The notes: generated by a model not told the origin, from the letters alone. Shown: positions 1 to 64,000, counted from the stretch's first letter. The stretch is DNA of 64,000 nucleotides from Ignavibacteriota bacterium (GCA_026390735.1 JAPLFJ010000046.1:1-64000), one strand, 5' to 3'. Made by a program: numbers and translations.

Positions 1-10
1 CCTATTTTTC

Positions 11-41
11 ATAATTGATAATTCATAATTGATAATTGATA
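11..41. repeat. ATAATTGAT-type short tandem repeat
   Basis: Tandem TTGATAA/TTCATAA units (the D-type repeat of this window) run directly into the coding sequence that follows. The TTG at 36 used as the start of the BatA-like gene is part of the repeat, and in-frame TAA/TGA codons at 12, 30 and 33 lie just before it. Confidence 0.8.
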
Positions 42-1892
42 ATTGACACAACAATATTAATCGCACTCGCAGCAGTTGCAATACCCATTCTGCTCCATTT
101 ACTGAACCTTCAGAAAGTTCAGAAAATGGAATTCAGCACACTAATGTTCCTGAAAGAAATCCAGAAATCACGTTTCCGCCGTATCCGTATAAAACATCTT
201 CTGCTTCTCATTGTCAGAATATTCATAATCATATTCCTCGTACTCGCATTCGCCGACCCGCTCATTACAGGCTATTCATCAAAAGGCTCAAACACACGTA
301 AACTCGGCATTGTGTATCTCGACAGCTCTTACAGCATGCTCTCAAAAAATGATTCAGTAACCCTTTACGATAAATCAAAAAAGATAGCAAATCAGTTATC
401 ACAGTATTTCACTTCATCAGACGAGGTAATCACACTTACAACAACAGTGCAGTCCGACACAACACCTGACAGAAGTTTTATTAAATCAAACTTCAACTCC
501 ATACTTCACAAAACAAATGAAATCCTGCAATCGAAGAATTACAACACATCAGAAGTATTTATAATAAGTGATTTGCAGAAAGTGAATTACCACAACAATC
601 AGTATCTTCCAAACGATAATACACACTTTTATTTTATCGATGCCGCAAACGACCAGTACCAGAATCTTTCAGTCAGCAACATAATCTTAGACACAAAACT
701 GCCCGAACCTTCAAAACCTGTAAAGATAAACGTTGTAGTAAGAAATCACAACGAAAGTTTAATGGCAAACCAGAAATTAAACATATACCTGAACGATGTG
801 AAAGTTGATGAAAAATTCTTCGACATATCGCCACGCGAAATAAAGAAAATTGAAGTATCCTTCAAACCACAGGGCAAAGGGCTTCAGACAATAAAAGCAG
901 AACTTGTGCCAGATAACAAAGCATTCGACGCATTCACAGAGGACAACGTCTTCTTCAGGAGATTCTACATACCCGAGAAAATCAACATCGGACTCGTATC
1001 GAAAGAACAGGGCAGTACGCGATTCATCAAAGCAGTATTCGACGCCGAGAACAAAAGCAATCCCGAATCAAAAGTTTACAACTACACTGAAACAGGCACG
1101 ACAGATAACATTAATTCATTCGACGTAATATATCTTTGCGGATTAAAGGATTTTTCAGTCAGCGATGTAGAAAACATACAAAAATATATAATATCAGGAA
1201 AGGGAGTATTCATATTCCCTTCGGACAACATCAGCACAGAAAGTTACAACAAACTAAGCACATTCAAACTCACAAAACAGGAAAGCATTAACAAAGAACT
1301 GCCAATAAAGGAAATCAACGCCGAATCACCTTTATTCGAAGGACTGTTTAAAATCAACAAAGACGAAGTATTCAACGCATCAACACTCGACAAAATATCA
1401 CTGAAATCGTATTACCCAATCGTCCCAGCGGGAAAATCATCACCGCTCATAGCAATAAGCAGCGGCATATTACTTAGCGAAGACGCAAACCTTTTAATCT
1501 CATCCGTAAGCGCAGACGAAACAATGTCAGACTTCCCGCGTCATTCACTTTTTGCACCCGTCATACTCCGTTCAGCATCATACTTATCGTCAGAAAACAG
1601 TCTCATAACATCACAGACAACTCAGACAGTAAAACACGAAACCATATTAACAGAAAGGGACACACTCGAATCCAATCCCGAACTCATACTCCCGGCAGTA
1701 CTCAAAACATCGCTCAGTCTCACAGGAATCAAGAACTACACAATAGTAGACAGCAAGGACATCCCAAACCTCGAAACCATAATAGCAGAAAACCGATCAG
1801 GCAAATCCCTCTGGAATTACGCACTCATCGCATCCCTGTTATTCTTAGCATTCGAAATCTTCCTTATTTTTAGCAACAAATACAAACCGTAG
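36..1892 (+). CDS. BatA-like membrane protein with VWA-type domain
   Basis: A 618-residue membrane protein of the BatA/aerotolerance-regulator N-terminal family, common in Bacteroidota. Residues 5-25 and about 54-75 are hydrophobic helices around the typical family segment (IPILLHLLNL, then a basic stretch). A von Willebrand A-like fold follows, with a MIDAS-type DSSYS at 96-100, then a long extracytoplasmic region and a C-terminal helix near 596-613. The usual short N-terminus before the first helix is missing. The only start is TTG at 36, which lies inside a short tandem repeat and is preceded by in-frame stops, so the original start seems to have been overwritten. It is a cell-envelope protein with no obvious link to the glycan genes. 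The family call is firm; the function and start are less certain. Confidence 0.85.
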   Translation: MIIDTTILIALAAVAIPILLHLLNLQKVQKMEFSTLMFLKEIQKSRFRRIRIKHLLLLIVRIFIIIFLVLAFADPLITGYSSKGSNTRKLGIVYLDSSYSMLSKNDSVTLYDKSKKIANQLSQYFTSSDEVITLTTTVQSDTTPDRSFIKSNFNSILHKTNEILQSKNYNTSEVFIISDLQKVNYHNNQYLPNDNTHFYFIDAANDQYQNLSVSNIILDTKLPEPSKPVKINVVVRNHNESLMANQKLNIYLNDVKVDEKFFDISPREIKKIEVSFKPQGKGLQTIKAELVPDNKAFDAFTEDNVFFRRFYIPEKINIGLVSKEQGSTRFIKAVFDAENKSNPESKVYNYTETGTTDNINSFDVIYLCGLKDFSVSDVENIQKYIISGKGVFIFPSDNISTESYNKLSTFKLTKQESINKELPIKEINAESPLFEGLFKINKDEVFNASTLDKISLKSYYPIVPAGKSSPLIAISSGILLSEDANLLISSVSADETMSDFPRHSLFAPVILRSASYLSSENSLITSQTTQTVKHETILTERDTLESNPELILPAVLKTSLSLTGIKNYTIVDSKDIPNLETIIAENRSGKSLWNYALIASLLFLAFEIFLIFSNKYKP

Positions 1893-2184
1893 TTCAAACA
1901 GCTCGTTCTATGAGTCCAGATTTTCGGGATTTGAAACAATTAAATCTTTTTATTCTTCATTCTGATTTCTGAATTGCTCTAAAAAATCTGCGAAATCTGA
2001 GGACAAAAAGCTCTAATTCGTACAATTCGTATAATTAGTTAAATTCGTGGACATCTTTTCTTTGTTTTATATCTCTAAATTCTAACTTCTACATTCTAAA
2101 TTCTTAATTGCTCATTAATATTTGAATAGAACAATTTCTCTTTTTTTCTTATCTTTGTAAAACTTAAAAACGAGGAATAACACT
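1893..2184. repeat. Intergenic repeat mosaic
   Basis: About 290 bases without a gene. It holds antisense TTCTGAA-type heptamers near 1955-1975, an 'AATCTGCGAAATCTGAGGAC' unit at about 1986-2005, and AATTCGTA-type units near 2015-2050. The promoter and ribosome binding site of the next gene are at its right end. Confidence 0.75.
2150..2157 (+). promoter_or_regulatory. Bacteroidota-type -7 promoter element
   Basis: TATCTTTG matches the Bacteroidota -7 consensus TAnnTTTG exactly and lies 27 bases before the ATG at 2185. A TTTG at 2121-2124 could be the -33 element, but its 25-base spacing is longer than the usual 19-21. A GAGGAA ribosome binding site follows at 2172-2177. Confidence 0.55.
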
Positions 2185-3189
2185 ATGCAGGCAGCAGTAA
2201 TCGGTGTAGGATACTGGGGACCAAACCTTATAAGAAATTTTTTAGGAAACAATCATATCGACAAAGTTCACGTCTATGATTTAAATCCTGCACGACTTGA
2301 ATTCATCAAAAAGAAATTCCCTGAAATAAATATCGTCAAAACCGAAGACGACATATTCAAATTGAAAGAAATAGAAATTGTAGTTATAGCAGTACCCGTC
2401 GACCAGCATTTTGCTCTTGCAAAAAAAGCACTTGACGCAGGAAAGCATATCTGGGTTGAAAAGCCATACACATCAACATCTGAACAGGCACGTACACTTA
2501 ACAAACTTGCAGAAGAAAAAGGTCTTAACATATTTGTAGACCACACATTCATATACACAGGAGCTGTACGCAAAATGAAAGAACTCATTGACAGCAAAGA
2601 AATCGGTGACATACTTTATTTTGATTCAGTAAGAATCAACCTTGGTTTATTTCAGTCAGACGTAAACGTAATCTGGGACCTTGCGCCTCACGACTTATCA
2701 ATAATGTTTTACGTACTCAACAAGAAACCTATTGCAGTGGTGGCGAATGGAATAGCAAATTTCTACGATTACGAAAACGTAGCGCACATATCAGTATATT
2801 TCGAGAACAACTGTTTCGCACACTTCCACGTAAACTGGACATCCCCTGTTAAAATCAGAAGAATGCTGGTAGGCGGAACGAAGAAGATGCTCCTGTTCGA
2901 CGACATGGAAAACTCAGAAAAGATTAAAGTATACGACAGCGGCATAGAGATAAAAGAAAAGGAAGGAATATACAACGCACTTGTACAATACAGAATCGGC
3001 GACATGTATTCACCAAAACTTATAGCAACAGAAGCATTAACACTCGGAGTAGAAGAATTTATAAGCTCAATAAAAGAAAGGCGTAAACCATTAACCAACG
3101 GCGACGACGGCTTAAAAGTAGTACAGATTCTCGAAGCAGCAGAAGTATCAATCAAGGAAAAGGGAAAATTAATAGCAATTCAGAATTAA
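2185..3189 (+). CDS. Gfo/Idh/MocA-family NAD-dependent sugar oxidoreductase
   Basis: A 334-residue oxidoreductase, probably acting on a nucleotide sugar (WlbA/WbpB-type role). The N-terminal Rossmann fold has GVGYWG at 7-12. The family EKP motif is at 92-94 and the C-terminal domain has the D-x-x-PHD segment at 165-170, with His169 as likely catalytic residue. The ATG has a good GAGGAA site and a TAnnTTTG promoter. A sugar N-acetyltransferase follows on the same strand and a DegT aminotransferase sits at 8.1-9.3 kb, a trio expected for making an acetamido sugar: oxidise, aminate, acetylate. The last residues (AIQN) and the stop fall inside a TTCAGAA-type repeat, so the native C-terminus may have been replaced. 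The exact substrate cannot be read from sequence. Confidence 0.88.
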   Translation: MQAAVIGVGYWGPNLIRNFLGNNHIDKVHVYDLNPARLEFIKKKFPEINIVKTEDDIFKLKEIEIVVIAVPVDQHFALAKKALDAGKHIWVEKPYTSTSEQARTLNKLAEEKGLNIFVDHTFIYTGAVRKMKELIDSKEIGDILYFDSVRINLGLFQSDVNVIWDLAPHDLSIMFYVLNKKPIAVVANGIANFYDYENVAHISVYFENNCFAHFHVNWTSPVKIRRMLVGGTKKMLLFDDMENSEKIKVYDSGIEIKEKEGIYNALVQYRIGDMYSPKLIATEALTLGVEEFISSIKERRKPLTNGDDGLKVVQILEAAEVSIKEKGKLIAIQN

Positions 3190-3651
3190 GAATTCAGAGT
3201 TCGGAATTTTCTTTAATTCAGAAATCAGAACTTATTTAATTCAGAAATCAGAGTTCAGAATTCAGAGTTCAGAACTTATTTAATTCAGAAATCAGAATTC
3301 AGAGTTCAGAATTAAAAACATTACTTCAGACATTCGTGTTTGGGATTCCCCTCCTTGGAGGGGTGGCTCCGTCTGTTCTTTAGACGGAGACGGGGTGGGT
3401 GCTCTTGTTTTGGCTTTTGATGCTCTGAATTATTTTCGTGAGTTTCGTGTATTTCGCGGGAAAAAGTTCTTAATTCATAATTCTGATTTCTTAATTCTGA
3501 ATTGCTCTAATAATCTGCGTAATCTGAGGACAAAAGTTTTTAGCTCTTTGCCTGAAATTATCTCTTGCTCTTTTTCGTGAGTTTAGTGAATTTAGCGGGA
3601 AAAAGCTTTTAATTGATAATTGCTAATTGTTAATCGATAATTGAATAAACC
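3190..3651. repeat. Intergenic repeat mosaic
   Basis: About 460 bases of short repeats with no gene. In order: sense TTCAGAR heptamers (3190-3315), the 57-base palindromic element (3344-3400), a TTTCGTGtATTTCGCGGGAA unit (about 3438-3462), antisense heptamers, an 'AATCTGCGTAATCTGAGGAC' unit (about 3513-3532), another TTTCGTGAGTTTAGTGAATT-type unit (about 3571-3603), and AATTGATAATTG units up to the next start. Confidence 0.8.
3344..3400 (+). repeat. 57-base palindromic repeat element, copy 1
   Basis: Two adjacent hairpins: CCCCTCC-TT-GGAGGGG at 3348-3363, and CTCCGTCT / AGACGGAG with a seven-base loop at 3367-3389. A nearly identical copy in inverted orientation is at 5404-5460, with one mismatch in the core. 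It is much more GC-rich than its surroundings. The form resembles REP/MITE-type palindromic elements; no ORF is present. Confidence 0.85.
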
Positions 3652-4119
3652 ATGGAAAAGAAAAACATAAACAACGTAAAACTCGGCAAAGACGTAAAAA
3701 TATTCGACTTTGTAAACCTGTACGGATGTGAAATCGGCGACAACACAAAGGTAGGAACATTCGTGGAAATACAGAAAAACGCATTCATCGGAAAGAACTG
3801 CAAAATATCCTCACACACATTCATCTGCGAAGGAGTCCACATCGAAGACAACGTATTCATCGGCCACAACGTAACATTCATAAACGACAAATATCCGCGT
3901 TCCACAAACGAAGACGGCTCAATGCAAAACGAAGCAGACTGGAAAGTAGTGGAAACCCGCATCAGAAAAGGAGCCTCAATCGGTTCATCATCAACAATCC
4001 TCTGCGGCATTACCGTCGGCGAAAACGCAATCGTCGGAGCAGGCTCAGTAGTCACAAAAGACGTCCCTGCAGGAAATGTAGTAGCAGGAAACCCTGCAAG
4101 AGCAATTAAGGGCAATTAA
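3652..4119 (+). CDS. Left-handed beta-helix sugar N-acetyltransferase (WlbB/FdtC-like)
   Basis: A 155-residue hexapeptide-repeat acyltransferase. Isoleucine-patch hexads run through most of the protein, with the FINDKYPR segment near residue 84-91 seen in WlbB/WbpD/FdtC-type transferases that acetylate 3-amino sugars. The end has the usual [11 protein letters not shown] and GNPA segments. It would use acetyl-CoA on a nucleotide-linked amino sugar in the cytoplasm. The neighbouring oxidoreductase (2185) and the aminotransferase at 8119 probably act before it. The gene starts with ATG directly after ATTGATAA-type repeats, and its last codons (GCAATTAAGGGCAATTAA) are repeat sequence. The family is certain, the sugar is not. 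Confidence 0.88.
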
Positions 4120-4363
4120 GAATTCAGAATGCAGAATTCAGAATGAGGAAAGAGATTAAGAAATTCAGAGTTCAGAACTTTCTTTAATTCAGAATTAAGA
4201 GTTCAGAATCTTTAAGAGCAATTCAGAATTATGAAATCAGAGTTCTGAATTTTCTTTAATTCAGAGTTCAGAATTAAGAATGAGGAAAAAGATTAGAAAA
4301 GAATATAAACAGATATACAGGAAGACAAACTGAAACATAAAGAAAATTAAAGGATAACAATAT
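4120..4363 (+). repeat. TTCAGAR heptamer repeat tract
   Basis: Degenerate tandem TTCAGAA/TTCAGAG/TTAAGAA heptamers in sense orientation, with interspersed 'AAGAGCAATTCAG' joints, from the acetyltransferase stop to about 4290. The last 60 bases are AT-rich and end in AAAGGA upstream of the next ATG. Confidence 0.8.
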
Positions 4364-4717
4364 ATGGCTGAAAATATTATTGCCGGAAAAAGTTTTGATT
4401 TTGCCATACAGATAATTCAGTTATACAAAAAGTTAGTTGAAGAGAAAGAATACGTAATATCAAAACAATTATTGCGTTCAGGAACAAGCATAGGTGCAAA
4501 TGTAAATGAATCGATATCTGCAGAATCAAAGAAGGATTTTATAAGTAAACTATCTATATCTCTAAAAGAAGCCAGAGAAACCAACTACTGGTTAATGTTA
4601 TTAAAAGAAAGTTCCCTTACAAATATTGATGTAGGAAACTATATAAATCTAAACGAAGAACTTATAAGATTACTTGTTTCCATCATAAAGACCTCAAAAA
4701 CAAATTTAAACTCTTAA
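4364..4717 (+). CDS. Four-helix-bundle protein (S23/23S-rRNA-IVS family)
   Basis: A 117-residue all-helical protein of the four-helix-bundle family first known from ORFs in 23S rRNA intervening sequences. The family hallmark RSGTSIGANVNES is at about 39-51, followed by KKDFISKLSISLKEARETNYWL. The length is typical. It starts at ATG with AAAGGA upstream. It is a lone gene in a repeat tract, separate in function from the glycan genes. Its biochemical role is not established; members may bind RNA or act with partners. The protein looks intact. Confidence 0.88.
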   Translation: MAENIIAGKSFDFAIQIIQLYKKLVEEKEYVISKQLLRSGTSIGANVNESISAESKKDFISKLSISLKEARETNYWLMLLKESSLTNIDVGNYINLNEELIRLLVSIIKTSKTNLNS

Positions 4718-4965
4718 TTTTTATCTGCTCTCTGAATTCTTAATTCTGAATTCTGAGCTCTGAATTCTTCATTGCTCTTAAAATTCTTAACTCTGAACTC
4801 TTAATTGCTCTTGAAATTCTACATTCTGAATTAATGGGACTATGAACTGCTCTAAACAATATTCCTAACTATTTTTGACAACTTATTATCATCTTGTAGG
4901 GTGTTTGTAGGGTATCTTGTAGGGTATCTTGTAGGGTGTCTTGTAGGGTGATTGTTTATTATATT
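4718..4965. repeat. Intergenic repeat mosaic
   Basis: Antisense TTCTGAA heptamers (about 4733-4830) lead to the 12-base tandem array at 4892-4951. No coding sequence is seen between the convergent ends of the four-helix-bundle gene and the truncated antitoxin gene. Confidence 0.75.
4892..4951 (+). repeat. 12-base tandem array (TTGTAGGGTATC)
   Basis: Five head-to-tail units of TCTTGTAGGGTR, one of them 11 bases long. The unit is unrelated in sequence to the heptamer repeats around it. Two other arrays in this window (5209-5244/14006-14077 and about 6004-6055) also have a 12-base period. Confidence 0.85.
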
Positions 4966-5148
4966 TTATCTTGCCTTTTTTGAATTTCGTGGCTTTAGCG
5001 GGAGACCATCTTTTCTCTTTTCGTTTAATTCTGAATTATAAACTCTGAAATCTGAACTTTTTCTAGCGCCTTTTACAAATTCTAAAGCCTCATTCAGTCC
5101 TCTGAGAATGCTATCCTTAATTTCCTTCTTATTTCTTATTTTATTCAT
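4966..5148 (-). pseudogene. Truncated HigA-like antitoxin N-terminus with repeat-derived tail
   Basis: The ATG at 5148 opens a 60-residue ORF. Its first ~27 residues (NKIRNKKEIKDSILRGLNEA and following ALEFVKG) match the N-terminus of the intact antitoxin at 12183-12521. The helix-turn-helix domain is absent. What follows is translated repeat: SSDFRVYNSELN from TTCAGAA heptamers, then KDGLPLKPRNSKK from a TTTCGTG-type unit. A TTG at 5187 could extend it by 13 residues. No toxin gene precedes it. The upstream region shares a palindrome and 12-base iterons with the second truncated copy at 13704-13940. It may be a dead fragment or a reduced, still expressed peptide. Confidence 0.6.
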
Positions 5149-5182
5149 GTATACTTGAAACTTCTTAATTAAAAATATAACC

Positions 5183-5244
5183 TTCAATTATAATTGAAAC
5201 CTACTATCCACCGAACTTTTCAACCTACTTTTCTCCCTACTTTT
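5183..5244 (-). repeat. Palindrome plus 12-base iterons upstream of truncated antitoxin
   Basis: A perfect 16-base palindrome TTCAATTATAATTGAA lies at 5183-5198. Three 12-base units (CACCGAACTTTT, CAACCTACTTTT, CTCCCTACTTTT) follow at 5209-5244. The same arrangement, with a one-base-imperfect palindrome and more units, precedes the second truncated antitoxin copy. Position and symmetry suggest an operator, but this is inference. Confidence 0.6.
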
Positions 5245-5403
5245 CACTTATTCACTAATCATAATTCATAATTCATACACTGGTAAAACAGAATTATCTT
5301 TTCTTTAACGCTAAAAATCTCTTATCTTAATTTCGTGTATTTGGCGGGAAAGTTCTAAATCACTAGATGCATAAATTACATTAAAAGAAAAATATAAAGC
5401 CTG

Positions 5404-5460
5404 ACCCACCCCGTCTCCGTCTAAAGAACAGACGGATCCACCCCTCCAAGGAGGGGAATC
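5404..5460 (-). repeat. 57-base palindromic repeat element, copy 2 (inverted)
   Basis: Reverse complement of the element at 3344-3400, with a single core difference (GGATCCG against GGCTCCG). Both hairpins are preserved. The two inverted copies flank the acetyltransferase, four-helix-bundle and truncated antitoxin genes, about 2 kb apart. Confidence 0.85.
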
Positions 5461-5722
5461 ATTTATTTAGTTATAAAATCATAATTCATACACTGGTAAA
5501 CCAGAATTATCTTTTCTTTAACGCTAAAAATCTCTTCTCTTATCTCTTTTCGTGAATTTCGCGGGAAATTAATCTTTTCTCTTCTCTATTTCTTTGCCAT
5601 TTTGTGCACGTTTTCACTCGTAACTGTATAATTCTGAATTGCTCAAAAATTGCTCTTAAAATTCCGAACTCTGAAATCTGCATTCTAAATTGCTCTTAAA
5701 GACTCTGAATTGCTCTTTAAAA

Positions 5723-5758
5723 CCTATGTATACAAAACCCGCATTTCCTATACATAGG
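5723..5758. repeat. 10-base perfect inverted repeat
   Basis: CCTATGTATA at 5723-5732 and TATACATAGG at 5749-5758 form a perfect 10-base stem with a 16-base loop. It is unrelated to the surrounding repeat families. No T-run follows on either strand, so it does not look like a simple terminator. Confidence 0.7.
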
Positions 5759-6316
5759 TAGCTAAGAATGTATAGAAAACCTAATTTGTTGAACATAGTC
5801 AATGTCTGCATTGCTCTCAAAATCTCTTAATTCTGAATTCTGAGCTCTGAATTCCGAATTGCTCTTAAAATTGCTTTTAAAATCTCTTAAAATTCTTCAT
5901 TCTGAACTCTGAATTCTGAATTGCTCTTAAAATTGCTCTTAAAATTGCTCTTAACTGCTCTTAAAAATTCTTCATTCTGAACTCTGAATTCTGAATTGCT
6001 CTTAACTTGCTCTTAAAATTGCTCTTAAAATTGCTCTTAAAATTGCTCTTAAAATCTCTTCATTCATCATTCTGAACTCTGAATTCTGAATTGCACTTAA
6101 AATTGCTCTTAAAATTCTGAATTCTGAATTCTTAATTGCTCTTAAAATTGCTCTTAAAATTGCTCTTAAAATTGCTTTTAAAATCTCTTAATTCCACGTT
6201 CTTTGTGTCCGCTGTGGTGGATGAACTCTGAATTCTGAATTGCTCTTAACTTGCTCTTAAAATTGCTCTTAAAATCTCTTAATTCTTAATTCTGAACTCT
6301 GAATTCTGAATTGCTC

Positions 6317-7753
6317 TTACTTCCCCCCCCTCGCAAACACCATCACCGGAACCGTCTTAAAAATCAACTGCATATCCAGCCACGGCGTCACATTACTAAT
6401 ATAATACAAATCCATAATCACAGAATCATTAAAATTCACATTACTTCTTCCAGACACCTGCCACAACCCCGTACAACCGGGCAGAACACTCTGTCTTCTC
6501 TTCTGCCATTCATCATAATTTCCATATTCATAAGGCAGACACGGTCTCGGACCTACCAGACTCATATCCCCTTTCAAAACATTAAACAACTGCGGCATCT
6601 CATCAAGTGAATATTTCCTCAAAAATTTTCCGATTGGTGTAATCCTTGCTTTATTCACAATCTTCTCAGCACCATGCCCATTACCATTCTTCATAAACTC
6701 AATCATCTTCTTTTCTCTCTCCACATCTTTTCCGGAAATCACATTCATAGACCTGAACTTATAGAAATTAAACGATTTCCCGTCTTTACCAATCCTCACC
6801 TGTTTATATACAACAGGACCCCTCGAAGTAACTTTAATAATCAAACCGACAATCAGGTAAAAAGGTGAAAGCAAAATAATTCCTAAACCTGCACAAATAT
6901 AATCCACAACTCTTTTTACAATGTTATATACACCCAGATTAATCTTGGTCGACACATCAAGCACAGGAATATTCTCATAATGCTCCGAAAAAATCTTTTC
7001 AGGAATAATTCCGAACAAATCAGAAGTCACCTTCACACTCACATTCAACTTCTTACACTTATCAATCAGCAGAAGCAGCCTGTCATACTCTATCTTATTA
7101 ATACAAATAACAATCTCATCAAACTTATAACTATCCATTAAACTCACTAAATCTTTCGAAGTCCCCAGCACTTTAATCCCGCTATAAACAACCGTCCCTT
7201 TTTCCACAAAATCATCCACAAACCCTGCTATTTCAGCTCCGTAAACATTCTCAAACATAATCTTCTGTGCAAAATACTGTCCCGACCTTCCCGCACCCAG
7301 AATCAGAATTCTTGTCCTGAAGATTTTCTTCGCCAGAACCTTAACATAAAACGGATAAAGAAACAGCACCCTTGTTACAAACAACAAAATTATTGCTACA
7401 TGAAAGAAAATTGCAATCAGCAATCTCGAATCCGTTATCAGGGGCAGCTTCAGGAAAAATGATGCAATAACTATAAAAAACAAGCCGTACACCATCGACT
7501 TCACAATCACCACAGTCTGTCTCGACCTTGTGAGAAACACATTCAACTTATACAGGTGAAAATAATGAAATATAAAAATGAAAAGAAAATTAGAAACAAA
7601 AAGAGTAGCAACATCAATCCAGTCAATATACCACGTCAGCAGAATTTTTTTAGAGACAAACAACGCATACAATTCATGCGAAACCACAAACGCAAACGTA
7701 AGCGTTAGAAAATCAACAATCGCATAAAAATATTTATAACCGGGGTATTTCAA
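6317..7753 (-). CDS. Polyprenyl glycosylphosphotransferase (initiating sugar-phosphate transferase)
   Basis: A 478-residue WcaJ/WbaP-family enzyme that moves a sugar-1-phosphate from a nucleotide sugar to undecaprenyl phosphate and starts repeat-unit synthesis. Four N-terminal helices (about 10-32, 48-68, 88-105, 110-135) precede a CoA-binding-like domain with GAGRSGQ at 153-159. A membrane helix at about 284-307 leads into the catalytic domain: YKFRSM at 331-336, LDEMPQ at 383-388, GPRP at 401-404, GLWQVSGRS at 429-437. The length is typical. The 3' end contains a run of eight Gs on the coding strand (6323-6330) four codons before the stop, directly against the repeat field. It probably acts first in the pathway. 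Confidence 0.95.
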   Translation of the reverse strand: MKYPGYKYFYAIVDFLTLTFAFVVSHELYALFVSKKILLTWYIDWIDVATLFVSNFLFIFIFHYFHLYKLNVFLTRSRQTVVIVKSMVYGLFFIVIASFFLKLPLITDSRLLIAIFFHVAIILLFVTRVLFLYPFYVKVLAKKIFRTRILILGAGRSGQYFAQKIMFENVYGAEIAGFVDDFVEKGTVVYSGIKVLGTSKDLVSLMDSYKFDEIVICINKIEYDRLLLLIDKCKKLNVSVKVTSDLFGIIPEKIFSEHYENIPVLDVSTKINLGVYNIVKRVVDYICAGLGIILLSPFYLIVGLIIKVTSRGPVVYKQVRIGKDGKSFNFYKFRSMNVISGKDVEREKKMIEFMKNGNGHGAEKIVNKARITPIGKFLRKYSLDEMPQLFNVLKGDMSLVGPRPCLPYEYGNYDEWQKRRQSVLPGCTGLWQVSGRSNVNFNDSVIMDLYYISNVTPWLDMQLIFKTVPVMVFARGGK

Positions 7754-8118
7754 ATTTCAACAAGTATAGATTAATTATATAAAAAGTCACTTCAGTAATT
7801 CCAAACCGCACATAAAATTACCCATATAAATATATAAATCTTCCGTCAAAAATAAAATATTAAAATCCGTAAATAAAAATAGCCAAAAGGCTCATATCAA
7901 ACCCCTTTGGCTAAAAATTACTAACTCTTATTTTCTATTTTACACTTTTTCTCTGTTTTTACAATTTCTCATTATGAACTCCACGCTCTTTGTGTCCGCC
8001 GTGGTGGATGAATTCAGCATTGCTCATAAAAATCTTTTAATTCATCATTCTGAACTCTGAATTCAGCATTGCTCTTAAAAATCTTTATAATTCATCATTC
8101 TTATCTCTGAATTCTGAA
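7754..8118. repeat. Intergenic region with terminator and repeats
   Basis: Without a gene. 7754-7880 is AT-rich and unremarkable and would hold the promoter for the glycosylphosphotransferase, though I see no TAnnTTTG element. A hairpin terminator lies at 7881-7912. From 7975 to 8118 there is a 'TTTGTGTCCGCCGTGGTGGA' unit and antisense TTCTGAA heptamers. Confidence 0.7.
7881..7912 (-). terminator. Rho-independent terminator after the aminotransferase gene
   Basis: AGCCAAA and TTTGGCT pair across an 18-base interior that can extend the stem with further G-C pairs. On the minus strand the hairpin is followed by ATTTTTATTT. It lies between the aminotransferase (8119-9288) and the glycosylphosphotransferase (6317-7753), so these two are probably separate transcripts. 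Confidence 0.65.
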
Positions 8119-9288
8119 TTAAACAAAAAACTCTTTCACACACTCACAAACATATTTCACCTGCTCTTCCGTCAACTCCGGAAACATCGGCAGCGACAAA
8201 CAATTATCAGCCAGATCCTCAGTCACGGGCAAATCCCCCCTCTTATACCCAAGATGCTCAAAGCACGGCTGCAAATGAAGCGGCACCGGATAGTGCAAAC
8301 CGCTCGCAACATCTTTTTCCCCTAAATACTTCATTAAAGACTCACGATTCTTCCCATTTTCATTTTTAACCCGAACAACAAACAAATGATAAACATGCTT
8401 ATTCCCTTTCATTTCTTTCGGCAACACCACACCATCACAATCACCAAGATACTTCCCATACCATTCCGCCGCCTGTCTCCTCCCCGCAGTCCATTTCTCC
8501 AGATGATTCAGCTTCACACCAAGTACAGCACCCTGCAAACCCTCCATACGATAATTATGCCCGTACATTAAATGCAAATATTTCTGGTGCGACCCATGTT
8601 CCCTCATCATCTTAAACTTCTTCCCAAGTTCCTCATCATTCGTACAAACCGCCCCTCCTTCACCATACGCACCAAGATTCTTCCCCGGATAAAAACTAAA
8701 CGACGCTGCAGCAGCCAGACCACCAACCTTCTTCCCCTTATACTCCGCCAGATGCGACTGAGCACAATCCTCCACCAAATAAATCACCTGCCCCGTTGTT
8801 TTATGTACATAAACCCCCTGGCTCTTCAATTCATAATTCAGAATTCTGAGTTCTGAATTAATTTTTTCTAGGTCTGTCGCTTGCCCGTATAAATGCACCG
8901 CCACAATCGCCTTCGTCTTCGGCGTAACCGCTCGTGCCACTGCTTTTGCATCCAGGTTATACGACTCAGCATCCACATCCACAAACACAGGCGTCGCACC
9001 GCACAGTGTAGCGCCCCACGCCGTCGCTATAAAAGTATCAGCAGGAATAATCACCTCATCCCCCTGCCCGACACCCAGAGCCCACAGCACAAGATGATTC
9101 CCGTCCGTCCCGCTCGAAACCCCCGAACAAAACTTCACATCGTGCTTCTCAGCAAACGCACTCTCAAAATTCGCCACAGGTTTCCCCAGAATATAAGCCG
9201 TATTATCCAGAACCTCATCCATCGCAACTCTCACCTCACTCTTAATCCCGCTGTACTGCAACTTCAAATCAACAAATGGTACCTTCAT
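8119..9288 (-). CDS. DegT/DnrJ/EryC1 sugar aminotransferase with in-frame repeat insertion
   Basis: A 389-residue PLP-dependent aminotransferase (WlbC/WbpE/FdtB type) for a keto nucleotide sugar. The PLP lysine is Lys203 in FYPGKNLGAYGEGG, and the cofactor-ring aspartate is in LVEDCAQSH (Asp174). Start ATG with GAGGAA upstream. Between DLEKI (139-143) and VEDCAQ the protein has an extra stretch, NSELRILNYELK (about 143-154) plus SQGVYVHKTTGQ. The first part is a translation of the TTCAGAA heptamer repeat at DNA 8827-8862. The catalytic motifs on both sides remain in frame, so the enzyme may still work. Its likely partners are the oxidoreductase at 2185 and the acetyltransferase at 3652. Its coding sequence is more GC-rich than the genes after 15 kb. 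Confidence 0.92.
   Translation of the reverse strand: MKVPFVDLKLQYSGIKSEVRVAMDEVLDNTAYILGKPVANFESAFAEKHDVKFCSGVSSGTDGNHLVLWALGVGQGDEVIIPADTFIATAWGATLCGATPVFVDVDAESYNLDAKAVARAVTPKTKAIVAVHLYGQATDLEKINSELRILNYELKSQGVYVHKTTGQVIYLVEDCAQSHLAEYKGKKVGGLAAAASFSFYPGKNLGAYGEGGAVCTNDEELGKKFKMMREHGSHQKYLHLMYGHNYRMEGLQGAVLGVKLNHLEKWTAGRRQAAEWYGKYLGDCDGVVLPKEMKGNKHVYHLFVVRVKNENGKNRESLMKYLGEKDVASGLHYPVPLHLQPCFEHLGYKRGDLPVTEDLADNCLSLPMFPELTEEQVKYVCECVKEFFV
8827..8862 (-). repeat. TTCAGAA heptamer repeat inside aminotransferase gene
   Basis: The coding strand reads AATTCAGAACTCAGAATTCT and onward, the same degenerate heptamer tract as in the intergenic spaces. It encodes NSELRILNYELK in frame, at a surface loop position between the beta-strand of the large domain and the VEDCAQ motif. 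Confidence 0.85.
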
Positions 9289-9575
9289 AATTTTATTCCT
9301 CTTTTAAATTATTATATTATAACGTAATAAATAACTATCCTCAGATTACTCAGATTTCCTCAGATTATTCAAAATCTTATAGATTAATTAATCTGTATAA
9401 TCTGGGGATTTATTGTTATTGCTCTTTGCCTAAATTATTTTCTTGCTCTTAAAATCTGCTTTAATTCGCTTGCGAATCGCTCTTAAAATCTGTGTAATCT
9501 GAGGTCTATCTTTTTGCTCTTTGCCTAAATTAATTTCTTGCTCTAAAATCTGCCTTAATCTGAGTAATCTGAGGA
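9289..9575. repeat. Intergenic repeat mosaic
   Basis: Upstream region of the aminotransferase, AT-rich to about 9340. 'CCTCAGATTACTCAGATTTC'-type units follow, then 'AATTCGCTTGCGAAT' palindromes with GCTCTTAAAATCTGTGTAAT (about 9465-9505) and TTGCTCTTTGCCTAAATTAA-type units. No gene is visible. Confidence 0.7.
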
Positions 9576-9986
9576 CTATTTCTTTTCAAAATTATTAATG
9601 ATTCTTTTAAATTGAAGAGATTTACTTCCAAAATTTACTAACAAGCCAAGTTTAAAACCAGTAGCTTTCAAATAATTCAAAACCTGCGAATAATGTTCAT
9701 TAGAAATATTATCAACTGCTTTCAATTCCAAAATGATATTATCATAACATATAAAATCACTCTTATACGTTTTTTTCAACCTGTACCCATCATAGTTTAT
9801 AACTAATTCTTTTTCAGGAATAAAAGTAACACCATTTCTTCTAAACTCGTATTCTAATGCTTCCTGATAAACTGCTTCTAGAAAACCAAACCCCAAAGTA
9901 GAATGTACTTTCATACAAAGACCTATAATCCTCTCAGTTTCAGCTCTAAAAGGATAATCTTCATTATTATACTTATCTAAAACCAT
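9576..9986 (-). CDS. GxxExxY-family protein
   Basis: A 136-residue protein of the GxxExxY family, named for GFLEAVY at about 34-40. A PD-(D/E)XK-like core is visible: an acidic residue in KSDFICYDNIILELKAV (about 75-91) with the E-L-K of a nuclease-like strand, then LNYLKATGFKLGLLVNFG. The length is normal. ATG start at 9986; the 5' side is a long tandem repeat. As with the four-helix-bundle gene, it is an isolated small gene buried in repeats. Nuclease activity is a possibility from fold resemblance only; the cellular role is unknown. Confidence 0.88.
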   Translation of the reverse strand: MVLDKYNNEDYPFRAETERIIGLCMKVHSTLGFGFLEAVYQEALEYEFRRNGVTFIPEKELVINYDGYRLKKTYKSDFICYDNIILELKAVDNISNEHYSQVLNYLKATGFKLGLLVNFGSKSLQFKRIINNFEKK

Positions 9987-10323
9987 ATCTTTGTTTTTCT
10001 CTAATCTGATTTAATCTGTGAAATCTGAGGACTTGTTTTTTCTGCTCTTAGCCTAAATTTATCTTTTTCTAATCTGATTTACTCTGTGAAATCTGAGGAC
10101 TTGTTTTTTCTGCTCTTAGCCTAAATTTATCTTTTTCTAATCTGATTTAATTCGCTTGCGAATCGCTCTTAAAATCTGTGTAATCTGAGGACTTGTTTTT
10201 TCTGCTCTTAGCCTAAATTTATCTTTTTCTAATCTGATTTAATTCGCTTGCGAATCGCTCTTAAAATCTGTGAAATCTGAGGACTTGTTTTTTCTGCTCT
10301 TAGCCTTCTGAGGACAATAATCT
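9987..10323. repeat. Tandem 68/92-base repeat array
   Basis: Four copies of a composite unit containing CTGCTCTTAGCCTAAATTTA, TCTAATCTGATTTA and GTGAAATCTGAGGACTTG. The landmark CTGCTCTTAG recurs at 10042, 10110, 10202 and 10294, so the periods are 68, 92 and 92 bases. The longer units carry a 24-base insert with the palindrome ATTCGCTTGCGAAT. No gene lies in it. Confidence 0.88.
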
Positions 10324-12057
10324 TTAAATCTTTAAAAACAAGTTCAAATAATAGAAACTATCCCCCACCTTCCTCGAAGCATAAATCAGATTCTGGTACT
10401 TATAAAAATACTTCACCTCCACACCCCACTGCCTCACCGGCTCCCACCTCATCGACACCCCCACAATACTCCTGTTCACCCTATCACCCTGCAAAAACTT
10501 ATTCTTAATAGTCGCAAAAAACCTCTCCCCATGATTAATATTCCCGCCGTAATTAATATCTACATTCCCCAGCGAATCATACGTAAACCCCTCACCCGAC
10601 CTCTGAAACTGAAAAAGCACACCAACATTCAAACGCGCCAACACATTATAATCAAACTTAAAAGCCCACTCATCGCTGTTCGGCGGCAATTGATGCCCCA
10701 TCGACAAACCCCAGTTAGTAAACTTCAAAGTATTATCGTGATGCGCATAAACAAAAGGATCCAGCCTTGTATATTCAACCACACCAGAAAGTCCGTCTAT
10801 AGTAAACGCATCATTCCACATAACGCCTGCCTGATACCCGAACTTATTATCATTCGCAGTATAATCACTATTCCCAATCGAAGCCATATTAAAATCATCA
10901 ATCAAAAAAGTCCCCTGCACAACAACATTCTTCACAGGTTTCACTTCAACATCAAACCCCATAAAAGTATTTCCCGCCCATTGACCCGCAGCCCCTCTAT
11001 TCAAATCAGCAGAAGTAATAAAGGAAAAAGGATTCAAATGAACGAAAGTAAAAGCAGAATAATTAGTAATCACACTCTCATAAAAACCGCCCCTCAGCCA
11101 TTTCGCAAACTTCACATCGAGCCTGTGAGTAGAAATCATCTTATTTTTCGAAATTACCCCTAAAGAATCATCCTCAATATTCCCATAAGAAAAAGTATAA
11201 GAAACAGCCTTATACTTCAAATCCAGCTTAATCATCGGATAAGGTTCTATTCCCGAAAAGAACAAATTATCCACAAACCCAAACCCCTGCTTCACATTCT
11301 CATTCCCAACCATCAGCGCCAGCCACCTCTTCGGCACCTCATACCGCACATACCCCTTAAAATGGTCAAAAAACTTCCCATCATCCTTCAAACTCACCGC
11401 CGTCCGGAAAAACGGGTCAAAAGTATTAGCAAAAATCTTATCCTCAGCATTCCCCACAAACGCTCTCCCATTAGAATAACTCATCGCAAACCCAACCCTG
11501 TCAAACATCGTCCCTCTCACCTCAAACCCCAGGTCACCCGCCAGAAACTTTCTCGCTCCCACAGAATCCCCGACACCATTCCTCTGGTACAAACCCCCCG
11601 TCAAGTGCCCCCACACCGCCACATTCGTATCCGTATAGGACACAATATACTTATTATCATTAACCCAATCTTTTCTCAACCCTGTCATTCCTTCATGCTC
11701 CTGGAAGGAATCTCGTTCTTTTAATCCTTCATTCTTAATTCTGAACTCTGAATTCTGAACTCGTAACTCGTACTCAAACTCTTTACAAAAATCCCCCAGC
11801 ATCATCCTATCATTTTTATTAAGCTTTGTCTTTTCATTCTTCATTCTTAACTCTGAATTCTGAATTTCTCTTAGCATCTCTCCCACTTTCCGTCTGGAAA
11901 TAGGCATCTGAGCGGGATTGTAATCTTCTAATAAGCCAGAAACGTCCATCCTTCTCAAAAAATCATAAACCCTATGCTCCACAGACACAAGCTCCACCTG
12001 CCCCATCACAGAAGTAAACCCCACAAACAACAATATTATTAGTATAATTTTTCTCAC
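10324..12057 (-). CDS. Outer-membrane beta-barrel protein, Wzi-like capsule assembly family
   Basis: A 577-residue exported protein with a signal peptide at 1-19 (basic start, hydrophobic core, cleavage near VMG-Q). Most of it alternates polar and aromatic residues as in beta-barrels, ending YYLNLFLKI. The order of segments (an N-terminal helical region about 25-65, then a barrel with EYTRLDPFVYAHHD and LGMGHQLPPNSDE-like motifs) resembles the Wzi capsule-anchoring family found beside glycan loci in Bacteroidota. Two translated heptamer repeats lie in the N-terminal part: residues 67-75 (NSELRMKNE) and 96-112 (YELRVQNSEFRIKNEGL). The call is moderately sure; the Wzi role is inference from resemblance and context. 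Confidence 0.7.
   Translation of the reverse strand: MRKIILIILLFVGFTSVMGQVELVSVEHRVYDFLRRMDVSGLLEDYNPAQMPISRRKVGEMLREIQNSELRMKNEKTKLNKNDRMMLGDFCKEFEYELRVQNSEFRIKNEGLKERDSFQEHEGMTGLRKDWVNDNKYIVSYTDTNVAVWGHLTGGLYQRNGVGDSVGARKFLAGDLGFEVRGTMFDRVGFAMSYSNGRAFVGNAEDKIFANTFDPFFRTAVSLKDDGKFFDHFKGYVRYEVPKRWLALMVGNENVKQGFGFVDNLFFSGIEPYPMIKLDLKYKAVSYTFSYGNIEDDSLGVISKNKMISTHRLDVKFAKWLRGGFYESVITNYSAFTFVHLNPFSFITSADLNRGAAGQWAGNTFMGFDVEVKPVKNVVVQGTFLIDDFNMASIGNSDYTANDNKFGYQAGVMWNDAFTIDGLSGVVEYTRLDPFVYAHHDNTLKFTNWGLSMGHQLPPNSDEWAFKFDYNVLARLNVGVLFQFQRSGEGFTYDSLGNVDINYGGNINHGERFFATIKNKFLQGDRVNRSIVGVSMRWEPVRQWGVEVKYFYKYQNLIYASRKVGDSFYYLNLFLKI
11722..11772 (-). repeat. Heptamer repeat inside barrel gene (second insertion)
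   Basis: The sense strand carries tandem TTCAGAA-like heptamers encoding YELRVQNSEFRIKNEGL (residues 96-112) in frame. The plus-strand text CTGAACTCTGAATTCTGAAC is the same as in intergenic tracts. Confidence 0.85.
11833..11859 (-). repeat. Heptamer repeat inside barrel gene (first insertion)
   Basis: Nine codons (NSELRMKNE, residues 67-75) come from the sense TTCAGAG/TTAAGAA heptamer tract. The reading frame is kept on both sides, and 20 ordinary residues separate it from the second insertion. Confidence 0.85.
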
Positions 12058-12182
12058 TCTTTTATATTATAGTTTTTTGTTTTTCTCTTAATTCTGCATT
12101 CATAATTCCGCGTTCTTCGCGTCCGCCGTCTTGTTGGGAGGATGAACTCTGAATTAAAAAAGATTCTTAATTGCTCTAAAAA
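12058..12182. repeat. Short repeat spacer
   Basis: Holds a 'TTCGCGTCCGCCGTCTTGTT' unit (about 12117-12136) with antisense heptamers on both sides. It separates the toxin-antitoxin pair from the barrel gene. Confidence 0.65.
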
Positions 12183-12521
12183 TCAAACCTTAATCCCAAA
12201 TATTTTCAAAAAACTCGGATTATTATCCAATGCATAAAATATTCTCTGAGCCGGCCCATCAGGAATATTTCTATTCCCTTCCCACGCTTCAATTGTTTTA
12301 ACGGATACACCGATAACTTCAGCAAATATCTTCTGAGTAACTTCAATTTTTTCTCTGACTCTTTTAATATCTTTACCTTTATATAATGGCAAATCAGGAA
12401 TAATAACCTCTCTCATTCTTTTAGCTGGTTTCTTTCCCTGAACAATCTCTAAAGCACTACTCAGACCATTTAGTATACTCGTATTAACTTCTTTTTTACT
12501 TCTTATTTTTATGTTTTTCAT
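12183..12521 (-). CDS. higA: HigA-like XRE-family antitoxin
   Basis: A 112-residue helix-turn-helix antitoxin. The N-terminal segment (about 1-35, KIRSKKEVNTSILNGLSSAL) is the part shared with the two truncated copies in this window. An XRE-type HTH follows at about 57-98, with TQKIFAEVIGVSVKTIEAWE as recognition region. It overlaps the toxin gene's 3' end by 26 bases, so the two are translated from one transcript, toxin first, the HigBA order. It would neutralise the toxin and repress the operon. The protein appears complete. Confidence 0.88.
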   Translation of the reverse strand: MKNIKIRSKKEVNTSILNGLSSALEIVQGKKPAKRMREVIIPDLPLYKGKDIKRVREKIEVTQKIFAEVIGVSVKTIEAWEGNRNIPDGPAQRIFYALDNNPSFLKIFGIKV

Positions 12522-12864
12522 TTAATTTTTCTTCAAGTTTATTTTCAATATCTTTAATTAGTTTTGCAATTGCTTTCTTTAAATCACTGCTTAAATCTGC
12601 AACTTCGCTTTTCCTTAATAGGGTTATAAAAAACAACTGCTCATATTTTGGAAAATCCACATACAGAATTCTTATGCCGCCGCTTTTACCCATTCCTTTA
12701 GCACCCCACCTTAATTTTCTTAAACCGCCCGTTGATTTAATAACATCACCCAAATCAGGATTTTTAATTAAAACATCCTCAACCTCTTTTAAATCATCAT
12801 CTTCAAGACCACTATCCACCCAGAGTTTCCAGAATTTATTATCTGACACAAATACTCTCTTCAT
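12496..12864 (-). CDS. higB: HigB/RelE-like toxin
   Basis: A 122-residue toxin of the RelE/HigB superfamily (the PF06296-like branch), expected to be a ribosome-dependent mRNA interferase. The family core GGLRKLRWGAKGMGKSGGIR is at about 46-65, followed by the ILYVDF strand and the FFITLLRKSE strand (about 79-88). The C-terminus is rich in lysine and glutamate. It is the first gene of the toxin-antitoxin operon, with ATG at 12864. The upstream 100 bases are AT-rich with no recognisable TAnnTTTG box. Confidence 0.88.
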   Translation of the reverse strand: MKRVFVSDNKFWKLWVDSGLEDDDLKEVEDVLIKNPDLGDVIKSTGGLRKLRWGAKGMGKSGGIRILYVDFPKYEQLFFITLLRKSEVADLSSDLKKAIAKLIKDIENKLEEKLNEKHKNKK

Positions 12865-13125
12865 AAATATACCCTATTTAATAGTAGTTTGCAATATAAT
12901 TTTGTATGTTTCACTAAAGAAGCTAAATATAAATCCTCAAGTATTTCGTGGGAAAAGATTTCTCTTCTTTTAATTCTGCATTCTGAATTCTTATTTCTGA
13001 ATTATTTTTGGTGTCTTTAGCGGGAAAAGAGTTCTTCTCTTTTAAGATCTGCACTAATCTGTGTAATCTGAGGACAAAGTTTCTAATCTTTCTTTCGTGC
13101 CTTTCGTGAATTTCGCGGGAAAAAT
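12865..13125. repeat. Intergenic repeat mosaic
   Basis: After about 75 bases of AT-rich leader for the toxin operon, the space holds three 'TTTCGTGnATTTCGCGGGAA'-type units (about 12940-12958, 13005-13025, 13096-13123), antisense heptamers (12970-13003) and one CTGTGTAATCTGAGGACAAA unit (about 13056-13077). Confidence 0.7.
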
Positions 13126-13389
13126 CTATTGCTTAAAATTCTTAATTGCTATTTGTGCATTGATAATTGAAACAACCTCGTTCACCTTCTCTTTCCAACC
13201 ATTTTCCGTCAACCACTCATCAGTTTCATACTTTTTAAACTTCTTAGAAATAACGCACAACCTATCAGGCAAAGGGACTTCCAGACCATAAAATCTTACA
13301 ATAGCAAAATACCCTGCGCAAAATCCGGGTTCCGGCAGAACTCTATCCTTATAAACGCTTATTTCCTCTGAAAAACGCCTACTAATCAT
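13126..13389 (-). pseudogene. N-terminal fragment of a Fic-family-like protein with repeat tail
   Basis: An 87-residue ORF whose first ~65 residues (RRFSEEISVYKDRVLPEPGF, then PLPDRLCVIS and YETDEWLTENGW) resemble what I recall as the N-terminal region of a family of larger Fic-domain proteins. The expected downstream Fic core (HPFxDGNG-type motif) is absent. The last ~14 residues (SIINAQIAIKNFKQ) come from ATTGATAATTG/AATTAAGAA repeats. It therefore looks cut off by repeat sequence. Low GC and no partner gene are seen. The family assignment is from memory of sequence resemblance and should be treated as tentative. Confidence 0.42.
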
Positions 13390-13703
13390 ACTTTATTTCT
13401 CAAACCTCTTATTACTCCTCCATAACACTTATTATTTCCATTATTTCCGATAAACACTTACAAAATAACAATAATAAACAAAACATCCAACCCTTTCCCG
13501 CGCTCCTGCCACTGCAACTTCCTTTCTTACTGCTCTAAATTCATAATTCTGAATTCTGAATTACATAAGAAGCCCCTGCTCCTTCCTTTCTTACTGCTCT
13601 AAACTCTAAATTCATCATTCTGAATTCTGAATTACATTAGAAGCCCCTGCTACTGCCACTGCATCTTCCTCATTCACTGCTCTCAATTATGAATTCTGAT
13701 TTC
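13390..13703. repeat. Intergenic repeat mosaic
   Basis: Contains a roughly 60-base duplication: 'CTTCCTTTCTTACTGCTCTAAA' through 'TTCTGAATTACAT' and 'AGAAGCCCCTGCT' recur at about 13520-13575 and 13580-13650. Antisense heptamers follow. No gene is seen. Confidence 0.7.
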
Positions 13704-13940
13704 TTAATTCTTAACTATCTTTAGTGGTTTTCGCCGAAGGTCCGCCGTCTTGTTGGGAGGATGACTTTCGCGGGAAAAGATCTTTTCTCTTTTCTTTTCA
13801 TTCTTAATTCCCGAAGGTCCGCCGCTCTCTTTGGAGGATGAATTATCTTTTTCACCCGTCACAAACTCCAAAGCCTCTTTCAGACCTCTCAGAATGCTAT
13901 CCCCAATTTCCTTCTTATTTCTTATTTTTGTTTTATTCAT
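13704..13940 (-). pseudogene. Second truncated HigA-like antitoxin N-terminus with repeat-derived tail
   Basis: From the ATG at 13940 the ORF reads NKTKIRNKKEIGDSILRGLK and EALEFVTG, matching the fragment at 4966-5148 and the start of the intact antitoxin, then loses homology at the same residue. The remaining ~50 residues are translated repeats: SSSKESGGPSG (the TCCGCCG hairpin unit), IKNEKK (heptamers), IFSRESHPPNKTADLRRKPL (TTTCGTG-type unit). No HTH and no toxin are present. The upstream palindrome and iterons are shared with the first copy. Confidence 0.6.
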
Positions 13941-13975
13941 ATTCACTTGAAACTTCTTAATTAAGACCAAAATCC

Positions 13976-14077
13976 TTCAATCATAATTGAAACTCCTTCA
14001 CTTTTCACCGAACTTTCCACCGAACTTTTCACCGAACTTTTCACCCTACTTTTCTCCCTACTTTTCTCCCTAAATTC
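13976..14077 (-). repeat. Palindrome plus 12-base iterons, second copy
   Basis: TTCAATCATAATTGAA at 13976-13991 differs by one base from the perfect palindrome at 5183-5198. Six 12-base units follow at about 14006-14077 (CACCGAACTTTC, CACCGAACTTTT twice, CACCCTACTTTT, CTCCCTACTTTT, CTCCCTAAATTC). Distance and order relative to the truncated antitoxin ORF match copy 1. Confidence 0.65.
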
Positions 14078-14129
14078 TTCACTCACTGCTCTTAATTCTG
14101 CATTCATAATTCTGAACTCTGAATTGCAC

Positions 14130-15080
14130 TTAAAGATTCTGAATTACAAACTCAGCCACTTCCCTCGCCAGCATATTCCTCACCCCATTCAAACCCTTAA
14201 CATAAATCAAAAACTCTTCATACAACTTCATATTCTCACCAATCATCAGATAATCAGGATGTGTAATAAGCAAAATCATGCCATTATACTTCATCAGCCA
14301 CTCAGTCTTCTTTTTCCAGGTATCAATATTTTTCTCCCCCAACTGAATCCACAAAACATGGTCCTGAGGTAAAGTATACGGCAGTTCTACAAACTTCCCT
14401 GCCATAAACGGCCATATAAAATGCGTACCACCGGGCATCGGCTGATACGGGTCAACATCAAAACAACTCGAATCATATTTAATGTTCAAACTTTGCATCC
14501 ATTCCAGATTTCTCTGTGCAGCAGGACTTCTGTAACCGACACCTCCAAAGTTCTCAATTGCTTTATTTATTAAAACAACTCTCTTATCAAACAAATTCTT
14601 CGAAAAGAAATCCTTACCATCGTGATTATACCCGTGAACACCTACCTCGCACCCATTTTCTTTAATTAAATTAATAATTTCATTCGGTATATCATACAAA
14701 TATGGAACAACATTCCATGATGATTTAAACCCATACTTCTCTTCCAGCTCCAGAACTTTTGGCACATACTTTAGACCATCAATAGTTTCAACATCGTGCG
14801 TCAAAACAATAGGCGAAACTATGTCACTCCCCCATAAATTCTTTAATATTTCATTAAACTTTTCTTCTCCATAAAAGTCATTAAGCATTTTTACAACTTT
14901 ATCACTAATAAACCAATCTTTCTTAAACTCTATTTGTCTTTTGGATTGAAGAAAATGCCTCACTTTAAGAGGAATATAAGGGCGTAAATAATAATAACTC
15001 TTTTGCGGAAAAGACAGCCTTGGTTGATTATTTCTTTCAAAAATTATGCTTAAAACAATATTGGGTAAATCTTCAAACAA
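14130..15080 (-). CDS. Polysaccharide deacetylase-like protein
   Basis: A 316-residue carbohydrate esterase 4-like (NodB-fold) protein. Key motifs: LTHDVE at 93-98 (metal-binding Asp), GVHGYNHDG at 147-155 (His149, His153), and GYRSPAAQRN at 182-191 with the conserved Arg. It would remove an acetyl group from a sugar of the polymer or a lipid-linked intermediate. No signal peptide is visible, as in other members found in such loci. The start is TTG at 15080, preceded immediately by an in-frame TGA; no ATG fits before residue 65. The last codons (IQNL) and stop are heptamer repeat. It is the last gene of the minus-strand run before repeat-rich DNA begins. Confidence 0.85.
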   Translation of the reverse strand: MFEDLPNIVLSIIFERNNQPRLSFPQKSYYYLRPYIPLKVRHFLQSKRQIEFKKDWFISDKVVKMLNDFYGEEKFNEILKNLWGSDIVSPIVLTHDVETIDGLKYVPKVLELEEKYGFKSSWNVVPYLYDIPNEIINLIKENGCEVGVHGYNHDGKDFFSKNLFDKRVVLINKAIENFGGVGYRSPAAQRNLEWMQSLNIKYDSSCFDVDPYQPMPGGTHFIWPFMAGKFVELPYTLPQDHVLWIQLGEKNIDTWKKKTEWLMKYNGMILLITHPDYLMIGENMKLYEEFLIYVKGLNGVRNMLAREVAEFVIQNL

Positions 15081-15115
15081 TCAGATATTTTATATTTTTT
15101 ATTATATTATTATAA

Positions 15116-15991
15116 TTAATATTTTGTTTGGAGAAATATTCCATAATCTCTTTTAATAAAAGATAGAAATTTTTTGTGAAGATTATTCTTTAAATAAGTA
15201 ACCGTAAAATTGTTTAAATCATACTCACACATTAAGCTATCTATGAATAATGTTACTATCTCTTTTTCCAAATTTATTTTGAAAGTGTGCTTAGCATTAA
15301 TTATAAACTCATTATTCATTTCATTATATTCTATATGATAATTATTCATTAATGCAAATTTTCTAAACAACTCTATATAAAAATTTATTTTTGCTTTTTT
15401 GTACCTATTAAAAGGTAATTTGTAATATTTAAGTATTGATGCATTGTTTGATACTAATGAATTTCCTTTAACACGGCTATTTAGAACTAAGCCAGGTGAA
15501 ACAATTGAATTCTCTTCCACATAGGTTCCTGCAAAACAACAGACATTTGCTCCTATCCAAACAAAATCTTCAAGAACAATTTTCTCTTTCTTGGTAATAT
15601 ACCCCTTATTAGCTGGTAAGAATGAACTATGCGAATAAACAGTATTTCTAACCCCAAAACCGGAATAATATCCAATTTCAATATCTGCATCACAATGAAT
15701 CAGAGTTTGCATCCCAATACCTGAATTTCCTTTCATAATCAATTTTCCATTACCCCTAATAAATGAAAAATAACTTATAAAAGAATTATCCCCTATATAA
15801 ATCTCAGCAACATTTATAAACACAAATCTTCGAATATCAACATCATTACCAATGAATATTTTATTTGCACTAATTAAAGAAAACAAAGGTAATTTGCAAT
15901 TTTTCCCAACTTTAAAACCAAAAATGCGAAATAACAAAACCGTTGCAAAAGAGGGTAATAAAAAAGATATATAACAAATAAATTTTTTCAT
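15116..15991 (-). CDS. Left-handed beta-helix acyltransferase
   Basis: About 291 residues from the ATG at 15991, eight bases after the upstream stop; a longer TTG start at 16030 would overlap the SDR gene. A hydrophobic N-terminus (about 5-24 of the chosen protein) is followed by hexapeptide repeats (IFIGNDVDI, IYIGDNSFI, IEIGYYSGFG) with the WIGANVCC segment and a non-repeat C-terminal domain of about 100 residues. It is probably the transferase that places an acyl group on the glycan. As the next gene after ACP, two KASIII-like enzymes and an SDR, it is the best candidate acceptor-side partner of that acyl-assembly set. This role is inference. Confidence 0.78.
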   Translation of the reverse strand: MKKFICYISFLLPSFATVLLFRIFGFKVGKNCKLPLFSLISANKIFIGNDVDIRRFVFINVAEIYIGDNSFISYFSFIRGNGKLIMKGNSGIGMQTLIHCDADIEIGYYSGFGVRNTVYSHSSFLPANKGYITKKEKIVLEDFVWIGANVCCFAGTYVEENSIVSPGLVLNSRVKGNSLVSNNASILKYYKLPFNRYKKAKINFYIELFRKFALMNNYHIEYNEMNNEFIINAKHTFKINLEKEIVTLFIDSLMCEYDLNNFTVTYLKNNLHKKFLSFIKRDYGIFLQTKY

Positions 15992-15998
15992 ATAAATA

Positions 15999-16727
15999 TT
16001 ATAAAGCTGTAAATCCACCGTCAACAACAATATTTGTACCGGTTATCCATTTCGATTTGGTACTAAGGAGAAAAATAACGAGATTTGCAACATCTTCAGG
16101 TAATCCGTACCCTAAAGGATACTTTTTCATGTCTTCATCAATCAATTCTTTTGATAATGTATTTTGTGTTTTTTCTGTCATAGGTGTTAAGACCATTCCC
16201 GGACTAACTGCGTTTACCCTTATTTTATTCACGGCCATTTCTATAGCCAATGTTTTTACTAAGCCAATTAATGCAGATTTTGTAGCAGAATATATACTAA
16301 TACCGGGTGACCCAATAATGGATGATATTGAAGAAATAAACACAATTGATGAATTATTATTTATCTTCCCTTTTTTTAATAATTCTTTCAACAAAAGTAC
16401 TTGAGATGTAAAATTTATTGTGAATAATTCAGTAATTAATTTCTTCGTTATATATTTAAATGGTACATATTTATTTACACCGGCTGAGAACACAATACCA
16501 TCTAAAACTGGGACTAAATCTACTATAACTTTAAGATTTTCAATATCGTTTAAGTCATAATTAACTAATGATTCACTCTTTAAGAGGTCAGATTTAGTAA
16601 TTCCCTTGCTAAAGTCACGACCTAATAAAGTTAAGTTATAGTTATCTTTCTTGGCCAATATTGCTACTGATTCACCAATACCTGAAGTAGCACCTGTAAT
16701 TAATAAATTCTTATTATGATTCTCCAT
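15999..16727 (-). CDS. Short-chain dehydrogenase, FabG-like 3-oxoacyl reductase candidate
   Basis: A 242-residue classical SDR. TGATSGIG at 11-18 binds NAD(P); the active-site set is Ser133, Tyr146 and Lys150 (YSATK); the end has the usual TGTNIVVDGG. The length equals FabG. In the row KASIII-ACP-KASIII-SDR-acyltransferase it most likely reduces a 3-oxoacyl group carried by the ACP to the 3-hydroxyacyl form. A sugar substrate cannot be excluded from sequence. It starts with ATG 11 bases after the preceding synthase's stop. Confidence 0.88.
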   Translation of the reverse strand: MENHNKNLLITGATSGIGESVAILAKKDNYNLTLLGRDFSKGITKSDLLKSESLVNYDLNDIENLKVIVDLVPVLDGIVFSAGVNKYVPFKYITKKLITELFTINFTSQVLLLKELLKKGKINNNSSIVFISSISSIIGSPGISIYSATKSALIGLVKTLAIEMAVNKIRVNAVSPGMVLTPMTEKTQNTLSKELIDEDMKKYPLGYGLPEDVANLVIFLLSTKSKWITGTNIVVDGGFTAL

Positions 16728-16738
16728 ATTGTTAAATA

Positions 16739-17794
16739 TTATTTGTCACATTCTAATACATTAGAAGTATATAAATTATTAACCTTTATAATACTTGTTC
16801 CCCAAGAAAGACCAACTCCAAAACCAGACAATAACAAAGTATTTTCATACCCTAATTTTCCATTCAAATTCGATACTATTGTTAATGGAATTGTTGCAGA
16901 ACTTGTATTTCCGTAATTTCCTAAACTATAAGGAACTTTCTCCTCTGGTAGTTTAAGTTTCTTCCTTATCATTTCGTTCATTATTTTGTTTGCCTGATGA
17001 AAAATAAAATAATCAATATCACCTATACATTTATTTGCAAAAACCAATAATTCATTTACCGCTTTAGGGACTTCCCGAATTGAAAAATTAAAAACATCAA
17101 CTCCATTTAAAAACAAGTTAAAGTCATTTCTGTTAATTCCTTCACCGTAATTATTTAAATCAAAAGAATCTCTACTAAATCCATTTCGGAATCCTGATTT
17201 AATTTTTATCGCATCATTCTTTGAACCATCAGATTTAAGCAAATAATAGAAATAATCAGATGAGTCCTTTTTCTCCAGTATAGTTGCTGATCCCGCATCA
17301 CCAAATAAAGGATAAGTTGATCTATCTGTTTTTGATACCACTTTTGATATCGTATCTCCACATAGTAGTAAAGCGGTCCCTTTGCTGGAGTTCTTTAAAA
17401 GATTACTTGCAAGATATAAACCATAAATATAACCAGCACACCCCATATTAACATCAATACAAATTGTATCTTGACCTAAGCCAAGTTCATATTGTAGATA
17501 ATTACTTGTAGATGGAATAATATAATCAAAAGTTTGAGACACCATAATCAGAATCCCAATGTCTTTCTTTTCAATGTTCATATTTCCTATCACATCTTCT
17601 GCAGCAACCTTGCATAAATCTGAAGTACAAGTACTTGGATTGGAAATCCTTCTTTTAGAAATTCCGGTTGTGTTTATTAATTGTTCTTTCTCGTCATCAT
17701 TTAAAATACTTAAATCATAATTAGACTCTTCATTCTTTGGGACACAAACAGATATCCCTTTAATATTTATTTGGTTTATTTTTAAAGCATTCAT
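16739..17794 (-). CDS. 3-oxoacyl-ACP synthase III (KASIII/FabH-like)
   Basis: A 351-residue thiolase-fold condensing enzyme with the complete KASIII triad: Cys119 (NMGCAG), His266 (FHQANK), Asn296 (GNYGNTSSA). It would condense an acyl-CoA starter with malonyl-ACP, or transfer an acyl group, as some FabH relatives do. It overlaps the ACP gene by four bases (ATGA), which implies coupled translation. About 35 residues longer than the chain-elongating FabH of most genomes at its N- and C-ends. The second paralogue lies on the other side of the ACP gene. It is dedicated to the glycan locus rather than to bulk lipid synthesis, judging by context. Confidence 0.92.
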   Translation of the reverse strand: MNALKINQINIKGISVCVPKNEESNYDLSILNDDEKEQLINTTGISKRRISNPSTCTSDLCKVAAEDVIGNMNIEKKDIGILIMVSQTFDYIIPSTSNYLQYELGLGQDTICIDVNMGCAGYIYGLYLASNLLKNSSKGTALLLCGDTISKVVSKTDRSTYPLFGDAGSATILEKKDSSDYFYYLLKSDGSKNDAIKIKSGFRNGFSRDSFDLNNYGEGINRNDFNLFLNGVDVFNFSIREVPKAVNELLVFANKCIGDIDYFIFHQANKIMNEMIRKKLKLPEEKVPYSLGNYGNTSSATIPLTIVSNLNGKLGYENTLLLSGFGVGLSWGTSIIKVNNLYTSNVLECDK

Positions 17795-18021
17795 TTTTTG
17801 CTTACTATAAAGTCATATAGCTCTTGAACAGTATTTATTTCTTTCAACTCATCATTACTGATTTCGATTTCATACTCCGAATCAATCATAGCAAGTACAC
17901 TTAAAAGAGCTAACGAATTCCATTCAGCCGTTGTCTTAAACTCAGTTTCATTGCTAAAAGAGCCAGCTGGGCTTCCTTCTATTGCATCCTCTAAATTCTT
18001 AATTAAATTTGTCATTTCCAT
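17791..18021 (-). CDS. Acyl carrier protein
   Basis: A 76-residue acidic ACP. The phosphopantetheine site is Ser36 in EWNSLALL (NSL in place of the usual DSL), exactly at the expected position. The four-helix pattern is intact, with helix 3 rich in Glu and Asp. It is a specialised carrier located between two KASIII-like genes rather than the housekeeping AcpP. It would carry short acyl chains for transfer to a sugar. Needs a phosphopantetheinyl transferase from elsewhere in the genome. Confidence 0.92.
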   Translation of the reverse strand: MEMTNLIKNLEDAIEGSPAGSFSNETEFKTTAEWNSLALLSVLAMIDSEYEIEISNDELKEINTVQELYDFIVSKK

Positions 18022-18051
18022 CGTTGTATCCTTTCTTTTTGATTAATAAAT

Positions 18052-19056
18052 TTAAAACTGTATAATATTGCCGGCCCATGAATATCCGACACCAAAACCA
18101 ATTATCATTACTTTGCTATTCTCTTTTATAATATTATTTTTAAAAGCTTCTTTCATTGCTATTGGAATAGTTGAAGAAACCGTGTTTCCCACGTCTTCTA
18201 AAAAGTAGAAAAACTTATTTTCAGGAATATTCAACTTTTTTCTTAACGTCTCAAGCATAAATTTATTTGCCTGGTGAAAAATAAACAAATCAATATCTTC
18301 AATCATAAGGTCATTCTTTATTAATAGATCTTTAACTAATTTGGGAACGGTCTTGAGTGTAAAAGAAAATATTTCTGCACCGTTCATGTATAAGTTATTG
18401 TTAAACTTTGGGTTGCCATTCGCATCTACTACGCCTTCTTCGTCTGTATTTTTCATATATCTCATCCCACCATTTTTAACAATCAAATTATTGGCCCCCC
18501 TGCCATCGGTCCCAAAAATAAATTGTTTAATGTCATTGCTTCCTTCGCAAGTTATTAGTGTTGAAGCAGAAGCATCACCGAATATAGTCTTTACACTTTT
18601 ATCTTTATGGTTAATAAACTTGGAGTAAGTTTCAGAAGTAATTAAAAGTACATTTTTAACATCCTCTGTAAGTATTAGTCCTTTTGCAAGACTTAGACCA
18701 TAAACAAAACCAGAACAACCCAAATTAAAATCTATTGCTCCAGCAGATGTTCGTAATCCAAGTCTATTTTGCAATAAACATGCTGTTGTAGGTAAAAAAT
18801 AATCAGGACTCTGAGTGCATAGGATTAAATAATCTATATCTATAGGATTAATATTGTACTCTTCAAATAATTTGAGAGAACTTTGTACAGCCATATCTGA
18901 AGAAAATTCGCTAGTGCCTGAAATATGCCGGTTCGTGATTCCGGTCTTTTCCGCTATTTTTTCTACAGACCACTCAGGGAAATTATCGTTTATCTCTTCA
19001 TTAGATAAAACATTTAATGGCAGATAATAAGATATTCCGCTTATCGAAACTTTCAT
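18052..19056 (-). CDS. Second KASIII/FabH-like synthase
   Basis: A 334-residue KASIII-like enzyme with Cys114 (NLGCSG), His261 (FHQANK) and Asn291 (DVGNTVSS), so the triad is complete. It shares the overall layout of the protein at 16739 but is clearly diverged from it. Two different full-triad enzymes around one ACP suggest either two condensation steps or one condensing and one acyl-transferring enzyme. Spacing to the ACP gene is 30 bases and to the next upstream gene 3 bases, so this is one operon. Confidence 0.92.
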   Translation of the reverse strand: MKVSISGISYYLPLNVLSNEEINDNFPEWSVEKIAEKTGITNRHISGTSEFSSDMAVQSSLKLFEEYNINPIDIDYLILCTQSPDYFLPTTACLLQNRLGLRTSAGAIDFNLGCSGFVYGLSLAKGLILTEDVKNVLLITSETYSKFINHKDKSVKTIFGDASASTLITCEGSNDIKQFIFGTDGRGANNLIVKNGGMRYMKNTDEEGVVDANGNPKFNNNLYMNGAEIFSFTLKTVPKLVKDLLIKNDLMIEDIDLFIFHQANKFMLETLRKKLNIPENKFFYFLEDVGNTVSSTIPIAMKEAFKNNIIKENSKVMIIGFGVGYSWAGNIIQF

Positions 19057-19059
19057 ATA

Positions 19060-19515
19060 TTATATTATATTATTTCTAATCTTTAATCTTTTATTTGTAT
19101 ATGGTAAAACCACAAACTCAAGCCCCTTAATTTTACTTAAATTATTAATAAATAATTTAAATATTCTTAATGTCAGCATTTCGTAGCTAAATATACCCTT
19201 TAAAGAAAATATATCATCAATGCAATAATGTTTAACTTCAATAACCTTTTTATTCAATTGCCCATAAACGACCACCCCTATTAATTTATGATTATTTTCC
19301 ATTTCAACAAATGCATAAACAACCCGCGTGTACAAATTATTATCCGATTTATACATTATCTTTTCATTCTCAATAGCAAATTTAGGTATACCATCTTTTG
19401 CTACAGTTTCTTCAATTCTGTTATAATACAAGTATTGGTATTTATTAAAATAGAACAGTCTTTCAATATCATTGAAAAATGAAACATCAATATCTGATTT
19501 TAAAAATATATTCAT
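19060..19515 (-). CDS. Unknown protein linked to the acyl-assembly cassette
   Basis: A 151-residue basic protein of mixed alpha/beta character that I do not recognise. It has a strand-rich centre (RVVYAFVEMENNHKLIGVVV) and a following YEMLTLRIFKLFINNL helix, somewhat like the core of a GNAT fold, but the acetyl-CoA P-loop (Q/RxxGxG/A) is not clear. It ends three bases before the second KASIII start, so it is co-transcribed. It could be an acyltransferase-like protein or a dedicated accessory protein of the cassette. Confidence 0.6.
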   Translation of the reverse strand: MNIFLKSDIDVSFFNDIERLFYFNKYQYLYYNRIEETVAKDGIPKFAIENEKIMYKSDNNLYTRVVYAFVEMENNHKLIGVVVYGQLNKKVIEVKHYCIDDIFSLKGIFSYEMLTLRIFKLFINNLSKIKGLEFVVLPYTNKRLKIRNNII

Positions 19516-19554
19516 GAATATCTCTTAACTATTTTTTTAATATATTGTAGCCTT

Positions 19555-20367
19555 TCATTCCTTTATTTCTCCTTTTGCTTTTATCCTCTTAATCTTTAAA
19601 TAATGAAGTATTAGCAATATTGCGCTATCCTTTATGAATAATGGTATTGATGTTATATAATTTTTAATTCTTATTGGGTCCTGATACAATCTATAACACC
19701 ATTCCAATGATAATTTTTGCAATATCAAAGGAGCTCTTTTTATATCCCCTAAATACCATTTAAAGCCTGCCCCTATTCCAACCATAATACCTCGATTGAT
19801 ATTATTGCAATTTTCATTCATCCAAATTTCTTGCTTACCACCGCCAAAACTAATCCATATAACATCTGCATTAAACTTATTTATATTAGAAACAATTTCA
19901 TTATTGTCATCAATACTCCAGTTTCTAAATGGTGGGCTGTAAATACCTTTAATTGTAACATTTGGATATTCAGCTTTTATTTTTTTCACTAATCTGTTTA
20001 ATGTTTCCTCTGTATCTCCTATAAAACAATGAGTAATTTTCTCTGTGTTAGACCTTTCCAGCATATTGTTAAAATAATCCGGACCGGCAACTCTGTCTAT
20101 TTCCTTAAAACTCAATAAACGACCAAAAATAGATAGTGGCCTTCCATCTGGTAGAGATAATAAAGAATTGTTTATTGATAACTTAAGTTTTTTAAAACGT
20201 CTATATGAATTAACTAAATTATTTACATCAGTGACGCAAATATATAAACAATTATTAATATTTATATAATCTAAAGTAATATCAACAGCAGATGAAAGAT
20301 TTGAAATAGAAACCTTCACACTTTTAAAATAGAAGCATTCTATTGTGCTTGTTTTATTACTCATCAA
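19555..20367 (-). CDS. WecG/TagA/CpsF-family glycosyltransferase
   Basis: A 270-residue GT26 enzyme, cytoplasmic face of the membrane. Recognisable parts: LPDGRPLSIFGRL (about 51-63, with the catalytic-base Asp of the family), FIGDTEETLNRL (about 94-105), the strand with IWISFGGGKQEIWM (about 152-165), and the C-terminal basic segment near EWCYRLYQDPIRIKNY that binds the membrane. It typically transfers an N-acetylmannosamine-type or uronic sugar to an undecaprenyl-linked GlcNAc. The exact donor is unknown. Confidence 0.93.
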   Translation of the reverse strand: MMSNKTSTIECFYFKSVKVSISNLSSAVDITLDYININNCLYICVTDVNNLVNSYRRFKKLKLSINNSLLSLPDGRPLSIFGRLLSFKEIDRVAGPDYFNNMLERSNTEKITHCFIGDTEETLNRLVKKIKAEYPNVTIKGIYSPPFRNWSIDDNNEIVSNINKFNADVIWISFGGGKQEIWMNENCNNINRGIMVGIGAGFKWYLGDIKRAPLILQKLSLEWCYRLYQDPIRIKNYITSIPLFIKDSAILLILHYLKIKRIKAKGEIKE

Positions 20368-20375
20368 AATACTAT

Positions 20376-21020
20376 TTATGAATAAGTTTTTATCACTTTG
20401 GCCGGATTACCAATTGCAATTGAATTTGGTGAGATATTTGAACTAACAATACTTCCCGCACCTATTATGGAATTTTCACCAACTGTTACACCTTTTAATA
20501 TCATCACATTTGTTCCAATAAAAACATTTTTTTCAATTAACACACTTGCGGTCTTTACATTTTCAATTCCCTTCTCTCTGTCAAAAGGTGAAAGAGGATG
20601 AAAATCTGTATCAAATATTTTTGTGTTTGCCCCAATTAATACATTATCCTTAATTACAACTTCCTTAAAAGAGCAAATAGTAACACCTGATATTCCGACA
20701 TTATCACCAATAATAATTTTTGCATCTTTATTCCATGTTGTAAACAATGTTCTGTTATTAATACCTATAGGATTCGAAGAAAACCAATTCCTTGAAGAAA
20801 AATTACTGCCAATTTCAATAGTACTGCATCTGTATTTATGGATTATTGGCATACCAAATAACCGCCATCCTCTTTTCCATTTAACACCTTTTAAGATGAA
20901 ATAAAGTCTGTAAAATGGTGTAAGTAAAATGCTTAATACAAGATGATAAACCTTCCATGGAGTATTAAAACTGTCCTTTATATTAGAACCTATACCTTTT
21001 TTATTATCTGTTAATCTCAT
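20376..21020 (-). CDS. Hexapeptide-repeat O-acetyltransferase (maltose-acetyltransferase-like)
   Basis: A 214-residue left-handed beta-helix protein with a short hydrophobic N-terminal segment (about 20-40). The DTDFHPL motif near residue 137, with the catalytic His, and the closing GAGSIVSSNI...GNPAKVI are as in WcaF/maltose O-acetyltransferase relatives. It closely resembles the paralogue at 26240. It would acetylate a hydroxyl of a sugar in the repeat unit. It lies nine bases from the next gene in a tight run. Confidence 0.9.
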   Translation of the reverse strand: MRLTDNKKGIGSNIKDSFNTPWKVYHLVLSILLTPFYRLYFILKGVKWKRGWRLFGMPIIHKYRCSTIEIGSNFSSRNWFSSNPIGINNRTLFTTWNKDAKIIIGDNVGISGVTICSFKEVVIKDNVLIGANTKIFDTDFHPLSPFDREKGIENVKTASVLIEKNVFIGTNVMILKGVTVGENSIIGAGSIVSSNISPNSIAIGNPAKVIKTYS

Positions 21021-21029
21021 TTTAATAAA

Positions 21030-22130
21030 TTAGCATTCATTTAATAGTTTTATCCATTTATTAATAAATATTTCAATTGTGTAATTATTTAGAAAACGGT
21101 CTCTGTTATACTTACCCATTTTAACCCTTAAATCTTCATTTGTAATAAGCAGCATTAGTTTTTGTTTTATTGAATTAATATCAATATTTCCCAATATATA
21201 ACCACTTTTACCATCAATTACAATCTCGGGAATACCTCCCATATTTGAGGATATAATTGGCAAGGAGTACATCATTGCTTCAATATTAACAATCCCAAAA
21301 GTTTCTAATGGATATAAAGTTGGGAAACAAAATATATCAGACTCTTTAAATATAATTTCTTTTTCATCTTCATATTTTGGGCCTACATACTTTATCCTGT
21401 TTTTATAATTCGACTTTTCAAATATTTTATTTATCTCTATAATATTACCGTTATCTGCTCCTGCAAATAGGAAACATACGTTACTTAATTCAGAACAAAT
21501 TATTGTGGCTGCCTCATGAAGGATTTTCCAACCCTTTTCAACAATCATATTTGAAAAATATAAAACTTGTATATTGTTTGTATTCTTTTCAACGGAGAGC
21601 CTATTTCTATCAGGGATACCATTATTGAGTATTTCTATTTTATCATCTGATACAAAAAAATTATAGTTTTGTTCACATAACCTTTTAGCAACAGGAACAA
21701 TTTTATACGAACGAGAAAACAAGACCCTGATATAATTTTTGAACATTTTATTTGATTTATCGTATAGTAATTTCAAGCCGTTTCCGTGAATCCAGACAAT
21801 ACATCGTTTTCGAAATATAATTCCTGTAATGAAAAGCGGAATTGAATCCTTAATAAATGAAATATAATTAAACGCAGGTGAGAATATAACAAAATCCGGA
21901 CGGAAGAAAACTAAGTTCATAATCAACAGATATTGATATTTAAAAAATAATATAATTTTATTAAAATCAAACCTGTCTAATTCATTAACTTTACTGGAAT
22001 ATCGTGGATTTATATGTTTCGTTTCAAAAAAATCTTTTACAATAGAACTTGTTAAGTGCTCTATTGCAATAGAGGCCCCATGATATGGTGGTGGTGAAGT
22101 GGCGAATATTAATATTTTTTTCTTTTTGAT
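21030..22130 (-). CDS. GT4 glycosyltransferase with no canonical start codon
   Basis: A GT-B fold retaining transferase. The C-terminal UDP/GDP-sugar region is clear: GWKILHEAA, FCFPTLYPLETFGIVNIEAM (E-x7-E motif) and GGIPEIV. The first TTG/ATG codons (21926, 21920) would delete the whole first Rossmann strand, yet the frame stays open to 22169 and encodes KKKKILIFATSPPPYHGASI and IEHLTSSIVKDFFETKHINP, a normal GT4 N-terminus. I therefore place the start at the ATC at 22130, followed by four Lys codons, where an ATG would be expected. It is either a rare start codon or a point mutation in a real ATG. The function is sure; the start is not. Confidence 0.8.
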   Translation of the reverse strand: MKKKKILIFATSPPPYHGASIAIEHLTSSIVKDFFETKHINPRYSSKVNELDRFDFNKIILFFKYQYLLIMNLVFFRPDFVIFSPAFNYISFIKDSIPLFITGIIFRKRCIVWIHGNGLKLLYDKSNKMFKNYIRVLFSRSYKIVPVAKRLCEQNYNFFVSDDKIEILNNGIPDRNRLSVEKNTNNIQVLYFSNMIVEKGWKILHEAATIICSELSNVCFLFAGADNGNIIEINKIFEKSNYKNRIKYVGPKYEDEKEIIFKESDIFCFPTLYPLETFGIVNIEAMMYSLPIISSNMGGIPEIVIDGKSGYILGNIDINSIKQKLMLLITNEDLRVKMGKYNRDRFLNNYTIEIFINKWIKLLNEC

Positions 22131-22248
22131 ATTCTGTATAATCTGGTTAAATGAAAATGTATTTAGTAATTAATAAATTTTATCTAATAATATCCCAAAG
22201 ATTCTTTGAATAGTCATTCCTTGCTTTGAGATAGTAATATCTTTTCGA

Positions 22249-22599
22249 CTAAAACATTACATATATAAAAGGTGAAACATCAGTGTTTTGTTTCTCAACA
22301 TTATAAAATTCTTTAGCTATGTCCGATATCATAGGAATAAGTTTTAACAACTCATCACTACCATCATTTTTCCAATGTTTTTCAAGCAGACTTCCAAAAT
22401 TATCTAGCGTAAAACTACTTTCCATTTCAAAACTTTCAGGTGAAATTTCAGACACCTTTTTGTCAGAATAATACGAAGTTCTTTCTTTAATTGGTTTTAG
22501 GTCAAAATAGTTTAATTCTCTGTTTTTTGATATCTTCTGTATTTCATCAAAGAGAAGATATAACTTCTTAGAACTGTTTTTCTTATTAATCGAGTTCAT
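22249..22599 (-). CDS. Small protein coupled to the carbamoyltransferase
   Basis: A 116-residue soluble protein that I do not recognise. It is rich in Lys, Ser and Glu with several predicted helices and ends in PFIYVMF. Its start overlaps the carbamoyltransferase 3' end by 14 bases, so translation is coupled. Carbamoyltransferase genes in glycan loci often have a small partner (for example DUF5989), but this sequence does not look like DUF5989, which is membrane-bound. It may bind the enzyme or the sugar acceptor. Confidence 0.6.
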   Translation of the reverse strand: MNSINKKNSSKKLYLLFDEIQKISKNRELNYFDLKPIKERTSYYSDKKVSEISPESFEMESSFTLDNFGSLLEKHWKNDGSDELLKLIPMISDIAKEFYNVEKQNTDVSPFIYVMF

Positions 22600-24433
22600 A
22601 TTCTTCCTTCCAGTTTTCTTTATCTTTGTAATTTGGTTGATTAGTTTTATGTAAAATGTATTCTTCTAGAACAAGTATATCTATATCCGAACGCATAAAA
22701 CATTTATACGCATCTAAAGGCGTGCATACGATTGGTTCTCCTCTAACATTAAATGAAGTATTTACGATTACCCCATACCCGGTAATCTCTTTAAACTTTT
22801 TAATAATGTTATGATAATCAGGTTTATCTAATATGTTTACAGTTTGTACTCTGGCACTATAATCAACATGTGTTATCGCCGGAATGTCAGACCTTGCTTT
22901 ATTGACTATTCGTATCATATCATCATCATTATCCAGAAAATTACCAAGGTCAAATGGTAATCTCCTCTCCTCTTTTACAGGAGCTACTAATAGCATATAC
23001 GGACTTTCAACATCCATTTCAAAATACTTACTAACATCTTCAGCTAAAGCCGATGGAGCAAAAGGTCTGAAAGACTCACGATATTTTATTTTCAAATTCA
23101 TTTTCGACTGAGTCTCAATATTTCTTGGATCACCAATTATTGATCTTGCACCAAGTGCTCTTGGTCCGAATTCCATTCTTCCGCCAAAGTATCCTACAAT
23201 TTTCCCTTCGCTTAAAGCCTCTGCAATTTTTGTAAAACGGGTATCCCCATTTTCAATCCTTTCATAAGGATAATCATTCCTGTCGAGAAATGCTTGTATT
23301 TCGTTATTTGAAAAAGCAGGTCCTAAATAACTGCCTTTCTGAGAATCTCTGCCCGTTGGGTTCAACTTCCTTTCTTGACTAAAATACAAGTAGTTAATTG
23401 CTAAAGCAGAACCGAGAGCACCGCCCGCATCTCCTGCTGCAGGTTGAATCCAGATATTGTCAAATATTTTTTCTTTTAGAATTAAGCCGTTTGAAACACA
23501 ATTTAATGCAACCCCGCCTGCTAATACCAGATTTTCCATACCCGTATCTTTTCTGACATATTTTGCCATTTTCAGCATAACGTATTCTAATACCTTCTGA
23601 ATCGAAGCTGCAATATTCATTTCTCTGTATGTAATCCTGGATTCCGGGTCCCTTGGGTTTCCACCGAAAAGCGAATTAAATTTATCATTAGTCATTTTAA
23701 GACTATCGAGGTATCCAAAATACTCTGTATTTAGCATGTATGAACCATCATCTTTCACATCTATCAGATTATCAAGAATCAAATCAAAGTATTCTGGTTT
23801 CCCATAAGGGGCTAAACCCATAAGCTTATATTCACCTGAATTTACCTTAAATCCGCAATAATAAGTAATAGCACTGTACAACAATCCAAGTGAATGTGGA
23901 TAGTTTATTTCCTTAAGCATTTCAATCTTATTCCCGTTACCAATGCCAATAGTTGATGTTGACCATTCACCAACTCCATCAATAGTAATTATTGCTGCAT
24001 TATCAAAAGGTGACGGATAGAATGCTGATGCAGCATGTGAAAGATGGTGCTCGGAATATAACAACTTATCAATTTTTCCTAAAGTGCCAATTGAATTCTT
24101 TACGTAATCCTGAATCCATAATTTCACCCCCAATATTGAAGGTATAGCTTTCTCAAATTGTGCCAAACCATTTTCACCAGTCATTATAAAATTCTTAATA
24201 ATTCTGTCAAATGACCTTAAAGGATTATCATAAAAAACGATAGCATCTAATTCACCAGGTTCTATAAATGCTTCCTGCAAACAATAATTTATTGCATTTA
24301 TAGGAAAGCGTGGATCATGCTTTTTCCTCGAGAATCTTTCTTCCTGTGCAGCAGCAATTATTTCACCATTAGAGATTATAGCCGCAGCTGAATCGTGGTA
24401 AAATGCTGAAATGCCTAAAATATTTTTTCCCAT
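22586..24433 (-). CDS. NodU/CmcH-family O-carbamoyltransferase
   Basis: A 615-residue carbamoyltransferase that uses carbamoyl phosphate and ATP to carbamoylate a sugar hydroxyl. The N-terminal Kae1-like domain has the metal site His129, His130, His133 (SEHHLSHAA) and DGVGE at 152-156. AGGVALNC at 305-312 follows. The C-terminal YrdC-like part has GGRMEFGPRALGARS at 417-431. The length is that of the NodU family. It starts at ATG, seven bases after the SGNH gene's stop. Together with the hydrolase and the small coupled protein it forms a decoration unit. Confidence 0.95.
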   Translation of the reverse strand: MGKNILGISAFYHDSAAAIISNGEIIAAAQEERFSRKKHDPRFPINAINYCLQEAFIEPGELDAIVFYDNPLRSFDRIIKNFIMTGENGLAQFEKAIPSILGVKLWIQDYVKNSIGTLGKIDKLLYSEHHLSHAASAFYPSPFDNAAIITIDGVGEWSTSTIGIGNGNKIEMLKEINYPHSLGLLYSAITYYCGFKVNSGEYKLMGLAPYGKPEYFDLILDNLIDVKDDGSYMLNTEYFGYLDSLKMTNDKFNSLFGGNPRDPESRITYREMNIAASIQKVLEYVMLKMAKYVRKDTGMENLVLAGGVALNCVSNGLILKEKIFDNIWIQPAAGDAGGALGSALAINYLYFSQERKLNPTGRDSQKGSYLGPAFSNNEIQAFLDRNDYPYERIENGDTRFTKIAEALSEGKIVGYFGGRMEFGPRALGARSIIGDPRNIETQSKMNLKIKYRESFRPFAPSALAEDVSKYFEMDVESPYMLLVAPVKEERRLPFDLGNFLDNDDDMIRIVNKARSDIPAITHVDYSARVQTVNILDKPDYHNIIKKFKEITGYGVIVNTSFNVRGEPIVCTPLDAYKCFMRSDIDILVLEEYILHKTNQPNYKDKENWKEEYELD

Positions 24434-24439
24434 TTTAGT

Positions 24440-25432
24440 TTAATTAAGTTTAATATTATTCATAAAACTGTTGATTTTATCTCTTAAATAGTTTGAGAAT
24501 ACTTCATGACCGTATTTTGTAGGATGGACATCCTTTTCAAACCTGAATTTACGTCTTTCCTGCAATGATAATTCATTAAAATATGGTAACGGATTCCAGA
24601 TATCGCAATTTGACTCTTTCCCTAATTCAGAAAACCTTTTCAAATAATTTACAGGGTCTGAAAGACCCTCTGTATAATAATAATGAGGGAATGGTACAAT
24701 TACAATTTTCTTGTTGTTAAAGCTAACCCAGTCTTTTAAAATACTCTTCATCAATTGCCAGGAATCATTATTCTCTTTATCATATTCCGGATAAGGCTTC
24801 CATCTTGTTAATTTATGAAATATACTTTCATAATTATTCTTAATCAGGAAATTCCTAAGTTGCGGAAACCTGCCCCCAAAATCTATTTTTCTTCTCTCCT
24901 CTGAATCAAGTTTACTTATATCAATTGGTTCTTTATCAGGCGGAACATTCTTAAGTATTAAACCTCCATTATCAATCGCAAAATAAGGCTTCATAAAAAT
25001 CTTCATATTACCTTCACCATCAATAAAATTTCTATAGTGTGAAACTATCCTTCTTATATTTTCAACCAGTACATTTATAATTATTAAATCGTAAGATGTG
25101 TTTGCCGCATATTCTTTGAATATCAAATATTGCTGATCAGTACCGCTTCCCGGCAAACCAAAATTATAAACTTCTAAATTATCGTTGTATTTTTCAAGTA
25201 AATCAGTAAACCTGAATGAATTTGATACTCCGTCACCAGCAGTAAATGAATCACCAAACACAAGTATCCTGAATTTATCTGTGCCATTCTTTGTATTAAA
25301 ATCTCTGTTACACCTGAAACCCACATTATTTGCTTTAACTAAATAACCACCGTCCTCGTGCAATACCCGCGCCTTTACACCCGGAATAAACCTGTAACCG
25401 AAAACGGGATGATATTCAAAAATCTGAGCCAA
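24440..25432 (-). CDS. SGNH/GDSL-type hydrolase
   Basis: A 330-residue SGNH-fold protein. Block I is GDSF at 60-63 and the block V Asp/His pair is in DVHPTKYGH near 307-315. A short N-terminal domain (residues 1-50) precedes the fold, with the VGFR-type segment that often comes before such domains in glycan loci. No signal peptide is visible, so it is likely cytoplasmic. A role as esterase or acyltransferase on the glycan is inferred. It is directly upstream of the carbamoyltransferase. Confidence 0.85.
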   Translation of the reverse strand: MAQIFEYHPVFGYRFIPGVKARVLHEDGGYLVKANNVGFRCNRDFNTKNGTDKFRILVFGDSFTAGDGVSNSFRFTDLLEKYNDNLEVYNFGLPGSGTDQQYLIFKEYAANTSYDLIIINVLVENIRRIVSHYRNFIDGEGNMKIFMKPYFAIDNGGLILKNVPPDKEPIDISKLDSEERRKIDFGGRFPQLRNFLIKNNYESIFHKLTRWKPYPEYDKENNDSWQLMKSILKDWVSFNNKKIVIVPFPHYYYTEGLSDPVNYLKRFSELGKESNCDIWNPLPYFNELSLQERRKFRFEKDVHPTKYGHEVFSNYLRDKINSFMNNIKLN

Positions 25433-25447
25433 ATGTAGAAATAGAAA

Positions 25448-26239
25448 TTAGTGTTTAGTTATTAAAAACTTGAACTTTTCAAAATACTTCTTTGGATTTG
25501 TTGCGATTTTAAGATATTTATAGTATGCTTTATAAATGTAATAAGATAAGCCAATATCATTGTTGGTATATTTTTTGTACATCATATTAATGTTCTTCTT
25601 TTTAATATCGGATAACCTGTTTGATCCTGTTATAGAATCCTTGTATAACCTGAAATTAGATAAGTAATCATTAATTTTAATTAACTTCTTTGAATTGTAT
25701 GAGAAATCTAAAAGTATTTCTAAATCCCAGCAAGAAGTATTTATTGAATTATATCCGCCAACCTTTCTAAAAATTTCCGATTTATGAAAAATTGAAGGTT
25801 GATTAAAAGTAACTGCCGAATGCAACAATTTATTAAACGATATTTTATCACTGATTATTTTACCGGTTACTTTTCCAGTCTCATCTACAATGTATCCATT
25901 TCCGTATATTACATCAGCATTGGTGCTTTTAAAATAATTTGCAGCAATTTCAAAGGCATCAGTTATTAAAACGTCATCGGAATTCAAATAACAATATATA
26001 TCACCAGTAGCGTACTCATATCCTTTATTTAAACCATCCGCAGGTCCATTATCATTTTCGAAAATAATCTTGCTGAATTTATCCTTATACTCTAATATTA
26101 TATCTCTGCTTCCATCAGTGGAGCCTGCATCAACAATAATATATTCATAATTTTTATATGACTGATTAATCACAGACTCAATCGTCTCACGAATATACAT
26201 AGCCTGATTAAAAGAAATTGTTACTATTGAAAACTTCAC
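25448..26239 (-). CDS. GT2 glycosyltransferase
   Basis: A 263-residue GT-A inverting transferase. The N-terminal strand is FSIVTISFN (3-11), the nucleotide-binding segment is VDAGSTDGS (36-44), and the DXD-like metal site is NSDD at 86-89. It is in the WcaA-like branch with a short C-terminal basic segment (residues about 235-263) that could touch the membrane. It abuts the acetyltransferase gene by one base, and so is in the same transcript. Confidence 0.93.
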   Translation of the reverse strand: MKFSIVTISFNQAMYIRETIESVINQSYKNYEYIIVDAGSTDGSRDIILEYKDKFSKIIFENDNGPADGLNKGYEYATGDIYCYLNSDDVLITDAFEIAANYFKSTNADVIYGNGYIVDETGKVTGKIISDKISFNKLLHSAVTFNQPSIFHKSEIFRKVGGYNSINTSCWDLEILLDFSYNSKKLIKINDYLSNFRLYKDSITGSNRLSDIKKKNINMMYKKYTNNDIGLSYYIYKAYYKYLKIATNPKKYFEKFKFLITKH

Positions 26240-26833
26240 TTAATCCGACTCTATTCTTTTAATAAATATAGCAGGGTTGCCGCCCCATATTTCATTCGGT
26301 GGTATATTCTTAGAAACAACAGAACCTGCTCCAATGATAGAATTATTTCCAATTGTAACACCCTTTAAGATAATACTATGACCGCCTATAAATACACCTT
26401 TGCAAATCCTGACTTCTTTTTTATTAGATTTAAAACTGTTTGGATGTCCTATAATCCTGTTTTTTGATTCTAAAGGATGAAAATCTGTGTCGTATATTTT
26501 GCAGCCTCCTCCAATCAGAACATCATCTTCTATTATTATTTTTTCAAAAGCTACTATAGATGTATTTGAAATCCCTACTCTGTCACCAATTCTAAGTTCT
26601 GCATCCTTGCCTACCCAAAACTGCAATTTACTATCCCCGCCTATGGGATTATATTTTTGACCTGATATTAGATATATCTTCGACCCTAAATTTATGGACC
26701 CCATATTGTTTATTCTAATAATACCTTTAATTTTAGGTATAGAATTAGTTTTAACTTTCTTAGTCTTTAGTATAATATAATTGACTACAAAATTTATAGT
26801 TCTGTTTATTATTTTTAATAATAGATTATTCAT
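26240..26833 (-). CDS. Hexapeptide-repeat O-acetyltransferase
   Basis: A 197-residue left-handed beta-helix acyltransferase, paralogous to 20376-21020: DTDFHPL near 115-121 and closing GAGSVVSKNIPPNEIWGGNP. The N-terminal ~20 residues are hydrophobic. It overlaps the polymerase gene's 3' end by eight bases. It probably acetylates another sugar of the same repeat unit. Confidence 0.9.
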   Translation of the reverse strand: MNNLLLKIINRTINFVVNYIILKTKKVKTNSIPKIKGIIRINNMGSINLGSKIYLISGQKYNPIGGDSKLQFWVGKDAELRIGDRVGISNTSIVAFEKIIIEDDVLIGGGCKIYDTDFHPLESKNRIIGHPNSFKSNKKEVRICKGVFIGGHSIILKGVTIGNNSIIGAGSVVSKNIPPNEIWGGNPAIFIKRIESD

Positions 26834-28373
26834 TATTATCTTTTCCCTTAAAGTTCAAATCATTATTACTTACAACATACAATATTCCGCCAATTATCCA
26901 GAAATAAACCGGTATAGCAAAATCTTCTATTGCGTTCCAGAACAAACTCCATCCAAACAGAGCAAATGAAAGACCTACAAATCCTATAAAAGTTGAATGC
27001 CAGAAAGTATTATAATAAATATACCTGTTTCTTAAAACATATTTATAAGGTATCAAATAAATCGAAAAGAATAATATGTATCCAATAATTCCAATTTCAC
27101 CTGTTATACCAACAAAATTATTCGTAGGATATGCTAGCATATTACCTGTATACTTTTGCGTGAAATATAAAGGATTTGAAAGAATTTGTTCCATATAAGA
27201 TTTATTGTCAACCATTGATGCACCTGATAAATAACCACCTGGACCAAGTCCTAAAAATGGATTCATGCTGCCATTCAATATATTATCGAATAGAATCTCA
27301 AATGTTCTTATCTTTGGCGTTTCCAGAATGCCAATTTCACCAAATACTTGTTCGGTCATGCTTACATTGTATGTTATAACACCATCATATCCTTTTAATT
27401 CTGGTGAAACGAACAATACGAGTAAGAACATTGAAATAATAACAAAGGATAAGCCAAAAATAAAATTAGTCTGAAGTCTTTTTAATCCTAATGTTTCAGG
27501 ATTCAATATCAACCATAAAGCAAATGGAATTGAAAAGAATAAAATAACCGCCGTCTGTAATCCACTTTGGGCAGATAATATTCCATATACTAAAACCATC
27601 ACAAACCATAAATATTTTTTTGACCTTGTAATAATAAACTCAGAAAAGACTATAAACAGTGCATAGAACATAATTTGTACAGTCAGATTATTAAACGGAA
27701 AGCAGAAACTTCCTGTGAACAAATCACCCAATAATAATTCACCTTGAACAACCAATTGCCAGAAGTCTATAAAAGTTAATACAATTTGCATTGGAAATAT
27801 TATTAAAAGCACAAACCCAAAATACTTTTTAAGTTCACCTTCTTCCCAGTTAATTATTATAATAAGCAAGAAAAATAATAGTGGCCGGAAAAACTGCATT
27901 ATAAATAGTAGCATTTTATAATATCCACTACTATTAAGTAATCCGGATGTAACAATTAGAATAAGAATAAATAAACTCAAGACAATTAGCCTGTTAAATT
28001 CTTTGGGTACTCTGAGCGTTTTTGGTATTTGTTTTAAAATTGCTAGAAAAAGATAAACAAATATAAAGTTATGAGAATTCGCAACAAATGTCGCAGAAAT
28101 AGGCATACGTTTCCAGAAATTTACAAAGAACAAGGAGTTTTCAATATTTGTTGTATCAACAAAATAGTACCTATATGAAATTATCGCAGTCGCAATATAA
28201 AGGACTAAAATAGGTTTATCTATTGTCATAACAATCAATATTAAACAAACTACCATAAACACTATCATATTTTGTGGTAATGTAAATATTAATCCTAAAA
28301 TTATTAAATACTTAAATGGCTCTTTAAGGTTTTTATACTTTAATATATCTTCAATTTTTGTATATTCTTCCAT
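26826..28373 (-). CDS. Wzy-like O-antigen polymerase/ligase-family membrane protein
   Basis: A 515-residue polytopic protein with about 11-12 membrane helices and one large periplasmic loop (about 300-400, containing LGLGPGGYLSGASM), a layout typical for Wzy polymerases and WaaL-type ligases. The family cannot be separated further by eye. As the only such protein of the window it is the best candidate polymerase of repeat units on the periplasmic side. The start at 28373 is one base from the preceding gene's stop. Confidence 0.85.
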   Translation of the reverse strand: MEEYTKIEDILKYKNLKEPFKYLIILGLIFTLPQNMIVFMVVCLILIVMTIDKPILVLYIATAIISYRYYFVDTTNIENSLFFVNFWKRMPISATFVANSHNFIFVYLFLAILKQIPKTLRVPKEFNRLIVLSLFILILIVTSGLLNSSGYYKMLLFIMQFFRPLLFFLLIIIINWEEGELKKYFGFVLLIIFPMQIVLTFIDFWQLVVQGELLLGDLFTGSFCFPFNNLTVQIMFYALFIVFSEFIITRSKKYLWFVMVLVYGILSAQSGLQTAVILFFSIPFALWLILNPETLGLKRLQTNFIFGLSFVIISMFLLVLFVSPELKGYDGVITYNVSMTEQVFGEIGILETPKIRTFEILFDNILNGSMNPFLGLGPGGYLSGASMVDNKSYMEQILSNPLYFTQKYTGNMLAYPTNNFVGITGEIGIIGYILFFSIYLIPYKYVLRNRYIYYNTFWHSTFIGFVGLSFALFGWSLFWNAIEDFAIPVYFWIIGGILYVVSNNDLNFKGKDNNE

Positions 28374-28374
28374 T

Positions 28375-28722
28375 TTACCTTTCTAAATCTCTTATTCTTT
28401 TTTCCAAAATTGCCGTAAAACTTATTAATTCCTTTGTTTGGTCATTTAACCTAACAACTTTTGAACTTAGGAATAAAACATAAATCAGCAAAAAACCGAT
28501 AACCGTAATATAAATAATATTTTCTGCATAAAAACCAAATACCGTTCTGGAGAAATATACATAAACTCCTTGAAATAATGGTATTGAAATTAAATATAAA
28601 GCTAATAACAACCATAGAACAGAGTATGATGGGCTTAATTTTCTTTTTCTTATAATGTACAGAATAAATAAGAAAAAAATTAAACCAACAATAAGTGAAA
28701 ATAATTGAAGCTTAAAGCTCAT
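28375..28722 (-). CDS. DUF2304 membrane protein
   Basis: A 115-residue protein with three membrane helices (about 3-22, 33-52, 66-90) and a C-terminal coiled segment (92-115). The order and the KLSPSYSVLW segment match DUF2304. Proteins of this family are usually encoded next to a GT2 dolichol-phosphate-mannose-synthase-like transferase, as here, with an 11-base overlap. They may support polyprenyl-phosphate sugar transfer; the function is not established. Confidence 0.88.
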   Translation of the reverse strand: MSFKLQLFSLIVGLIFFLFILYIIRKRKLSPSYSVLWLLLALYLISIPLFQGVYVYFSRTVFGFYAENIIYITVIGFLLIYVLFLSSKVVRLNDQTKELISFTAILEKRIRDLER

Positions 28723-29479
28723 GATTTTTTCTCCATTCTTTTTGAATCTGCTTTTTTATTAAAAGACATCCTGCAATGTTAACCATTCCGTAAATTGGAT
28801 ACAAAAAAGCATTAAAAATATTGTACAAAGACTTTCCGTGCTGTCTTTCTCTCATTTCAACTGCAACTTCTTTAATTTTTGCACCCGAAAAATGACTTAG
28901 TAAATGAGTTTGGTTTGGGTCATTAATCTCATTTTTATAATACCTGGAAAAGAAATTTATGATATTTCTGTCAAAAGCTATAAATCCCGATGTCACATCT
29001 TTAATTTTATAACCAATAATTAATGATATTAGAAATGAAAATAGATTAATTCCCATTCTTCTGAACATATACGACTGAAATCCCTTATTGTTCAAAAATC
29101 TTGATCCAATTACCTGGTTTGCTTCACCTTTAATTATTGGTTCAATAATTTTATGAATTTCTACAGCTTTATGCTGTCCGTCCCCGTCAAACTGACAAAC
29201 TATATCATAATTATTAAGATATGCATACAGGAGATATGACTTCCAGGTCCCATTAATGTCATCATTTATACAATGCCTGATGTATGGAATATTATTTATT
29301 CTGCATATTTCAGATGTGTTATCGTATGAGCCATTTTCGACTATCAGAATATCATAACCAAAGTTATTTTCATTTAAGTCATCATACACTTTCTTAATAC
29401 TCTTTTCTTCATTATATGAAATTACTGCTACCAATATTTTGGTGTTTTTCAACTCCGTCTTAGTTAATTCAAGGTTCAT
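28712..29479 (-). CDS. GT2 polyprenyl-phosphate glycosyltransferase (DPM1-like)
   Basis: A 255-residue GT-A transferase. VENGSYDNT (about 46-54) and QFDGDGQH (about 95-102, DXD metal site) are intact. The C-terminal part has one or two amphipathic or membrane-near helices (about 140-160 and 226-243). It overlaps its upstream neighbour by four bases (ATGA) and the DUF2304 gene by 11. It probably loads a sugar on a polyprenyl phosphate. Confidence 0.92.
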   Translation of the reverse strand: MNLELTKTELKNTKILVAVISYNEEKSIKKVYDDLNENNFGYDILIVENGSYDNTSEICRINNIPYIRHCINDDINGTWKSYLLYAYLNNYDIVCQFDGDGQHKAVEIHKIIEPIIKGEANQVIGSRFLNNKGFQSYMFRRMGINLFSFLISLIIGYKIKDVTSGFIAFDRNIINFFSRYYKNEINDPNQTHLLSHFSGAKIKEVAVEMRERQHGKSLYNIFNAFLYPIYGMVNIAGCLLIKKQIQKEWRKNHEL

Positions 29480-30066
29480 AATTCCTGGCTTTTATTATTT
29501 GCAACATTCTTCACAATTTGATTCGCTTTAATGAATACATCATTAGGAACATCTGTATGATCCACAACAACAGAATTTGCACCAATAAAACAATTATTTC
29601 CAATTGAAGAGAAACCGCACACAGTAGCATTAGGCGAAATAAATGAATTATTCCCAATCACTGAATCGTGACTGATAACCGTTCCAGGCCATAAAACAGA
29701 CAATGTTCCGACTTTTGCATTAAAGTCTATATTCACACCCGACATGATAATAGCCCCTTCATCAATTAAAGCAGTGTCACAGATATAAGAATTTGGATGA
29801 ATTACAGATGCAAATTTATAACCAGATGATTTCACATCATTGTACAGTTTCCATCTGTTTTTTAAATCAGTATAACCAATCCCCATAACAATCTCTGCTT
29901 GTTTAGTACTGTATATTTCTTTAACATCCTCAAATGAACCTAAAATACTTTCACCTTCAGATATATCACTTATGAACCCAAGAAATTCATAATCTGTATA
30001 TCTTATCAGATTTTTAAGTATTCTGCCAAAATCACCCGCACCATATATAAGAACTTTCTTTCTCAT
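29476..30066 (-). CDS. NeuD/PglD-like N- or O-acyltransferase
   Basis: A 196-residue protein in two parts: a Rossmann-like domain with GAGDFGR at 9-15, and a left-handed beta-helix with hexapeptide repeats ending near the ANQIVKNV segment. This is the NeuD/PglD layout, which acetylates amino groups of nucleotide-activated diamino sugars or sialic acids. It is next to an ATP-grasp ligase, an aminotransferase and a 4,6-dehydratase, so its substrate could be the amino group made by that aminotransferase. Confidence 0.9.
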   Translation of the reverse strand: MRKKVLIYGAGDFGRILKNLIRYTDYEFLGFISDISEGESILGSFEDVKEIYSTKQAEIVMGIGYTDLKNRWKLYNDVKSSGYKFASVIHPNSYICDTALIDEGAIIMSGVNIDFNAKVGTLSVLWPGTVISHDSVIGNNSFISPNATVCGFSSIGNNCFIGANSVVVDHTDVPNDVFIKANQIVKNVANNKSQEL

Positions 30067-30072
30067 AGCAAT

Positions 30073-31194
30073 TTACTGCGTTTCATTGTTTTTGTATATA
30101 ACATATCCGTGTCTGTTCAAACTATTAGTTACAGGTTTAAGAATATCCCCTTTAGTGCAATAAATTTCCTTCTTTACAATATCATTTTCATTAATACTGG
30201 TATCTAAAGTGTTTCCATCAAAAACACCTTCACCGAAATCATAATATTTTATACCTGACGCACCATTGCATTTTAAACTAATTTCCGGCTTAAGACCTAA
30301 ACATATATCTATCAACGCACTCTCCATGTTAAAACCCGTTGATAAAGGTGTAAGATGCGATGTAATAAAATCACCTCCTAACCTCCCGCCAATTTCAATT
30401 ATTTTTATATCATCACCATTAATCTTTAACTCAGTATGGCAGGCACAATTGTCTAATCCAATTGTGCTAATTGTTTTTTTAATTAATTCATTAATTTTTT
30501 CTTTTTCTGATATCGTAAGATTTGCAGGCTGTTTATGACCCATTTCTACATTATATGGAGCATCGGAAACAACTTTATCGGTATATTGAATTATTTGTGT
30601 TTCCCCACCAAATGTTAAACTTTCAATACTTAATTCTCTCCCTTTTAAGTATTCTTCCACAATAACACTTCCATCGGTTGAAAACACTTTAGTTTTTTCA
30701 TAATTGTTAATCAAATCCTCTTTACTTTCGCATAACACCACTCCTCTGCTTCCGGAACTGTCACTTGGTTTTATGATTAAAGGATATTCAATACCTTTAA
30801 TTTCCATCAGTTCCTTCAAAGTATTAACCCGAATTCCATTTGCACAAGGTATATTGTTTTGTAGGAAACATTTTTTCATTTCATACTTATTTGTCGCAAT
30901 CTTAATACTTTCTTCAGATGGGAAATTAAAAGCGAATTCTTTTGCTACTTTTGCCATCATTCTTAAAGGTTTATCGGTTGATGAAGTAATAATGCCATTA
31001 AAATTATATTCTCTTATGATTGAACCTGTTCTTAAATAGTCATTACCTGAAACAACAATAAACTTATCAGCAATATTCTTTGAATATGCGTTTTCATCAG
31101 GGTCTATTGCAATTGTATAAATACCTTTTTCCTTAGCAACACTAATTAGGGATTCTTGTAATTCACCTGCACCAAAAATCAGTATTGAATCCAT
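30073..31194 (-). CDS. ATP-grasp carboxylate-amine ligase-like protein
   Basis: A 373-residue ATP-grasp protein. The N-terminal pre-grasp domain begins with ILIFGAGELQ. The ATP-binding P-loop-like part is YPLIIKPSDSSGSRGV (about 125-140), and the metal-binding end is ELKINGDDIKIIEIGGRLGG (about 257-276). Members join a carboxylate to an amine with acyl-phosphate chemistry. In this cassette it might attach an amino acid or another carboxylate to the amino sugar made by the aminotransferase next door. This role is inferred from context. A paralogue is at 52357-53469. Confidence 0.88.
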   Translation of the reverse strand: MDSILIFGAGELQESLISVAKEKGIYTIAIDPDENAYSKNIADKFIVVSGNDYLRTGSIIREYNFNGIITSSTDKPLRMMAKVAKEFAFNFPSEESIKIATNKYEMKKCFLQNNIPCANGIRVNTLKELMEIKGIEYPLIIKPSDSSGSRGVVLCESKEDLINNYEKTKVFSTDGSVIVEEYLKGRELSIESLTFGGETQIIQYTDKVVSDAPYNVEMGHKQPANLTISEKEKINELIKKTISTIGLDNCACHTELKINGDDIKIIEIGGRLGGDFITSHLTPLSTGFNMESALIDICLGLKPEISLKCNGASGIKYYDFGEGVFDGNTLDTSINENDIVKKEIYCTKGDILKPVTNSLNRHGYVIYKNNETQ

Positions 31195-31226
31195 TTACTA
31201 TATAATTCTTATAAATTTGTTTATAA

Positions 31227-32351
31227 TCAAAAATAACTTTTAACTTTGTTTGATATATACTCGATGTTTTCATTTATTAAACTTGAGTACATTGGTAATG
31301 TAATTTCACATTTTGAGATATATTCTGTTAAAGGTAATACATTATCTGCATTATAGAAAATTTCAAATTTATGAACTGATGGATAATGGACACTTGTTTG
31401 AATTCCTGCATCTCTTAAGTGCTCTCTGATTATATTCCTTTTTTCTTTTGTTGAATTCCTTAATACGATTGGGAATATATAGTTAGATGAGAATTCACTT
31501 CTTTCTTTGAATGGTATAATAATACTTTCAATATCACATAAATTATCTATATACATTTTTCGTATTTCCGACCTTTTCTTTAAATCATCTTCTAATTTTT
31601 TTAACTGAACAATCCCAATCGATGCCCTTATATCATCCATCCTGTAATTGTATCCGGGATTCACAACATCATATTCAGTAGCATGTCCTTTAGCTCTTTC
31701 AAAAGACATCGTTGTCATTCCGTGTGACCGTAATAGTTTTGCCTTTTCATAGTATTCCTGATTATCTGTTATCAACATCCCGCCTTCACCTGTGGATATA
31801 TTCTTGTTGGAAAAGAAACTGAAACAACCTATATCACCGATAGTTCCAAGCTTTTTTCCTTTGTATTCAGATAATGGCCCATGACAGGCATCTTCAATTA
31901 CTCTAAGATTATGCTCTTTTGCAATTCGCATTATTTCATCCATATCGCATGCAAAACCACCGTAATGCATCACTATAATTGCTTTTGTTCTTTCTGTGAT
32001 CAATGATTTGATTTTTACTGGGTCAATGTTCAAATCCTCATAACTTTTAACGTCGCAAAAGACTGGTGTAGCATTTACATATTTTATGCAGTTTGCAGTT
32101 GCTACAAATGTTAATGAAGGACAAATAACTTCATCCCCTTCACCAATCCCAAGTATCAACATTGCAAGATGTAATGCCGACGTGCAACTGCTTAATGATA
32201 CCGCATACTTGCTGCCAAGCATACTTGAGAATAAGTCCTCAAATTCTTTGCACTTTGGTCCTGTGGTTATCCATTTAGACCTTAATGTATCTATAACAGC
32301 TTTTTCCTCAGCCTCATCAAAGTTCAAATCAAATAAAGGAATATTCATCAT
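31227..32351 (-). CDS. DegT/DnrJ/EryC1 aminotransferase (LegC-like)
   Basis: A 374-residue PLP enzyme of the sugar-aminotransferase family. The PLP lysine is Lys183 (FSNKNISTGEGG), the ring-binding Asp is in VIEDACHGP (about 151-159), and NYRMDD is at about 234-239. It overlaps the 4,6-dehydratase gene by four bases (ATGA). The likely reaction is 4-amination of the 4-keto-6-deoxy sugar nucleotide made by that dehydratase, as LegC does in legionaminate synthesis. Confidence 0.92.
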   Translation of the reverse strand: MMNIPLFDLNFDEAEEKAVIDTLRSKWITTGPKCKEFEDLFSSMLGSKYAVSLSSCTSALHLAMLILGIGEGDEVICPSLTFVATANCIKYVNATPVFCDVKSYEDLNIDPVKIKSLITERTKAIIVMHYGGFACDMDEIMRIAKEHNLRVIEDACHGPLSEYKGKKLGTIGDIGCFSFFSNKNISTGEGGMLITDNQEYYEKAKLLRSHGMTTMSFERAKGHATEYDVVNPGYNYRMDDIRASIGIVQLKKLEDDLKKRSEIRKMYIDNLCDIESIIIPFKERSEFSSNYIFPIVLRNSTKEKRNIIREHLRDAGIQTSVHYPSVHKFEIFYNADNVLPLTEYISKCEITLPMYSSLINENIEYISNKVKSYF

Positions 32352-33319
32352 ACGTTATATATATCAGATTTATACAAATGAATGTTATCTTTTAAAAAAT
32401 TAATCGTATTCATTAATCCGGCTTTTAAAACTGTTTTTGGTGTCCACTCAGTATTCTCTAAAATCTTTCTGTTATCACATAATAATCTTGTTACTTCGCT
32501 CTTCTCAGGTCTTATTCTTTCATCTTTATTTATTATCGTAACATCCCCTGCTAATTCAGAAATCATTTTTATTAAATCAGATACCGATATTTCTTTAGCA
32601 TTGCCAATATTTGTAATTTCGCCGAATAACTTGTCACTTTTATATATACTTAAAAAACCGTTTGCGGTGTCATTTACGTAGGTAAAATCTCTCGTTGGAG
32701 TCAAATTTCCTAACTCTATAGTCTTCTTTCCTTCTAATATTTGTATAATAGTACCTGGAATAATTGCTCTTGCTGATTGTCTGGGACCGTATGTGTTAAA
32801 CGGCCTTACCACTTTTACGGGTAATTCAAAACTTCTGTAATAGCTTAACGCCAGCTCATCAGCACCAATTTTTGTTGCAGAATAAGGCGACTGCCCTGCT
32901 AATGGATGTTTTTCATCAATCGGTACATACTGTGCACTGCCGTATGTTTCACTCGTCGAAGTTACTAATACTTGCTTCAGATTTAAATGCCTGGCAGACT
33001 CAAGAACGTTGTATGTACCTTCTATGTTTGTTCTTATGTATGCTAATGGTGATACGTAAGAATAAGGTATTCCTATTAATGCTGCAAGATGGAACACTGC
33101 ATCGCAGCCCTCCATTGCTTTTTTAACTGAATCATAATCACGGATGTCACCGCTTACAACTTCAATATCATTTTTATATTTTGAATTTTCGAGCCAGCCC
33201 CAGTTATTCCTGGAATTGTACCTGACAAATGCTTTTACGTCATAACCTTTTTCAACACATAATTCTGTTAAATGTGAACCAATAAATCCGCCTGACCCTG
33301 TAATTAATAAATTCCCCAT
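32348..33319 (-). CDS. Extended SDR nucleotide-sugar 4,6-dehydratase (LegB-like)
   Basis: A 323-residue extended short-chain dehydrogenase. NAD-binding GSGGFIG at 8-14, active-site Tyr146 and Lys150 (YSATK), and STSETYG at 121-127, where the acidic residue next to the catalytic position (Glu124) marks dehydratases rather than epimerases. RPFNTYGPRQ follows. It would make a 4-keto-6-deoxy sugar nucleotide. The nucleotidyltransferase upstream and the aminotransferase downstream complete a short amino-sugar pathway like LegB/LegC with a PtmE-like start. Confidence 0.9.
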   Translation of the reverse strand: MGNLLITGSGGFIGSHLTELCVEKGYDVKAFVRYNSRNNWGWLENSKYKNDIEVVSGDIRDYDSVKKAMEGCDAVFHLAALIGIPYSYVSPLAYIRTNIEGTYNVLESARHLNLKQVLVTSTSETYGSAQYVPIDEKHPLAGQSPYSATKIGADELALSYYRSFELPVKVVRPFNTYGPRQSARAIIPGTIIQILEGKKTIELGNLTPTRDFTYVNDTANGFLSIYKSDKLFGEITNIGNAKEISVSDLIKMISELAGDVTIINKDERIRPEKSEVTRLLCDNRKILENTEWTPKTVLKAGLMNTINFLKDNIHLYKSDIYNV

Positions 33320-33325
33320 TAATTT

Positions 33326-34021
33326 CTACTCTTTAAAATGTTCATTATAAATATCCTGTGCTTTTTCATAATCATTAAGTCTTCCTATATCAAGCCAGTA
33401 TTCTGATAACTCATACTTTATTACTTTTACTTTCTCTTCAAGTAATTTTTTAATCAATAAGTCCATTCCGAAATATGTGTCTTTAGGTATATAATTAAAT
33501 ATTTCAGGTTTCATCACATAAATTCCTGCAAGTATATAAAATATCAAATCAGGCTTCTCTTCAATATTTGTAACAAAATCACCTACAAAGTCAATATTTC
33601 CGAATGCATAAGGTTTAATCTCTTTTTTAATTGCCAAAGAAAGAATTGATTCCTGTTTGCTTGAAAACTCATAAAATGCCTTAAAATCAGTTAGCGATAA
33701 TATATCACCGTTCATTACTAAAAAAGGCTCTGTTAGGACTTCTTTTAATAAAGTAAGCGGTCCTGCTGTTCCAAGGGGCTTATCCTCCTTACTTATCACT
33801 AATTTAACTCCATATTTGCTTCCGTCTCCAAAAAAATTCTCTATGTAATCTGATTTATAATTAGTTGCCAGATATATTTCAGTGAACCCGCTTTTCTTTA
33901 ATCTCTCTATTTGTATTTCCAGTACAGCCTTTTCACCAATCGGAAGAAGCGGCTTTGGTATTATCTCAGTAAATGGCTTTAACCTTGTTCCCAGTCCTCC
34001 TGCTAATATTACTGCTTTCAT
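33326..34021 (-). CDS. Sugar-1-phosphate nucleotidyltransferase
   Basis: A 231-residue nucleotidyltransferase. The signature GGLGTRLKP is at 8-16, PKPLLP at 22-27, and the metal-binding NGD at 104-106. It is of the short type (no CBS domains and no beta-helix domain). It overlaps its upstream neighbour by four bases. It probably makes the activated sugar used by the dehydratase gene that follows seven bases later. The nucleotide (GDP, UDP, CDP, dTDP) cannot be told from sequence by eye. Confidence 0.92.
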   Translation of the reverse strand: MKAVILAGGLGTRLKPFTEIIPKPLLPIGEKAVLEIQIERLKKSGFTEIYLATNYKSDYIENFFGDGSKYGVKLVISKEDKPLGTAGPLTLLKEVLTEPFLVMNGDILSLTDFKAFYEFSSKQESILSLAIKKEIKPYAFGNIDFVGDFVTNIEEKPDLIFYILAGIYVMKPEIFNYIPKDTYFGMDLLIKKLLEEKVKVIKYELSEYWLDIGRLNDYEKAQDIYNEHFKE

Positions 34022-35853
34022 TGATTTTCCTTTACTTTATATATTTTATAAATTTCATTCTCAAAAACAACAGCATAATTCATATTTTGCGAATAAGTAA
34101 CTTGTTTATCTTTAACTATATAATCAGGTTTGTATTTGCTAATGTATTCTGCAAAATTAGTATTGCCGGATATTAATTGTTTATAATCTCTATCTCTCTC
34201 AATATTTCTAGAATACTGTGTTATTGAACTTTGGTCTATAATAAAACTTCTTTTGGATAAACACTTTAATTTGGGGGATTCCATATAATAGTCCTGAGGA
34301 AAAAATAATATTAGACTATTATTCTCAGTACTTGATAATAACCAATTAGCTGCCTCATTCATAGCTAATGGTCTGGTTTCAGAATCATTCACCCATTTCA
34401 ATTGAAAGTATTCTTTTTTTGCTCCTACAGCAATATTAAGCAAATCATCGGGCATTTGACTATATATTTTATCTTGCATAAATATTTGGTATACAAAGAA
34501 TATTGGCAATACTATAATTATTAGCTTCGCGTATAATTTTTTTCTGCCTATCAGAATACTCATTATCATAAACGGGAGTAATATATAAAAAAATCGCATA
34601 CCTCTTAATGAGCTCTCAACATAAAATAACATATCCTTGTTAATTATATTAACATAATAAGTCAGAAATAATGAAAAGCCAAATGTACTAAATATTAAAG
34701 ATGTTGTTAGTAATTGAACGATAAATGATGTCTTATTACAATTTTTAAAATTGAAGTAAAGAAAAGATACATATATTAATAACGGAATAAAACCAATAAA
34801 TATTAACAAATGAGGTTTAATCGGGAAATTTAGCATAGTTTGAATAATTGGTAAACATATAGCATAAAAAATAAATGGTAAATTACACACACCTGACAAG
34901 ACAAAATATTTGTTAATATTTAATTTATTGCTTTTTAGTAATGCAAGTAATATTACTGATGAGACACTGTAAATTAATATAATCATTTCAGGATGAGCAA
35001 AGGATAATATTCCCAGTATTGAATTTTTTAATGTATCGTTGTTCAATGAATTCACATAATCAAAAATGAAATAATAGTTATTAAATATAATATTCGCTGA
35101 TTTAAAAGGATTTTCATTACCCCTGAAAGGTAAAACAGATGTAATAAAAAAGAATACACAAAACGAAATACAGGAAACAATTAACCATTTATACGCAATA
35201 TATTCTTTATTAAGAAACTTATAGATGAAAAAGAACATTACGGAACAAAGACCCGCAGCTAATCCTGTTGGCGGATGTATAGATGATATTGCACCTAATA
35301 AAGAGAACAATATTATTAAAAAAACATTATAATATTTTCTATTCTTCAGCCAAACAAAAAGACATAAGACAAATAATAAGAGAACAGCATAAGTTCCTCG
35401 TGCATTTGCATTATATGAAATGAAATAGCCCCATAATTCTCCTTCTACTACACTTACAACTGTTGCTAATGAAATCAATACTAGTAATAGTGATAACCAT
35501 TTTCTTTTAAAAACTTTATTTAATAGTATTGTGAATATTACCGTATAAATGAATACTAATACAGTATTTAATACTTGAGTGGCCTCAACAATATCATCTG
35601 TCAAATAGTAGAATACTTCAAGTATCTTTACAAAAACAGGGTTATAATATTTGTAATTATTCACATCTGAATATAAATAATCAGTTTCATACAATTTTGG
35701 TTGTACATTTTTCATCGCCATCATTCCAACAACATATTGGTCACCCATTAACTTATTGCACAAAATAATTTTATTGTAATAATAGGAGGAAAAAGCAATA
35801 ATAAATGATACTATCAATAAAAGTAATATATCTTTATATCTACTATTACTCAC
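34018..35853 (-). CDS. Large polytopic membrane protein, possible GT-C glycosyltransferase
   Basis: A 611-residue protein with about 12 membrane helices to residue ~440 and a soluble C-terminal domain (about 450-611). A first extracytoplasmic loop after helix 1 holds GDQYV near 37-41, in the place where GT-C enzymes have acidic catalytic residues. The C-terminal domain is like that of periplasmic domains in YfhO/GT-C-type proteins. It may use a polyprenyl-phosphate sugar made by the DPM1-like GT2 at 28712. Function is inferred. Confidence 0.65.
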   Translation of the reverse strand: MSNSRYKDILLLLIVSFIIAFSSYYYNKIILCNKLMGDQYVVGMMAMKNVQPKLYETDYLYSDVNNYKYYNPVFVKILEVFYYLTDDIVEATQVLNTVLVFIYTVIFTILLNKVFKRKWLSLLLVLISLATVVSVVEGELWGYFISYNANARGTYAVLLLFVLCLFVWLKNRKYYNVFLIILFSLLGAISSIHPPTGLAAGLCSVMFFFIYKFLNKEYIAYKWLIVSCISFCVFFFITSVLPFRGNENPFKSANIIFNNYYFIFDYVNSLNNDTLKNSILGILSFAHPEMIILIYSVSSVILLALLKSNKLNINKYFVLSGVCNLPFIFYAICLPIIQTMLNFPIKPHLLIFIGFIPLLIYVSFLYFNFKNCNKTSFIVQLLTTSLIFSTFGFSLFLTYYVNIINKDMLFYVESSLRGMRFFYILLPFMIMSILIGRKKLYAKLIIIVLPIFFVYQIFMQDKIYSQMPDDLLNIAVGAKKEYFQLKWVNDSETRPLAMNEAANWLLSSTENNSLILFFPQDYYMESPKLKCLSKRSFIIDQSSITQYSRNIERDRDYKQLISGNTNFAEYISKYKPDYIVKDKQVTYSQNMNYAVVFENEIYKIYKVKENQ

Positions 35854-35944
35854 AATCTAATTAATTATTTTAACTAATTTAATATTCCTTATATTCATTT
35901 GACTTTTAATGATATAGATTTAATTGTTCCTACAAAACATTACA

Positions 35945-37159
35945 TTATAAACTTTCAACACCATTATTAATTAATTCGTTGTATATTTCAATAGCTCTAA
36001 TTGCAACATTAGTGGGATAATGAATCTCTTTTGCAATTCTTCTTGCATTTGTTGAGAGTTCCATCAATTTATACTTGTCACTTAATAATAATATGATTTT
36101 TTCCTTTAAAATATCCGGCTTAGCTCTATCAAATAAATAACCGCTTACCCCATCTTTTATTAATGATGAAAGCCCGCCAACATCACTTGCGATTACTGGT
36201 AACCCACTCGCCAAAGCTTCTACAACACTGTTTGGCGTATTATCAATTTGTGTGGGAAAAACCATCATCTTTGCTTTATCAAAATGCAGCTTAATGTTTT
36301 CGTGGTCCATTCTGCCTAAAAAGGAAATATTTTCGCGCAGATTTAAATTCGCTATCTTTATATTTAGTTTATCAACATAGGTATTATCACCGGAACCAAT
36401 TATTTTTACTGCTAATTTTGGATAATCTGTAACAATATATTTAACAATATCTATTAAAAGCTCTATTCCTTTTCTTTCCTCAATATTACCAAGATATAGT
36501 ATGTCAACTTCCCTTTCCACCGTGTCATTATTTTCAAAAAATATTTTATTGATGGCTTCAGGGAAATAATATATATTTGCCTCAGGGTTTATTTTTTTGA
36601 TATAGTCAATTGACCAATCAGAAACCCCTCCATAGTTATTAACATCATTAATTGTTTCGTTTTCAATTTTTAGTTCTACTTTATTAATCTTATAATCAAC
36701 GTAATCTTTATATAATCCTATCGGTCCCTGTAATGATATTATATTAGGGATTGCAATATCTTTAACAGCTAATCCATACCTTGTTTCTGTACCAAATATA
36801 TGTATAAGATCTGGCTTTATTTTTCTAATGTGCCTTTTTATGTATAAAGTATTTAAAAAATACTTTGATAATCGGTCGATTGGGAAATAAGAAGGATATC
36901 CTAAATTAATAAAAGGAATTGTATAAATACTTTTGAGTATATGAAAATTAATGTTATTAAAAATAAAATGACGGCTTCTCTTAATCCATGGTGTTATTGT
37001 TAAGATATGTAATTCTATGTCCTCATACCTTCCTAATTCATCTGCCAGATATCTGATCCAACTCGCAGGATGATATTTTCTTTTAAATTGCTGTTTTGTG
37101 AATTTGTAAGGTATTGTATCAACAGGATATGGGCATAACCAGAGAACTTTTTTCTTCAT
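35945..37159 (-). CDS. GT4 glycosyltransferase
   Basis: About 404 residues from the ATG at 37159, one base after the preceding stop; a longer in-frame TTG at 37174 is less likely. N-terminal strand KKKVLWLCPYP, C-terminal domain with LYLGNIEERKGIELLI, SFLGRMDHENI, and the E-x7-E-like FPTQIDNTPNSVVEALASGL followed by PVIASDVGG. It is a complete GT-B retaining transferase. Confidence 0.93.
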   Translation of the reverse strand: MKKKVLWLCPYPVDTIPYKFTKQQFKRKYHPASWIRYLADELGRYEDIELHILTITPWIKRSRHFIFNNINFHILKSIYTIPFINLGYPSYFPIDRLSKYFLNTLYIKRHIRKIKPDLIHIFGTETRYGLAVKDIAIPNIISLQGPIGLYKDYVDYKINKVELKIENETINDVNNYGGVSDWSIDYIKKINPEANIYYFPEAINKIFFENNDTVEREVDILYLGNIEERKGIELLIDIVKYIVTDYPKLAVKIIGSGDNTYVDKLNIKIANLNLRENISFLGRMDHENIKLHFDKAKMMVFPTQIDNTPNSVVEALASGLPVIASDVGGLSSLIKDGVSGYLFDRAKPDILKEKIILLLSDKYKLMELSTNARRIAKEIHYPTNVAIRAIEIYNELINNGVESL

Positions 37160-37160
37160 A

Positions 37161-38321
37161 CTATAAATCAGCAATATCTATAAATCTTTGAGAAATATAA
37201 CTCCATTTAAAATTTGATAATGCAAGAGCTCTCCCATTTTTCCCCATTTGCTTCATCTTGCCTTTTTCCGTCACTAAATTGAGAACACTTTTCCTTAAAT
37301 CCTCCAGATTTGCTTCACGAATTCCATAGCCGTTATTATTGGTTAATCTTTCATTTAGATAATCGCATACAACAATAGGTAATCCACAACTCATAGCATC
37401 AACACTGCTCATTGATGCTTCCTTTGGCCATATGGCTATATCTGAAGCTAAATAGTATTTTAATAAATCTTTGCTCGGAATGGCCTCTATATGTATAAAT
37501 TTCTCCTTATATATAGTTTTATACAATTCTAATCTCTTTAAATAATCTTTGCCAATACTTCCTATAAACAATACATATAAATTATATTTCTTGAATTCTT
37601 CTGTTAATGCCTCTAAAATTAAGACTGGATCTTTAGTTTCAATAATTTTCCCGGTATAAATTATTAACACATCATTTTCTGTGATTTTTAATGCTTTTCT
37701 TGTTTCTTCTCTGATAATTGCATCAGGACGGAAATATTCTGTATCGGTTCCCAGTGGAATTACCTCTATTTTATTTTTATGTTTATACTCATTTATCATA
37801 AATTCTTTTGTTTGCTCGGTTACTGCAACTAATTTTGCATTACTCGTATTAATTATTAAAGCATAGAGGTTATTAATAATTCTGAGAACTATGCTTTTAG
37901 ATTTAACGTGATTGCTTGTATAATGGTCATGCGCATCCATTATCAGCTTAAAGCCATAATATCTTTGTAATATAGGCAAGATTAAAGAATAATAATTATA
38001 AACACCGTGAACTATTACTAAGTCGGGCTTAAGTCTTTTAAAAAGCTTGAAAAATCCCTTTAGCCAGATTCTTCTCGCTGGTTGCTCTAATATTCCTTTA
38101 AGTCTGTAAACAGTAAACCCCTCGATAGTTTCTTCTCTAGGTTCAAATTCACGCTCCCCTAAAATTGATTTTACAGTGTTATCATAATCGGGTAACGGGA
38201 AATACTTATTTGAAGTAATAACATGAACTTCATGTCCTGCTTTTGCTTGTTCTCTTGAAAGAAAATATTCCTGATAGCCTAATTGATGCTGGAAATAATT
38301 AATTAAATGAACAATCTTCAT
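37161..38321 (-). CDS. GT4 glycosyltransferase
   Basis: A 386-residue GT-B enzyme. It begins MKIVHLINYFQ and has an acceptor-domain segment FKLIMDAHDHY, then a C-terminal donor domain with LIIYTGKIIETKDP, FIGSIGKDYL, and SMSSVDAMSCGLPIVV. The first glutamate of the usual E-x7-E is present as PKEASM. The gene overlaps the asparagine-synthetase-like gene upstream by four bases. Confidence 0.93.
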   Translation of the reverse strand: MKIVHLINYFQHQLGYQEYFLSREQAKAGHEVHVITSNKYFPLPDYDNTVKSILGEREFEPREETIEGFTVYRLKGILEQPARRIWLKGFFKLFKRLKPDLVIVHGVYNYYSLILPILQRYYGFKLIMDAHDHYTSNHVKSKSIVLRIINNLYALIINTSNAKLVAVTEQTKEFMINEYKHKNKIEVIPLGTDTEYFRPDAIIREETRKALKITENDVLIIYTGKIIETKDPVLILEALTEEFKKYNLYVLFIGSIGKDYLKRLELYKTIYKEKFIHIEAIPSKDLLKYYLASDIAIWPKEASMSSVDAMSCGLPIVVCDYLNERLTNNNGYGIREANLEDLRKSVLNLVTEKGKMKQMGKNGRALALSNFKWSYISQRFIDIADL

Positions 38322-40279
38322 ATTGTTTCAAAACTATTCAGTATTGTCGCTAAGGACAATAATTTCCATATTTTATTGCTGTTAAGAGGAACATCTTTAA
38401 ACAACAAGTTTATTGCATCTATATCAAAAAATTCTTTAATAATTTTTGAATTGTAAATAATGTCTTTAATGATATTTATTTCTTTTGAAAGCCATTCCTT
38501 TTCGGACGTAACAAATCCAATTTTAAATCTATTAAGAATGTTTTTTGGTAATAATCCCTTAAAACTATTTTTAAAAATATATTTTGTAATTCCATTATTA
38601 ATTTTATACGTATGCGGTAATGAATACACAAATTCCAGAAGCCTGTAATCAAGGAAAGGTAATCTTGCTTCAATTGAATGAGCCATTGAATTTCTGTCAA
38701 CAACATTTAGTAATATTGGTAGTGACAAAGTATAAAATGAATTTTTTAAATAATTACTAAAACCTTCAGTCATTGAATTTCCGGTTATATCAAATCCTTT
38801 ATCATTTTTCTCATGTAACAGTTTAATACTATAGTCCTTTAGCCCATTATTAAAGATAGTTTCCCTTTTAATACGGTTTTCATCGTAAAGCATTTTTAGC
38901 ACCTTAACATTCTTCAGCTCTTTTTTTGATATTTCCAATATTTGTCTAAAGTAAGATATTTTATAATCATCTTTAATCTTTTTAGAGTTGCCTAAATATT
39001 GTGATAATTCACCTTTTATTAAATTCTGCGTTTGGTAATAGGGATACATATATTTATCATACCCTGCCAGTATTTCATCTGATCCCTGTCCGTCTAATGT
39101 GACTGTAACACCTGCTTCTTTTGCTAATCTGTAAACACACCATGACGCATAACAGCTTGACGAGATATATGGAGTTTCAATATGATAATACATCTTTTCC
39201 AATTCATTAATAAACCCATCGGCAGTGGGTTCAATAAAATATCCTTTAGCATTAGTTAATTCAATAACTTGTTTTGCATATTTCGTTTCATCGATTTCCA
39301 TCTTTTCAGAACCTGCAGTAAATGTTTTTTGTATATCACTTGACCCTGTTTCTTTTAAAATTCTATCCATAGTAACAACAATAGCTGAAGAATCAATTCC
39401 TCCTGATAAAGCAGTTCCAACAGGAACATCGCTTCTCAACCTTAATTTCACACTGTCATAAAATAATTCATAAAATTTTTCCGAAGCTTCTTTTTCATTA
39501 ATAGAAAAGTTAGATGGTCTCGTGTTAAATTCGTGCCACTTTTCTATAGAAATCTCCGCATTCGCAGAAAATATATTTTTGACTATTAAATAATGCCCTG
39601 TCTTTAATTGCTTAACGTTTTCAAATAATGTTAAATCTCCGTAATCATTATTTCTTTCAAAGCCAAATATTTTTATGAGATACTCTTTATTAATTCTTTT
39701 TTCAATCCGGTTTAATTTAAACAATTGCTTAATTTCGGAAGAAAAGTAAAAACCATTTATATCTTTTAAATAATAAAACGGCTTGATGCTAAACTGATCT
39801 GTTGAACAAAATATTACTTCTTTAGAAATGTCTAATATTGCAAAAGACCACATACCGTTGAATTTCTTTAAACAAGCATACCCCCATTTATGGTATGCGG
39901 CTAATATTACCTCAGTATCTGTATTAGATTTAAACTTATAACCAAAACCGGCTAATTCTCTCTTTAATTCAACATAATTGTATATTTCGCCATTATACGT
40001 AATCCATAGTGTATCATTTGCATACCCCATAGGTTGGTGACCGGTATCCGTTAAATCAATAATTGACAACCTTCTATGACCTAAGAATATGTTGCATCGC
40101 TTAAAATCGTTTTCTAATTCATCTGCCCTTTTAAATGTTTTAACTGTTCTTTTTTCTGTATCAACTGCCAATGCACCTTCATCATCAGGTCCCCGATATT
40201 TAATTACATCAGTCATTTTGTTGATTAAATGTGAATCTACCTTATCCCTAAATGAGACTATCCCCGCTATTCCACACAT
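38318..40279 (-). CDS. asnB: Asparagine-synthetase-like glutamine amidotransferase
   Basis: A 653-residue AsnB-family protein with both domains. The glutaminase domain begins MCGIAGI with Cys2 intact, RGPDDEG at 29-35 and YNGEIYNY at 95-102. The ATP-pyrophosphatase loop is SGGIDSS at 292-298. In glycan loci such enzymes can amidate uronic acid carboxyls (as proposed for WbpS-type proteins) rather than make asparagine. It sits between GT4 genes with four- and two-base junctions, which favours a glycan role. Confidence 0.9.
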   Translation of the reverse strand: MCGIAGIVSFRDKVDSHLINKMTDVIKYRGPDDEGALAVDTEKRTVKTFKRADELENDFKRCNIFLGHRRLSIIDLTDTGHQPMGYANDTLWITYNGEIYNYVELKRELAGFGYKFKSNTDTEVILAAYHKWGYACLKKFNGMWSFAILDISKEVIFCSTDQFSIKPFYYLKDINGFYFSSEIKQLFKLNRIEKRINKEYLIKIFGFERNNDYGDLTLFENVKQLKTGHYLIVKNIFSANAEISIEKWHEFNTRPSNFSINEKEASEKFYELFYDSVKLRLRSDVPVGTALSGGIDSSAIVVTMDRILKETGSSDIQKTFTAGSEKMEIDETKYAKQVIELTNAKGYFIEPTADGFINELEKMYYHIETPYISSSCYASWCVYRLAKEAGVTVTLDGQGSDEILAGYDKYMYPYYQTQNLIKGELSQYLGNSKKIKDDYKISYFRQILEISKKELKNVKVLKMLYDENRIKRETIFNNGLKDYSIKLLHEKNDKGFDITGNSMTEGFSNYLKNSFYTLSLPILLNVVDRNSMAHSIEARLPFLDYRLLEFVYSLPHTYKINNGITKYIFKNSFKGLLPKNILNRFKIGFVTSEKEWLSKEINIIKDIIYNSKIIKEFFDIDAINLLFKDVPLNSNKIWKLLSLATILNSFETI

Positions 40280-40280
40280 A

Positions 40281-41990
40281 CTAGTTATAAATGTTTTTTA
40301 AATAAATGTAACTGTAATAGACATAGTTTCTGTCATCAGAAATGTTTTTTAATAACTTGCACTTCTTTGGTATTGGATGACTGAACCCGATTTTACTTCT
40401 GTATATATTTTCTTTATCTATATATTTTTCGGCTAATTTTTTCACAATGTACTTTCCGTGTAATCTGTTGACTTTATACTTCAAAGGTAAATTTAATGCG
40501 AATTGTATTACATCTATATCCATAAACGGTAATCTGAATTCTACTGAATTCATCATACCCATCTTATCTGCTCTTAATAAAAGAGGTTGCAAGTATTGTG
40601 ATAAATCACTTAATAATACACTTTGAACTTCCCGTTCTTCAATATTCTTAATGAATTCGTATTTAATAAGATTTTTCCTGTATCTTTCATGTATCTTCAT
40701 TGATTCTTCCGAAAATATATCATTCCTGTATGCAAGATAATCTGCTTCACTTGCAAAAAATTTCAATAATGAATTCGATTTATTAAAAATTGCAGTTACT
40801 AATCTTTTCGGGATATATTTCCTGTATTTTCTTGAGATGTAAAATTTTCTGTAGTGTCCATATCCACCAAAAAGTTCATCTGCTGCTTCACCGGCTAAAA
40901 GAACTTTAACATCATTTACGTTCGCTAATTTTGCAAGTTCACTTATTCCAAATGCATTTGGATGTACTAATGGAAATTCATAATGATTTATTACATTATC
41001 TATATTGTCACTGATTAAATCCACATTAATTTTTCTGGATATTAATTCCTTATTTAATTTATGAGCAAGTAGTTCAGCATAATATTTCTCACTCATACTT
41101 TCAACATCTATGAAAAACAAATCAATATCTTCATAAATTAATGATAAAGCTGATACCAGAGAAGAGTCAACACCGCCTGAATTTGTAGTGCCGACTTTTG
41201 CATCCGATATTAATCTTTTGTTCACAGCTTTTCTCATCAACTCATCAAACTTCATTATTAATTCATTTTCCGACAAACATGCATTTTCTGCATATTTCTG
41301 TTCATCAAGTAATGAATCATAAGTGAAGTAAATATTTTTTTGGAATGACTTATTTTGTAAATCTATTTCTATATATTCCCCATTCCCTAAATATGAAACA
41401 TTATTGAATATTGACAAATTCTCTGAAAACCTGTAATACATACAATCATTAAATAATCTTTCATTTATCTCAAAATTAAAACCTAAATGCTTAAACGCTT
41501 TTATTTCTGACGCAAAATACAAACCTTTATCATTCTTAATGTAGTAAAGAGGTTTTTTTCCAACTTTGTCCCGGGCTAAATATATCTTCTTGTTCTTTAA
41601 ATCGTATATACAAAAAGCGAAAAAGCCTTCGATCTTCTTAACAATATTAATTCCGTACTTTTTGTACCCGTATATTAATACCTCGGTATCAGAATTGCTT
41701 TTAAAGACAATACCATCTTTCTCTAACTCTTTCCTTAATTCTTTAAAATTGTATATTTCACCGTTAAATACTATCCAGACACTTTCAGCATCATCAGTCA
41801 TCGGCTGATGCCCTGCATCTGTTAAATCAATTATACTTAATCTCCTGAAACCTAAACCCACATTTAAATCCAAATAATGTCCCTCATCATCAGGTCCCCT
41901 GTGAATTAAAGAATCAGTCATTAACTTTAAATCATTGAATTCCACTTTGCGGGATTTATCAAAATAATATATTCCAACTATTCCGCACAT
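40281..41990 (-). CDS. asnB: Second asparagine-synthetase-like glutamine amidotransferase
   Basis: A 569-residue AsnB-family protein, complete: MCGIVGI with Cys2, RGPDDEG at 31-37, FNGEIYN at 75-81, and SGGVDSS at 271-277. It is about 85 residues shorter than its neighbour. Only one base separates it from both neighbouring genes. It is clearly a different paralogue, not a recent tandem copy. It may amidate a second uronic residue. Confidence 0.9.
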   Translation of the reverse strand: MCGIVGIYYFDKSRKVEFNDLKLMTDSLIHRGPDDEGHYLDLNVGLGFRRLSIIDLTDAGHQPMTDDAESVWIVFNGEIYNFKELRKELEKDGIVFKSNSDTEVLIYGYKKYGINIVKKIEGFFAFCIYDLKNKKIYLARDKVGKKPLYYIKNDKGLYFASEIKAFKHLGFNFEINERLFNDCMYYRFSENLSIFNNVSYLGNGEYIEIDLQNKSFQKNIYFTYDSLLDEQKYAENACLSENELIMKFDELMRKAVNKRLISDAKVGTTNSGGVDSSLVSALSLIYEDIDLFFIDVESMSEKYYAELLAHKLNKELISRKINVDLISDNIDNVINHYEFPLVHPNAFGISELAKLANVNDVKVLLAGEAADELFGGYGHYRKFYISRKYRKYIPKRLVTAIFNKSNSLLKFFASEADYLAYRNDIFSEESMKIHERYRKNLIKYEFIKNIEEREVQSVLLSDLSQYLQPLLLRADKMGMMNSVEFRLPFMDIDVIQFALNLPLKYKVNRLHGKYIVKKLAEKYIDKENIYRSKIGFSHPIPKKCKLLKNISDDRNYVYYSYIYLKNIYN

Positions 41991-41991
41991 G

Positions 41992-43131
41992 CTATTTCAA
42001 TCTTTTCTTTATTATTAAATTATACATTTGGTTGTGTAAATTAATCATACTCTCTGTATTATACTTATTTTCAATTGTTTTTCTACAATTTAAACGCATT
42101 TCATTGTATAAATATTCATCTTTTAATAATCCAAGAACAGCGTTAGCTAATATATTTGCTGAAAATGAATTCACTACAATCCCGCATTTATTATCCTCAA
42201 TCACTTCTCGGGCACCGGATACTGGAGTAGATACAACCGGAACACCAAAAGATAAAGCTTCTAACATTGCTAAAGACATACATTCACTTAATGATGTCAT
42301 CAACAAACAGATACTGTTTTTATAATGGATGCTTAAATTATCAACCTTCCCATGTAGAGTCATATTATTTTTTAACAATACACATATTTCTTTTTCTTCC
42401 ACAGTAAGTTCACTTAACTCTATTCCGAAAACGTTAAACATTACATTCATATTTTCTTTAAATATTATTTTAAAAGACTCTAATGCAAGTTTAAAATTCT
42501 TAAATACATCGTATCTGCCTACCCAGATAATTGATAGTTTCTCTTCATTTTCGTTTTCGGCTTTATTATCCATTGTGCCAATTTCAACACCATTTGGAAT
42601 GTGATATAACTTTGAAGAATCAAATCCAATTTCACTTAATTTATTAATCATTTCTTTGCTCAAACATACTAAAAATATATTTTTGTATATTTTATTTATA
42701 TCTTTCCTTTTGATCATTAAATATCTTTTGATTCTATAATAATAATCACAATTAAAATCTCTTAAATCTGTTTGATTGTAATCGGAATATGCATGATTAG
42801 TTATTACCATGGGAATGTTTTTTAGCAACGAATAATAATATATTGGTACTATACTAAACCCTATTTGATGAACATGAATTATGTCTGGTTTTTCTTTCAG
42901 GTTTAATAATATCGATATCAAATTAAAGAAATGAGTAATCTTTCTTAATCTCCCATGCCTCGCTTTAAAAGTAATAGCATTTTTATAATAATATGGTCTA
43001 TTCTCATTTTCTTCGCTTATCAAAAATATATTATTATTTTTCCCCTTCATTTTTCCAAGAAGGTCATCTACTATTTTGTTTACTGCTCCTTTAAGGAATA
43101 ATTGGGTTTCGGAATAGTAATAAATGTTCAT
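41992..43131 (-). CDS. GT4 glycosyltransferase
   Basis: A 379-residue GT-B enzyme with N-terminal MNIYYYSETQ and IIHVHQIGFS, and a donor domain with SIIWVGRYDVFKN, the E-x7-E region (SLSECMSLAMLEALSFGVPV) and VVSTPVSGAREVIED. It shares one base with the third amidotransferase-like gene upstream (TAATG-type junction). A complete enzyme. Confidence 0.93.
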   Translation of the reverse strand: MNIYYYSETQLFLKGAVNKIVDDLLGKMKGKNNNIFLISEENENRPYYYKNAITFKARHGRLRKITHFFNLISILLNLKEKPDIIHVHQIGFSIVPIYYYSLLKNIPMVITNHAYSDYNQTDLRDFNCDYYYRIKRYLMIKRKDINKIYKNIFLVCLSKEMINKLSEIGFDSSKLYHIPNGVEIGTMDNKAENENEEKLSIIWVGRYDVFKNFKLALESFKIIFKENMNVMFNVFGIELSELTVEEKEICVLLKNNMTLHGKVDNLSIHYKNSICLLMTSLSECMSLAMLEALSFGVPVVSTPVSGAREVIEDNKCGIVVNSFSANILANAVLGLLKDEYLYNEMRLNCRKTIENKYNTESMINLHNQMYNLIIKKRLK

Positions 43132-44897
43132 TACTTTTCGATGCTCAAATTATAATAATCAGACCATACTTGAATCATTGTTAGACTTAGTATTATATTG
43201 TATATATATGTGCTCTTGACGTTATTTTTATAAGAATTAATTATAAAACTGAAATACTTTTCTGAAATCAATTTAAAAGCAATCGAATTATTATTATCAA
43301 TTTTAGATAATACATATTGTTTAACCTCTGGTGAATATAACCATTCATCAAATCTGGAATTCAATCCCATTTTATTCCTGTATATGAACGATTTATCTAT
43401 GTATTTCTCCAACAATTTCTTTAACGGATATTTAAAAATATTATTGTGCATTTTTTCGTCCCAGTTATATTTCCCCTGATCTGCTAATATACTCCTGAAC
43501 ATAAATGGGAAATTAACGTCCAGTGAATAAATAAATGGATCGTAAATTTTAGCCGTTGTTTGTTTTGATGCGTACATTAACATCTCCATTACCGAATACT
43601 TTGCCCATTCGTCATTTATATTATCCTTCAATATACCCAGGAACCATAAATAGTACTCCGAAATTAGTTTATTGTGTTTTATTGAATTTGTGAATATTGT
43701 ATTACCTAATGCACCTGTGTATAGATTAAATAAGTTTAAATATTTGTTATTTTCAATACTGTCTGAAGGGGCTAATCTGTATCTTCCTCTTATATTTTTT
43801 ATTATCAGGTATGATGACAGTTTTTCCAGAATTTTATTCGGATACCTTATTTTAAAATCTTTGTTATAGAAGGGAGAATAATTGTAGTTTGTACAACCGT
43901 AACAACCATCAGCGAGTGTGCAATCTAATATTAAATCAGATTTTTGATCTCTGTTCATCTCTTTTGAAAAAAATGTCCCGGCAATAATTGATGATTCACC
44001 CACAGGCTCAATTATTGCTTCTGGTATTGATTCAATAGAGTCAATAAAATTATTTTTCCGGAAATTTATAATATTTAATTCTGCTTTTGTATTTTTTACT
44101 GCTTCCTCTGCATAATTTTGCTCATTATCGTTTTCTCCGAATTTAATGTAATAAGCAGAATATTTTTTATCAATGTGTTCATTTAATATAAAATTAAACA
44201 AAGTAGAATCAACTCCACCACTTATGGTTATTGCGGGTTTCATTTCTGAAAAGTATTCTGCTTGTCTGCTTAAAATGGAATATGTATCACTAATATTTCC
44301 ACCTGCATTATTGTAGTCAATCCTGTAATATTTCTTGAACTTATCAATTGTCAATGATGTATTAAAAATACCATCTATTGTATTAAACTCTATGCTTGAT
44401 GAAATCGGTACAGAATATATATCATTAACAATTGTAAGATATTCAGGTGATACTCCGTATTTAATTATTCCATATACCACTTCATTTCTTAAACGTTTAT
44501 CCGAATATTTTATAAGTAGCCTCAAATCGGGAGATAGAAATAACGCATTATTAGTTCTAATAAAATACATTCTTGTTCTTGTTATTCTTCCTGAACTCAT
44601 AATTACATTTATATTCACACCATTGAATATTATGTCAACTCCTGAAAAATCATTTTCGCTGTTTTCTAAATAGTATTTATAGTCCCTTAGGTCAGAAATA
44701 TTAAGATTTTCATATTTATTGTTATTTTCCAGAATGGGTTTTGATGAAAAGTATGTCAGCCTATTATTGTGATTCAGTAATATATCGTTCTTAAATCTCT
44801 TCTTTTCTGACAAAAATACATGATTGTTCTTTCGTTCAAATTCTATCTTGAAATCCTTATCCAAGAGTTCGTTGTTTTTACAAATTGCAATTATCAT
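43131..44897 (-). CDS. Divergent asparagine-synthetase-like protein lacking the glutaminase cysteine
   Basis: A 588-residue protein with a C-terminal AsnB-type domain: SGGVDST at 226-232 and the later NFPFMF and YRNKMGLNSRFDEW segments. The N-terminal domain keeps the general layout of a class II glutaminase but starts MIIAICKNN, with no Cys at position 2, and has no RGPDDEG motif. It therefore cannot use glutamine in the usual way. It may use ammonia or another amine, or form an amide or ester by adenylation as in lasso-peptide and beta-lactam synthetases. It is the third such gene in the cluster. Confidence 0.85.
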   Translation of the reverse strand: MIIAICKNNELLDKDFKIEFERKNNHVFLSEKKRFKNDILLNHNNRLTYFSSKPILENNNKYENLNISDLRDYKYYLENSENDFSGVDIIFNGVNINVIMSSGRITRTRMYFIRTNNALFLSPDLRLLIKYSDKRLRNEVVYGIIKYGVSPEYLTIVNDIYSVPISSSIEFNTIDGIFNTSLTIDKFKKYYRIDYNNAGGNISDTYSILSRQAEYFSEMKPAITISGGVDSTLFNFILNEHIDKKYSAYYIKFGENDNEQNYAEEAVKNTKAELNIINFRKNNFIDSIESIPEAIIEPVGESSIIAGTFFSKEMNRDQKSDLILDCTLADGCYGCTNYNYSPFYNKDFKIRYPNKILEKLSSYLIIKNIRGRYRLAPSDSIENNKYLNLFNLYTGALGNTIFTNSIKHNKLISEYYLWFLGILKDNINDEWAKYSVMEMLMYASKQTTAKIYDPFIYSLDVNFPFMFRSILADQGKYNWDEKMHNNIFKYPLKKLLEKYIDKSFIYRNKMGLNSRFDEWLYSPEVKQYVLSKIDNNNSIAFKLISEKYFSFIINSYKNNVKSTYIYNIILSLTMIQVWSDYYNLSIEK

Positions 44898-44967
44898 TTT
44901 TCTTATTTCTCTAAAATACTGTTCAAATATTCATTACGTTTCAAATCAACTAATAATTGTTAATTAA

Positions 44968-46233
44968 TCAGACCTTCACATTAATTGAGGAAAATGGCCA
45001 TCTTCTCAAAAACCAGATTAAAAGTATTAATACCCTTCCGGTAAATAATTTTGATTTCGGAATATTGATTTGTTTATTATTATTAATAATTTCTAACATT
45101 TCACTTATGAAAAACTCCGACCACTTATCAAAATTAGCTTTTTCCTTAATAATTTTTATTCCGTTTTCAGATATAGTATTTCTTAATACTGAATTGCTTA
45201 TTAATTCCTCAAGATTCCTTGCAATACCCTCAGAGCTGCCATCGTTCATCATTGCGCTTATTCTGTTTTCATAATAATCCCTGTATTGAATCAATTCATT
45301 CATAACAATTGGCATACCTCTGAGCGATGCTTCAAAAAAAGATTGAGGCATTCCGTCATGTATCCAGTTTGAAACCATAACATCACAAACTTTATAATAT
45401 ATCATCATTTCCTCCTGTGGTAAACAATTTATAATTGTAATATATTTTTCAAGTTTGTTTATCTTTATATAGTTGATGATAGTTTGTAAATATACACCAA
45501 TAGAAGCTCTGACTATAATTACCAGATGTAAATCTGTTCTTTTCTCTATTAATTTATGATACCCTTTCACTATCTCCAGCTGCCTTCCGGGCTCTGCAAC
45601 ATTTCTGTTAGATAATATTATAAACTTATCCAAAGGTAATCCCAGCTCACTTCTTAATTTATTTTTTCTATCCTCCTCGTTTTCATATTTTAATTCTAGA
45701 TTTTGTATTCTTAATTCATCATTAATCTTTACTCCCCATGGTACATGCACATTCTTTCCTTTTAGATTCAATTTTTCAAGCATATTCACAATCAAATTTG
45801 TTTTAGAAGCTAAAAGTTCAACATAAGGAAGAAATAATTTCGTGAAATAAAAATCGATAAAAGTAGATAAGGGAGTTGCACAGCTATGAGTATTAACTTC
45901 TCCCCCCATTAAAACACCTGCAATTGGTTTTATTCCGGATAATATAGCAGCGTGAAATCTGTCATAACCGCAAAAATGCACAATTATAATGTCAGGTTTT
46001 AATTTCTTAATTAAGTTTACATAAATTGATAATCTGAAGTGCTTTTTCTTAGGTCTTATATTTTTTAATAAATATACATTAACATTTGGATAACTCTTCA
46101 ATCTGTCTAAACTATCAAAATCAGAATGTGCAATAAAAGAAATCTTAAAACCTCTTTCCGCTAACGGAATAGTCCTCTCAACACTGTGAGTTCCATCACT
46201 GCTGTTTACGCATATGTGTATATTATTATTTAT
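44968..46233 (-). CDS. GT4 glycosyltransferase with non-ATG start and repeat insertion
   Basis: The donor domain is clear: FIILSNRNVAEPGRQLEIV, WIHDGMPQSFFEASLRGMPI. A TTG at 46101 is the first ordinary start, but it falls in mid-domain. The frame is open up to 46245 and encodes NNNIHICVNSSDGTHSVERT and IPLAERGFKISFIAHSDFDS, a normal first Rossmann strand. The best start is the ATA at 46233, overlapping the epimerase stop, so coupled initiation is likely. Residues 127-142 of the TTG form (NDELRIQNLELKYENE) are translated heptamer repeat. Function sure, start unsure. Confidence 0.8.
   Translation of the reverse strand: MNNNIHICVNSSDGTHSVERTIPLAERGFKISFIAHSDFDSLDRLKSYPNVNVYLLKNIRPKKKHFRLSIYVNLIKKLKPDIIIVHFCGYDRFHAAILSGIKPIAGVLMGGEVNTHSCATPLSTFIDFYFTKLFLPYVELLASKTNLIVNMLEKLNLKGKNVHVPWGVKINDELRIQNLELKYENEEDRKNKLRSELGLPLDKFIILSNRNVAEPGRQLEIVKGYHKLIEKRTDLHLVIIVRASIGVYLQTIINYIKINKLEKYITIINCLPQEEMMIYYKVCDVMVSNWIHDGMPQSFFEASLRGMPIVMNELIQYRDYYENRISAMMNDGSSEGIARNLEELISNSVLRNTISENGIKIIKEKANFDKWSEFFISEMLEIINNNKQINIPKSKLFTGRVLILLIWFLRRWPFSSINVKV
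45676..45723 (-). repeat. Heptamer-like repeat inside GT4 gene
   Basis: The sense strand encodes NDELRIQNLELKYENE in the linker between the two GT-B domains. The plus-strand text (AATTCTAGATTTTGTATTCT and TAATTCATCATT) is a decayed form of the TTCTGAA tract. It is the only copy I find within the otherwise repeat-free block of 15-58 kb. Confidence 0.65.
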
Positions 46234-47170
46234 CTTTGTAAAAGCTTATTGTTTTCTCAATACCATTCTCAAATGTGATCAATGGTTTATAACCAATATT
46301 ATGTTTGGCTGACCCAATATCTGCTAATGAATGTTTAACATCGCCTGATCTTGATTTAATATATTCTACATTAATCTTTTTATTGATCTTCTCAGAAAGA
46401 ATACTTACAAATCTATTTAACGATATACTCTCCTGACAAGCAATGTTCATTACTAAATACTTCTCTTGTATTTCCTGCATAATGCATCTTAGATTAGCAT
46501 CTACTACATTATCAACATAAGTGAAATCACGGCTTTGATTCCCGTCCCCGTCAATTGTTATTTGTTTATTGTTTAAGATTAAATTGATAAACTTTGGTAT
46601 TACTGCTGAATATTCTGAAAACGGATTCTGCTTTGGACCAAAGACATTAAAATATCTCAAAGATATTGTTTGCAAACCATATATTTCTGCAAAGACTCTG
46701 CAATAATTTTCAGCAGTCATTTTAGATATTGCATATGGCGACAAAGGGTTTGGACACATATTTTCAGTTTTTGGAGTTACTGGATTATTGCCATAAATTG
46801 AAGATGATGATGAAAAAACTAATCTTTTTACACCATATTCTCGTGCTGCATTGAGAATATTCAATGTGCCTACGACATTTACTTCGTTCGTTGTAATCGG
46901 GTCTTTTATTGACCTTGGTACGGATGGTAATGCAGCTAAATGTAAAATTACATCAATATCCTTCATTGCATTTTGGACTATATGATAACTTCTTATATCA
47001 CCTTCTATAATATCAATATTATCTCTTGTATCTGGGTTAAGATTATTTTGATTTCCTGTCGAAAAATTATCTAATACCCTTACAAAGTAATTTTCACGTA
47101 CTAACTTTTCTACTATATGAGAGCCAATAAAACCTGCCCCTCCTGTTACCAATATTTTATGTTTATTCAT
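46226..47170 (-). CDS. Nucleotide-sugar 4-epimerase (WbpP/TviC-like SDR)
   Basis: A 314-residue extended SDR. GGAGFIG at 10-16, the active site Tyr146 and Lys150 (YAISK), and SSSSSIYG at 120-127 with Ser in the place where dehydratases have Asp/Glu, so an epimerase. LPSVPRSIKDP and RYFNVFGPKQNPFSEYSAVI are typical for WbpP-type UDP-GlcNAc/GalNAc (and uronic) 4-epimerases. It is preceded by a long gene-free stretch, so it probably begins a transcription unit. Confidence 0.9.
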   Translation of the reverse strand: MNKHKILVTGGAGFIGSHIVEKLVRENYFVRVLDNFSTGNQNNLNPDTRDNIDIIEGDIRSYHIVQNAMKDIDVILHLAALPSVPRSIKDPITTNEVNVVGTLNILNAAREYGVKRLVFSSSSSIYGNNPVTPKTENMCPNPLSPYAISKMTAENYCRVFAEIYGLQTISLRYFNVFGPKQNPFSEYSAVIPKFINLILNNKQITIDGDGNQSRDFTYVDNVVDANLRCIMQEIQEKYLVMNIACQESISLNRFVSILSEKINKKINVEYIKSRSGDVKHSLADIGSAKHNIGYKPLITFENGIEKTISFYKDK

Positions 47171-47696
47171 TATTTATTAATATTTATTCATTTATTGGGA
47201 AACAAATCTGAGCCATTAATGCTTTAGTATTATGTTTCGCAATTGTCTTAAAATATATTTCTTCGTCATTTATCCGTTTAATTTATGTTTCCAAATTTCG
47301 TAATATCCCAATGTAATTTATGTCTTTTAGTTGCATAATTTCATCTCCTCTAAATATTTAACCATTTAATAACCTTTTAACCAAATCAAACACTGTTAAA
47401 CCAGAAATATTCTGTTGCTATAACTGAAAAACATTTATCTTTTAGTTAGAAAAATTCGTTTAATCATATCTTTAATCCCAATCATTTTGCCATTTGTGCT
47501 GTTTTAATCGGTCACTATTTTTTAGTTTCAGCCCTCAATTTATAATAAATTTAAAATCTCAATAAATAATCAATATATCATCTGCTTTATGTAATTCGTT
47601 TCCGTATCTCTCATTTACAAAATTACTAATGTTTTGCATACTTTAGTTTAAATTGTGAGATATATTAAATTGTTCTTTTTAAATCCGTTGTGCCCA
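47171..47696. other. Gene-free stretch with decayed coding sequence
   Basis: The longest gap inside the glycan block (526 bases). It is AT-rich without the short repeats of the left flank. Two small minus-strand reading frames look like remnants (47184-47336, and 47435-47485 encoding MIGIKDMIKRIFLTKR). A TAATTTTG box on the minus strand at 47618-47625 fits the TAnnTTTG consensus but has no clear -33 partner and points at no long gene. Confidence 0.45.
47184..47336 (-). pseudogene. Small ORF with strong RBS and one internal stop
   Basis: AGAGGAG lies eight bases before an ATG at 47336. The frame reads MQLKDINYIGILRNLET, a single TAA at 47283-47285, then continues without another stop for 32 codons (IKRINDEEIYFKTIAKHNTK, ALMAQICFPINE) to a TAA at 47184. 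It could be a 17-residue leader peptide for the epimerase transcript, or a short gene broken by one stop. I do not recognise the protein. Confidence 0.35.
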
Positions 47697-48521
47697 TTAT
47701 AACATTTTCTCAGCAACAACAATCAAACTACCACCAAAAGGTAATTTGATTCCAATTTGAATTAAATATTCGTCAATCTTTAAAATAAATTCAAATAATT
47801 TATTAATAAATCTGTTCATCTCCAACTCTGCGAATGTTTCTTTTTCTGTATCCCCTATTCGTTTGTTTCTTTTGAACCACCTTGACAGAAGCATTAAAGG
47901 AAATAGTGAAAATACAAATGAAGAATGGAATTTAATTCTAAACCCGTTTCTTCTTAATTTATTCAACAATTCAATCTTTGAGTACCTTCTTTTGTGACAA
48001 GCTATATCGTCCAAATAACACCACATAAACATATATTGAGGTACACTAACAAAGAATATCCCTCCTGATTTAAGCGACTTATTCACATTTTTCATAACTA
48101 ATTCATCCTCTGCTATGTGTTCCAAAACATCAAAAGCGCCTATACAATCGAATTCATTCTCAAACGGCATGTTTGTGGCATCCAATTGAACAAATTCAAT
48201 TTGTGGAAGCCTCTTTTTAGCAAATTTTAATCCTTCTAAATATATTTCGGCACCGTATAATTCCAGGTTCTTATATTTTTCCAAACCCTTTAAGACATAT
48301 CCAGTCCCGCAGCCAATTTCGAGGAATTTTCCCATAACTTTATTTCCAAAATATTTTGCCACTAATATTTGCGCAATTCGGTTTCTTGACCTGAACCAAA
48401 AATTCTTCTCCTCTAAACCATATAGTTTTCTGAAACTTGATTCTTTGAAATCATTATTTTCCATTGCTAATTCAGGTGCATAACATTTAACACCCTCAAT
48501 TATTTTGATATTATTTTGCAT
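47697..48521 (-). CDS. Class I SAM-dependent methyltransferase
   Basis: A 274-residue methyltransferase. Motif I is FLEIGCGTG at 66-74, the acidic end of strand 2 is in ELYGAEIYLEG, and the post-I segment FDCIGAFDVLEHI with YSKIELLNKLRRNGF is of the Methyltransf_11/23 type. The N-terminal 45 residues have FWFRSRNR, common for those in glycan loci. It overlaps the aminotransferase upstream by 11 bases. It may methylate a sugar or an intermediate of the cassette; substrate unknown. Confidence 0.88.
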   Translation of the reverse strand: MQNNIKIIEGVKCYAPELAMENNDFKESSFRKLYGLEEKNFWFRSRNRIAQILVAKYFGNKVMGKFLEIGCGTGYVLKGLEKYKNLELYGAEIYLEGLKFAKKRLPQIEFVQLDATNMPFENEFDCIGAFDVLEHIAEDELVMKNVNKSLKSGGIFFVSVPQYMFMWCYLDDIACHKRRYSKIELLNKLRRNGFRIKFHSSFVFSLFPLMLLSRWFKRNKRIGDTEKETFAELEMNRFINKLFEFILKIDEYLIQIGIKLPFGGSLIVVAEKML

Positions 48522-49641
48522 TATAGAATTTACTTATAAGTTTGCAAATAGTATTGATTTCATCAATTTCCAGCTCGAAATAGAAAGGTAATCTTAATAA
48601 GCAATCTGAATAAAAATCACAATTTTTAAGCTCTTTTCCTTTATATCGATTTTCATAAAAAGGTGATTTATGCAATGATTGATAATGAAATACTGCATAA
48701 ACACCATTCTCTTTAAGATATTTAATCAAATTATCTCTTTCGTCTTCATTTTTACAAACTACATAAAACATATGACCGTTATTAGTTGCAAAATCCGGTA
48801 TAAACGGTAGTTTAAAATACCCTTTTTGCTCTAAGGCAACTAAGCCTTTGTAGTATTCTATCCAGATTTTTTGTCTCTTTGTCTGAATCTTGTCCATTTC
48901 TTCTATCTGCGCATAAAGAAATGCAGCAACAATTTCAGAAGGTAGAAACGATGACCCAACATCAACCCATCCATATTTATCTATTTCTCCTCTCCAAAAA
49001 GCCGCTCTATTGGTTCCTTTTTCCCATATAATTTCAGCTCGTTTAATAAACCTATCATCATTAACTACAAGCATTCCACCCTCACCTGATATAATATTCT
49101 TTGTCTCGTGAAATGAAAAAGCTGATAAATGACCAATAGAACCAAGCGGTTTTCCACTATAGTAAGAATCTATTGCTTGTGCGGCATCCTCAATCACAAA
49201 AAGATTGTGTTTCTCTGCAATTTGCATAATCTTATCCATATTGCAAGCAATTCCTGCATAATGAACAACAACGATGGCTTTGGTCTTTGATGTTATTAAT
49301 TCTACAATTTTATTTTCATCAATATTTGGATTTATTTCAGAACTGTCAGCAAAAATTATATTAGCTCCTCTTAAAATAAAAGCATTTGCAGTTGAAACAA
49401 ATGTATAAGAAGGCACAATTACTTCATCACCCGGTTTTATGTCCAATAATAAAGCACACATTTCTAATGCATCTGTACAACTCGATGTCAATAAACATTT
49501 CTTAAATCCATACCTATCCTCAAAATACATATTGCATTTTTGTGTGAAATCACCATTGCCTGATATCTTGCCAGATTTTACGGCATCAAAGATATATTGA
49601 GTTTCTTTTCCTGTTAAGTAAGGTTTATTAAAAAATATCAT
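48511..49641 (-). CDS. rffA: dTDP-4-amino-4,6-dideoxygalactose transaminase (RffA/WecE/FcnA)
   Basis: A 376-residue DegT-family enzyme with features of the RffA branch: FNKPYLTGKETQYIFDA at 4-20, KISGNGDFT at 25-33, SYTFVSTANAF at 78-88 and SFHETKN with PLP Lys181. It aminates dTDP-4-keto-6-deoxyglucose to dTDP-Fuc4N. The dTDP-glucose pathway genes (RmlA/RmlB) are not in this window. It overlaps both neighbours (4 and 11 bases), next to an N-formyltransferase that could act on the new amino group. Confidence 0.9.
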   Translation of the reverse strand: MIFFNKPYLTGKETQYIFDAVKSGKISGNGDFTQKCNMYFEDRYGFKKCLLTSSCTDALEMCALLLDIKPGDEVIVPSYTFVSTANAFILRGANIIFADSSEINPNIDENKIVELITSKTKAIVVVHYAGIACNMDKIMQIAEKHNLFVIEDAAQAIDSYYSGKPLGSIGHLSAFSFHETKNIISGEGGMLVVNDDRFIKRAEIIWEKGTNRAAFWRGEIDKYGWVDVGSSFLPSEIVAAFLYAQIEEMDKIQTKRQKIWIEYYKGLVALEQKGYFKLPFIPDFATNNGHMFYVVCKNEDERDNLIKYLKENGVYAVFHYQSLHKSPFYENRYKGKELKNCDFYSDCLLRLPFYFELEIDEINTICKLISKFYNAK

Positions 49642-50606
49642 CTATTGTATTTGTTTATGAGTTTACTAATTTTATATGCTTTAGCTTCATCAAAATGATA
49701 ATCATTAAATAAATTAATTGTTTTACTATGGATTTCAAATGCATTGGGAAAGTGATTCTTAGAAAATATTCCCTCACCCAATGAATCATATAAAGAACTA
49801 GCAAATAAATTATTTTCAAATATTTTATTTAGTATTTTATTCTTATTAGAAAGTTTTATATTAAATCTCCAATTTTGGAATACTGAATCATATTGAATTT
49901 CCTGAATAATCAATTTTTTATAAATTTCATTAATTATATTTTTGTGTTTTTTAATACTTTCTAATTTTAACATCAGATAATTAACAAATTTTAAATAATT
50001 TATTTGGGGTTTTTCAAAATTCAACCAATTAGAATCGGTGTAAACAAATGAACTTTTTTTCACTAAAGCTGTTTTATATTTCTCAACAAGAATATCGAGA
50101 TCACATTTATTGTATTTATTATCTTTCTGTGCAATATATAAATGGTTTTTGTTCAAAAAACCAAACCCACCAAATCCGATATCAAGATATTTCGAATAGC
50201 CTGTGCTGAATATTGTTAAATCAACTTTGGAATTGATATTTCTATAATCGAAATCTGGAAGACAGAGACATTTATCGTCAATAATAAAAGTACTAGGGCT
50301 AATAGTCTTTATTTCATTAAAAAAATTATTAGGCTCATAATTTAAACCATATGAATGATTAAATAATAATCCACCATATTTGTTATTATTTTTAATTTTC
50401 GATATCACAGCATCTTCATCAAGACAAATATTATTAATATTAACATCTATTAATTCAAATGGTACATTTGCTTTTATAAAAGTCAATGGCACAATTGGAC
50501 AAATATTAGCAGGAATAAGAAACATTTTTTTTATCTTCAAACTAGATAGGACATTATATAATATTACCGAAGATCTTTGTTCAAATATTAAATATTTATA
50601 ATTCAT
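49638..50606 (-). CDS. Divergent DegT-like PLP protein
   Basis: A 322-residue protein that keeps the fold and a likely PLP lysine: FSTGYSKYLDIGFGGFGFL with Lys139, and the preceding FIIDDKCLCLPD with Asp110/Asp111 in the ring-nitrogen position. Otherwise it is far from the usual family and about 50 residues shorter. It might be another aminotransferase, or a subunit-like or non-catalytic partner of the RffA-type enzyme it overlaps by four bases. Function inferred only from fold and place. Confidence 0.65.
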   Translation of the reverse strand: MNYKYLIFEQRSSVILYNVLSSLKIKKMFLIPANICPIVPLTFIKANVPFELIDVNINNICLDEDAVISKIKNNNKYGGLLFNHSYGLNYEPNNFFNEIKTISPSTFIIDDKCLCLPDFDYRNINSKVDLTIFSTGYSKYLDIGFGGFGFLNKNHLYIAQKDNKYNKCDLDILVEKYKTALVKKSSFVYTDSNWLNFEKPQINYLKFVNYLMLKLESIKKHKNIINEIYKKLIIQEIQYDSVFQNWRFNIKLSNKNKILNKIFENNLFASSLYDSLGEGIFSKNHFPNAFEIHSKTINLFNDYHFDEAKAYKISKLINKYNR

Positions 50607-51354
50607 CTATGTTATTTTTCTTTTTACTTTCTCTCCATATTTTAATATTAATCTTTTCATTATTAAAATAAAAGAAAGCAGGATACTTTTCTGGATCACA
50701 CGACCTAATAACATGATAAAGCTTTAATAAACTTAATGATGGATCTATTTCTGAATCTTTCGGTTTCCTTTTTGGAGCAATTACTTTAATTTTGGATTTA
50801 TCATTATTTATTTCTTTAATATTATCACTATCCAAAATATATAATAATTCTTTAATAAAGTTTGGCATTATATCAGAAACACCTTTTTTTATTGATGCAA
50901 CAGTACTAAATTCATTAATAGAAAAACACTTTTGCAGTATAATCTTTCCATCATCCACAATATTAGTTAAAAAATGAGCAGTAATACCATGTTTGTTTTC
51001 ATTATTCATTATTACATAAGGCTCCGTGTGATAACCACGATAATATGGTAGAATTGCTGGATGGATATTTATACATTTATTGAAAGATTTAATTGTTTCA
51101 TTACTAATAATTCTTCTCCATCCTATCGTTATTAGCGTATCTGGTTTGTGTATTTTTATAATTTCCATTATTTCTTTTTCATCATAGCTAATCAAATTAA
51201 TATTTTTACCAATCTTTTCGAAATATTCTGATTGAGTCTCCTTTGGGAATGCTTTTTCATTTATTGGTAAAGCGACATAAATATTTGAAATATCAATGTG
51301 TTTGAAAATTAACGGATAATAATTACCTATAAGAAATAAATATTTATTTTTCAA
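50596..51354 (-). CDS. Sugar N-formyltransferase (methionyl-tRNA formyltransferase-like)
   Basis: A 252-residue formyltransferase-fold protein. The catalytic triad of the family is present: Asn96 and His98 in NIHPAILPYYRG and the Asp134-Asp135 pair in DDGKI, with HGITAHF at 122-128. It lacks the tRNA-binding C-terminal domain, so it is a sugar formyltransferase (10-formyl-THF donor) rather than Fmt. The acceptor is likely the 4-amino group made by the RffA-type enzyme encoded 1 kb downstream. It shares 11 bases with the next gene. Confidence 0.9.
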   Translation of the reverse strand: MKNKYLFLIGNYYPLIFKHIDISNIYVALPINEKAFPKETQSEYFEKIGKNINLISYDEKEIMEIIKIHKPDTLITIGWRRIISNETIKSFNKCINIHPAILPYYRGYHTEPYVIMNNENKHGITAHFLTNIVDDGKIILQKCFSINEFSTVASIKKGVSDIMPNFIKELLYILDSDNIKEINNDKSKIKVIAPKRKPKDSEIDPSLSLLKLYHVIRSCDPEKYPAFFYFNNEKINIKIWRESKKKNNIDEL

Positions 51355-51439
51355 TTCGATTATATTAAAATAGTTTATTTAATATTTTTGTAAAGAAAAT
51401 GGTTTATCAATCTCACCATACTACTTTATAAATTAAATA

Positions 51440-52360
51440 CTATAATATTTCTTTAATATTATAATTTGGTCTTTTCGTAGTTTTTAAATTTATACGATAA
51501 ATATATTCCCCAATTATTCCGAGAGCCAACATAATAGAAGATAATCCCAAACCAATTATTATTACTAATGAGGGATAGCCTATTAATAAATCATCAAAAA
51601 TAACTTTGCGTATTACAATATAAACAGCATAAATCAATGTGATGATAAACATACTAATAGATAATTTTGTTAATATTTTTATTGGATAATTTGAGAAGGT
51701 TACAAATATATTAATAGAATGAGACATCAGCATTTTCAGATTATATGAACTATTTCCCCCTTTCCTCTCACTATGAGATACTTGGCAACTGCTAATATGG
51801 GTGGTTATCCAGGCAATGTATCCATCCAAAAAAGTATATGAATTTCTCATTTCCACAATTGATTTAGCTATACTTGTCTTTATTAATCTTAACGCAGAAT
51901 AATCTCCGTGTAATTCAGGAACACCAAGTTTTATTATTCGTTTAAATAATTGGGAAGATATATTTCGAAATAATGAGTGTTTTAGCTCTTTGTATTTCCC
52001 ATACACGACATCATAATCATTTTCTTTTTGTTTATTTATTAATTTAATTATATCAGCAGGTAATTGTTGTAAGTCTTCATCTATTGTAATCACAAAATTT
52101 CCTTTTGCATGCTCAAATCCACAGATTAACGCATTATGTTGTCCAAAATTCCGGCTAAGCTTTATAAGCTTTATATAGTTAGGATGAAAATCCTTTAATC
52201 TTTTTAATACGTTCCATGAGTTATCTGGGCCACAATCATACACAAATAGGATTTCATATGACAACTTATTCTCCACAAAGAATTCTTCTATCTTATTATA
52301 TAATTCCTCAACGGTTTTTTCTCCATTAAATATTGGGACAACTACTGAATATTGAATCAC
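51440..52360 (-). CDS. GT2 polyprenyl-phosphate transferase (ArnC/GtrB-like)
   Basis: A 306-residue GT-A transferase with two C-terminal membrane helices (about 225-248 and 260-285). VYDCGPDNSW at about 40-49 and DEDLQQLP with the DXD site near 94-101. LSRNFGQHNALICG lies between. It is of the ArnC/GtrB/DPM1 branch, which loads a sugar onto undecaprenyl phosphate. Because a formyltransferase and an RffA-type aminotransferase follow, the substrate could be a formamido sugar as in ArnC, but this is inference. Confidence 0.9.
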   Translation of the reverse strand: MIQYSVVVPIFNGEKTVEELYNKIEEFFVENKLSYEILFVYDCGPDNSWNVLKRLKDFHPNYIKLIKLSRNFGQHNALICGFEHAKGNFVITIDEDLQQLPADIIKLINKQKENDYDVVYGKYKELKHSLFRNISSQLFKRIIKLGVPELHGDYSALRLIKTSIAKSIVEMRNSYTFLDGYIAWITTHISSCQVSHSERKGGNSSYNLKMLMSHSINIFVTFSNYPIKILTKLSISMFIITLIYAVYIVIRKVIFDDLLIGYPSLVIIIGLGLSSIMLALGIIGEYIYRINLKTTKRPNYNIKEIL

Positions 52361-53469
52361 AATATTAACCTCCTACTTCCTTGATAAATTAAATATCCGC
52401 TTCTATCAGCGCTCTTTTCAAGTATTTTTAATTTTTCATTGGTTATTTCTTTCGATACAATTTCTTTAATCTTGTTTTCTACAATAACCTGTTTTATTTG
52501 TTGGGTTTCGTAACTTAAAAAATATATACCTGAATATCTTTGTTTTCCAAATATCGGTTTACAGAAATTACCTAAAGCCACATTTATAGTGTTTTTTAGA
52601 TAATCGTAACCTGTTGAAAGAAAAACTAAATCGGATCCAATAAAATCACCACCCATTCTTGCCGCAACTTCAATAGCAAATACTTTGTTGTTTGCTGTAA
52701 TTTTATATTCTGAATGAGAGGCACCATATTTAATATTTAAAGCATTTAAAGCATTTACTGTTTCTTTCTTTATTTTATTTTGAACTTCTATAGATAAGTT
52801 TGTAGGTTGATGGTGTTCTATTTCTACAAAGTGCGGTTCACCTGTTGTAACTTTATCAGTTATAGCTAAAATATAATGTCCACCATCCCATGAAATTGTC
52901 TCAACACTTACTTCCCTTCCCTCAATATATTCTTCTATTATAGCACTATTGCTAAATGATTCAGATAAGGCTCGAGTCACAGCATCATTTAAATTTTCAT
53001 ATTTTGTCACTTTCTGCACACCTCTACTACCGGACCTATCAGTTGGTTTGACAATTAATGGATAATTCATTTTTCTTAAATTAATATTCCGTATATTTTC
53101 TGTTAAAATGAATTTTGGTGATGGCACATTTGATTCAATAAATCTCTCTCTCATAAAAAACTTATTTGTTGAAACATTACTAACATTATACCCGTTTCCA
53201 ATTAACCCTAATTCATTAGAAATGAAAGAGACAGTTGGTACTGCTATATCAGAGGCAATCGTAAGTATTCCATCAATACCAATTTCAGTACATTTTTCTA
53301 ATATTTCTTCTTTATCTATTGTTGAAATATTATAAAAATAATTACATTCATCTTTGCAAACTGCTCCTTCCAGCCAAGCAAAACAGTGAGTTTCTATACC
53401 CATTTCTCTTGCTTTTCGAACTAAAGGTAATTGCAAATAACTGGCACCAATAATAGCCAATTTTTTCAT
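52357..53469 (-). CDS. Second ATP-grasp ligase-like protein
   Basis: A 370-residue ATP-grasp protein, paralogue of the one at 30073-31194. Pre-grasp MKKLAIIGASYLQLPLVRKA, ATP-binding YPLIVKPTDRSGSRGV (about 135-150), and the metal-site end VFAIEVAARMGGDFIGSD. It overlaps the ArnC-like gene by four bases. It may attach an amino acid or carboxylate to a sugar of the formamido-sugar branch. The reaction is not readable from sequence. Confidence 0.88.
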   Translation of the reverse strand: MKKLAIIGASYLQLPLVRKAREMGIETHCFAWLEGAVCKDECNYFYNISTIDKEEILEKCTEIGIDGILTIASDIAVPTVSFISNELGLIGNGYNVSNVSTNKFFMRERFIESNVPSPKFILTENIRNINLRKMNYPLIVKPTDRSGSRGVQKVTKYENLNDAVTRALSESFSNSAIIEEYIEGREVSVETISWDGGHYILAITDKVTTGEPHFVEIEHHQPTNLSIEVQNKIKKETVNALNALNIKYGASHSEYKITANNKVFAIEVAARMGGDFIGSDLVFLSTGYDYLKNTINVALGNFCKPIFGKQRYSGIYFLSYETQQIKQVIVENKIKEIVSKEITNEKLKILEKSADRSGYLIYQGSRRLIL

Positions 53470-53545
53470 ACTAAATAATCATTATATGCTTAAATAAATA
53501 ATATTCCCGTTTCTTTTAGTTTGTTTTGCATATTACTACCCAAAA

Positions 53546-53814
53546 TTAAGACCAATTAATAATACAGTAATCTATAACAGATGTAATTGCATACGCTTGC
53601 CATAATTTCTGGAAAGATTAATACCTTTTGTGTTTTTGTCTTTTTTTGCAATTTCATTAATGACTTCCCAATCATTTAAAGGAGAACAATCATTAACAAA
53701 TAATATTTCATAATCATTAGTAATTTTTAATAATGTTATAACTAATCTTTCATGCAATTCAACAAGAGATTCCGGTGATTTATAAACAGGTATAACAACT
53801 GATATCTTTATCAT
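53546..53814 (-). pseudogene. Frameshifted, truncated GT2 (ArnC/GtrB-like) remnant
   Basis: From the ATG at 53814: KISVVIPVYKSPESLVELHE and NDYEILFVNDCSPLNDWEVI, then LSRNYGK. At about 53595 the frame breaks. The family sequence resumes in another frame (QAYAITSVIDYCIINWS) and ends at a TAA at 53546-53548, so about two thirds of the gene is missing. It resembles the intact transferase at 51440-52360 and may be an older version it replaced. Confidence 0.82.
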
Positions 53815-53971
53815 TTCATTATTTAATTCAATTAATTCATCCACATATTTTTCATAAAATATTATGTTATATTTTTTCAGACAACAAACATAATATATTA
53901 TTCAATATTTTTATTATAAATGGATAATCCATAAATATCAGTAAACATTTTCATTGTTACGACAGAATACA

Positions 53972-55741
53972 TTATAGTTTTTCTATCTTGGAATCAATTT
54001 CCCAAATTACAACATCGTTAGCTTTATAATTATTTTTAATGTTGAGTTTCAACTTATTTTGATATTCGAGCTCTTTCTTTTTGTTAAATATGAGGTATGT
54101 AGTAGCAGTTTCTTGCATTTTCTCAATATTATCCACATAATAAATAATTTTATATTTTTCAATAAATTCTTCATAATTATTTATGTTGCTGTTTAAAACT
54201 CTTAAATATGGTAATTCACAAATATCCTCTATATTACATTCAGGTAAATTTGAATTATTCTGAATTATACAGGGAAGTTTTACTTCCTTTATTGTAATAA
54301 TGCTTTCTATTTCGTTTTGTGTTTTTTTCCGTTCAGTAATGTAGATTTTCTTAATTGCAAGAAAAAGAGTAGAACTTACTACGAACATAATAATCACTAC
54401 TTTGGTCATTGCTCTAACCTTTTGTATATTCCCCCAATATTTAGCTGCTCGTTTTTTAAAAATAATAAGTAAAATAACTGCAAAGAAAAGGACAATATGA
54501 ATTTTTCTCCCTAAAACCCAATTATAAAATATTTTATCATAGACAAGTTGCATTTGATTTAGTGTTGTATCGAGAATTGCATAATTTGTATAGTAGGAAA
54601 TAAGCTGACACAAAGAAACTATAGCAATAGCAAAAATAAATGAAATGTATATAAGTTTATTTTTTGGATATATTTCCTTAACTGACTTTCCTATGTAGAT
54701 TGCAATAAACGGCATAATAAAACTTATATAATTCGTACCCGAAGTAAGGCTAAAAAATGTTCTTAGAATAAATTCCATTGCTATATAGCAAAACAAAATC
54801 GGTAATAATAAAACATAATCATTTCTTGTATTATTTCTTGTTAGCACAAAAAATAAAACCGCCACAGCCATAAATGAAAAGCTCTTTATATCAATTAATG
54901 ATTTCCAGAACACAAACAAATCCTCGGTTATTTTTCCACCTTTCTGTTGCCCAATTTCAGCTACCTTATCTGTCACATCATAATATATTTTGAAAAAATG
55001 AAAATAGTTATCTGATATTAACTTTGCAATAATTAAAATAATAATCCCGCCAATTATTGTTCCTGCAGTTGTAAATATTAGCTTCTTTATTGGCAATTGT
55101 TTTACATCATTCAAATAAAATATAAAGAAATATGTAATTGCAATACTTAATAAACTCCATGGTCTGCCTAATAACGAAATAGATGACAAAATACCCGATA
55201 ATAGTAATAATAAATGCGTTAATTTGGGTTTCTTGAGCAGAGCATATAAGCTTATTGTAATCGGTAACAAGAAATATACAAGAGCATATCCATCAGCAAG
55301 CAGAGATCCGTTAAAATAATTGAATGTTGGTGTTAAAATTAATATTATGACGGACAATATAGATATATTAAGATTTTTATATAACAAATATGATATTATA
55401 AACGTTAGAATTAGTACACTCGTATTACAAATAACAGAAAACAAAATGATAGATGTATTGTTTAATCCGAATAATTTTATAAATATAGTAATTGGATAAA
55501 TAACTAATAATGTTGATTTAAACCTTGCATAATGCAACATTTCTTCTGTAACTGCAGAAGGATTTAAAATAAAATAATGTGAATTTGCATGAAAATTAAT
55601 ACCTTTGAAAAACCATTCTATCGCTGTTTGTCTATAAAATATTGAATCTAATTCTACATCAATAAAATTATATAGCAAAGGTATTGTTTGGTAAGCAATA
55701 ATAAACAAAAAGAACAATATCAATTTGAAATTAATCTTCAT
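53972..55741 (-). CDS. GT-C-type membrane glycosyltransferase (GT39/PMT-like)
   Basis: A 589-residue protein with about 12 membrane helices to ~460 and a soluble C-terminal domain. After the first helix an acidic loop, DVELDSIFYRQTAIEW (about 28-43), holds the Asp/Glu in the catalytic position of GT39-like enzymes. RPWSLLSI and FFSLTSGTNYIS loops follow. It would transfer a sugar from a polyprenyl-phosphate donor on the periplasmic side. It lies between the pseudogene and a 230-base gap. Confidence 0.75.
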   Translation of the reverse strand: MKINFKLILFFLFIIAYQTIPLLYNFIDVELDSIFYRQTAIEWFFKGINFHANSHYFILNPSAVTEEMLHYARFKSTLLVIYPITIFIKLFGLNNTSIILFSVICNTSVLILTFIISYLLYKNLNISILSVIILILTPTFNYFNGSLLADGYALVYFLLPITISLYALLKKPKLTHLLLLLSGILSSISLLGRPWSLLSIAITYFFIFYLNDVKQLPIKKLIFTTAGTIIGGIIILIIAKLISDNYFHFFKIYYDVTDKVAEIGQQKGGKITEDLFVFWKSLIDIKSFSFMAVAVLFFVLTRNNTRNDYVLLLPILFCYIAMEFILRTFFSLTSGTNYISFIMPFIAIYIGKSVKEIYPKNKLIYISFIFAIAIVSLCQLISYYTNYAILDTTLNQMQLVYDKIFYNWVLGRKIHIVLFFAVILLIIFKKRAAKYWGNIQKVRAMTKVVIIMFVVSSTLFLAIKKIYITERKKTQNEIESIITIKEVKLPCIIQNNSNLPECNIEDICELPYLRVLNSNINNYEEFIEKYKIIYYVDNIEKMQETATTYLIFNKKKELEYQNKLKLNIKNNYKANDVVIWEIDSKIEKL

Positions 55742-55971
55742 TTTACAATACTTTGTATTTTAATTATGTAATCTTCCAATTTATTTTATTGCTTCCAAGT
55801 AATTTAATTTTAAGAATGTTTTTTAATATTTTTCATAATACGTCATTTGTTTGGCTCTTGTCTGTTTGTTTTTATGTTATTATATGTGTATAAGTGAATA
55901 CTTTTTTGTATCCTTTATGCCTGATAGTATTCAATTTTGCATTCCAACGGCTTATTCGTTTTAAAACTGCC
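55742..55971. other. Gene-free gap
   Basis: About 230 bases of AT-rich sequence. I see no gene, no short repeats of the flank type and no clear TAnnTTTG element or hairpin terminator. It separates the MBOAT/SGNH pair from the rest of the minus-strand block. Confidence 0.5.
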
Positions 55972-57447
55972 TTAAAACTGATAATAAATAAATTTCTGAT
56001 ACCTGAACACACCAAATATTAAAACAGAAAATATTAAGATATAATAAACTGACCATCGTACAAATATATTCTTTATTACTAAAACATTATTTTCGTTCGA
56101 ATATTTATTCGCAAAAGCAGCAATAATAATAAATACAAAAACCAAAAATATTTCAACCCTTGGTTTATAAAAATATGCGTATTTATCCACTCCGATAATA
56201 ATACTATTTATACCTTTCAAATACTCTCCGGGTGAGAATATTCCGTTAAATAAATTTCCAATCACATAGAGCGCATCATTTAAATTGTTTGCCCTGAAAA
56301 ATATCCATGCAAATGTTATTAGCAGAAAGGTAATTACAATTTTAAAAGAATTGTGTATACTTTTATATTTACTTAATCCAATAGCATTAGAAATCTTCTT
56401 CCTCTGCTTATCGAATAATCTTGAATTAACTAAATAAATCCCATGAAGTAATCCCCAGATTATAAAACCTAAACCGTTGCCATGCCAGATTCCTGCAACC
56501 AGCATCGTGACAATTGATGCAATGATATATGTAATCATATCTGTATAATATCTCGAATATTTATTAACTGTAAAATATTTGCTCATTCTGTATGCAATTG
56601 GCAGAAATATATAATCTCTTAAAAACGTTGATAAGGTTATATGCCATCTTCTCCAGAATTCGGATATAGATTTTGATAAATAAGGTTTGTCAAAATTCTT
56701 GGATAAATTAATACCAAAAAATCTTGCACTTCCAATCGCAATGTCCGTATATCCCGAAAAATCGAAGTATATTTGAAAAGAATATAGAAAAACTGCAAGT
56801 AATAATGCACCGCCTTTAAAATTTTGAGGGTTATTATATACATTGTCCACAAATGGCGATAATCTGTCTGCAATTACGCATTTTTTAAACAAACCAAATA
56901 CAATAAGCTTTGAACCGTTTAATATGTTATCAATCTGAAATTTATTATTGCTTTGTAATTGTGGAATTAAAACACTTGGTCTGTCTATTGGTCCTGCCTG
57001 TATTGCAGGAAAAAATGAAATATATGAAGCACAATTGATAAAACTATTATTTTTGTCCATATTTCCTCTCTGCGTCTCAATAAGATAACTAATGCTCTTG
57101 AATACATAGAATGAAATACCTATCGGAAATAATAAAGCGTTTTCTATAATAATAAATTTTTGATATTTTAGAAATAATAAAACCACAACAAGAAATCCTA
57201 TTGAAATAAACAATATGGCATTCTTCATATTGACAGCTTTACTTCTTTCAATAAATTCACTAAAGATATATGTTCCCAGAATAATTAAAACAAGTACAGC
57301 AATAAAATAAAATCCATAAAAATAATAAAAAACTATATTTAAAAGAAACAATGAATATGACCTTGCCTTAAATGGAAGTAAAAAATACAAGACCACAGCC
57401 CCTGAAAGAAAATAGAAATAATTGAAAGATAGAAAACTCATTTGCAA
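55972..57447 (-). CDS. MBOAT-family O-acyltransferase (AlgI-like)
   Basis: A 491-residue membrane-bound O-acyltransferase with about 11 helices. The family SEFWRRWHITLSTFLRDYIF lies at 262-281 with His269, and the catalytic His322 is in IWHGNGLGFIIWGLLHG. It moves an acyl group across the membrane onto a polymer, with an SGNH partner. The gene encoding that partner overlaps it by ten bases. An ATG two codons downstream (57441) is an equally good start. Confidence 0.95.
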   Translation of the reverse strand: MQMSFLSFNYFYFLSGAVVLYFLLPFKARSYSLFLLNIVFYYFYGFYFIAVLVLIILGTYIFSEFIERSKAVNMKNAILFISIGFLVVVLLFLKYQKFIIIENALLFPIGISFYVFKSISYLIETQRGNMDKNNSFINCASYISFFPAIQAGPIDRPSVLIPQLQSNNKFQIDNILNGSKLIVFGLFKKCVIADRLSPFVDNVYNNPQNFKGGALLLAVFLYSFQIYFDFSGYTDIAIGSARFFGINLSKNFDKPYLSKSISEFWRRWHITLSTFLRDYIFLPIAYRMSKYFTVNKYSRYYTDMITYIIASIVTMLVAGIWHGNGLGFIIWGLLHGIYLVNSRLFDKQRKKISNAIGLSKYKSIHNSFKIVITFLLITFAWIFFRANNLNDALYVIGNLFNGIFSPGEYLKGINSIIIGVDKYAYFYKPRVEIFLVFVFIIIAAFANKYSNENNVLVIKNIFVRWSVYYILIFSVLIFGVFRYQKFIYYQF

Positions 57448-58397
57448 AAACCTTCTTTAAGTAGTCTTCTTATAAGCTTTTCAGTAAATACATTTGCTCC
57501 TTTATTATTTAAGTGGTCGCAGTCAAAGAAAAAATCTGCATTTTTGCAAATATCGTCTTTAGAATAGTCCATAAAGATAATATTGTTTTCAACAGCAATT
57601 TCTTCGTACTTTTTAATAACTTCTTCTTTGTTTAAAACATTATTTAGTAATAATTCGTAACTTGGTGAAAATACTAAAACTAAATTAATACCTTCTTTAT
57701 TACATATATTAATAAACTCTTTTAAATCATTAATCCTTTCAGCATCTTGATTTATTGTTTCTTTTCCATTACTAAAAAGGTCAGCTAATCTTTCTATTTC
57801 ATATACTTCAAGCCTCTTATCAATATTACTATACCCCTTGTCAATACCTATTTGGTTTTTTTCTTTATTCAAAAATGAGTTCAATGATGTCTGTAATGCT
57901 TCCCGATTCACAATATATTTCAAAAGTGGGATATATCTATAAAACCATATAGAAATGCTTTTTTTCCTAAGTGTACTATATACATTCTCATTATCAAATA
58001 ATCCTACGTATTGATTGATATTTCTTATTTCATCTATATCTTGCATTGAATAAATAGACATATCTAATATTACCGTTTTGGGTTTTTTATTAAACTGAAG
58101 AAATATTTTCAGTGTCATTAAATTATAGTCTAAAAATGAAGCAAGAATTCCTATATTATGCGTTTTGACTTTTAAAATTGAATCAATAATTTCTGTGTTA
58201 TAATGATTTCTCGCCCTTGAACTGCCAATTATTAGTAAATCACAATCAATATTCCCATTTCTTATATCATTAAACTTTTTATATTCATAAATATTTGTTT
58301 TAGCCAAGCCATTATCTAAAACGAAATTAATAAATATAGATATTAAGCAAAATACTAAGAAAAATAGAATAATTTTATAATTACCCAAAGAAACCAT
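57438..58397 (-). CDS. SGNH-fold acyl-transfer partner of the MBOAT protein
   Basis: A 319-residue protein with an N-terminal membrane anchor (about 7-27) and an SGNH-like periplasmic domain. GSSRARNHY starts at 58 with the nucleophile Ser59/Ser60, and the C-terminal Asp/His pair is DCDHLNNKG at 292-300. The layout is as in AlgJ/AlgX/DltD-type partners that place the acyl group onto the polymer. It overlaps the MBOAT gene by ten bases and precedes it in transcription. Confidence 0.88.
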   Translation of the reverse strand: MVSLGNYKIILFFLVFCLISIFINFVLDNGLAKTNIYEYKKFNDIRNGNIDCDLLIIGSSRARNHYNTEIIDSILKVKTHNIGILASFLDYNLMTLKIFLQFNKKPKTVILDMSIYSMQDIDEIRNINQYVGLFDNENVYSTLRKKSISIWFYRYIPLLKYIVNREALQTSLNSFLNKEKNQIGIDKGYSNIDKRLEVYEIERLADLFSNGKETINQDAERINDLKEFINICNKEGINLVLVFSPSYELLLNNVLNKEEVIKKYEEIAVENNIIFMDYSKDDICKNADFFFDCDHLNNKGANVFTEKLIRRLLKEGFCK

Positions 58398-58462
58398 TTT
58401 TCTAATTAATAATATAATATGAAATGAAAATAGAATTTGAATTTAGATTTTCTAAAACGATT

Positions 58463-58987
58463 CTATTGCTTATTTAATATTTCAACCAAAAACACATCTT
58501 CATATTTCCCATTAACAAATCCATGTGCTTTAAATGTACCGGCATTTGAATATCCTGCCTTCTTAAACGCTTTTAGTGAACCTGTATTACTTTCATACAT
58601 CCCAGCCCATAATTTATGAAGGTTTAAATGCTCAAATGCATATTTCGTTGCAAGATTTATTGAATCTGCAGCATATCCTTTCCCCCATTCTGACTGGTCT
58701 CCGATAATCAATCCAATTTCGGCGTATCTATGAATCCAGTTAACATTTCCAATCTTAATATTTCCTATGTATTTGTCGTCTTTTGTAAGATAAATTCCAA
58801 ACATAAAGTCATTGTTACTATTATGTATTTTAGTAATATATGCCTTTAAATCTTCTAAATTTGGGTATTTCCATTTGGTTTCCAAATATTGATATATTTC
58901 TGGATTCTTTAGCCAATTTTGGTATTCTTCATTTACGTCTTCTGGCTCTAAGAGTTTAATATAAAGTTTATCCGTTTTTATAATCAT
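58463..58987 (-). CDS. GNAT-family N-acetyltransferase
   Basis: A 174-residue GNAT of the RimJ/RimL-like branch. The acetyl-CoA P-loop is QSEWGKGYAADS (about 117-128) and the family LHKLWAGMYESNTGSLKAFK segment (about 137-156) follows. In the nonulosonate-type cassette it may acetylate an amino group of the precursor, as PseH does, but it looks more like the ribosomal-protein type than PseH. It lies ten bases downstream of the aminotransferase gene. Confidence 0.88.
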   Translation of the reverse strand: MIIKTDKLYIKLLEPEDVNEEYQNWLKNPEIYQYLETKWKYPNLEDLKAYITKIHNSNNDFMFGIYLTKDDKYIGNIKIGNVNWIHRYAEIGLIIGDQSEWGKGYAADSINLATKYAFEHLNLHKLWAGMYESNTGSLKAFKKAGYSNAGTFKAHGFVNGKYEDVFLVEILNKQ

Positions 58988-58997
58988 AATATTATAT

Positions 58998-60323
58998 TTA
59001 ATTTAATCTTTTAAACCCGGAATGACATACCGGTCCGTTTAATAAACTACTAATTTTTTTACTTCCTTCTTCGTATTCCTTTATTACTTTAAATATATCA
59101 TTCAGTTCTTCAAAATACTTATCAAGTATTTCTTTTGTATGTGCTGTGCACACATAAATGCTAGTTGATGCCAGAAATCCTTTTTTCAGCATTTCCTGTG
59201 TTATGAATGTCTTATACTCTAAAGCATTTTTATAATTGAAACTGAAACCAATTAGTGCAGGTAATCCTGTAATGCTTATAGATAATTTATTCTCGTCCGC
59301 TATTTCTTTCCATTTTTCGAAAATCCAGTTTCCTGTTTCAGTGATTTGCTCCCAGGATTTTTCTCTTTCCATAACTTCAAGTGTCTTCAAAGCGGCAGTA
59401 GGACCTATTCGTTCAGTCCAGAATGTACTGCTTATAAATGTCTTTTGTGCATATTCCATAATTTCTTTTTTACCGATTACTGCTGTTATGGCATATCCAT
59501 TTCCCATCGCCTTCCCAAACATTGCCATATCAGGTTCTACTCCGTACATTTTATGCAATCCGCCAAATGTTTGTCTGAATCCTGATGTGCATTCATCAAA
59601 GATTAAAATTATATTTTTATCCGTTGCTAATTTTCTGATTTTTTCCAGAAAATTGTTCTCGGGACCTTTATTTCTGGAAACTTCCATTTTGATAACACCG
59701 ATATCATTTTTACTAACTATGGCTTCAAGTTCTTCATAATTATTGAAGTTAAAAGGGAATACTGTATTCTTCAAATTTTTGGGGACACCGCGTGGGTCTA
59801 ATCCGGGTAATAAGTGACCAGCAAGATTTTCATCATCGCTTAAATTTGCAGAAAGATACCAGTCATGCCAGCCGTGGTATCCGCAAATTGCCACATTGTC
59901 CTTGCCCGATGCAGCTCTGGCAATCCTTATTGCTATGGCATTTGCTTCTCCGCCTGATCGTGCAAACCTTACCATGTCAGCCCAGGGATGAAGCTCAACC
60001 AACCGTTCTGCAAGATAAACTTCCTCAGGAGAGTTGAGTGTTGACATATTTCCATTCTTTATGGTTTGCATTACTGCTTCATCAACTTCATCATTCCCAT
60101 ACCCCAATATATTAGTTCCGATACCCATAATAGAAACGTCTTTATATTCCTTCCCGTCTAAATCCCAAACTGTGCATCCTTTGGCTTTTGAATAGTAAGC
60201 AGGCCATTGTTCAGGCAAAAACATTTCTGGTCTTTTGGATAATAACATTGTCCCCCCTGGAATTAACGTCTTTGCCTTTTTATATAATTCTTGTCCTTTT
60301 CCCATTTTAATATTTTTAGTCAA
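58998..60323 (-). CDS. Class III aminotransferase (glutamate-1-semialdehyde aminomutase-like)
   Basis: A 441-residue PLP enzyme. The PLP lysine is Lys271 in FGKAMGNG, and IFDECTSGFR at 241-250 holds the ring-binding Asp243. GEANAIAIRIARA is at 125-137. It resembles GSA aminomutase but lies in a sugar cassette beside the SpsF-like and PseI genes, a grouping often seen in flagellar or capsule glycan loci. A second ATG is at 60305. It would aminate a keto sugar or keto acid; substrate unknown. Confidence 0.92.
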   Translation of the reverse strand: MTKNIKMGKGQELYKKAKTLIPGGTMLLSKRPEMFLPEQWPAYYSKAKGCTVWDLDGKEYKDVSIMGIGTNILGYGNDEVDEAVMQTIKNGNMSTLNSPEEVYLAERLVELHPWADMVRFARSGGEANAIAIRIARAASGKDNVAICGYHGWHDWYLSANLSDDENLAGHLLPGLDPRGVPKNLKNTVFPFNFNNYEELEAIVSKNDIGVIKMEVSRNKGPENNFLEKIRKLATDKNIILIFDECTSGFRQTFGGLHKMYGVEPDMAMFGKAMGNGYAITAVIGKKEIMEYAQKTFISSTFWTERIGPTAALKTLEVMEREKSWEQITETGNWIFEKWKEIADENKLSISITGLPALIGFSFNYKNALEYKTFITQEMLKKGFLASTSIYVCTAHTKEILDKYFEELNDIFKVIKEYEEGSKKISSLLNGPVCHSGFKRLN

Positions 60324-60388
60324 TATAAAACTTTAAACTCCGCGTTTTGTGTGTCCGCCGTCTTGTTTGGCGGATTAACTTTTAACTT
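60324..60388. repeat. TCCGCC hairpin repeat unit
   Basis: CTCCGCGTTTTGTGTGTCCG and TCCGCC-n9-GGCGGA make a perfect six-base hairpin at about 60355-60375, with ATAATTCATCATTC-type units after it. This is the same unit as at 12117, 13740 and 13815. It marks the return of flank-type repeats on the right of the AT-rich block. Confidence 0.7.
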
Positions 60389-61162
60389 TCATAATTCATC
60401 ATTCAAAATTGATTTAATGTATCCTTCATTTCTTTTTAAATGAGAATTGATTTTTCTGAACCCGGGATTTTCATCAAGCAGTGACAAAACTTCAGTATAT
60501 TTGATATAACTTTTGTCTTTGCCAAGTAAATCATAAACTTTAGTTAAGAATAAATAATCTTCTTTATTATCCAGAGTCCATCTTTGTTTGCTCAAGTCAA
60601 CTTCATTAACCAAATTTCCAATATTGTATATATGCGAATTGTTTCTTATGTATGGTGTAACGTGTTCGCGATCAGAGTTCAGCTTTGCGTTATTCCAGGA
60701 TTCTTCTAATGCTTTAAATGTAAATACTTCTGTGTCAAGCCCGTCAGGAAAAGTAGGAGGATTTACATTGGAAACATAATCAAAGTTATTATTTAAAAAT
60801 AATGCAATTACCTTATCTACTATTTCCGGATCTATTAATGGGCAATCTCCTGTAATCCTGACAACAATATCAGGTTCATGTAATTTCGCTGCTTGATAGT
60901 ATCTGTCCAAAACGTCATCTAAATTACCGCGAAAGCATTCAATTTCATTATCCTTAGACCATGTTGCTAATTTATCATCACTTTTATCTATGCTTGTTGC
61001 AAGTATGGCTTTTGAAATAAATTTCGAATAACTAATCTGATTAAAAACCTGTCCTATATCTGTTCTGTCTCCAAGTGGCATTAAAACTTTTCCGGGCAAT
61101 CTCGTCGAGCTGTTCCTCGCTTGAACCACACACAATATCTTCACTTTATTTTCTTGTCCCAA
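60389..61162 (-). CDS. SpsF/PseF-like sugar cytidylyltransferase-family protein
   Basis: A 257-residue nucleotidyltransferase-fold protein. The N-terminal VVQARNSSTRLPGKVLMPLG (12-31) is the CMP-sugar synthetase signature, and RITGDCPLIDPEIVDKVI (about 101-118) holds the metal-binding Asp. It is of the SpsF branch. It would activate a sugar or nonulosonate with CTP. PseI, AKR and aminotransferase genes surround it. Its C-terminus (NDEL) and the sequence after it are close to repeat DNA. Confidence 0.9.
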   Translation of the reverse strand: MGQENKVKILCVVQARNSSTRLPGKVLMPLGDRTDIGQVFNQISYSKFISKAILATSIDKSDDKLATWSKDNEIECFRGNLDDVLDRYYQAAKLHEPDIVVRITGDCPLIDPEIVDKVIALFLNNNFDYVSNVNPPTFPDGLDTEVFTFKALEESWNNAKLNSDREHVTPYIRNNSHIYNIGNLVNEVDLSKQRWTLDNKEDYLFLTKVYDLLGKDKSYIKYTEVLSLLDENPGFRKINSHLKRNEGYIKSILNDEL

Positions 61163-61232
61163 TTTGCTTTTCTGCTTTGTTGTTTATATCCTTTGTCACT
61201 TTGTTACTTCTTTTAAAACTCTTAACTCTCAA
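61163..61232. repeat. TTTGTCACTTTG-type repeat spacer
   Basis: TCCTTTGTCACTTTGTTACT and TTAAAACTCTTAACTCTCAA units. A related unit is at about 62130-62180, at the end of the PseI gene. No gene. Confidence 0.55.
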
Positions 61233-62108
61233 CTAATTCAGTTTCCAATTAAACGGCAGTAAATATCTCTCATCATCTTCCTTTAAAACTTCAAACAAAT
61301 AATAATTCTGTTTTACCACATCAATCTTTTTAACGGATTCTACTGTTTCCTTGATTTGCCTTTCGTTGTCAAAACCAACAATCACTTTGCTTATGTTCTC
61401 CTTAATTAAACAAAAATTTAATGCAATCTCTTGATTCGTTAATTTCAATGAATTGGAAATACCATCAAGTTCTATTAATTTTCTTTTAAATCCGTTAAAA
61501 TATTCATTAACAGTGTTTATATTCATAAATATAAGTCCCTGCATATATGCTGAACGTGTATGAATTTCTATATCCCTTTTATTCAAATCTTCAAAATATT
61601 TTTCAAACCTTCTGTCAAACACACTATAAGGAATCTGAACAATGTCAAACTTAAAATCTCCTTCCAGTAAATAATCCAGTTCACTTGTGTGATAGAGTGA
61701 AAACCCAATTTTCCTAACACCTTCATTTATAGTGTGTTCCCTCAGTTTATCAAGAACATCATTATTCCTTCGGAAAGTCTCAAAAGAATGGAACATATAC
61801 CCGAATATACTTTCCATCTTTAAATTATTAAGTGATAATTTCACATAATTATCAATTTCACTTATTTTACATTCCGGTATCTTCGAAATTACATTAAACT
61901 TGTTTAGCTCTTTGTATCCTCCAAGAACCCGTTCACTAACACCATAACCGATAGCAGTATCTATCGTATCAATATTATTTCCCAATGCATAATTCAAAAT
62001 CTCATAAACTTCTTCTTCTCCGGCTTTCCCGTCCTTATTATTAATCCCATAGTCCATCCCAAACTGCACACTCCCAATCCCAATCCTATTTATCAATTTC
62101 TCTCTCAC
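61233..62108 (-). CDS. Aldo/keto reductase-family protein
   Basis: A 291-residue TIM-barrel AKR. GSVQFGMDYGINN (12-24) begins the barrel and the catalytic set is Asp in TIDTAIGYG with Tyr55-region, Lys in VISKIP, and His in YMFHSFE. It is a sugar-cassette type, often found beside NeuB/PseI and SpsF. It may reduce or oxidise a keto group of the nonulosonate precursor. It overlaps nothing; 44 bases separate it from the PseI gene. Confidence 0.88.
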   Translation of the reverse strand: MREKLINRIGIGSVQFGMDYGINNKDGKAGEEEVYEILNYALGNNIDTIDTAIGYGVSERVLGGYKELNKFNVISKIPECKISEIDNYVKLSLNNLKMESIFGYMFHSFETFRRNNDVLDKLREHTINEGVRKIGFSLYHTSELDYLLEGDFKFDIVQIPYSVFDRRFEKYFEDLNKRDIEIHTRSAYMQGLIFMNINTVNEYFNGFKRKLIELDGISNSLKLTNQEIALNFCLIKENISKVIVGFDNERQIKETVESVKKIDVVKQNYYLFEVLKEDDERYLLPFNWKLN

Positions 62109-62152
62109 AAATAATTCCTTGTTTTATATTTCTTCATTACTTTGCCACTCCT
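62109..62152. repeat. Short repeat spacer
   Basis: CTTTGCCACTCCTTCACTCC, the same type of unit as in the 61163-61232 spacer. It runs into the 3' end of the PseI gene. Confidence 0.5.
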
Positions 62153-63202
62153 TCACTCCGTCTCTTTGTCACCCCTCTTTGAGACCATCTCCCAGTTAAG
62201 AGGCTCCCCTCTTTCAACATCCTTACTCGCAATTTTGCCAATAATTTCATTATAATATTTTGGATGTAATCCATAACCCGGTCTGATCGATCTGATATTA
62301 GTCTCAGTAAATACGTCACCAGCTTTTATATCCTTAACTACAAATAACGATCTGCCAAACACTTTGCCCTTTTTCGCTTTTTCTGTAATCTCGTATTCAA
62401 CTTTCCCCAGAGCTTTTTCTACTTCTCTAATTGATTTTACCATTTCCTTAAATTCTTTTGGCTCTAATGAGAATGCAGCATCGGGACCGCCAATATTTTT
62501 ATCCAGTATAAAATGTTTTTCTACAATTTTTGCACCTAAAGATACTGCTGCAATGGGTAACGATATTCCAAGAGAATGGTCAGAAAGTCCGGTTATAACT
62601 CCGAATCTTTTTGCCATATCAGGTATCGTTTTTAAATTTGCTTCGTCGACAGGTGCTGGATAAGCTGATGTACATTTTAACAATGCTATCTGATTGTTTC
62701 CTGAATTCCTGCAAGCATTTATTGCTAGTTCTATATCTTCAAGTTCTGCTATACCCGTTGAAATAATCATTGGCTTACCTTTAGTAGCCATATATTCAAT
62801 AAGAGGTATATCCTGAATTTCAAACGAGGCAACTTTATAAATCGGGTTACCAATTTCTTCAAGAAAATCTACAGCACTTCTGTCGAAAGGTGTCGAAAAA
62901 CATACTAATCCTAAACTTCTTGCCTTTTCAAATAATTCTTTGTGCCATTCCCAGGGCGTATATGCTTCTTTATACAAATTGTATAGTGTCTTGCCGTCCC
63001 ATAATTCTGTTCCACGAATTTTAAAATAATCTTTATCACTATCTATCGTCATAGTGTCTGGTGTATATGTCTGAAATTTTATAGCATTTGCACCGCATTC
63101 TTTCACAGCTTCAATTGTTTTCAAAGCAGTTTTTAAATTATGGTTGTGATTTGCAGATAGTTCAGCTATAATGAATATTCCGTTATTATCAAAAAAAACC
63201 AT
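62153..63202 (-). CDS. pseI: Pseudaminic acid synthase (PseI), NeuB family
   Basis: A 349-residue NeuB-family synthase. FIIAELSANHNHNL (10-23), IKFQTYTPDTM, TGLSDHSLG and the GGPDAAFSLEP segment typical of PseI rather than of NeuB/LegI. The C-terminal antifreeze-like SAF domain runs from about 285, ending at SIRPGYGLHPKYYNEIIGK. It condenses a 6-deoxy sugar with phosphoenolpyruvate. The last ~9 residues (SKRGDKETE) look like translated TGACAAAGAGACGGA-type repeat. No PseB/PseC/PseG is in the window. Confidence 0.92.
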   Translation of the reverse strand: MVFFDNNGIFIIAELSANHNHNLKTALKTIEAVKECGANAIKFQTYTPDTMTIDSDKDYFKIRGTELWDGKTLYNLYKEAYTPWEWHKELFEKARSLGLVCFSTPFDRSAVDFLEEIGNPIYKVASFEIQDIPLIEYMATKGKPMIISTGIAELEDIELAINACRNSGNNQIALLKCTSAYPAPVDEANLKTIPDMAKRFGVITGLSDHSLGISLPIAAVSLGAKIVEKHFILDKNIGGPDAAFSLEPKEFKEMVKSIREVEKALGKVEYEITEKAKKGKVFGRSLFVVKDIKAGDVFTETNIRSIRPGYGLHPKYYNEIIGKIASKDVERGEPLNWEMVSKRGDKETE

Positions 63203-63203
63203 A

Positions 63204-63914
63204 TTAAATAATTCCTCTAATCAATTTGAATGCTTCGGCATATTTTTTCCCAATAACTATTCCCCATCTTTTAGAAAATATTTCTAACGATTCAGGTGAT
63301 CTTGGATGAGGGTATTTTCTTCTTTCATACTGATAAGTCTCCATTGCTTTTATTTTAGCTTGCAGATTTTGCTTCGATATTTCAACAAACATATTTGGCA
63401 TAAACATTTTTGAAACATTATATTCCTGCCATTCAGTAGATGAAAATGTTTCGATTGTTAAAATATTCTTCACACTTTCAGTAACTAATGGGCGACAGGC
63501 TGTTAACACAGCGTTAAATGTGACCCTATGATCTACATTCAAATCTTCAGAATGATGAGTAATCGCTATATCCGGTTTAAAAACATTCTTTTCTTTTTCG
63601 ATAACCTTAACAATATCTAATAAATCAACAGAATCAAATCTGTTATCGGGAAAATCAAACGCCGATGTTTTCTCGTAGCCGATTATTTTAGATGCGTGTT
63701 TAATATTCTTCCGATGGATTAAAAGTTCTTTTTCCCAACTTTGTGTATCCCTTTTGTCATTTCTTGAAGTTATTCCTTCGCCAAGTATCAGACATCTTAC
63801 TCTGCATTTATTCTCTTTTACTAACTTGTTAATTGTTCCACCTGCACCTAATACTTCATCATCAGGATGGGCAACAACAACTAGTACTTTACTGTTTTTT
63901 TGAAATTCTAACAT
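63204..63914 (-). CDS. PIG-L/LmbE-family N-deacetylase
   Basis: A 236-residue deacetylase with the zinc-binding AHPDDE at 15-20 and HHSEDLNVDH at about 122-131. It removes an acetyl (or other acyl) group from an amino sugar. It is one base from the PseI gene. A deacetylase beside a nonulosonate synthase may free an amino group for another acyl substituent. ATG at 63914 overlaps the end of the next upstream frame. Confidence 0.93.
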   Translation of the reverse strand: MLEFQKNSKVLVVVAHPDDEVLGAGGTINKLVKENKCRVRCLILGEGITSRNDKRDTQSWEKELLIHRKNIKHASKIIGYEKTSAFDFPDNRFDSVDLLDIVKVIEKEKNVFKPDIAITHHSEDLNVDHRVTFNAVLTACRPLVTESVKNILTIETFSSTEWQEYNVSKMFMPNMFVEISKQNLQAKIKAMETYQYERRKYPHPRSPESLEIFSKRWGIVIGKKYAEAFKLIRGII

Positions 63915-64000
63915 TTGCCGTAATTGTTTTATCCGATTTTAATAATGCTTTTGTAAATTCATACTTGAAATATTTTGTTTCCAGAAATGCCTTTGGATAT
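63889..64000 (-). CDS. 3' end of an upstream gene, cut by the window edge
   Basis: An open frame without a stop from the window edge to a TAA at 63889-63891 encodes 36 residues (YPKAFLETKYFKYEFTKALL and on to VRISKKQ). It overlaps the PIG-L start by 26 bases, as neighbouring genes of this locus often do. Too short to assign a family. Confidence 0.45.
   Translation of the reverse strand, partial: YPKAFLETKYFKYEFTKALLKSDKTITANVRISKKQ

Follow-up and report, generated by a model that had tools for sequence, protein, structure and literature searches.

Hydroxyacyl tags of surface sugars contribute to serotype in several bacteria. The enzymes behind such tags have, to our knowledge, seldom been matched to their acids. 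Two described systems are closest to the locus reported here. The O-antigen of Flavobacterium psychrophilum bears 3,5-dihydroxyhexanoyl, as determined by NMR, and the publication names wfpC and wfpE as 3-ketoacyl-acyl carrier protein (ACP) synthases, wfpD as an ACP, wfpF as a reductase, and wfpG as an acyltransferase (PMC6519341); there, the gene assignments are the authors' prediction from homology, whereas the identity of the acid was established by chemical analysis. Its configuration is (3S,5S) (PMC3210612), and identical configuration at both centers would suit one reductase used twice. 3,5-Dihydroxyhexanoyl is also reported for the O-antigens of Vibrio cholerae O3 and O100 (PMC8074265). 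In Pseudomonas syringae, a viosamine island (vioA, vioB, vioR, vioS, and acp) holds a one-synthase set for 3-hydroxybutyryl-viosamine, and deletion of vioR abolishes the modified sugar, with genetic and mass-spectrometric proof (PMC3927599).

Here, we report a six-gene run from an Ignavibacteriota bacterium (GCA_026390735.1), located at positions 15116 to 19515 of the window, the whole 64,000-nucleotide stretch analyzed (JAPLFJ010000046.1:1-64000). Like wfpC-G of F. psychrophilum R1, the run combines two synthases, an ACP, a reductase, and an acyltransferase in a surface-polysaccharide cluster, a likeness in published gene functions. An earlier note on this DNA did not recognize the gene set, but the same five functions had thus been published. 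F. psychrophilum was absent by name among the matches listed from the named KASIII-1 scan and the Flavobacterium genus search. Three differences from the wfp set stand out: the wfp acyltransferase is a PglD homologue (an N-acyltransferase), whereas the window encodes a different hexapeptide acyltransferase; pglE and pglF in the wfp cluster supply Qui2NAc4N, whereas neither lies beside the window cassette; and the window has an extra, predicted GNAT-fold gene (U151, 151 residues) with no counterpart mentioned for wfp in the passages of PMC6519341 covered. With the P. syringae island, the window shares a KASIII, an ACP, a reductase, and an acyltransferase for one glycan substituent, but that island has one KASIII, a C4 product on flagellin, an adjacent dTDP-viosamine pathway, and no reported U151. 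New here are the clade pairing of the synthases, the GNAT-fold component, and an unusual transferase.

Layout of the six-gene run

The six genes lie on the minus strand in the order U151, KASIII-1, ACP, KASIII-2, short-chain dehydrogenase/reductase (SDR), and hexapeptide acyltransferase (Table 1). Gaps in gene order are 3, 30, −4, 11, and 7 bp, the negative value being the overlap of the ACP gene with the KASIII-2 gene (4 bp). This spacing is operon-like; promoter and terminator scans gave no signal above shuffled controls. The acyltransferase start was placed at the ATG at 15991 (an alternative TTG at 16030 overlaps the SDR gene and is less likely), and a WecG-type glycosyltransferase gene ends 39 bp upstream of the U151 gene. 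All six parts are where the earlier note had placed them, and Pfam domains agree for every named part. As it had described, both KASIII Cys-His-Asn triads are complete (C114/H261/N291 in KASIII-1; C119/H266/N296 in KASIII-2) and the ACP carries Ser36. The ACP has a PP-binding domain above cut-off, and the FabG-like SDR has its cofactor motif (TGATSGIG) and catalytic YSATK. The cassette is surrounded in the window by glycosyltransferase, WecG, LegB, PseI, and WecE-type genes, which make up a glycan biosynthesis cluster.

Table 1. Features of the run and of its surroundings in the window
Feature	Position	Strand	Evidence
U151, predicted divergent GNAT-fold protein, 151 aa	19060..19515	-	No family above cut-off; predicted model
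KASIII-1, KAS1 clade, proposed initiating condensing enzyme	18052..19056	-	Pfam ACP_syn_III N + C; tree
Dedicated ACP, Ser36 in WNSL	17791..18021	-	PF00550, 25.4 bits (cut-off, 20.8)
KASIII-2, KAS2a clade, proposed chain-extending condensing enzyme	16739..17794	-	Pfam ACP_syn_III N + C; tree
FabG-like SDR, proposed 3-oxoacyl-ACP reductase	15999..16727	-	adh_short_C2, 1.7e-44
Hexapeptide acyltransferase, proposed acyl-ACP:sugar acyltransferase	15116..15991	-	Weak Hexapep
WecG/TagA/CpsF glycosyltransferase, upstream in same run (context)	19555..20367	-	PF03808, 1.6e-44
Polysaccharide deacetylase-like gene, directly downstream (context)	14130..15080	-	PF01522, 25.2 bits (cut-off, 23.1)
WecE-type dTDP-4-amino-4,6-dideoxygalactose transaminase, possible acceptor source	48511..49641	-	NF008687, 562 bits (cut-off, 375)
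NeuD/PglD-type acyltransferase, ATP-grasp, DegT aminotransferase, LegB-type dehydratase; alternative acceptor source	29476..33319	-	

Related cassettes and synthase clades

More than 100 related cassettes were found, mostly in Bacteroidota. Bacteroidota supplied most of the best 80 named KASIII-1 relatives, and the remainder included Acidobacteria, Verrucomicrobia, Actinomycetota, and Planctomycetes. In 63 of these 80, the fetched flank held both an SDR and an ACP, so the association of KASIII-1, SDR, and ACP is above chance, and a KASIII-2-type gene was present too in 27 of the 63. Frequent neighbors were PglD-type transferases, DegT aminotransferases, and sugar-phosphate transferases. Uncharacterized cassettes from Flavobacterium, Pedobacter, Chitinophagaceae, and Bacteroidales (L109-L127, L130, L145, and others) bring ACP, KAS2a, SDR, and KAS1 together in a single run, and their KASIIIs share ~60% and ~50% identity with those of the window; these cassettes differ from the window in gene order, in having a PglD-type transferase in many cases, and in missing U151 in nearly all. 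In Flavobacterium species, including a strain of F. johnsoniae (L119), the four genes and a PglD-like gene form one run (L109-L111, L113-L116, L118-L120, and L125). Another Flavobacterium-genus genome (L204) has KAS1, ACP, KAS2, SDR, a hexapeptide transferase, and an aminotransferase in an order resembling that of the window.

A quick tree of KASIII sequences resolved clades FabH, KAS1, KAS2a, and KAS2b. The KASIII-2 group divides into KAS2a (SH-aLRT, 97), which includes the window KASIII-2 and takes in nearly all second KASIIIs of the sampled two-KAS cassettes, and KAS2b (SH-aLRT, 99). The window pair is KAS1 plus KAS2a, and its membership of separate clades rules out recent duplication of one KASIII. 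Every KASIII in ~120 loci was then sorted by clade profiles; these loci were collected with KAS1, KAS2, or U151 queries, and the counts are not population frequencies. KAS1 and KAS2b were never found in one locus among the ~120, each occurring solo or with KAS2a. Among the best 80 named loci, KAS1 was solo in 47; it was accompanied by KAS2a in 28, by another KAS1 in 4, and by three KAS2a in 1. Over all the loci sorted, KAS2b was solo in 8 and accompanied by KAS2a in 4. The pairing rule is imperfect because of the loci with two KAS1 and the one with KAS1 and three KAS2a. Six loci, five of them divergent, held a KAS2a-like gene and no other KASIII within the stretch read, where a partner may be missed because some contigs end early. 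This clade pairing matches the expectation for KAS1 and KAS2b as apparently interchangeable initiators and KAS2a as an extender, and it offers a simple, testable prediction of the acid from sequence (KAS1 or KAS2b solo, or either with KAS2a).

Cys, His, and Asn are kept in 64/64 aligned cassette KASIIIs. In the column of FabH Phe87, FabH enzymes have Phe or Tyr, whereas almost every cassette enzyme carries Leu, Met, or Ile; in the window KASIIIs, this gate residue is replaced by Leu/Ile. Judged from that column, cassette KASIIIs possibly have a wider primer pocket.

Proposed product, acceptor, and alternatives

Given the gene content and clade membership observed, KASIII-1 would condense acetyl-CoA with malonyl-ACP to acetoacetyl-ACP, which the SDR would reduce to 3-hydroxybutyryl-ACP. 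KASIII-2 would then add a second malonyl unit to 3-hydroxybutyryl-ACP, a proposed use of this primer (the usual primers of KASIII enzymes are acyl-CoAs), and a second reduction by the SDR would give 3,5-dihydroxyhexanoyl-ACP. Finally, the hexapeptide acyltransferase would transfer the acid from ACP to its sugar acceptor, which is most likely an amino sugar nucleotide, with an O-acyl link also possible. A C6 product is predicted rather than C4 because the window holds KAS1 plus KAS2a, the two-condensation form, and on clade membership and analogy we modestly favor 3,5-dihydroxyhexanoyl as the acid. Taken as a whole, the best explanation is a two-condensation acyl line decorating a surface glycan, which we consider reasonably probable.

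The acyltransferase gave a weak Hexapep match (WbbJ/WcaF-like, with a ~100-aa C-terminal extension) and is weakly like known sugar acyltransferases; a PglD-type N-terminal domain was not found in it. Its His121 is invariant across 6 aligned remote relatives. A homologue in L208 adjoins an ACP and FkbH (TIGR01686, above cut-off), and a weaker relative in L098 adjoins a KASIII and an SDR, placements that fit an acyl-ACP donor for this putative transferase. No amino-sugar aminotransferase adjoins the cassette, the recognized ones lying ~6 kb downstream (8119-9288) and ~12 kb upstream (31227). The acceptor amino sugar may come from the WecE-type route or from the LegB/DegT/NeuD route. The WecE-type transaminase has 64 to 67% identity to transaminases adjoining a KASIII in L138 and L200 and near a cassette in L123. 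In the other group, the NeuD/PglD-type gene (29476-30066) scored 137 bits on TIGR03570 (under the cut-off of 160.8), the LegB-type dehydratase scored 471 bits on TIGR04180 (just under 475), and the ATP-grasp gene (30073-31194) was named by sequence alone; a LegB relative (55% identity) occurs in the cassette locus L143 of Chitinophaga terrae.

Could these genes instead serve bulk lipid synthesis, or a free secondary metabolite, and lie in a glycan locus by accident? KASIII, ACP, and FabG-like SDR are enzymes of fatty-acid type, and isolated trios of U151, ACP, and a KAS2a-like gene, with no SDR, occur away from an obvious sugar locus (L070, L073, and L091). The genome, however, encodes its own FabH (contig 16; TIGR00747, 362.2 bits; cut-off, 292.1) and FabG (contig 44 [G000:C44]; TIGR01830, 329 bits; cut-off, 297.75) as separate genes, whereas the window proteins fail the same curated cut-offs (KASIII-1, 247.1 bits; KASIII-2, 212.5 bits; SDR, 131.9 bits); housekeeping lipid synthesis was ruled out for the cassette genes because of these separate genes. 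KASIII-1 has 28% identity to the genome's own FabH versus 51 to 65% to cassette KASIIIs elsewhere, and the quick tree separates 14 FabH sequences of related genomes, as a single group, from the cassette enzymes (SH-aLRT, 100). Related cassettes, moreover, repeatedly adjoin PglD, PglE-type aminotransferases, and sugar-phosphate transferases. We therefore regard an accidental position as very improbable and a dedicated hydroxyacyl line for the surface glycan as highly probable; the conversion of 3-oxoacyl to 3-hydroxyacyl for a glycan, as the earlier note had outlined it, is well supported by gene content, the separate FabH and FabG, and the two published systems.

Within a dedicated line, the division of labor could still differ. 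KASIII-like sugar acyltransferases (CerJ type) occur in some antibiotic pathways, and one window KASIII might transfer the acid rather than condense, with the hexapeptide protein acting elsewhere, for example, as an O-acetyltransferase. The weak relation of that protein to known transferases and the trios lacking an SDR would suit this arrangement, but acyltransferase-type KASIIIs, as far as we know, deviate from the Cys-His-Asn triad that all aligned cassette KASIIIs retain, and a separate PglD or hexapeptide gene lies near many cassettes; we judge it improbable. A single condensation to C4, as in the earlier note, would give a glycan with 3-hydroxybutyryl and make the two KASIIIs redundant or a mixed dimer. 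One-KASIII cassettes are indeed the commonest form among the best named KAS1 loci (the 47 of 80 given above), and 3-hydroxybutyryl is frequent as a glycan substituent (PMC3927599; PMC8074265). This reading nevertheless leaves the presence of two KASIIIs unexplained: both have full triads and fall in separate clades, KAS2a is nearly always a second synthase alongside an initiator, and the published two-synthase locus of F. psychrophilum gives C6 (PMC6519341). Clade pairing and that structure favor the C6 product, and a C4-only line is unlikely.

The 151-residue protein U151

Domain and family searches with U151 returned nothing above cut-off, its sequence gave no significant match to solved structures, and its match to GNAT sequence models was at noise level. 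An AlphaFold2 model (pLDDT, 84.3; pTM, 0.79) had top Foldseek matches in the PDB that were almost all GNATs (best E value, 2.3e-3; none ≤1e-3), and VIA-align returned nearly GNATs only (Z, 9 to 10.6). U151 is thus predicted to have a divergent GNAT fold, and its model shares this fold with HP0935 (8iyo), RimI (2cnm), and the CurA GNATL loading domain (2ref); compared with the GNAT superfamily, the model stops shortly beyond the fifth core strand. Conserved motifs are FFNxNQ and LHIA. The GNAT pyrophosphate loop (Q/R-x-x-G-x-G/A) is not conserved: 12 family members differ from one another in both the length and the sequence of the loop that follows LHIA. The protein that the earlier note called unknown still belongs to no family above cut-off, but it now has a predicted fold and recurs with such cassettes.

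U151 is probably an accessory acting with acyl-ACP; that it handles the ACP-bound acyl group is our guess and the most economical reading. A role as a MadA-linked GNAT was rejected: the fold alone gives no support for such a link because the malonyl-ACP decarboxylase activity belongs to a hot-dog domain (PMC8666670). A broader proposal, which we put forward tentatively and rate somewhat below even, is that U151 represents a GNAT-fold subfamily without the CoA loop that acts on acyl-ACP (in hydroxyacyl transfer or in control of KASIII or ACP) and that KASIII number and clade predict chain length. If so, U151 would be the hallmark of a separate subclass of glycan acyl lines, so far undescribed and present in more than one phylum, a solo initiator would lead to a C4 decoration, and an initiator with KAS2a would lead to C6.

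Considered as a viral gene, U151 gave 70 pattern matches in viral contigs and 0 relatives. Twelve further homologues were found in Bacteroidota genomes, with a KASIII gene ≤4.5 kb away in 8 of them; the chance of a KASIII near a U151 homologue is ~1%, estimated from ~4 KASIII matches per 4-Mb genome. Two more homologues lie in Verrucomicrobia loci (L147 and L182) that were retrieved by KAS1, and the predicted GNAT-fold protein is thus an uncharacterized component recurring with acyl lines in more than one phylum.

Synthase clades and U151

Across all cassette loci (L060-L205), the KASIII clades KAS1 and KAS2b were never found in the same locus, and each was either solitary or paired with the third clade, KAS2a; the two behave as if they were interchangeable initiators. 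U151, the predicted GNAT-fold protein of the cassette, was also present in L076, L094, and L095, where a nearby KASIII gene was absent, so its role may be independent of any KASIII. L076 also carried an ACP-like ORF, an SDR, and an apparent aminoglycoside 3-N-acetyltransferase-type gene.

Possible acyl donor and sugar genes

In L208, the genes for an ACP and an FkbH-domain protein are followed directly downstream by one for a homologue of the window hexapeptide acyltransferase, an arrangement suggestive of a glyceryl-ACP line as the donor route to this transferase family. Within the window, a sugar resembling pseudaminic or legionaminic acid is suggested by genes for a PseI-type nonulosonate synthase (above its cut-off at 523 bits), a cytidylyltransferase-like protein, an aldo/keto reductase, a GNAT, and a PIG-L-like deacetylase.

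Neighboring genes

A polysaccharide-deacetylase-like gene follows the cassette, and genes weakly similar to it lie close to cassettes in L074 and L160. Asparagine-synthase-like genes, unusual in number (three), are closely grouped inside the glycan locus, which adjoins a small overlapping gene pair resembling a RelE/HigB-type toxin and helix-turn-helix antitoxin.

Coordinates of the features discussed
Feature	Sequence	Position
Toxin-antitoxin-like pair	Window	12183-12864
Polysaccharide-deacetylase-like gene	Window	14130-15080
Asparagine-synthase-like genes	Window	38318-44897
Candidate nonulosonate-type gene set	Window	58463-63914
U151 locus	L076	7565-10318
ACP, FkbH-domain, and acyltransferase genes	L208	1345-3825
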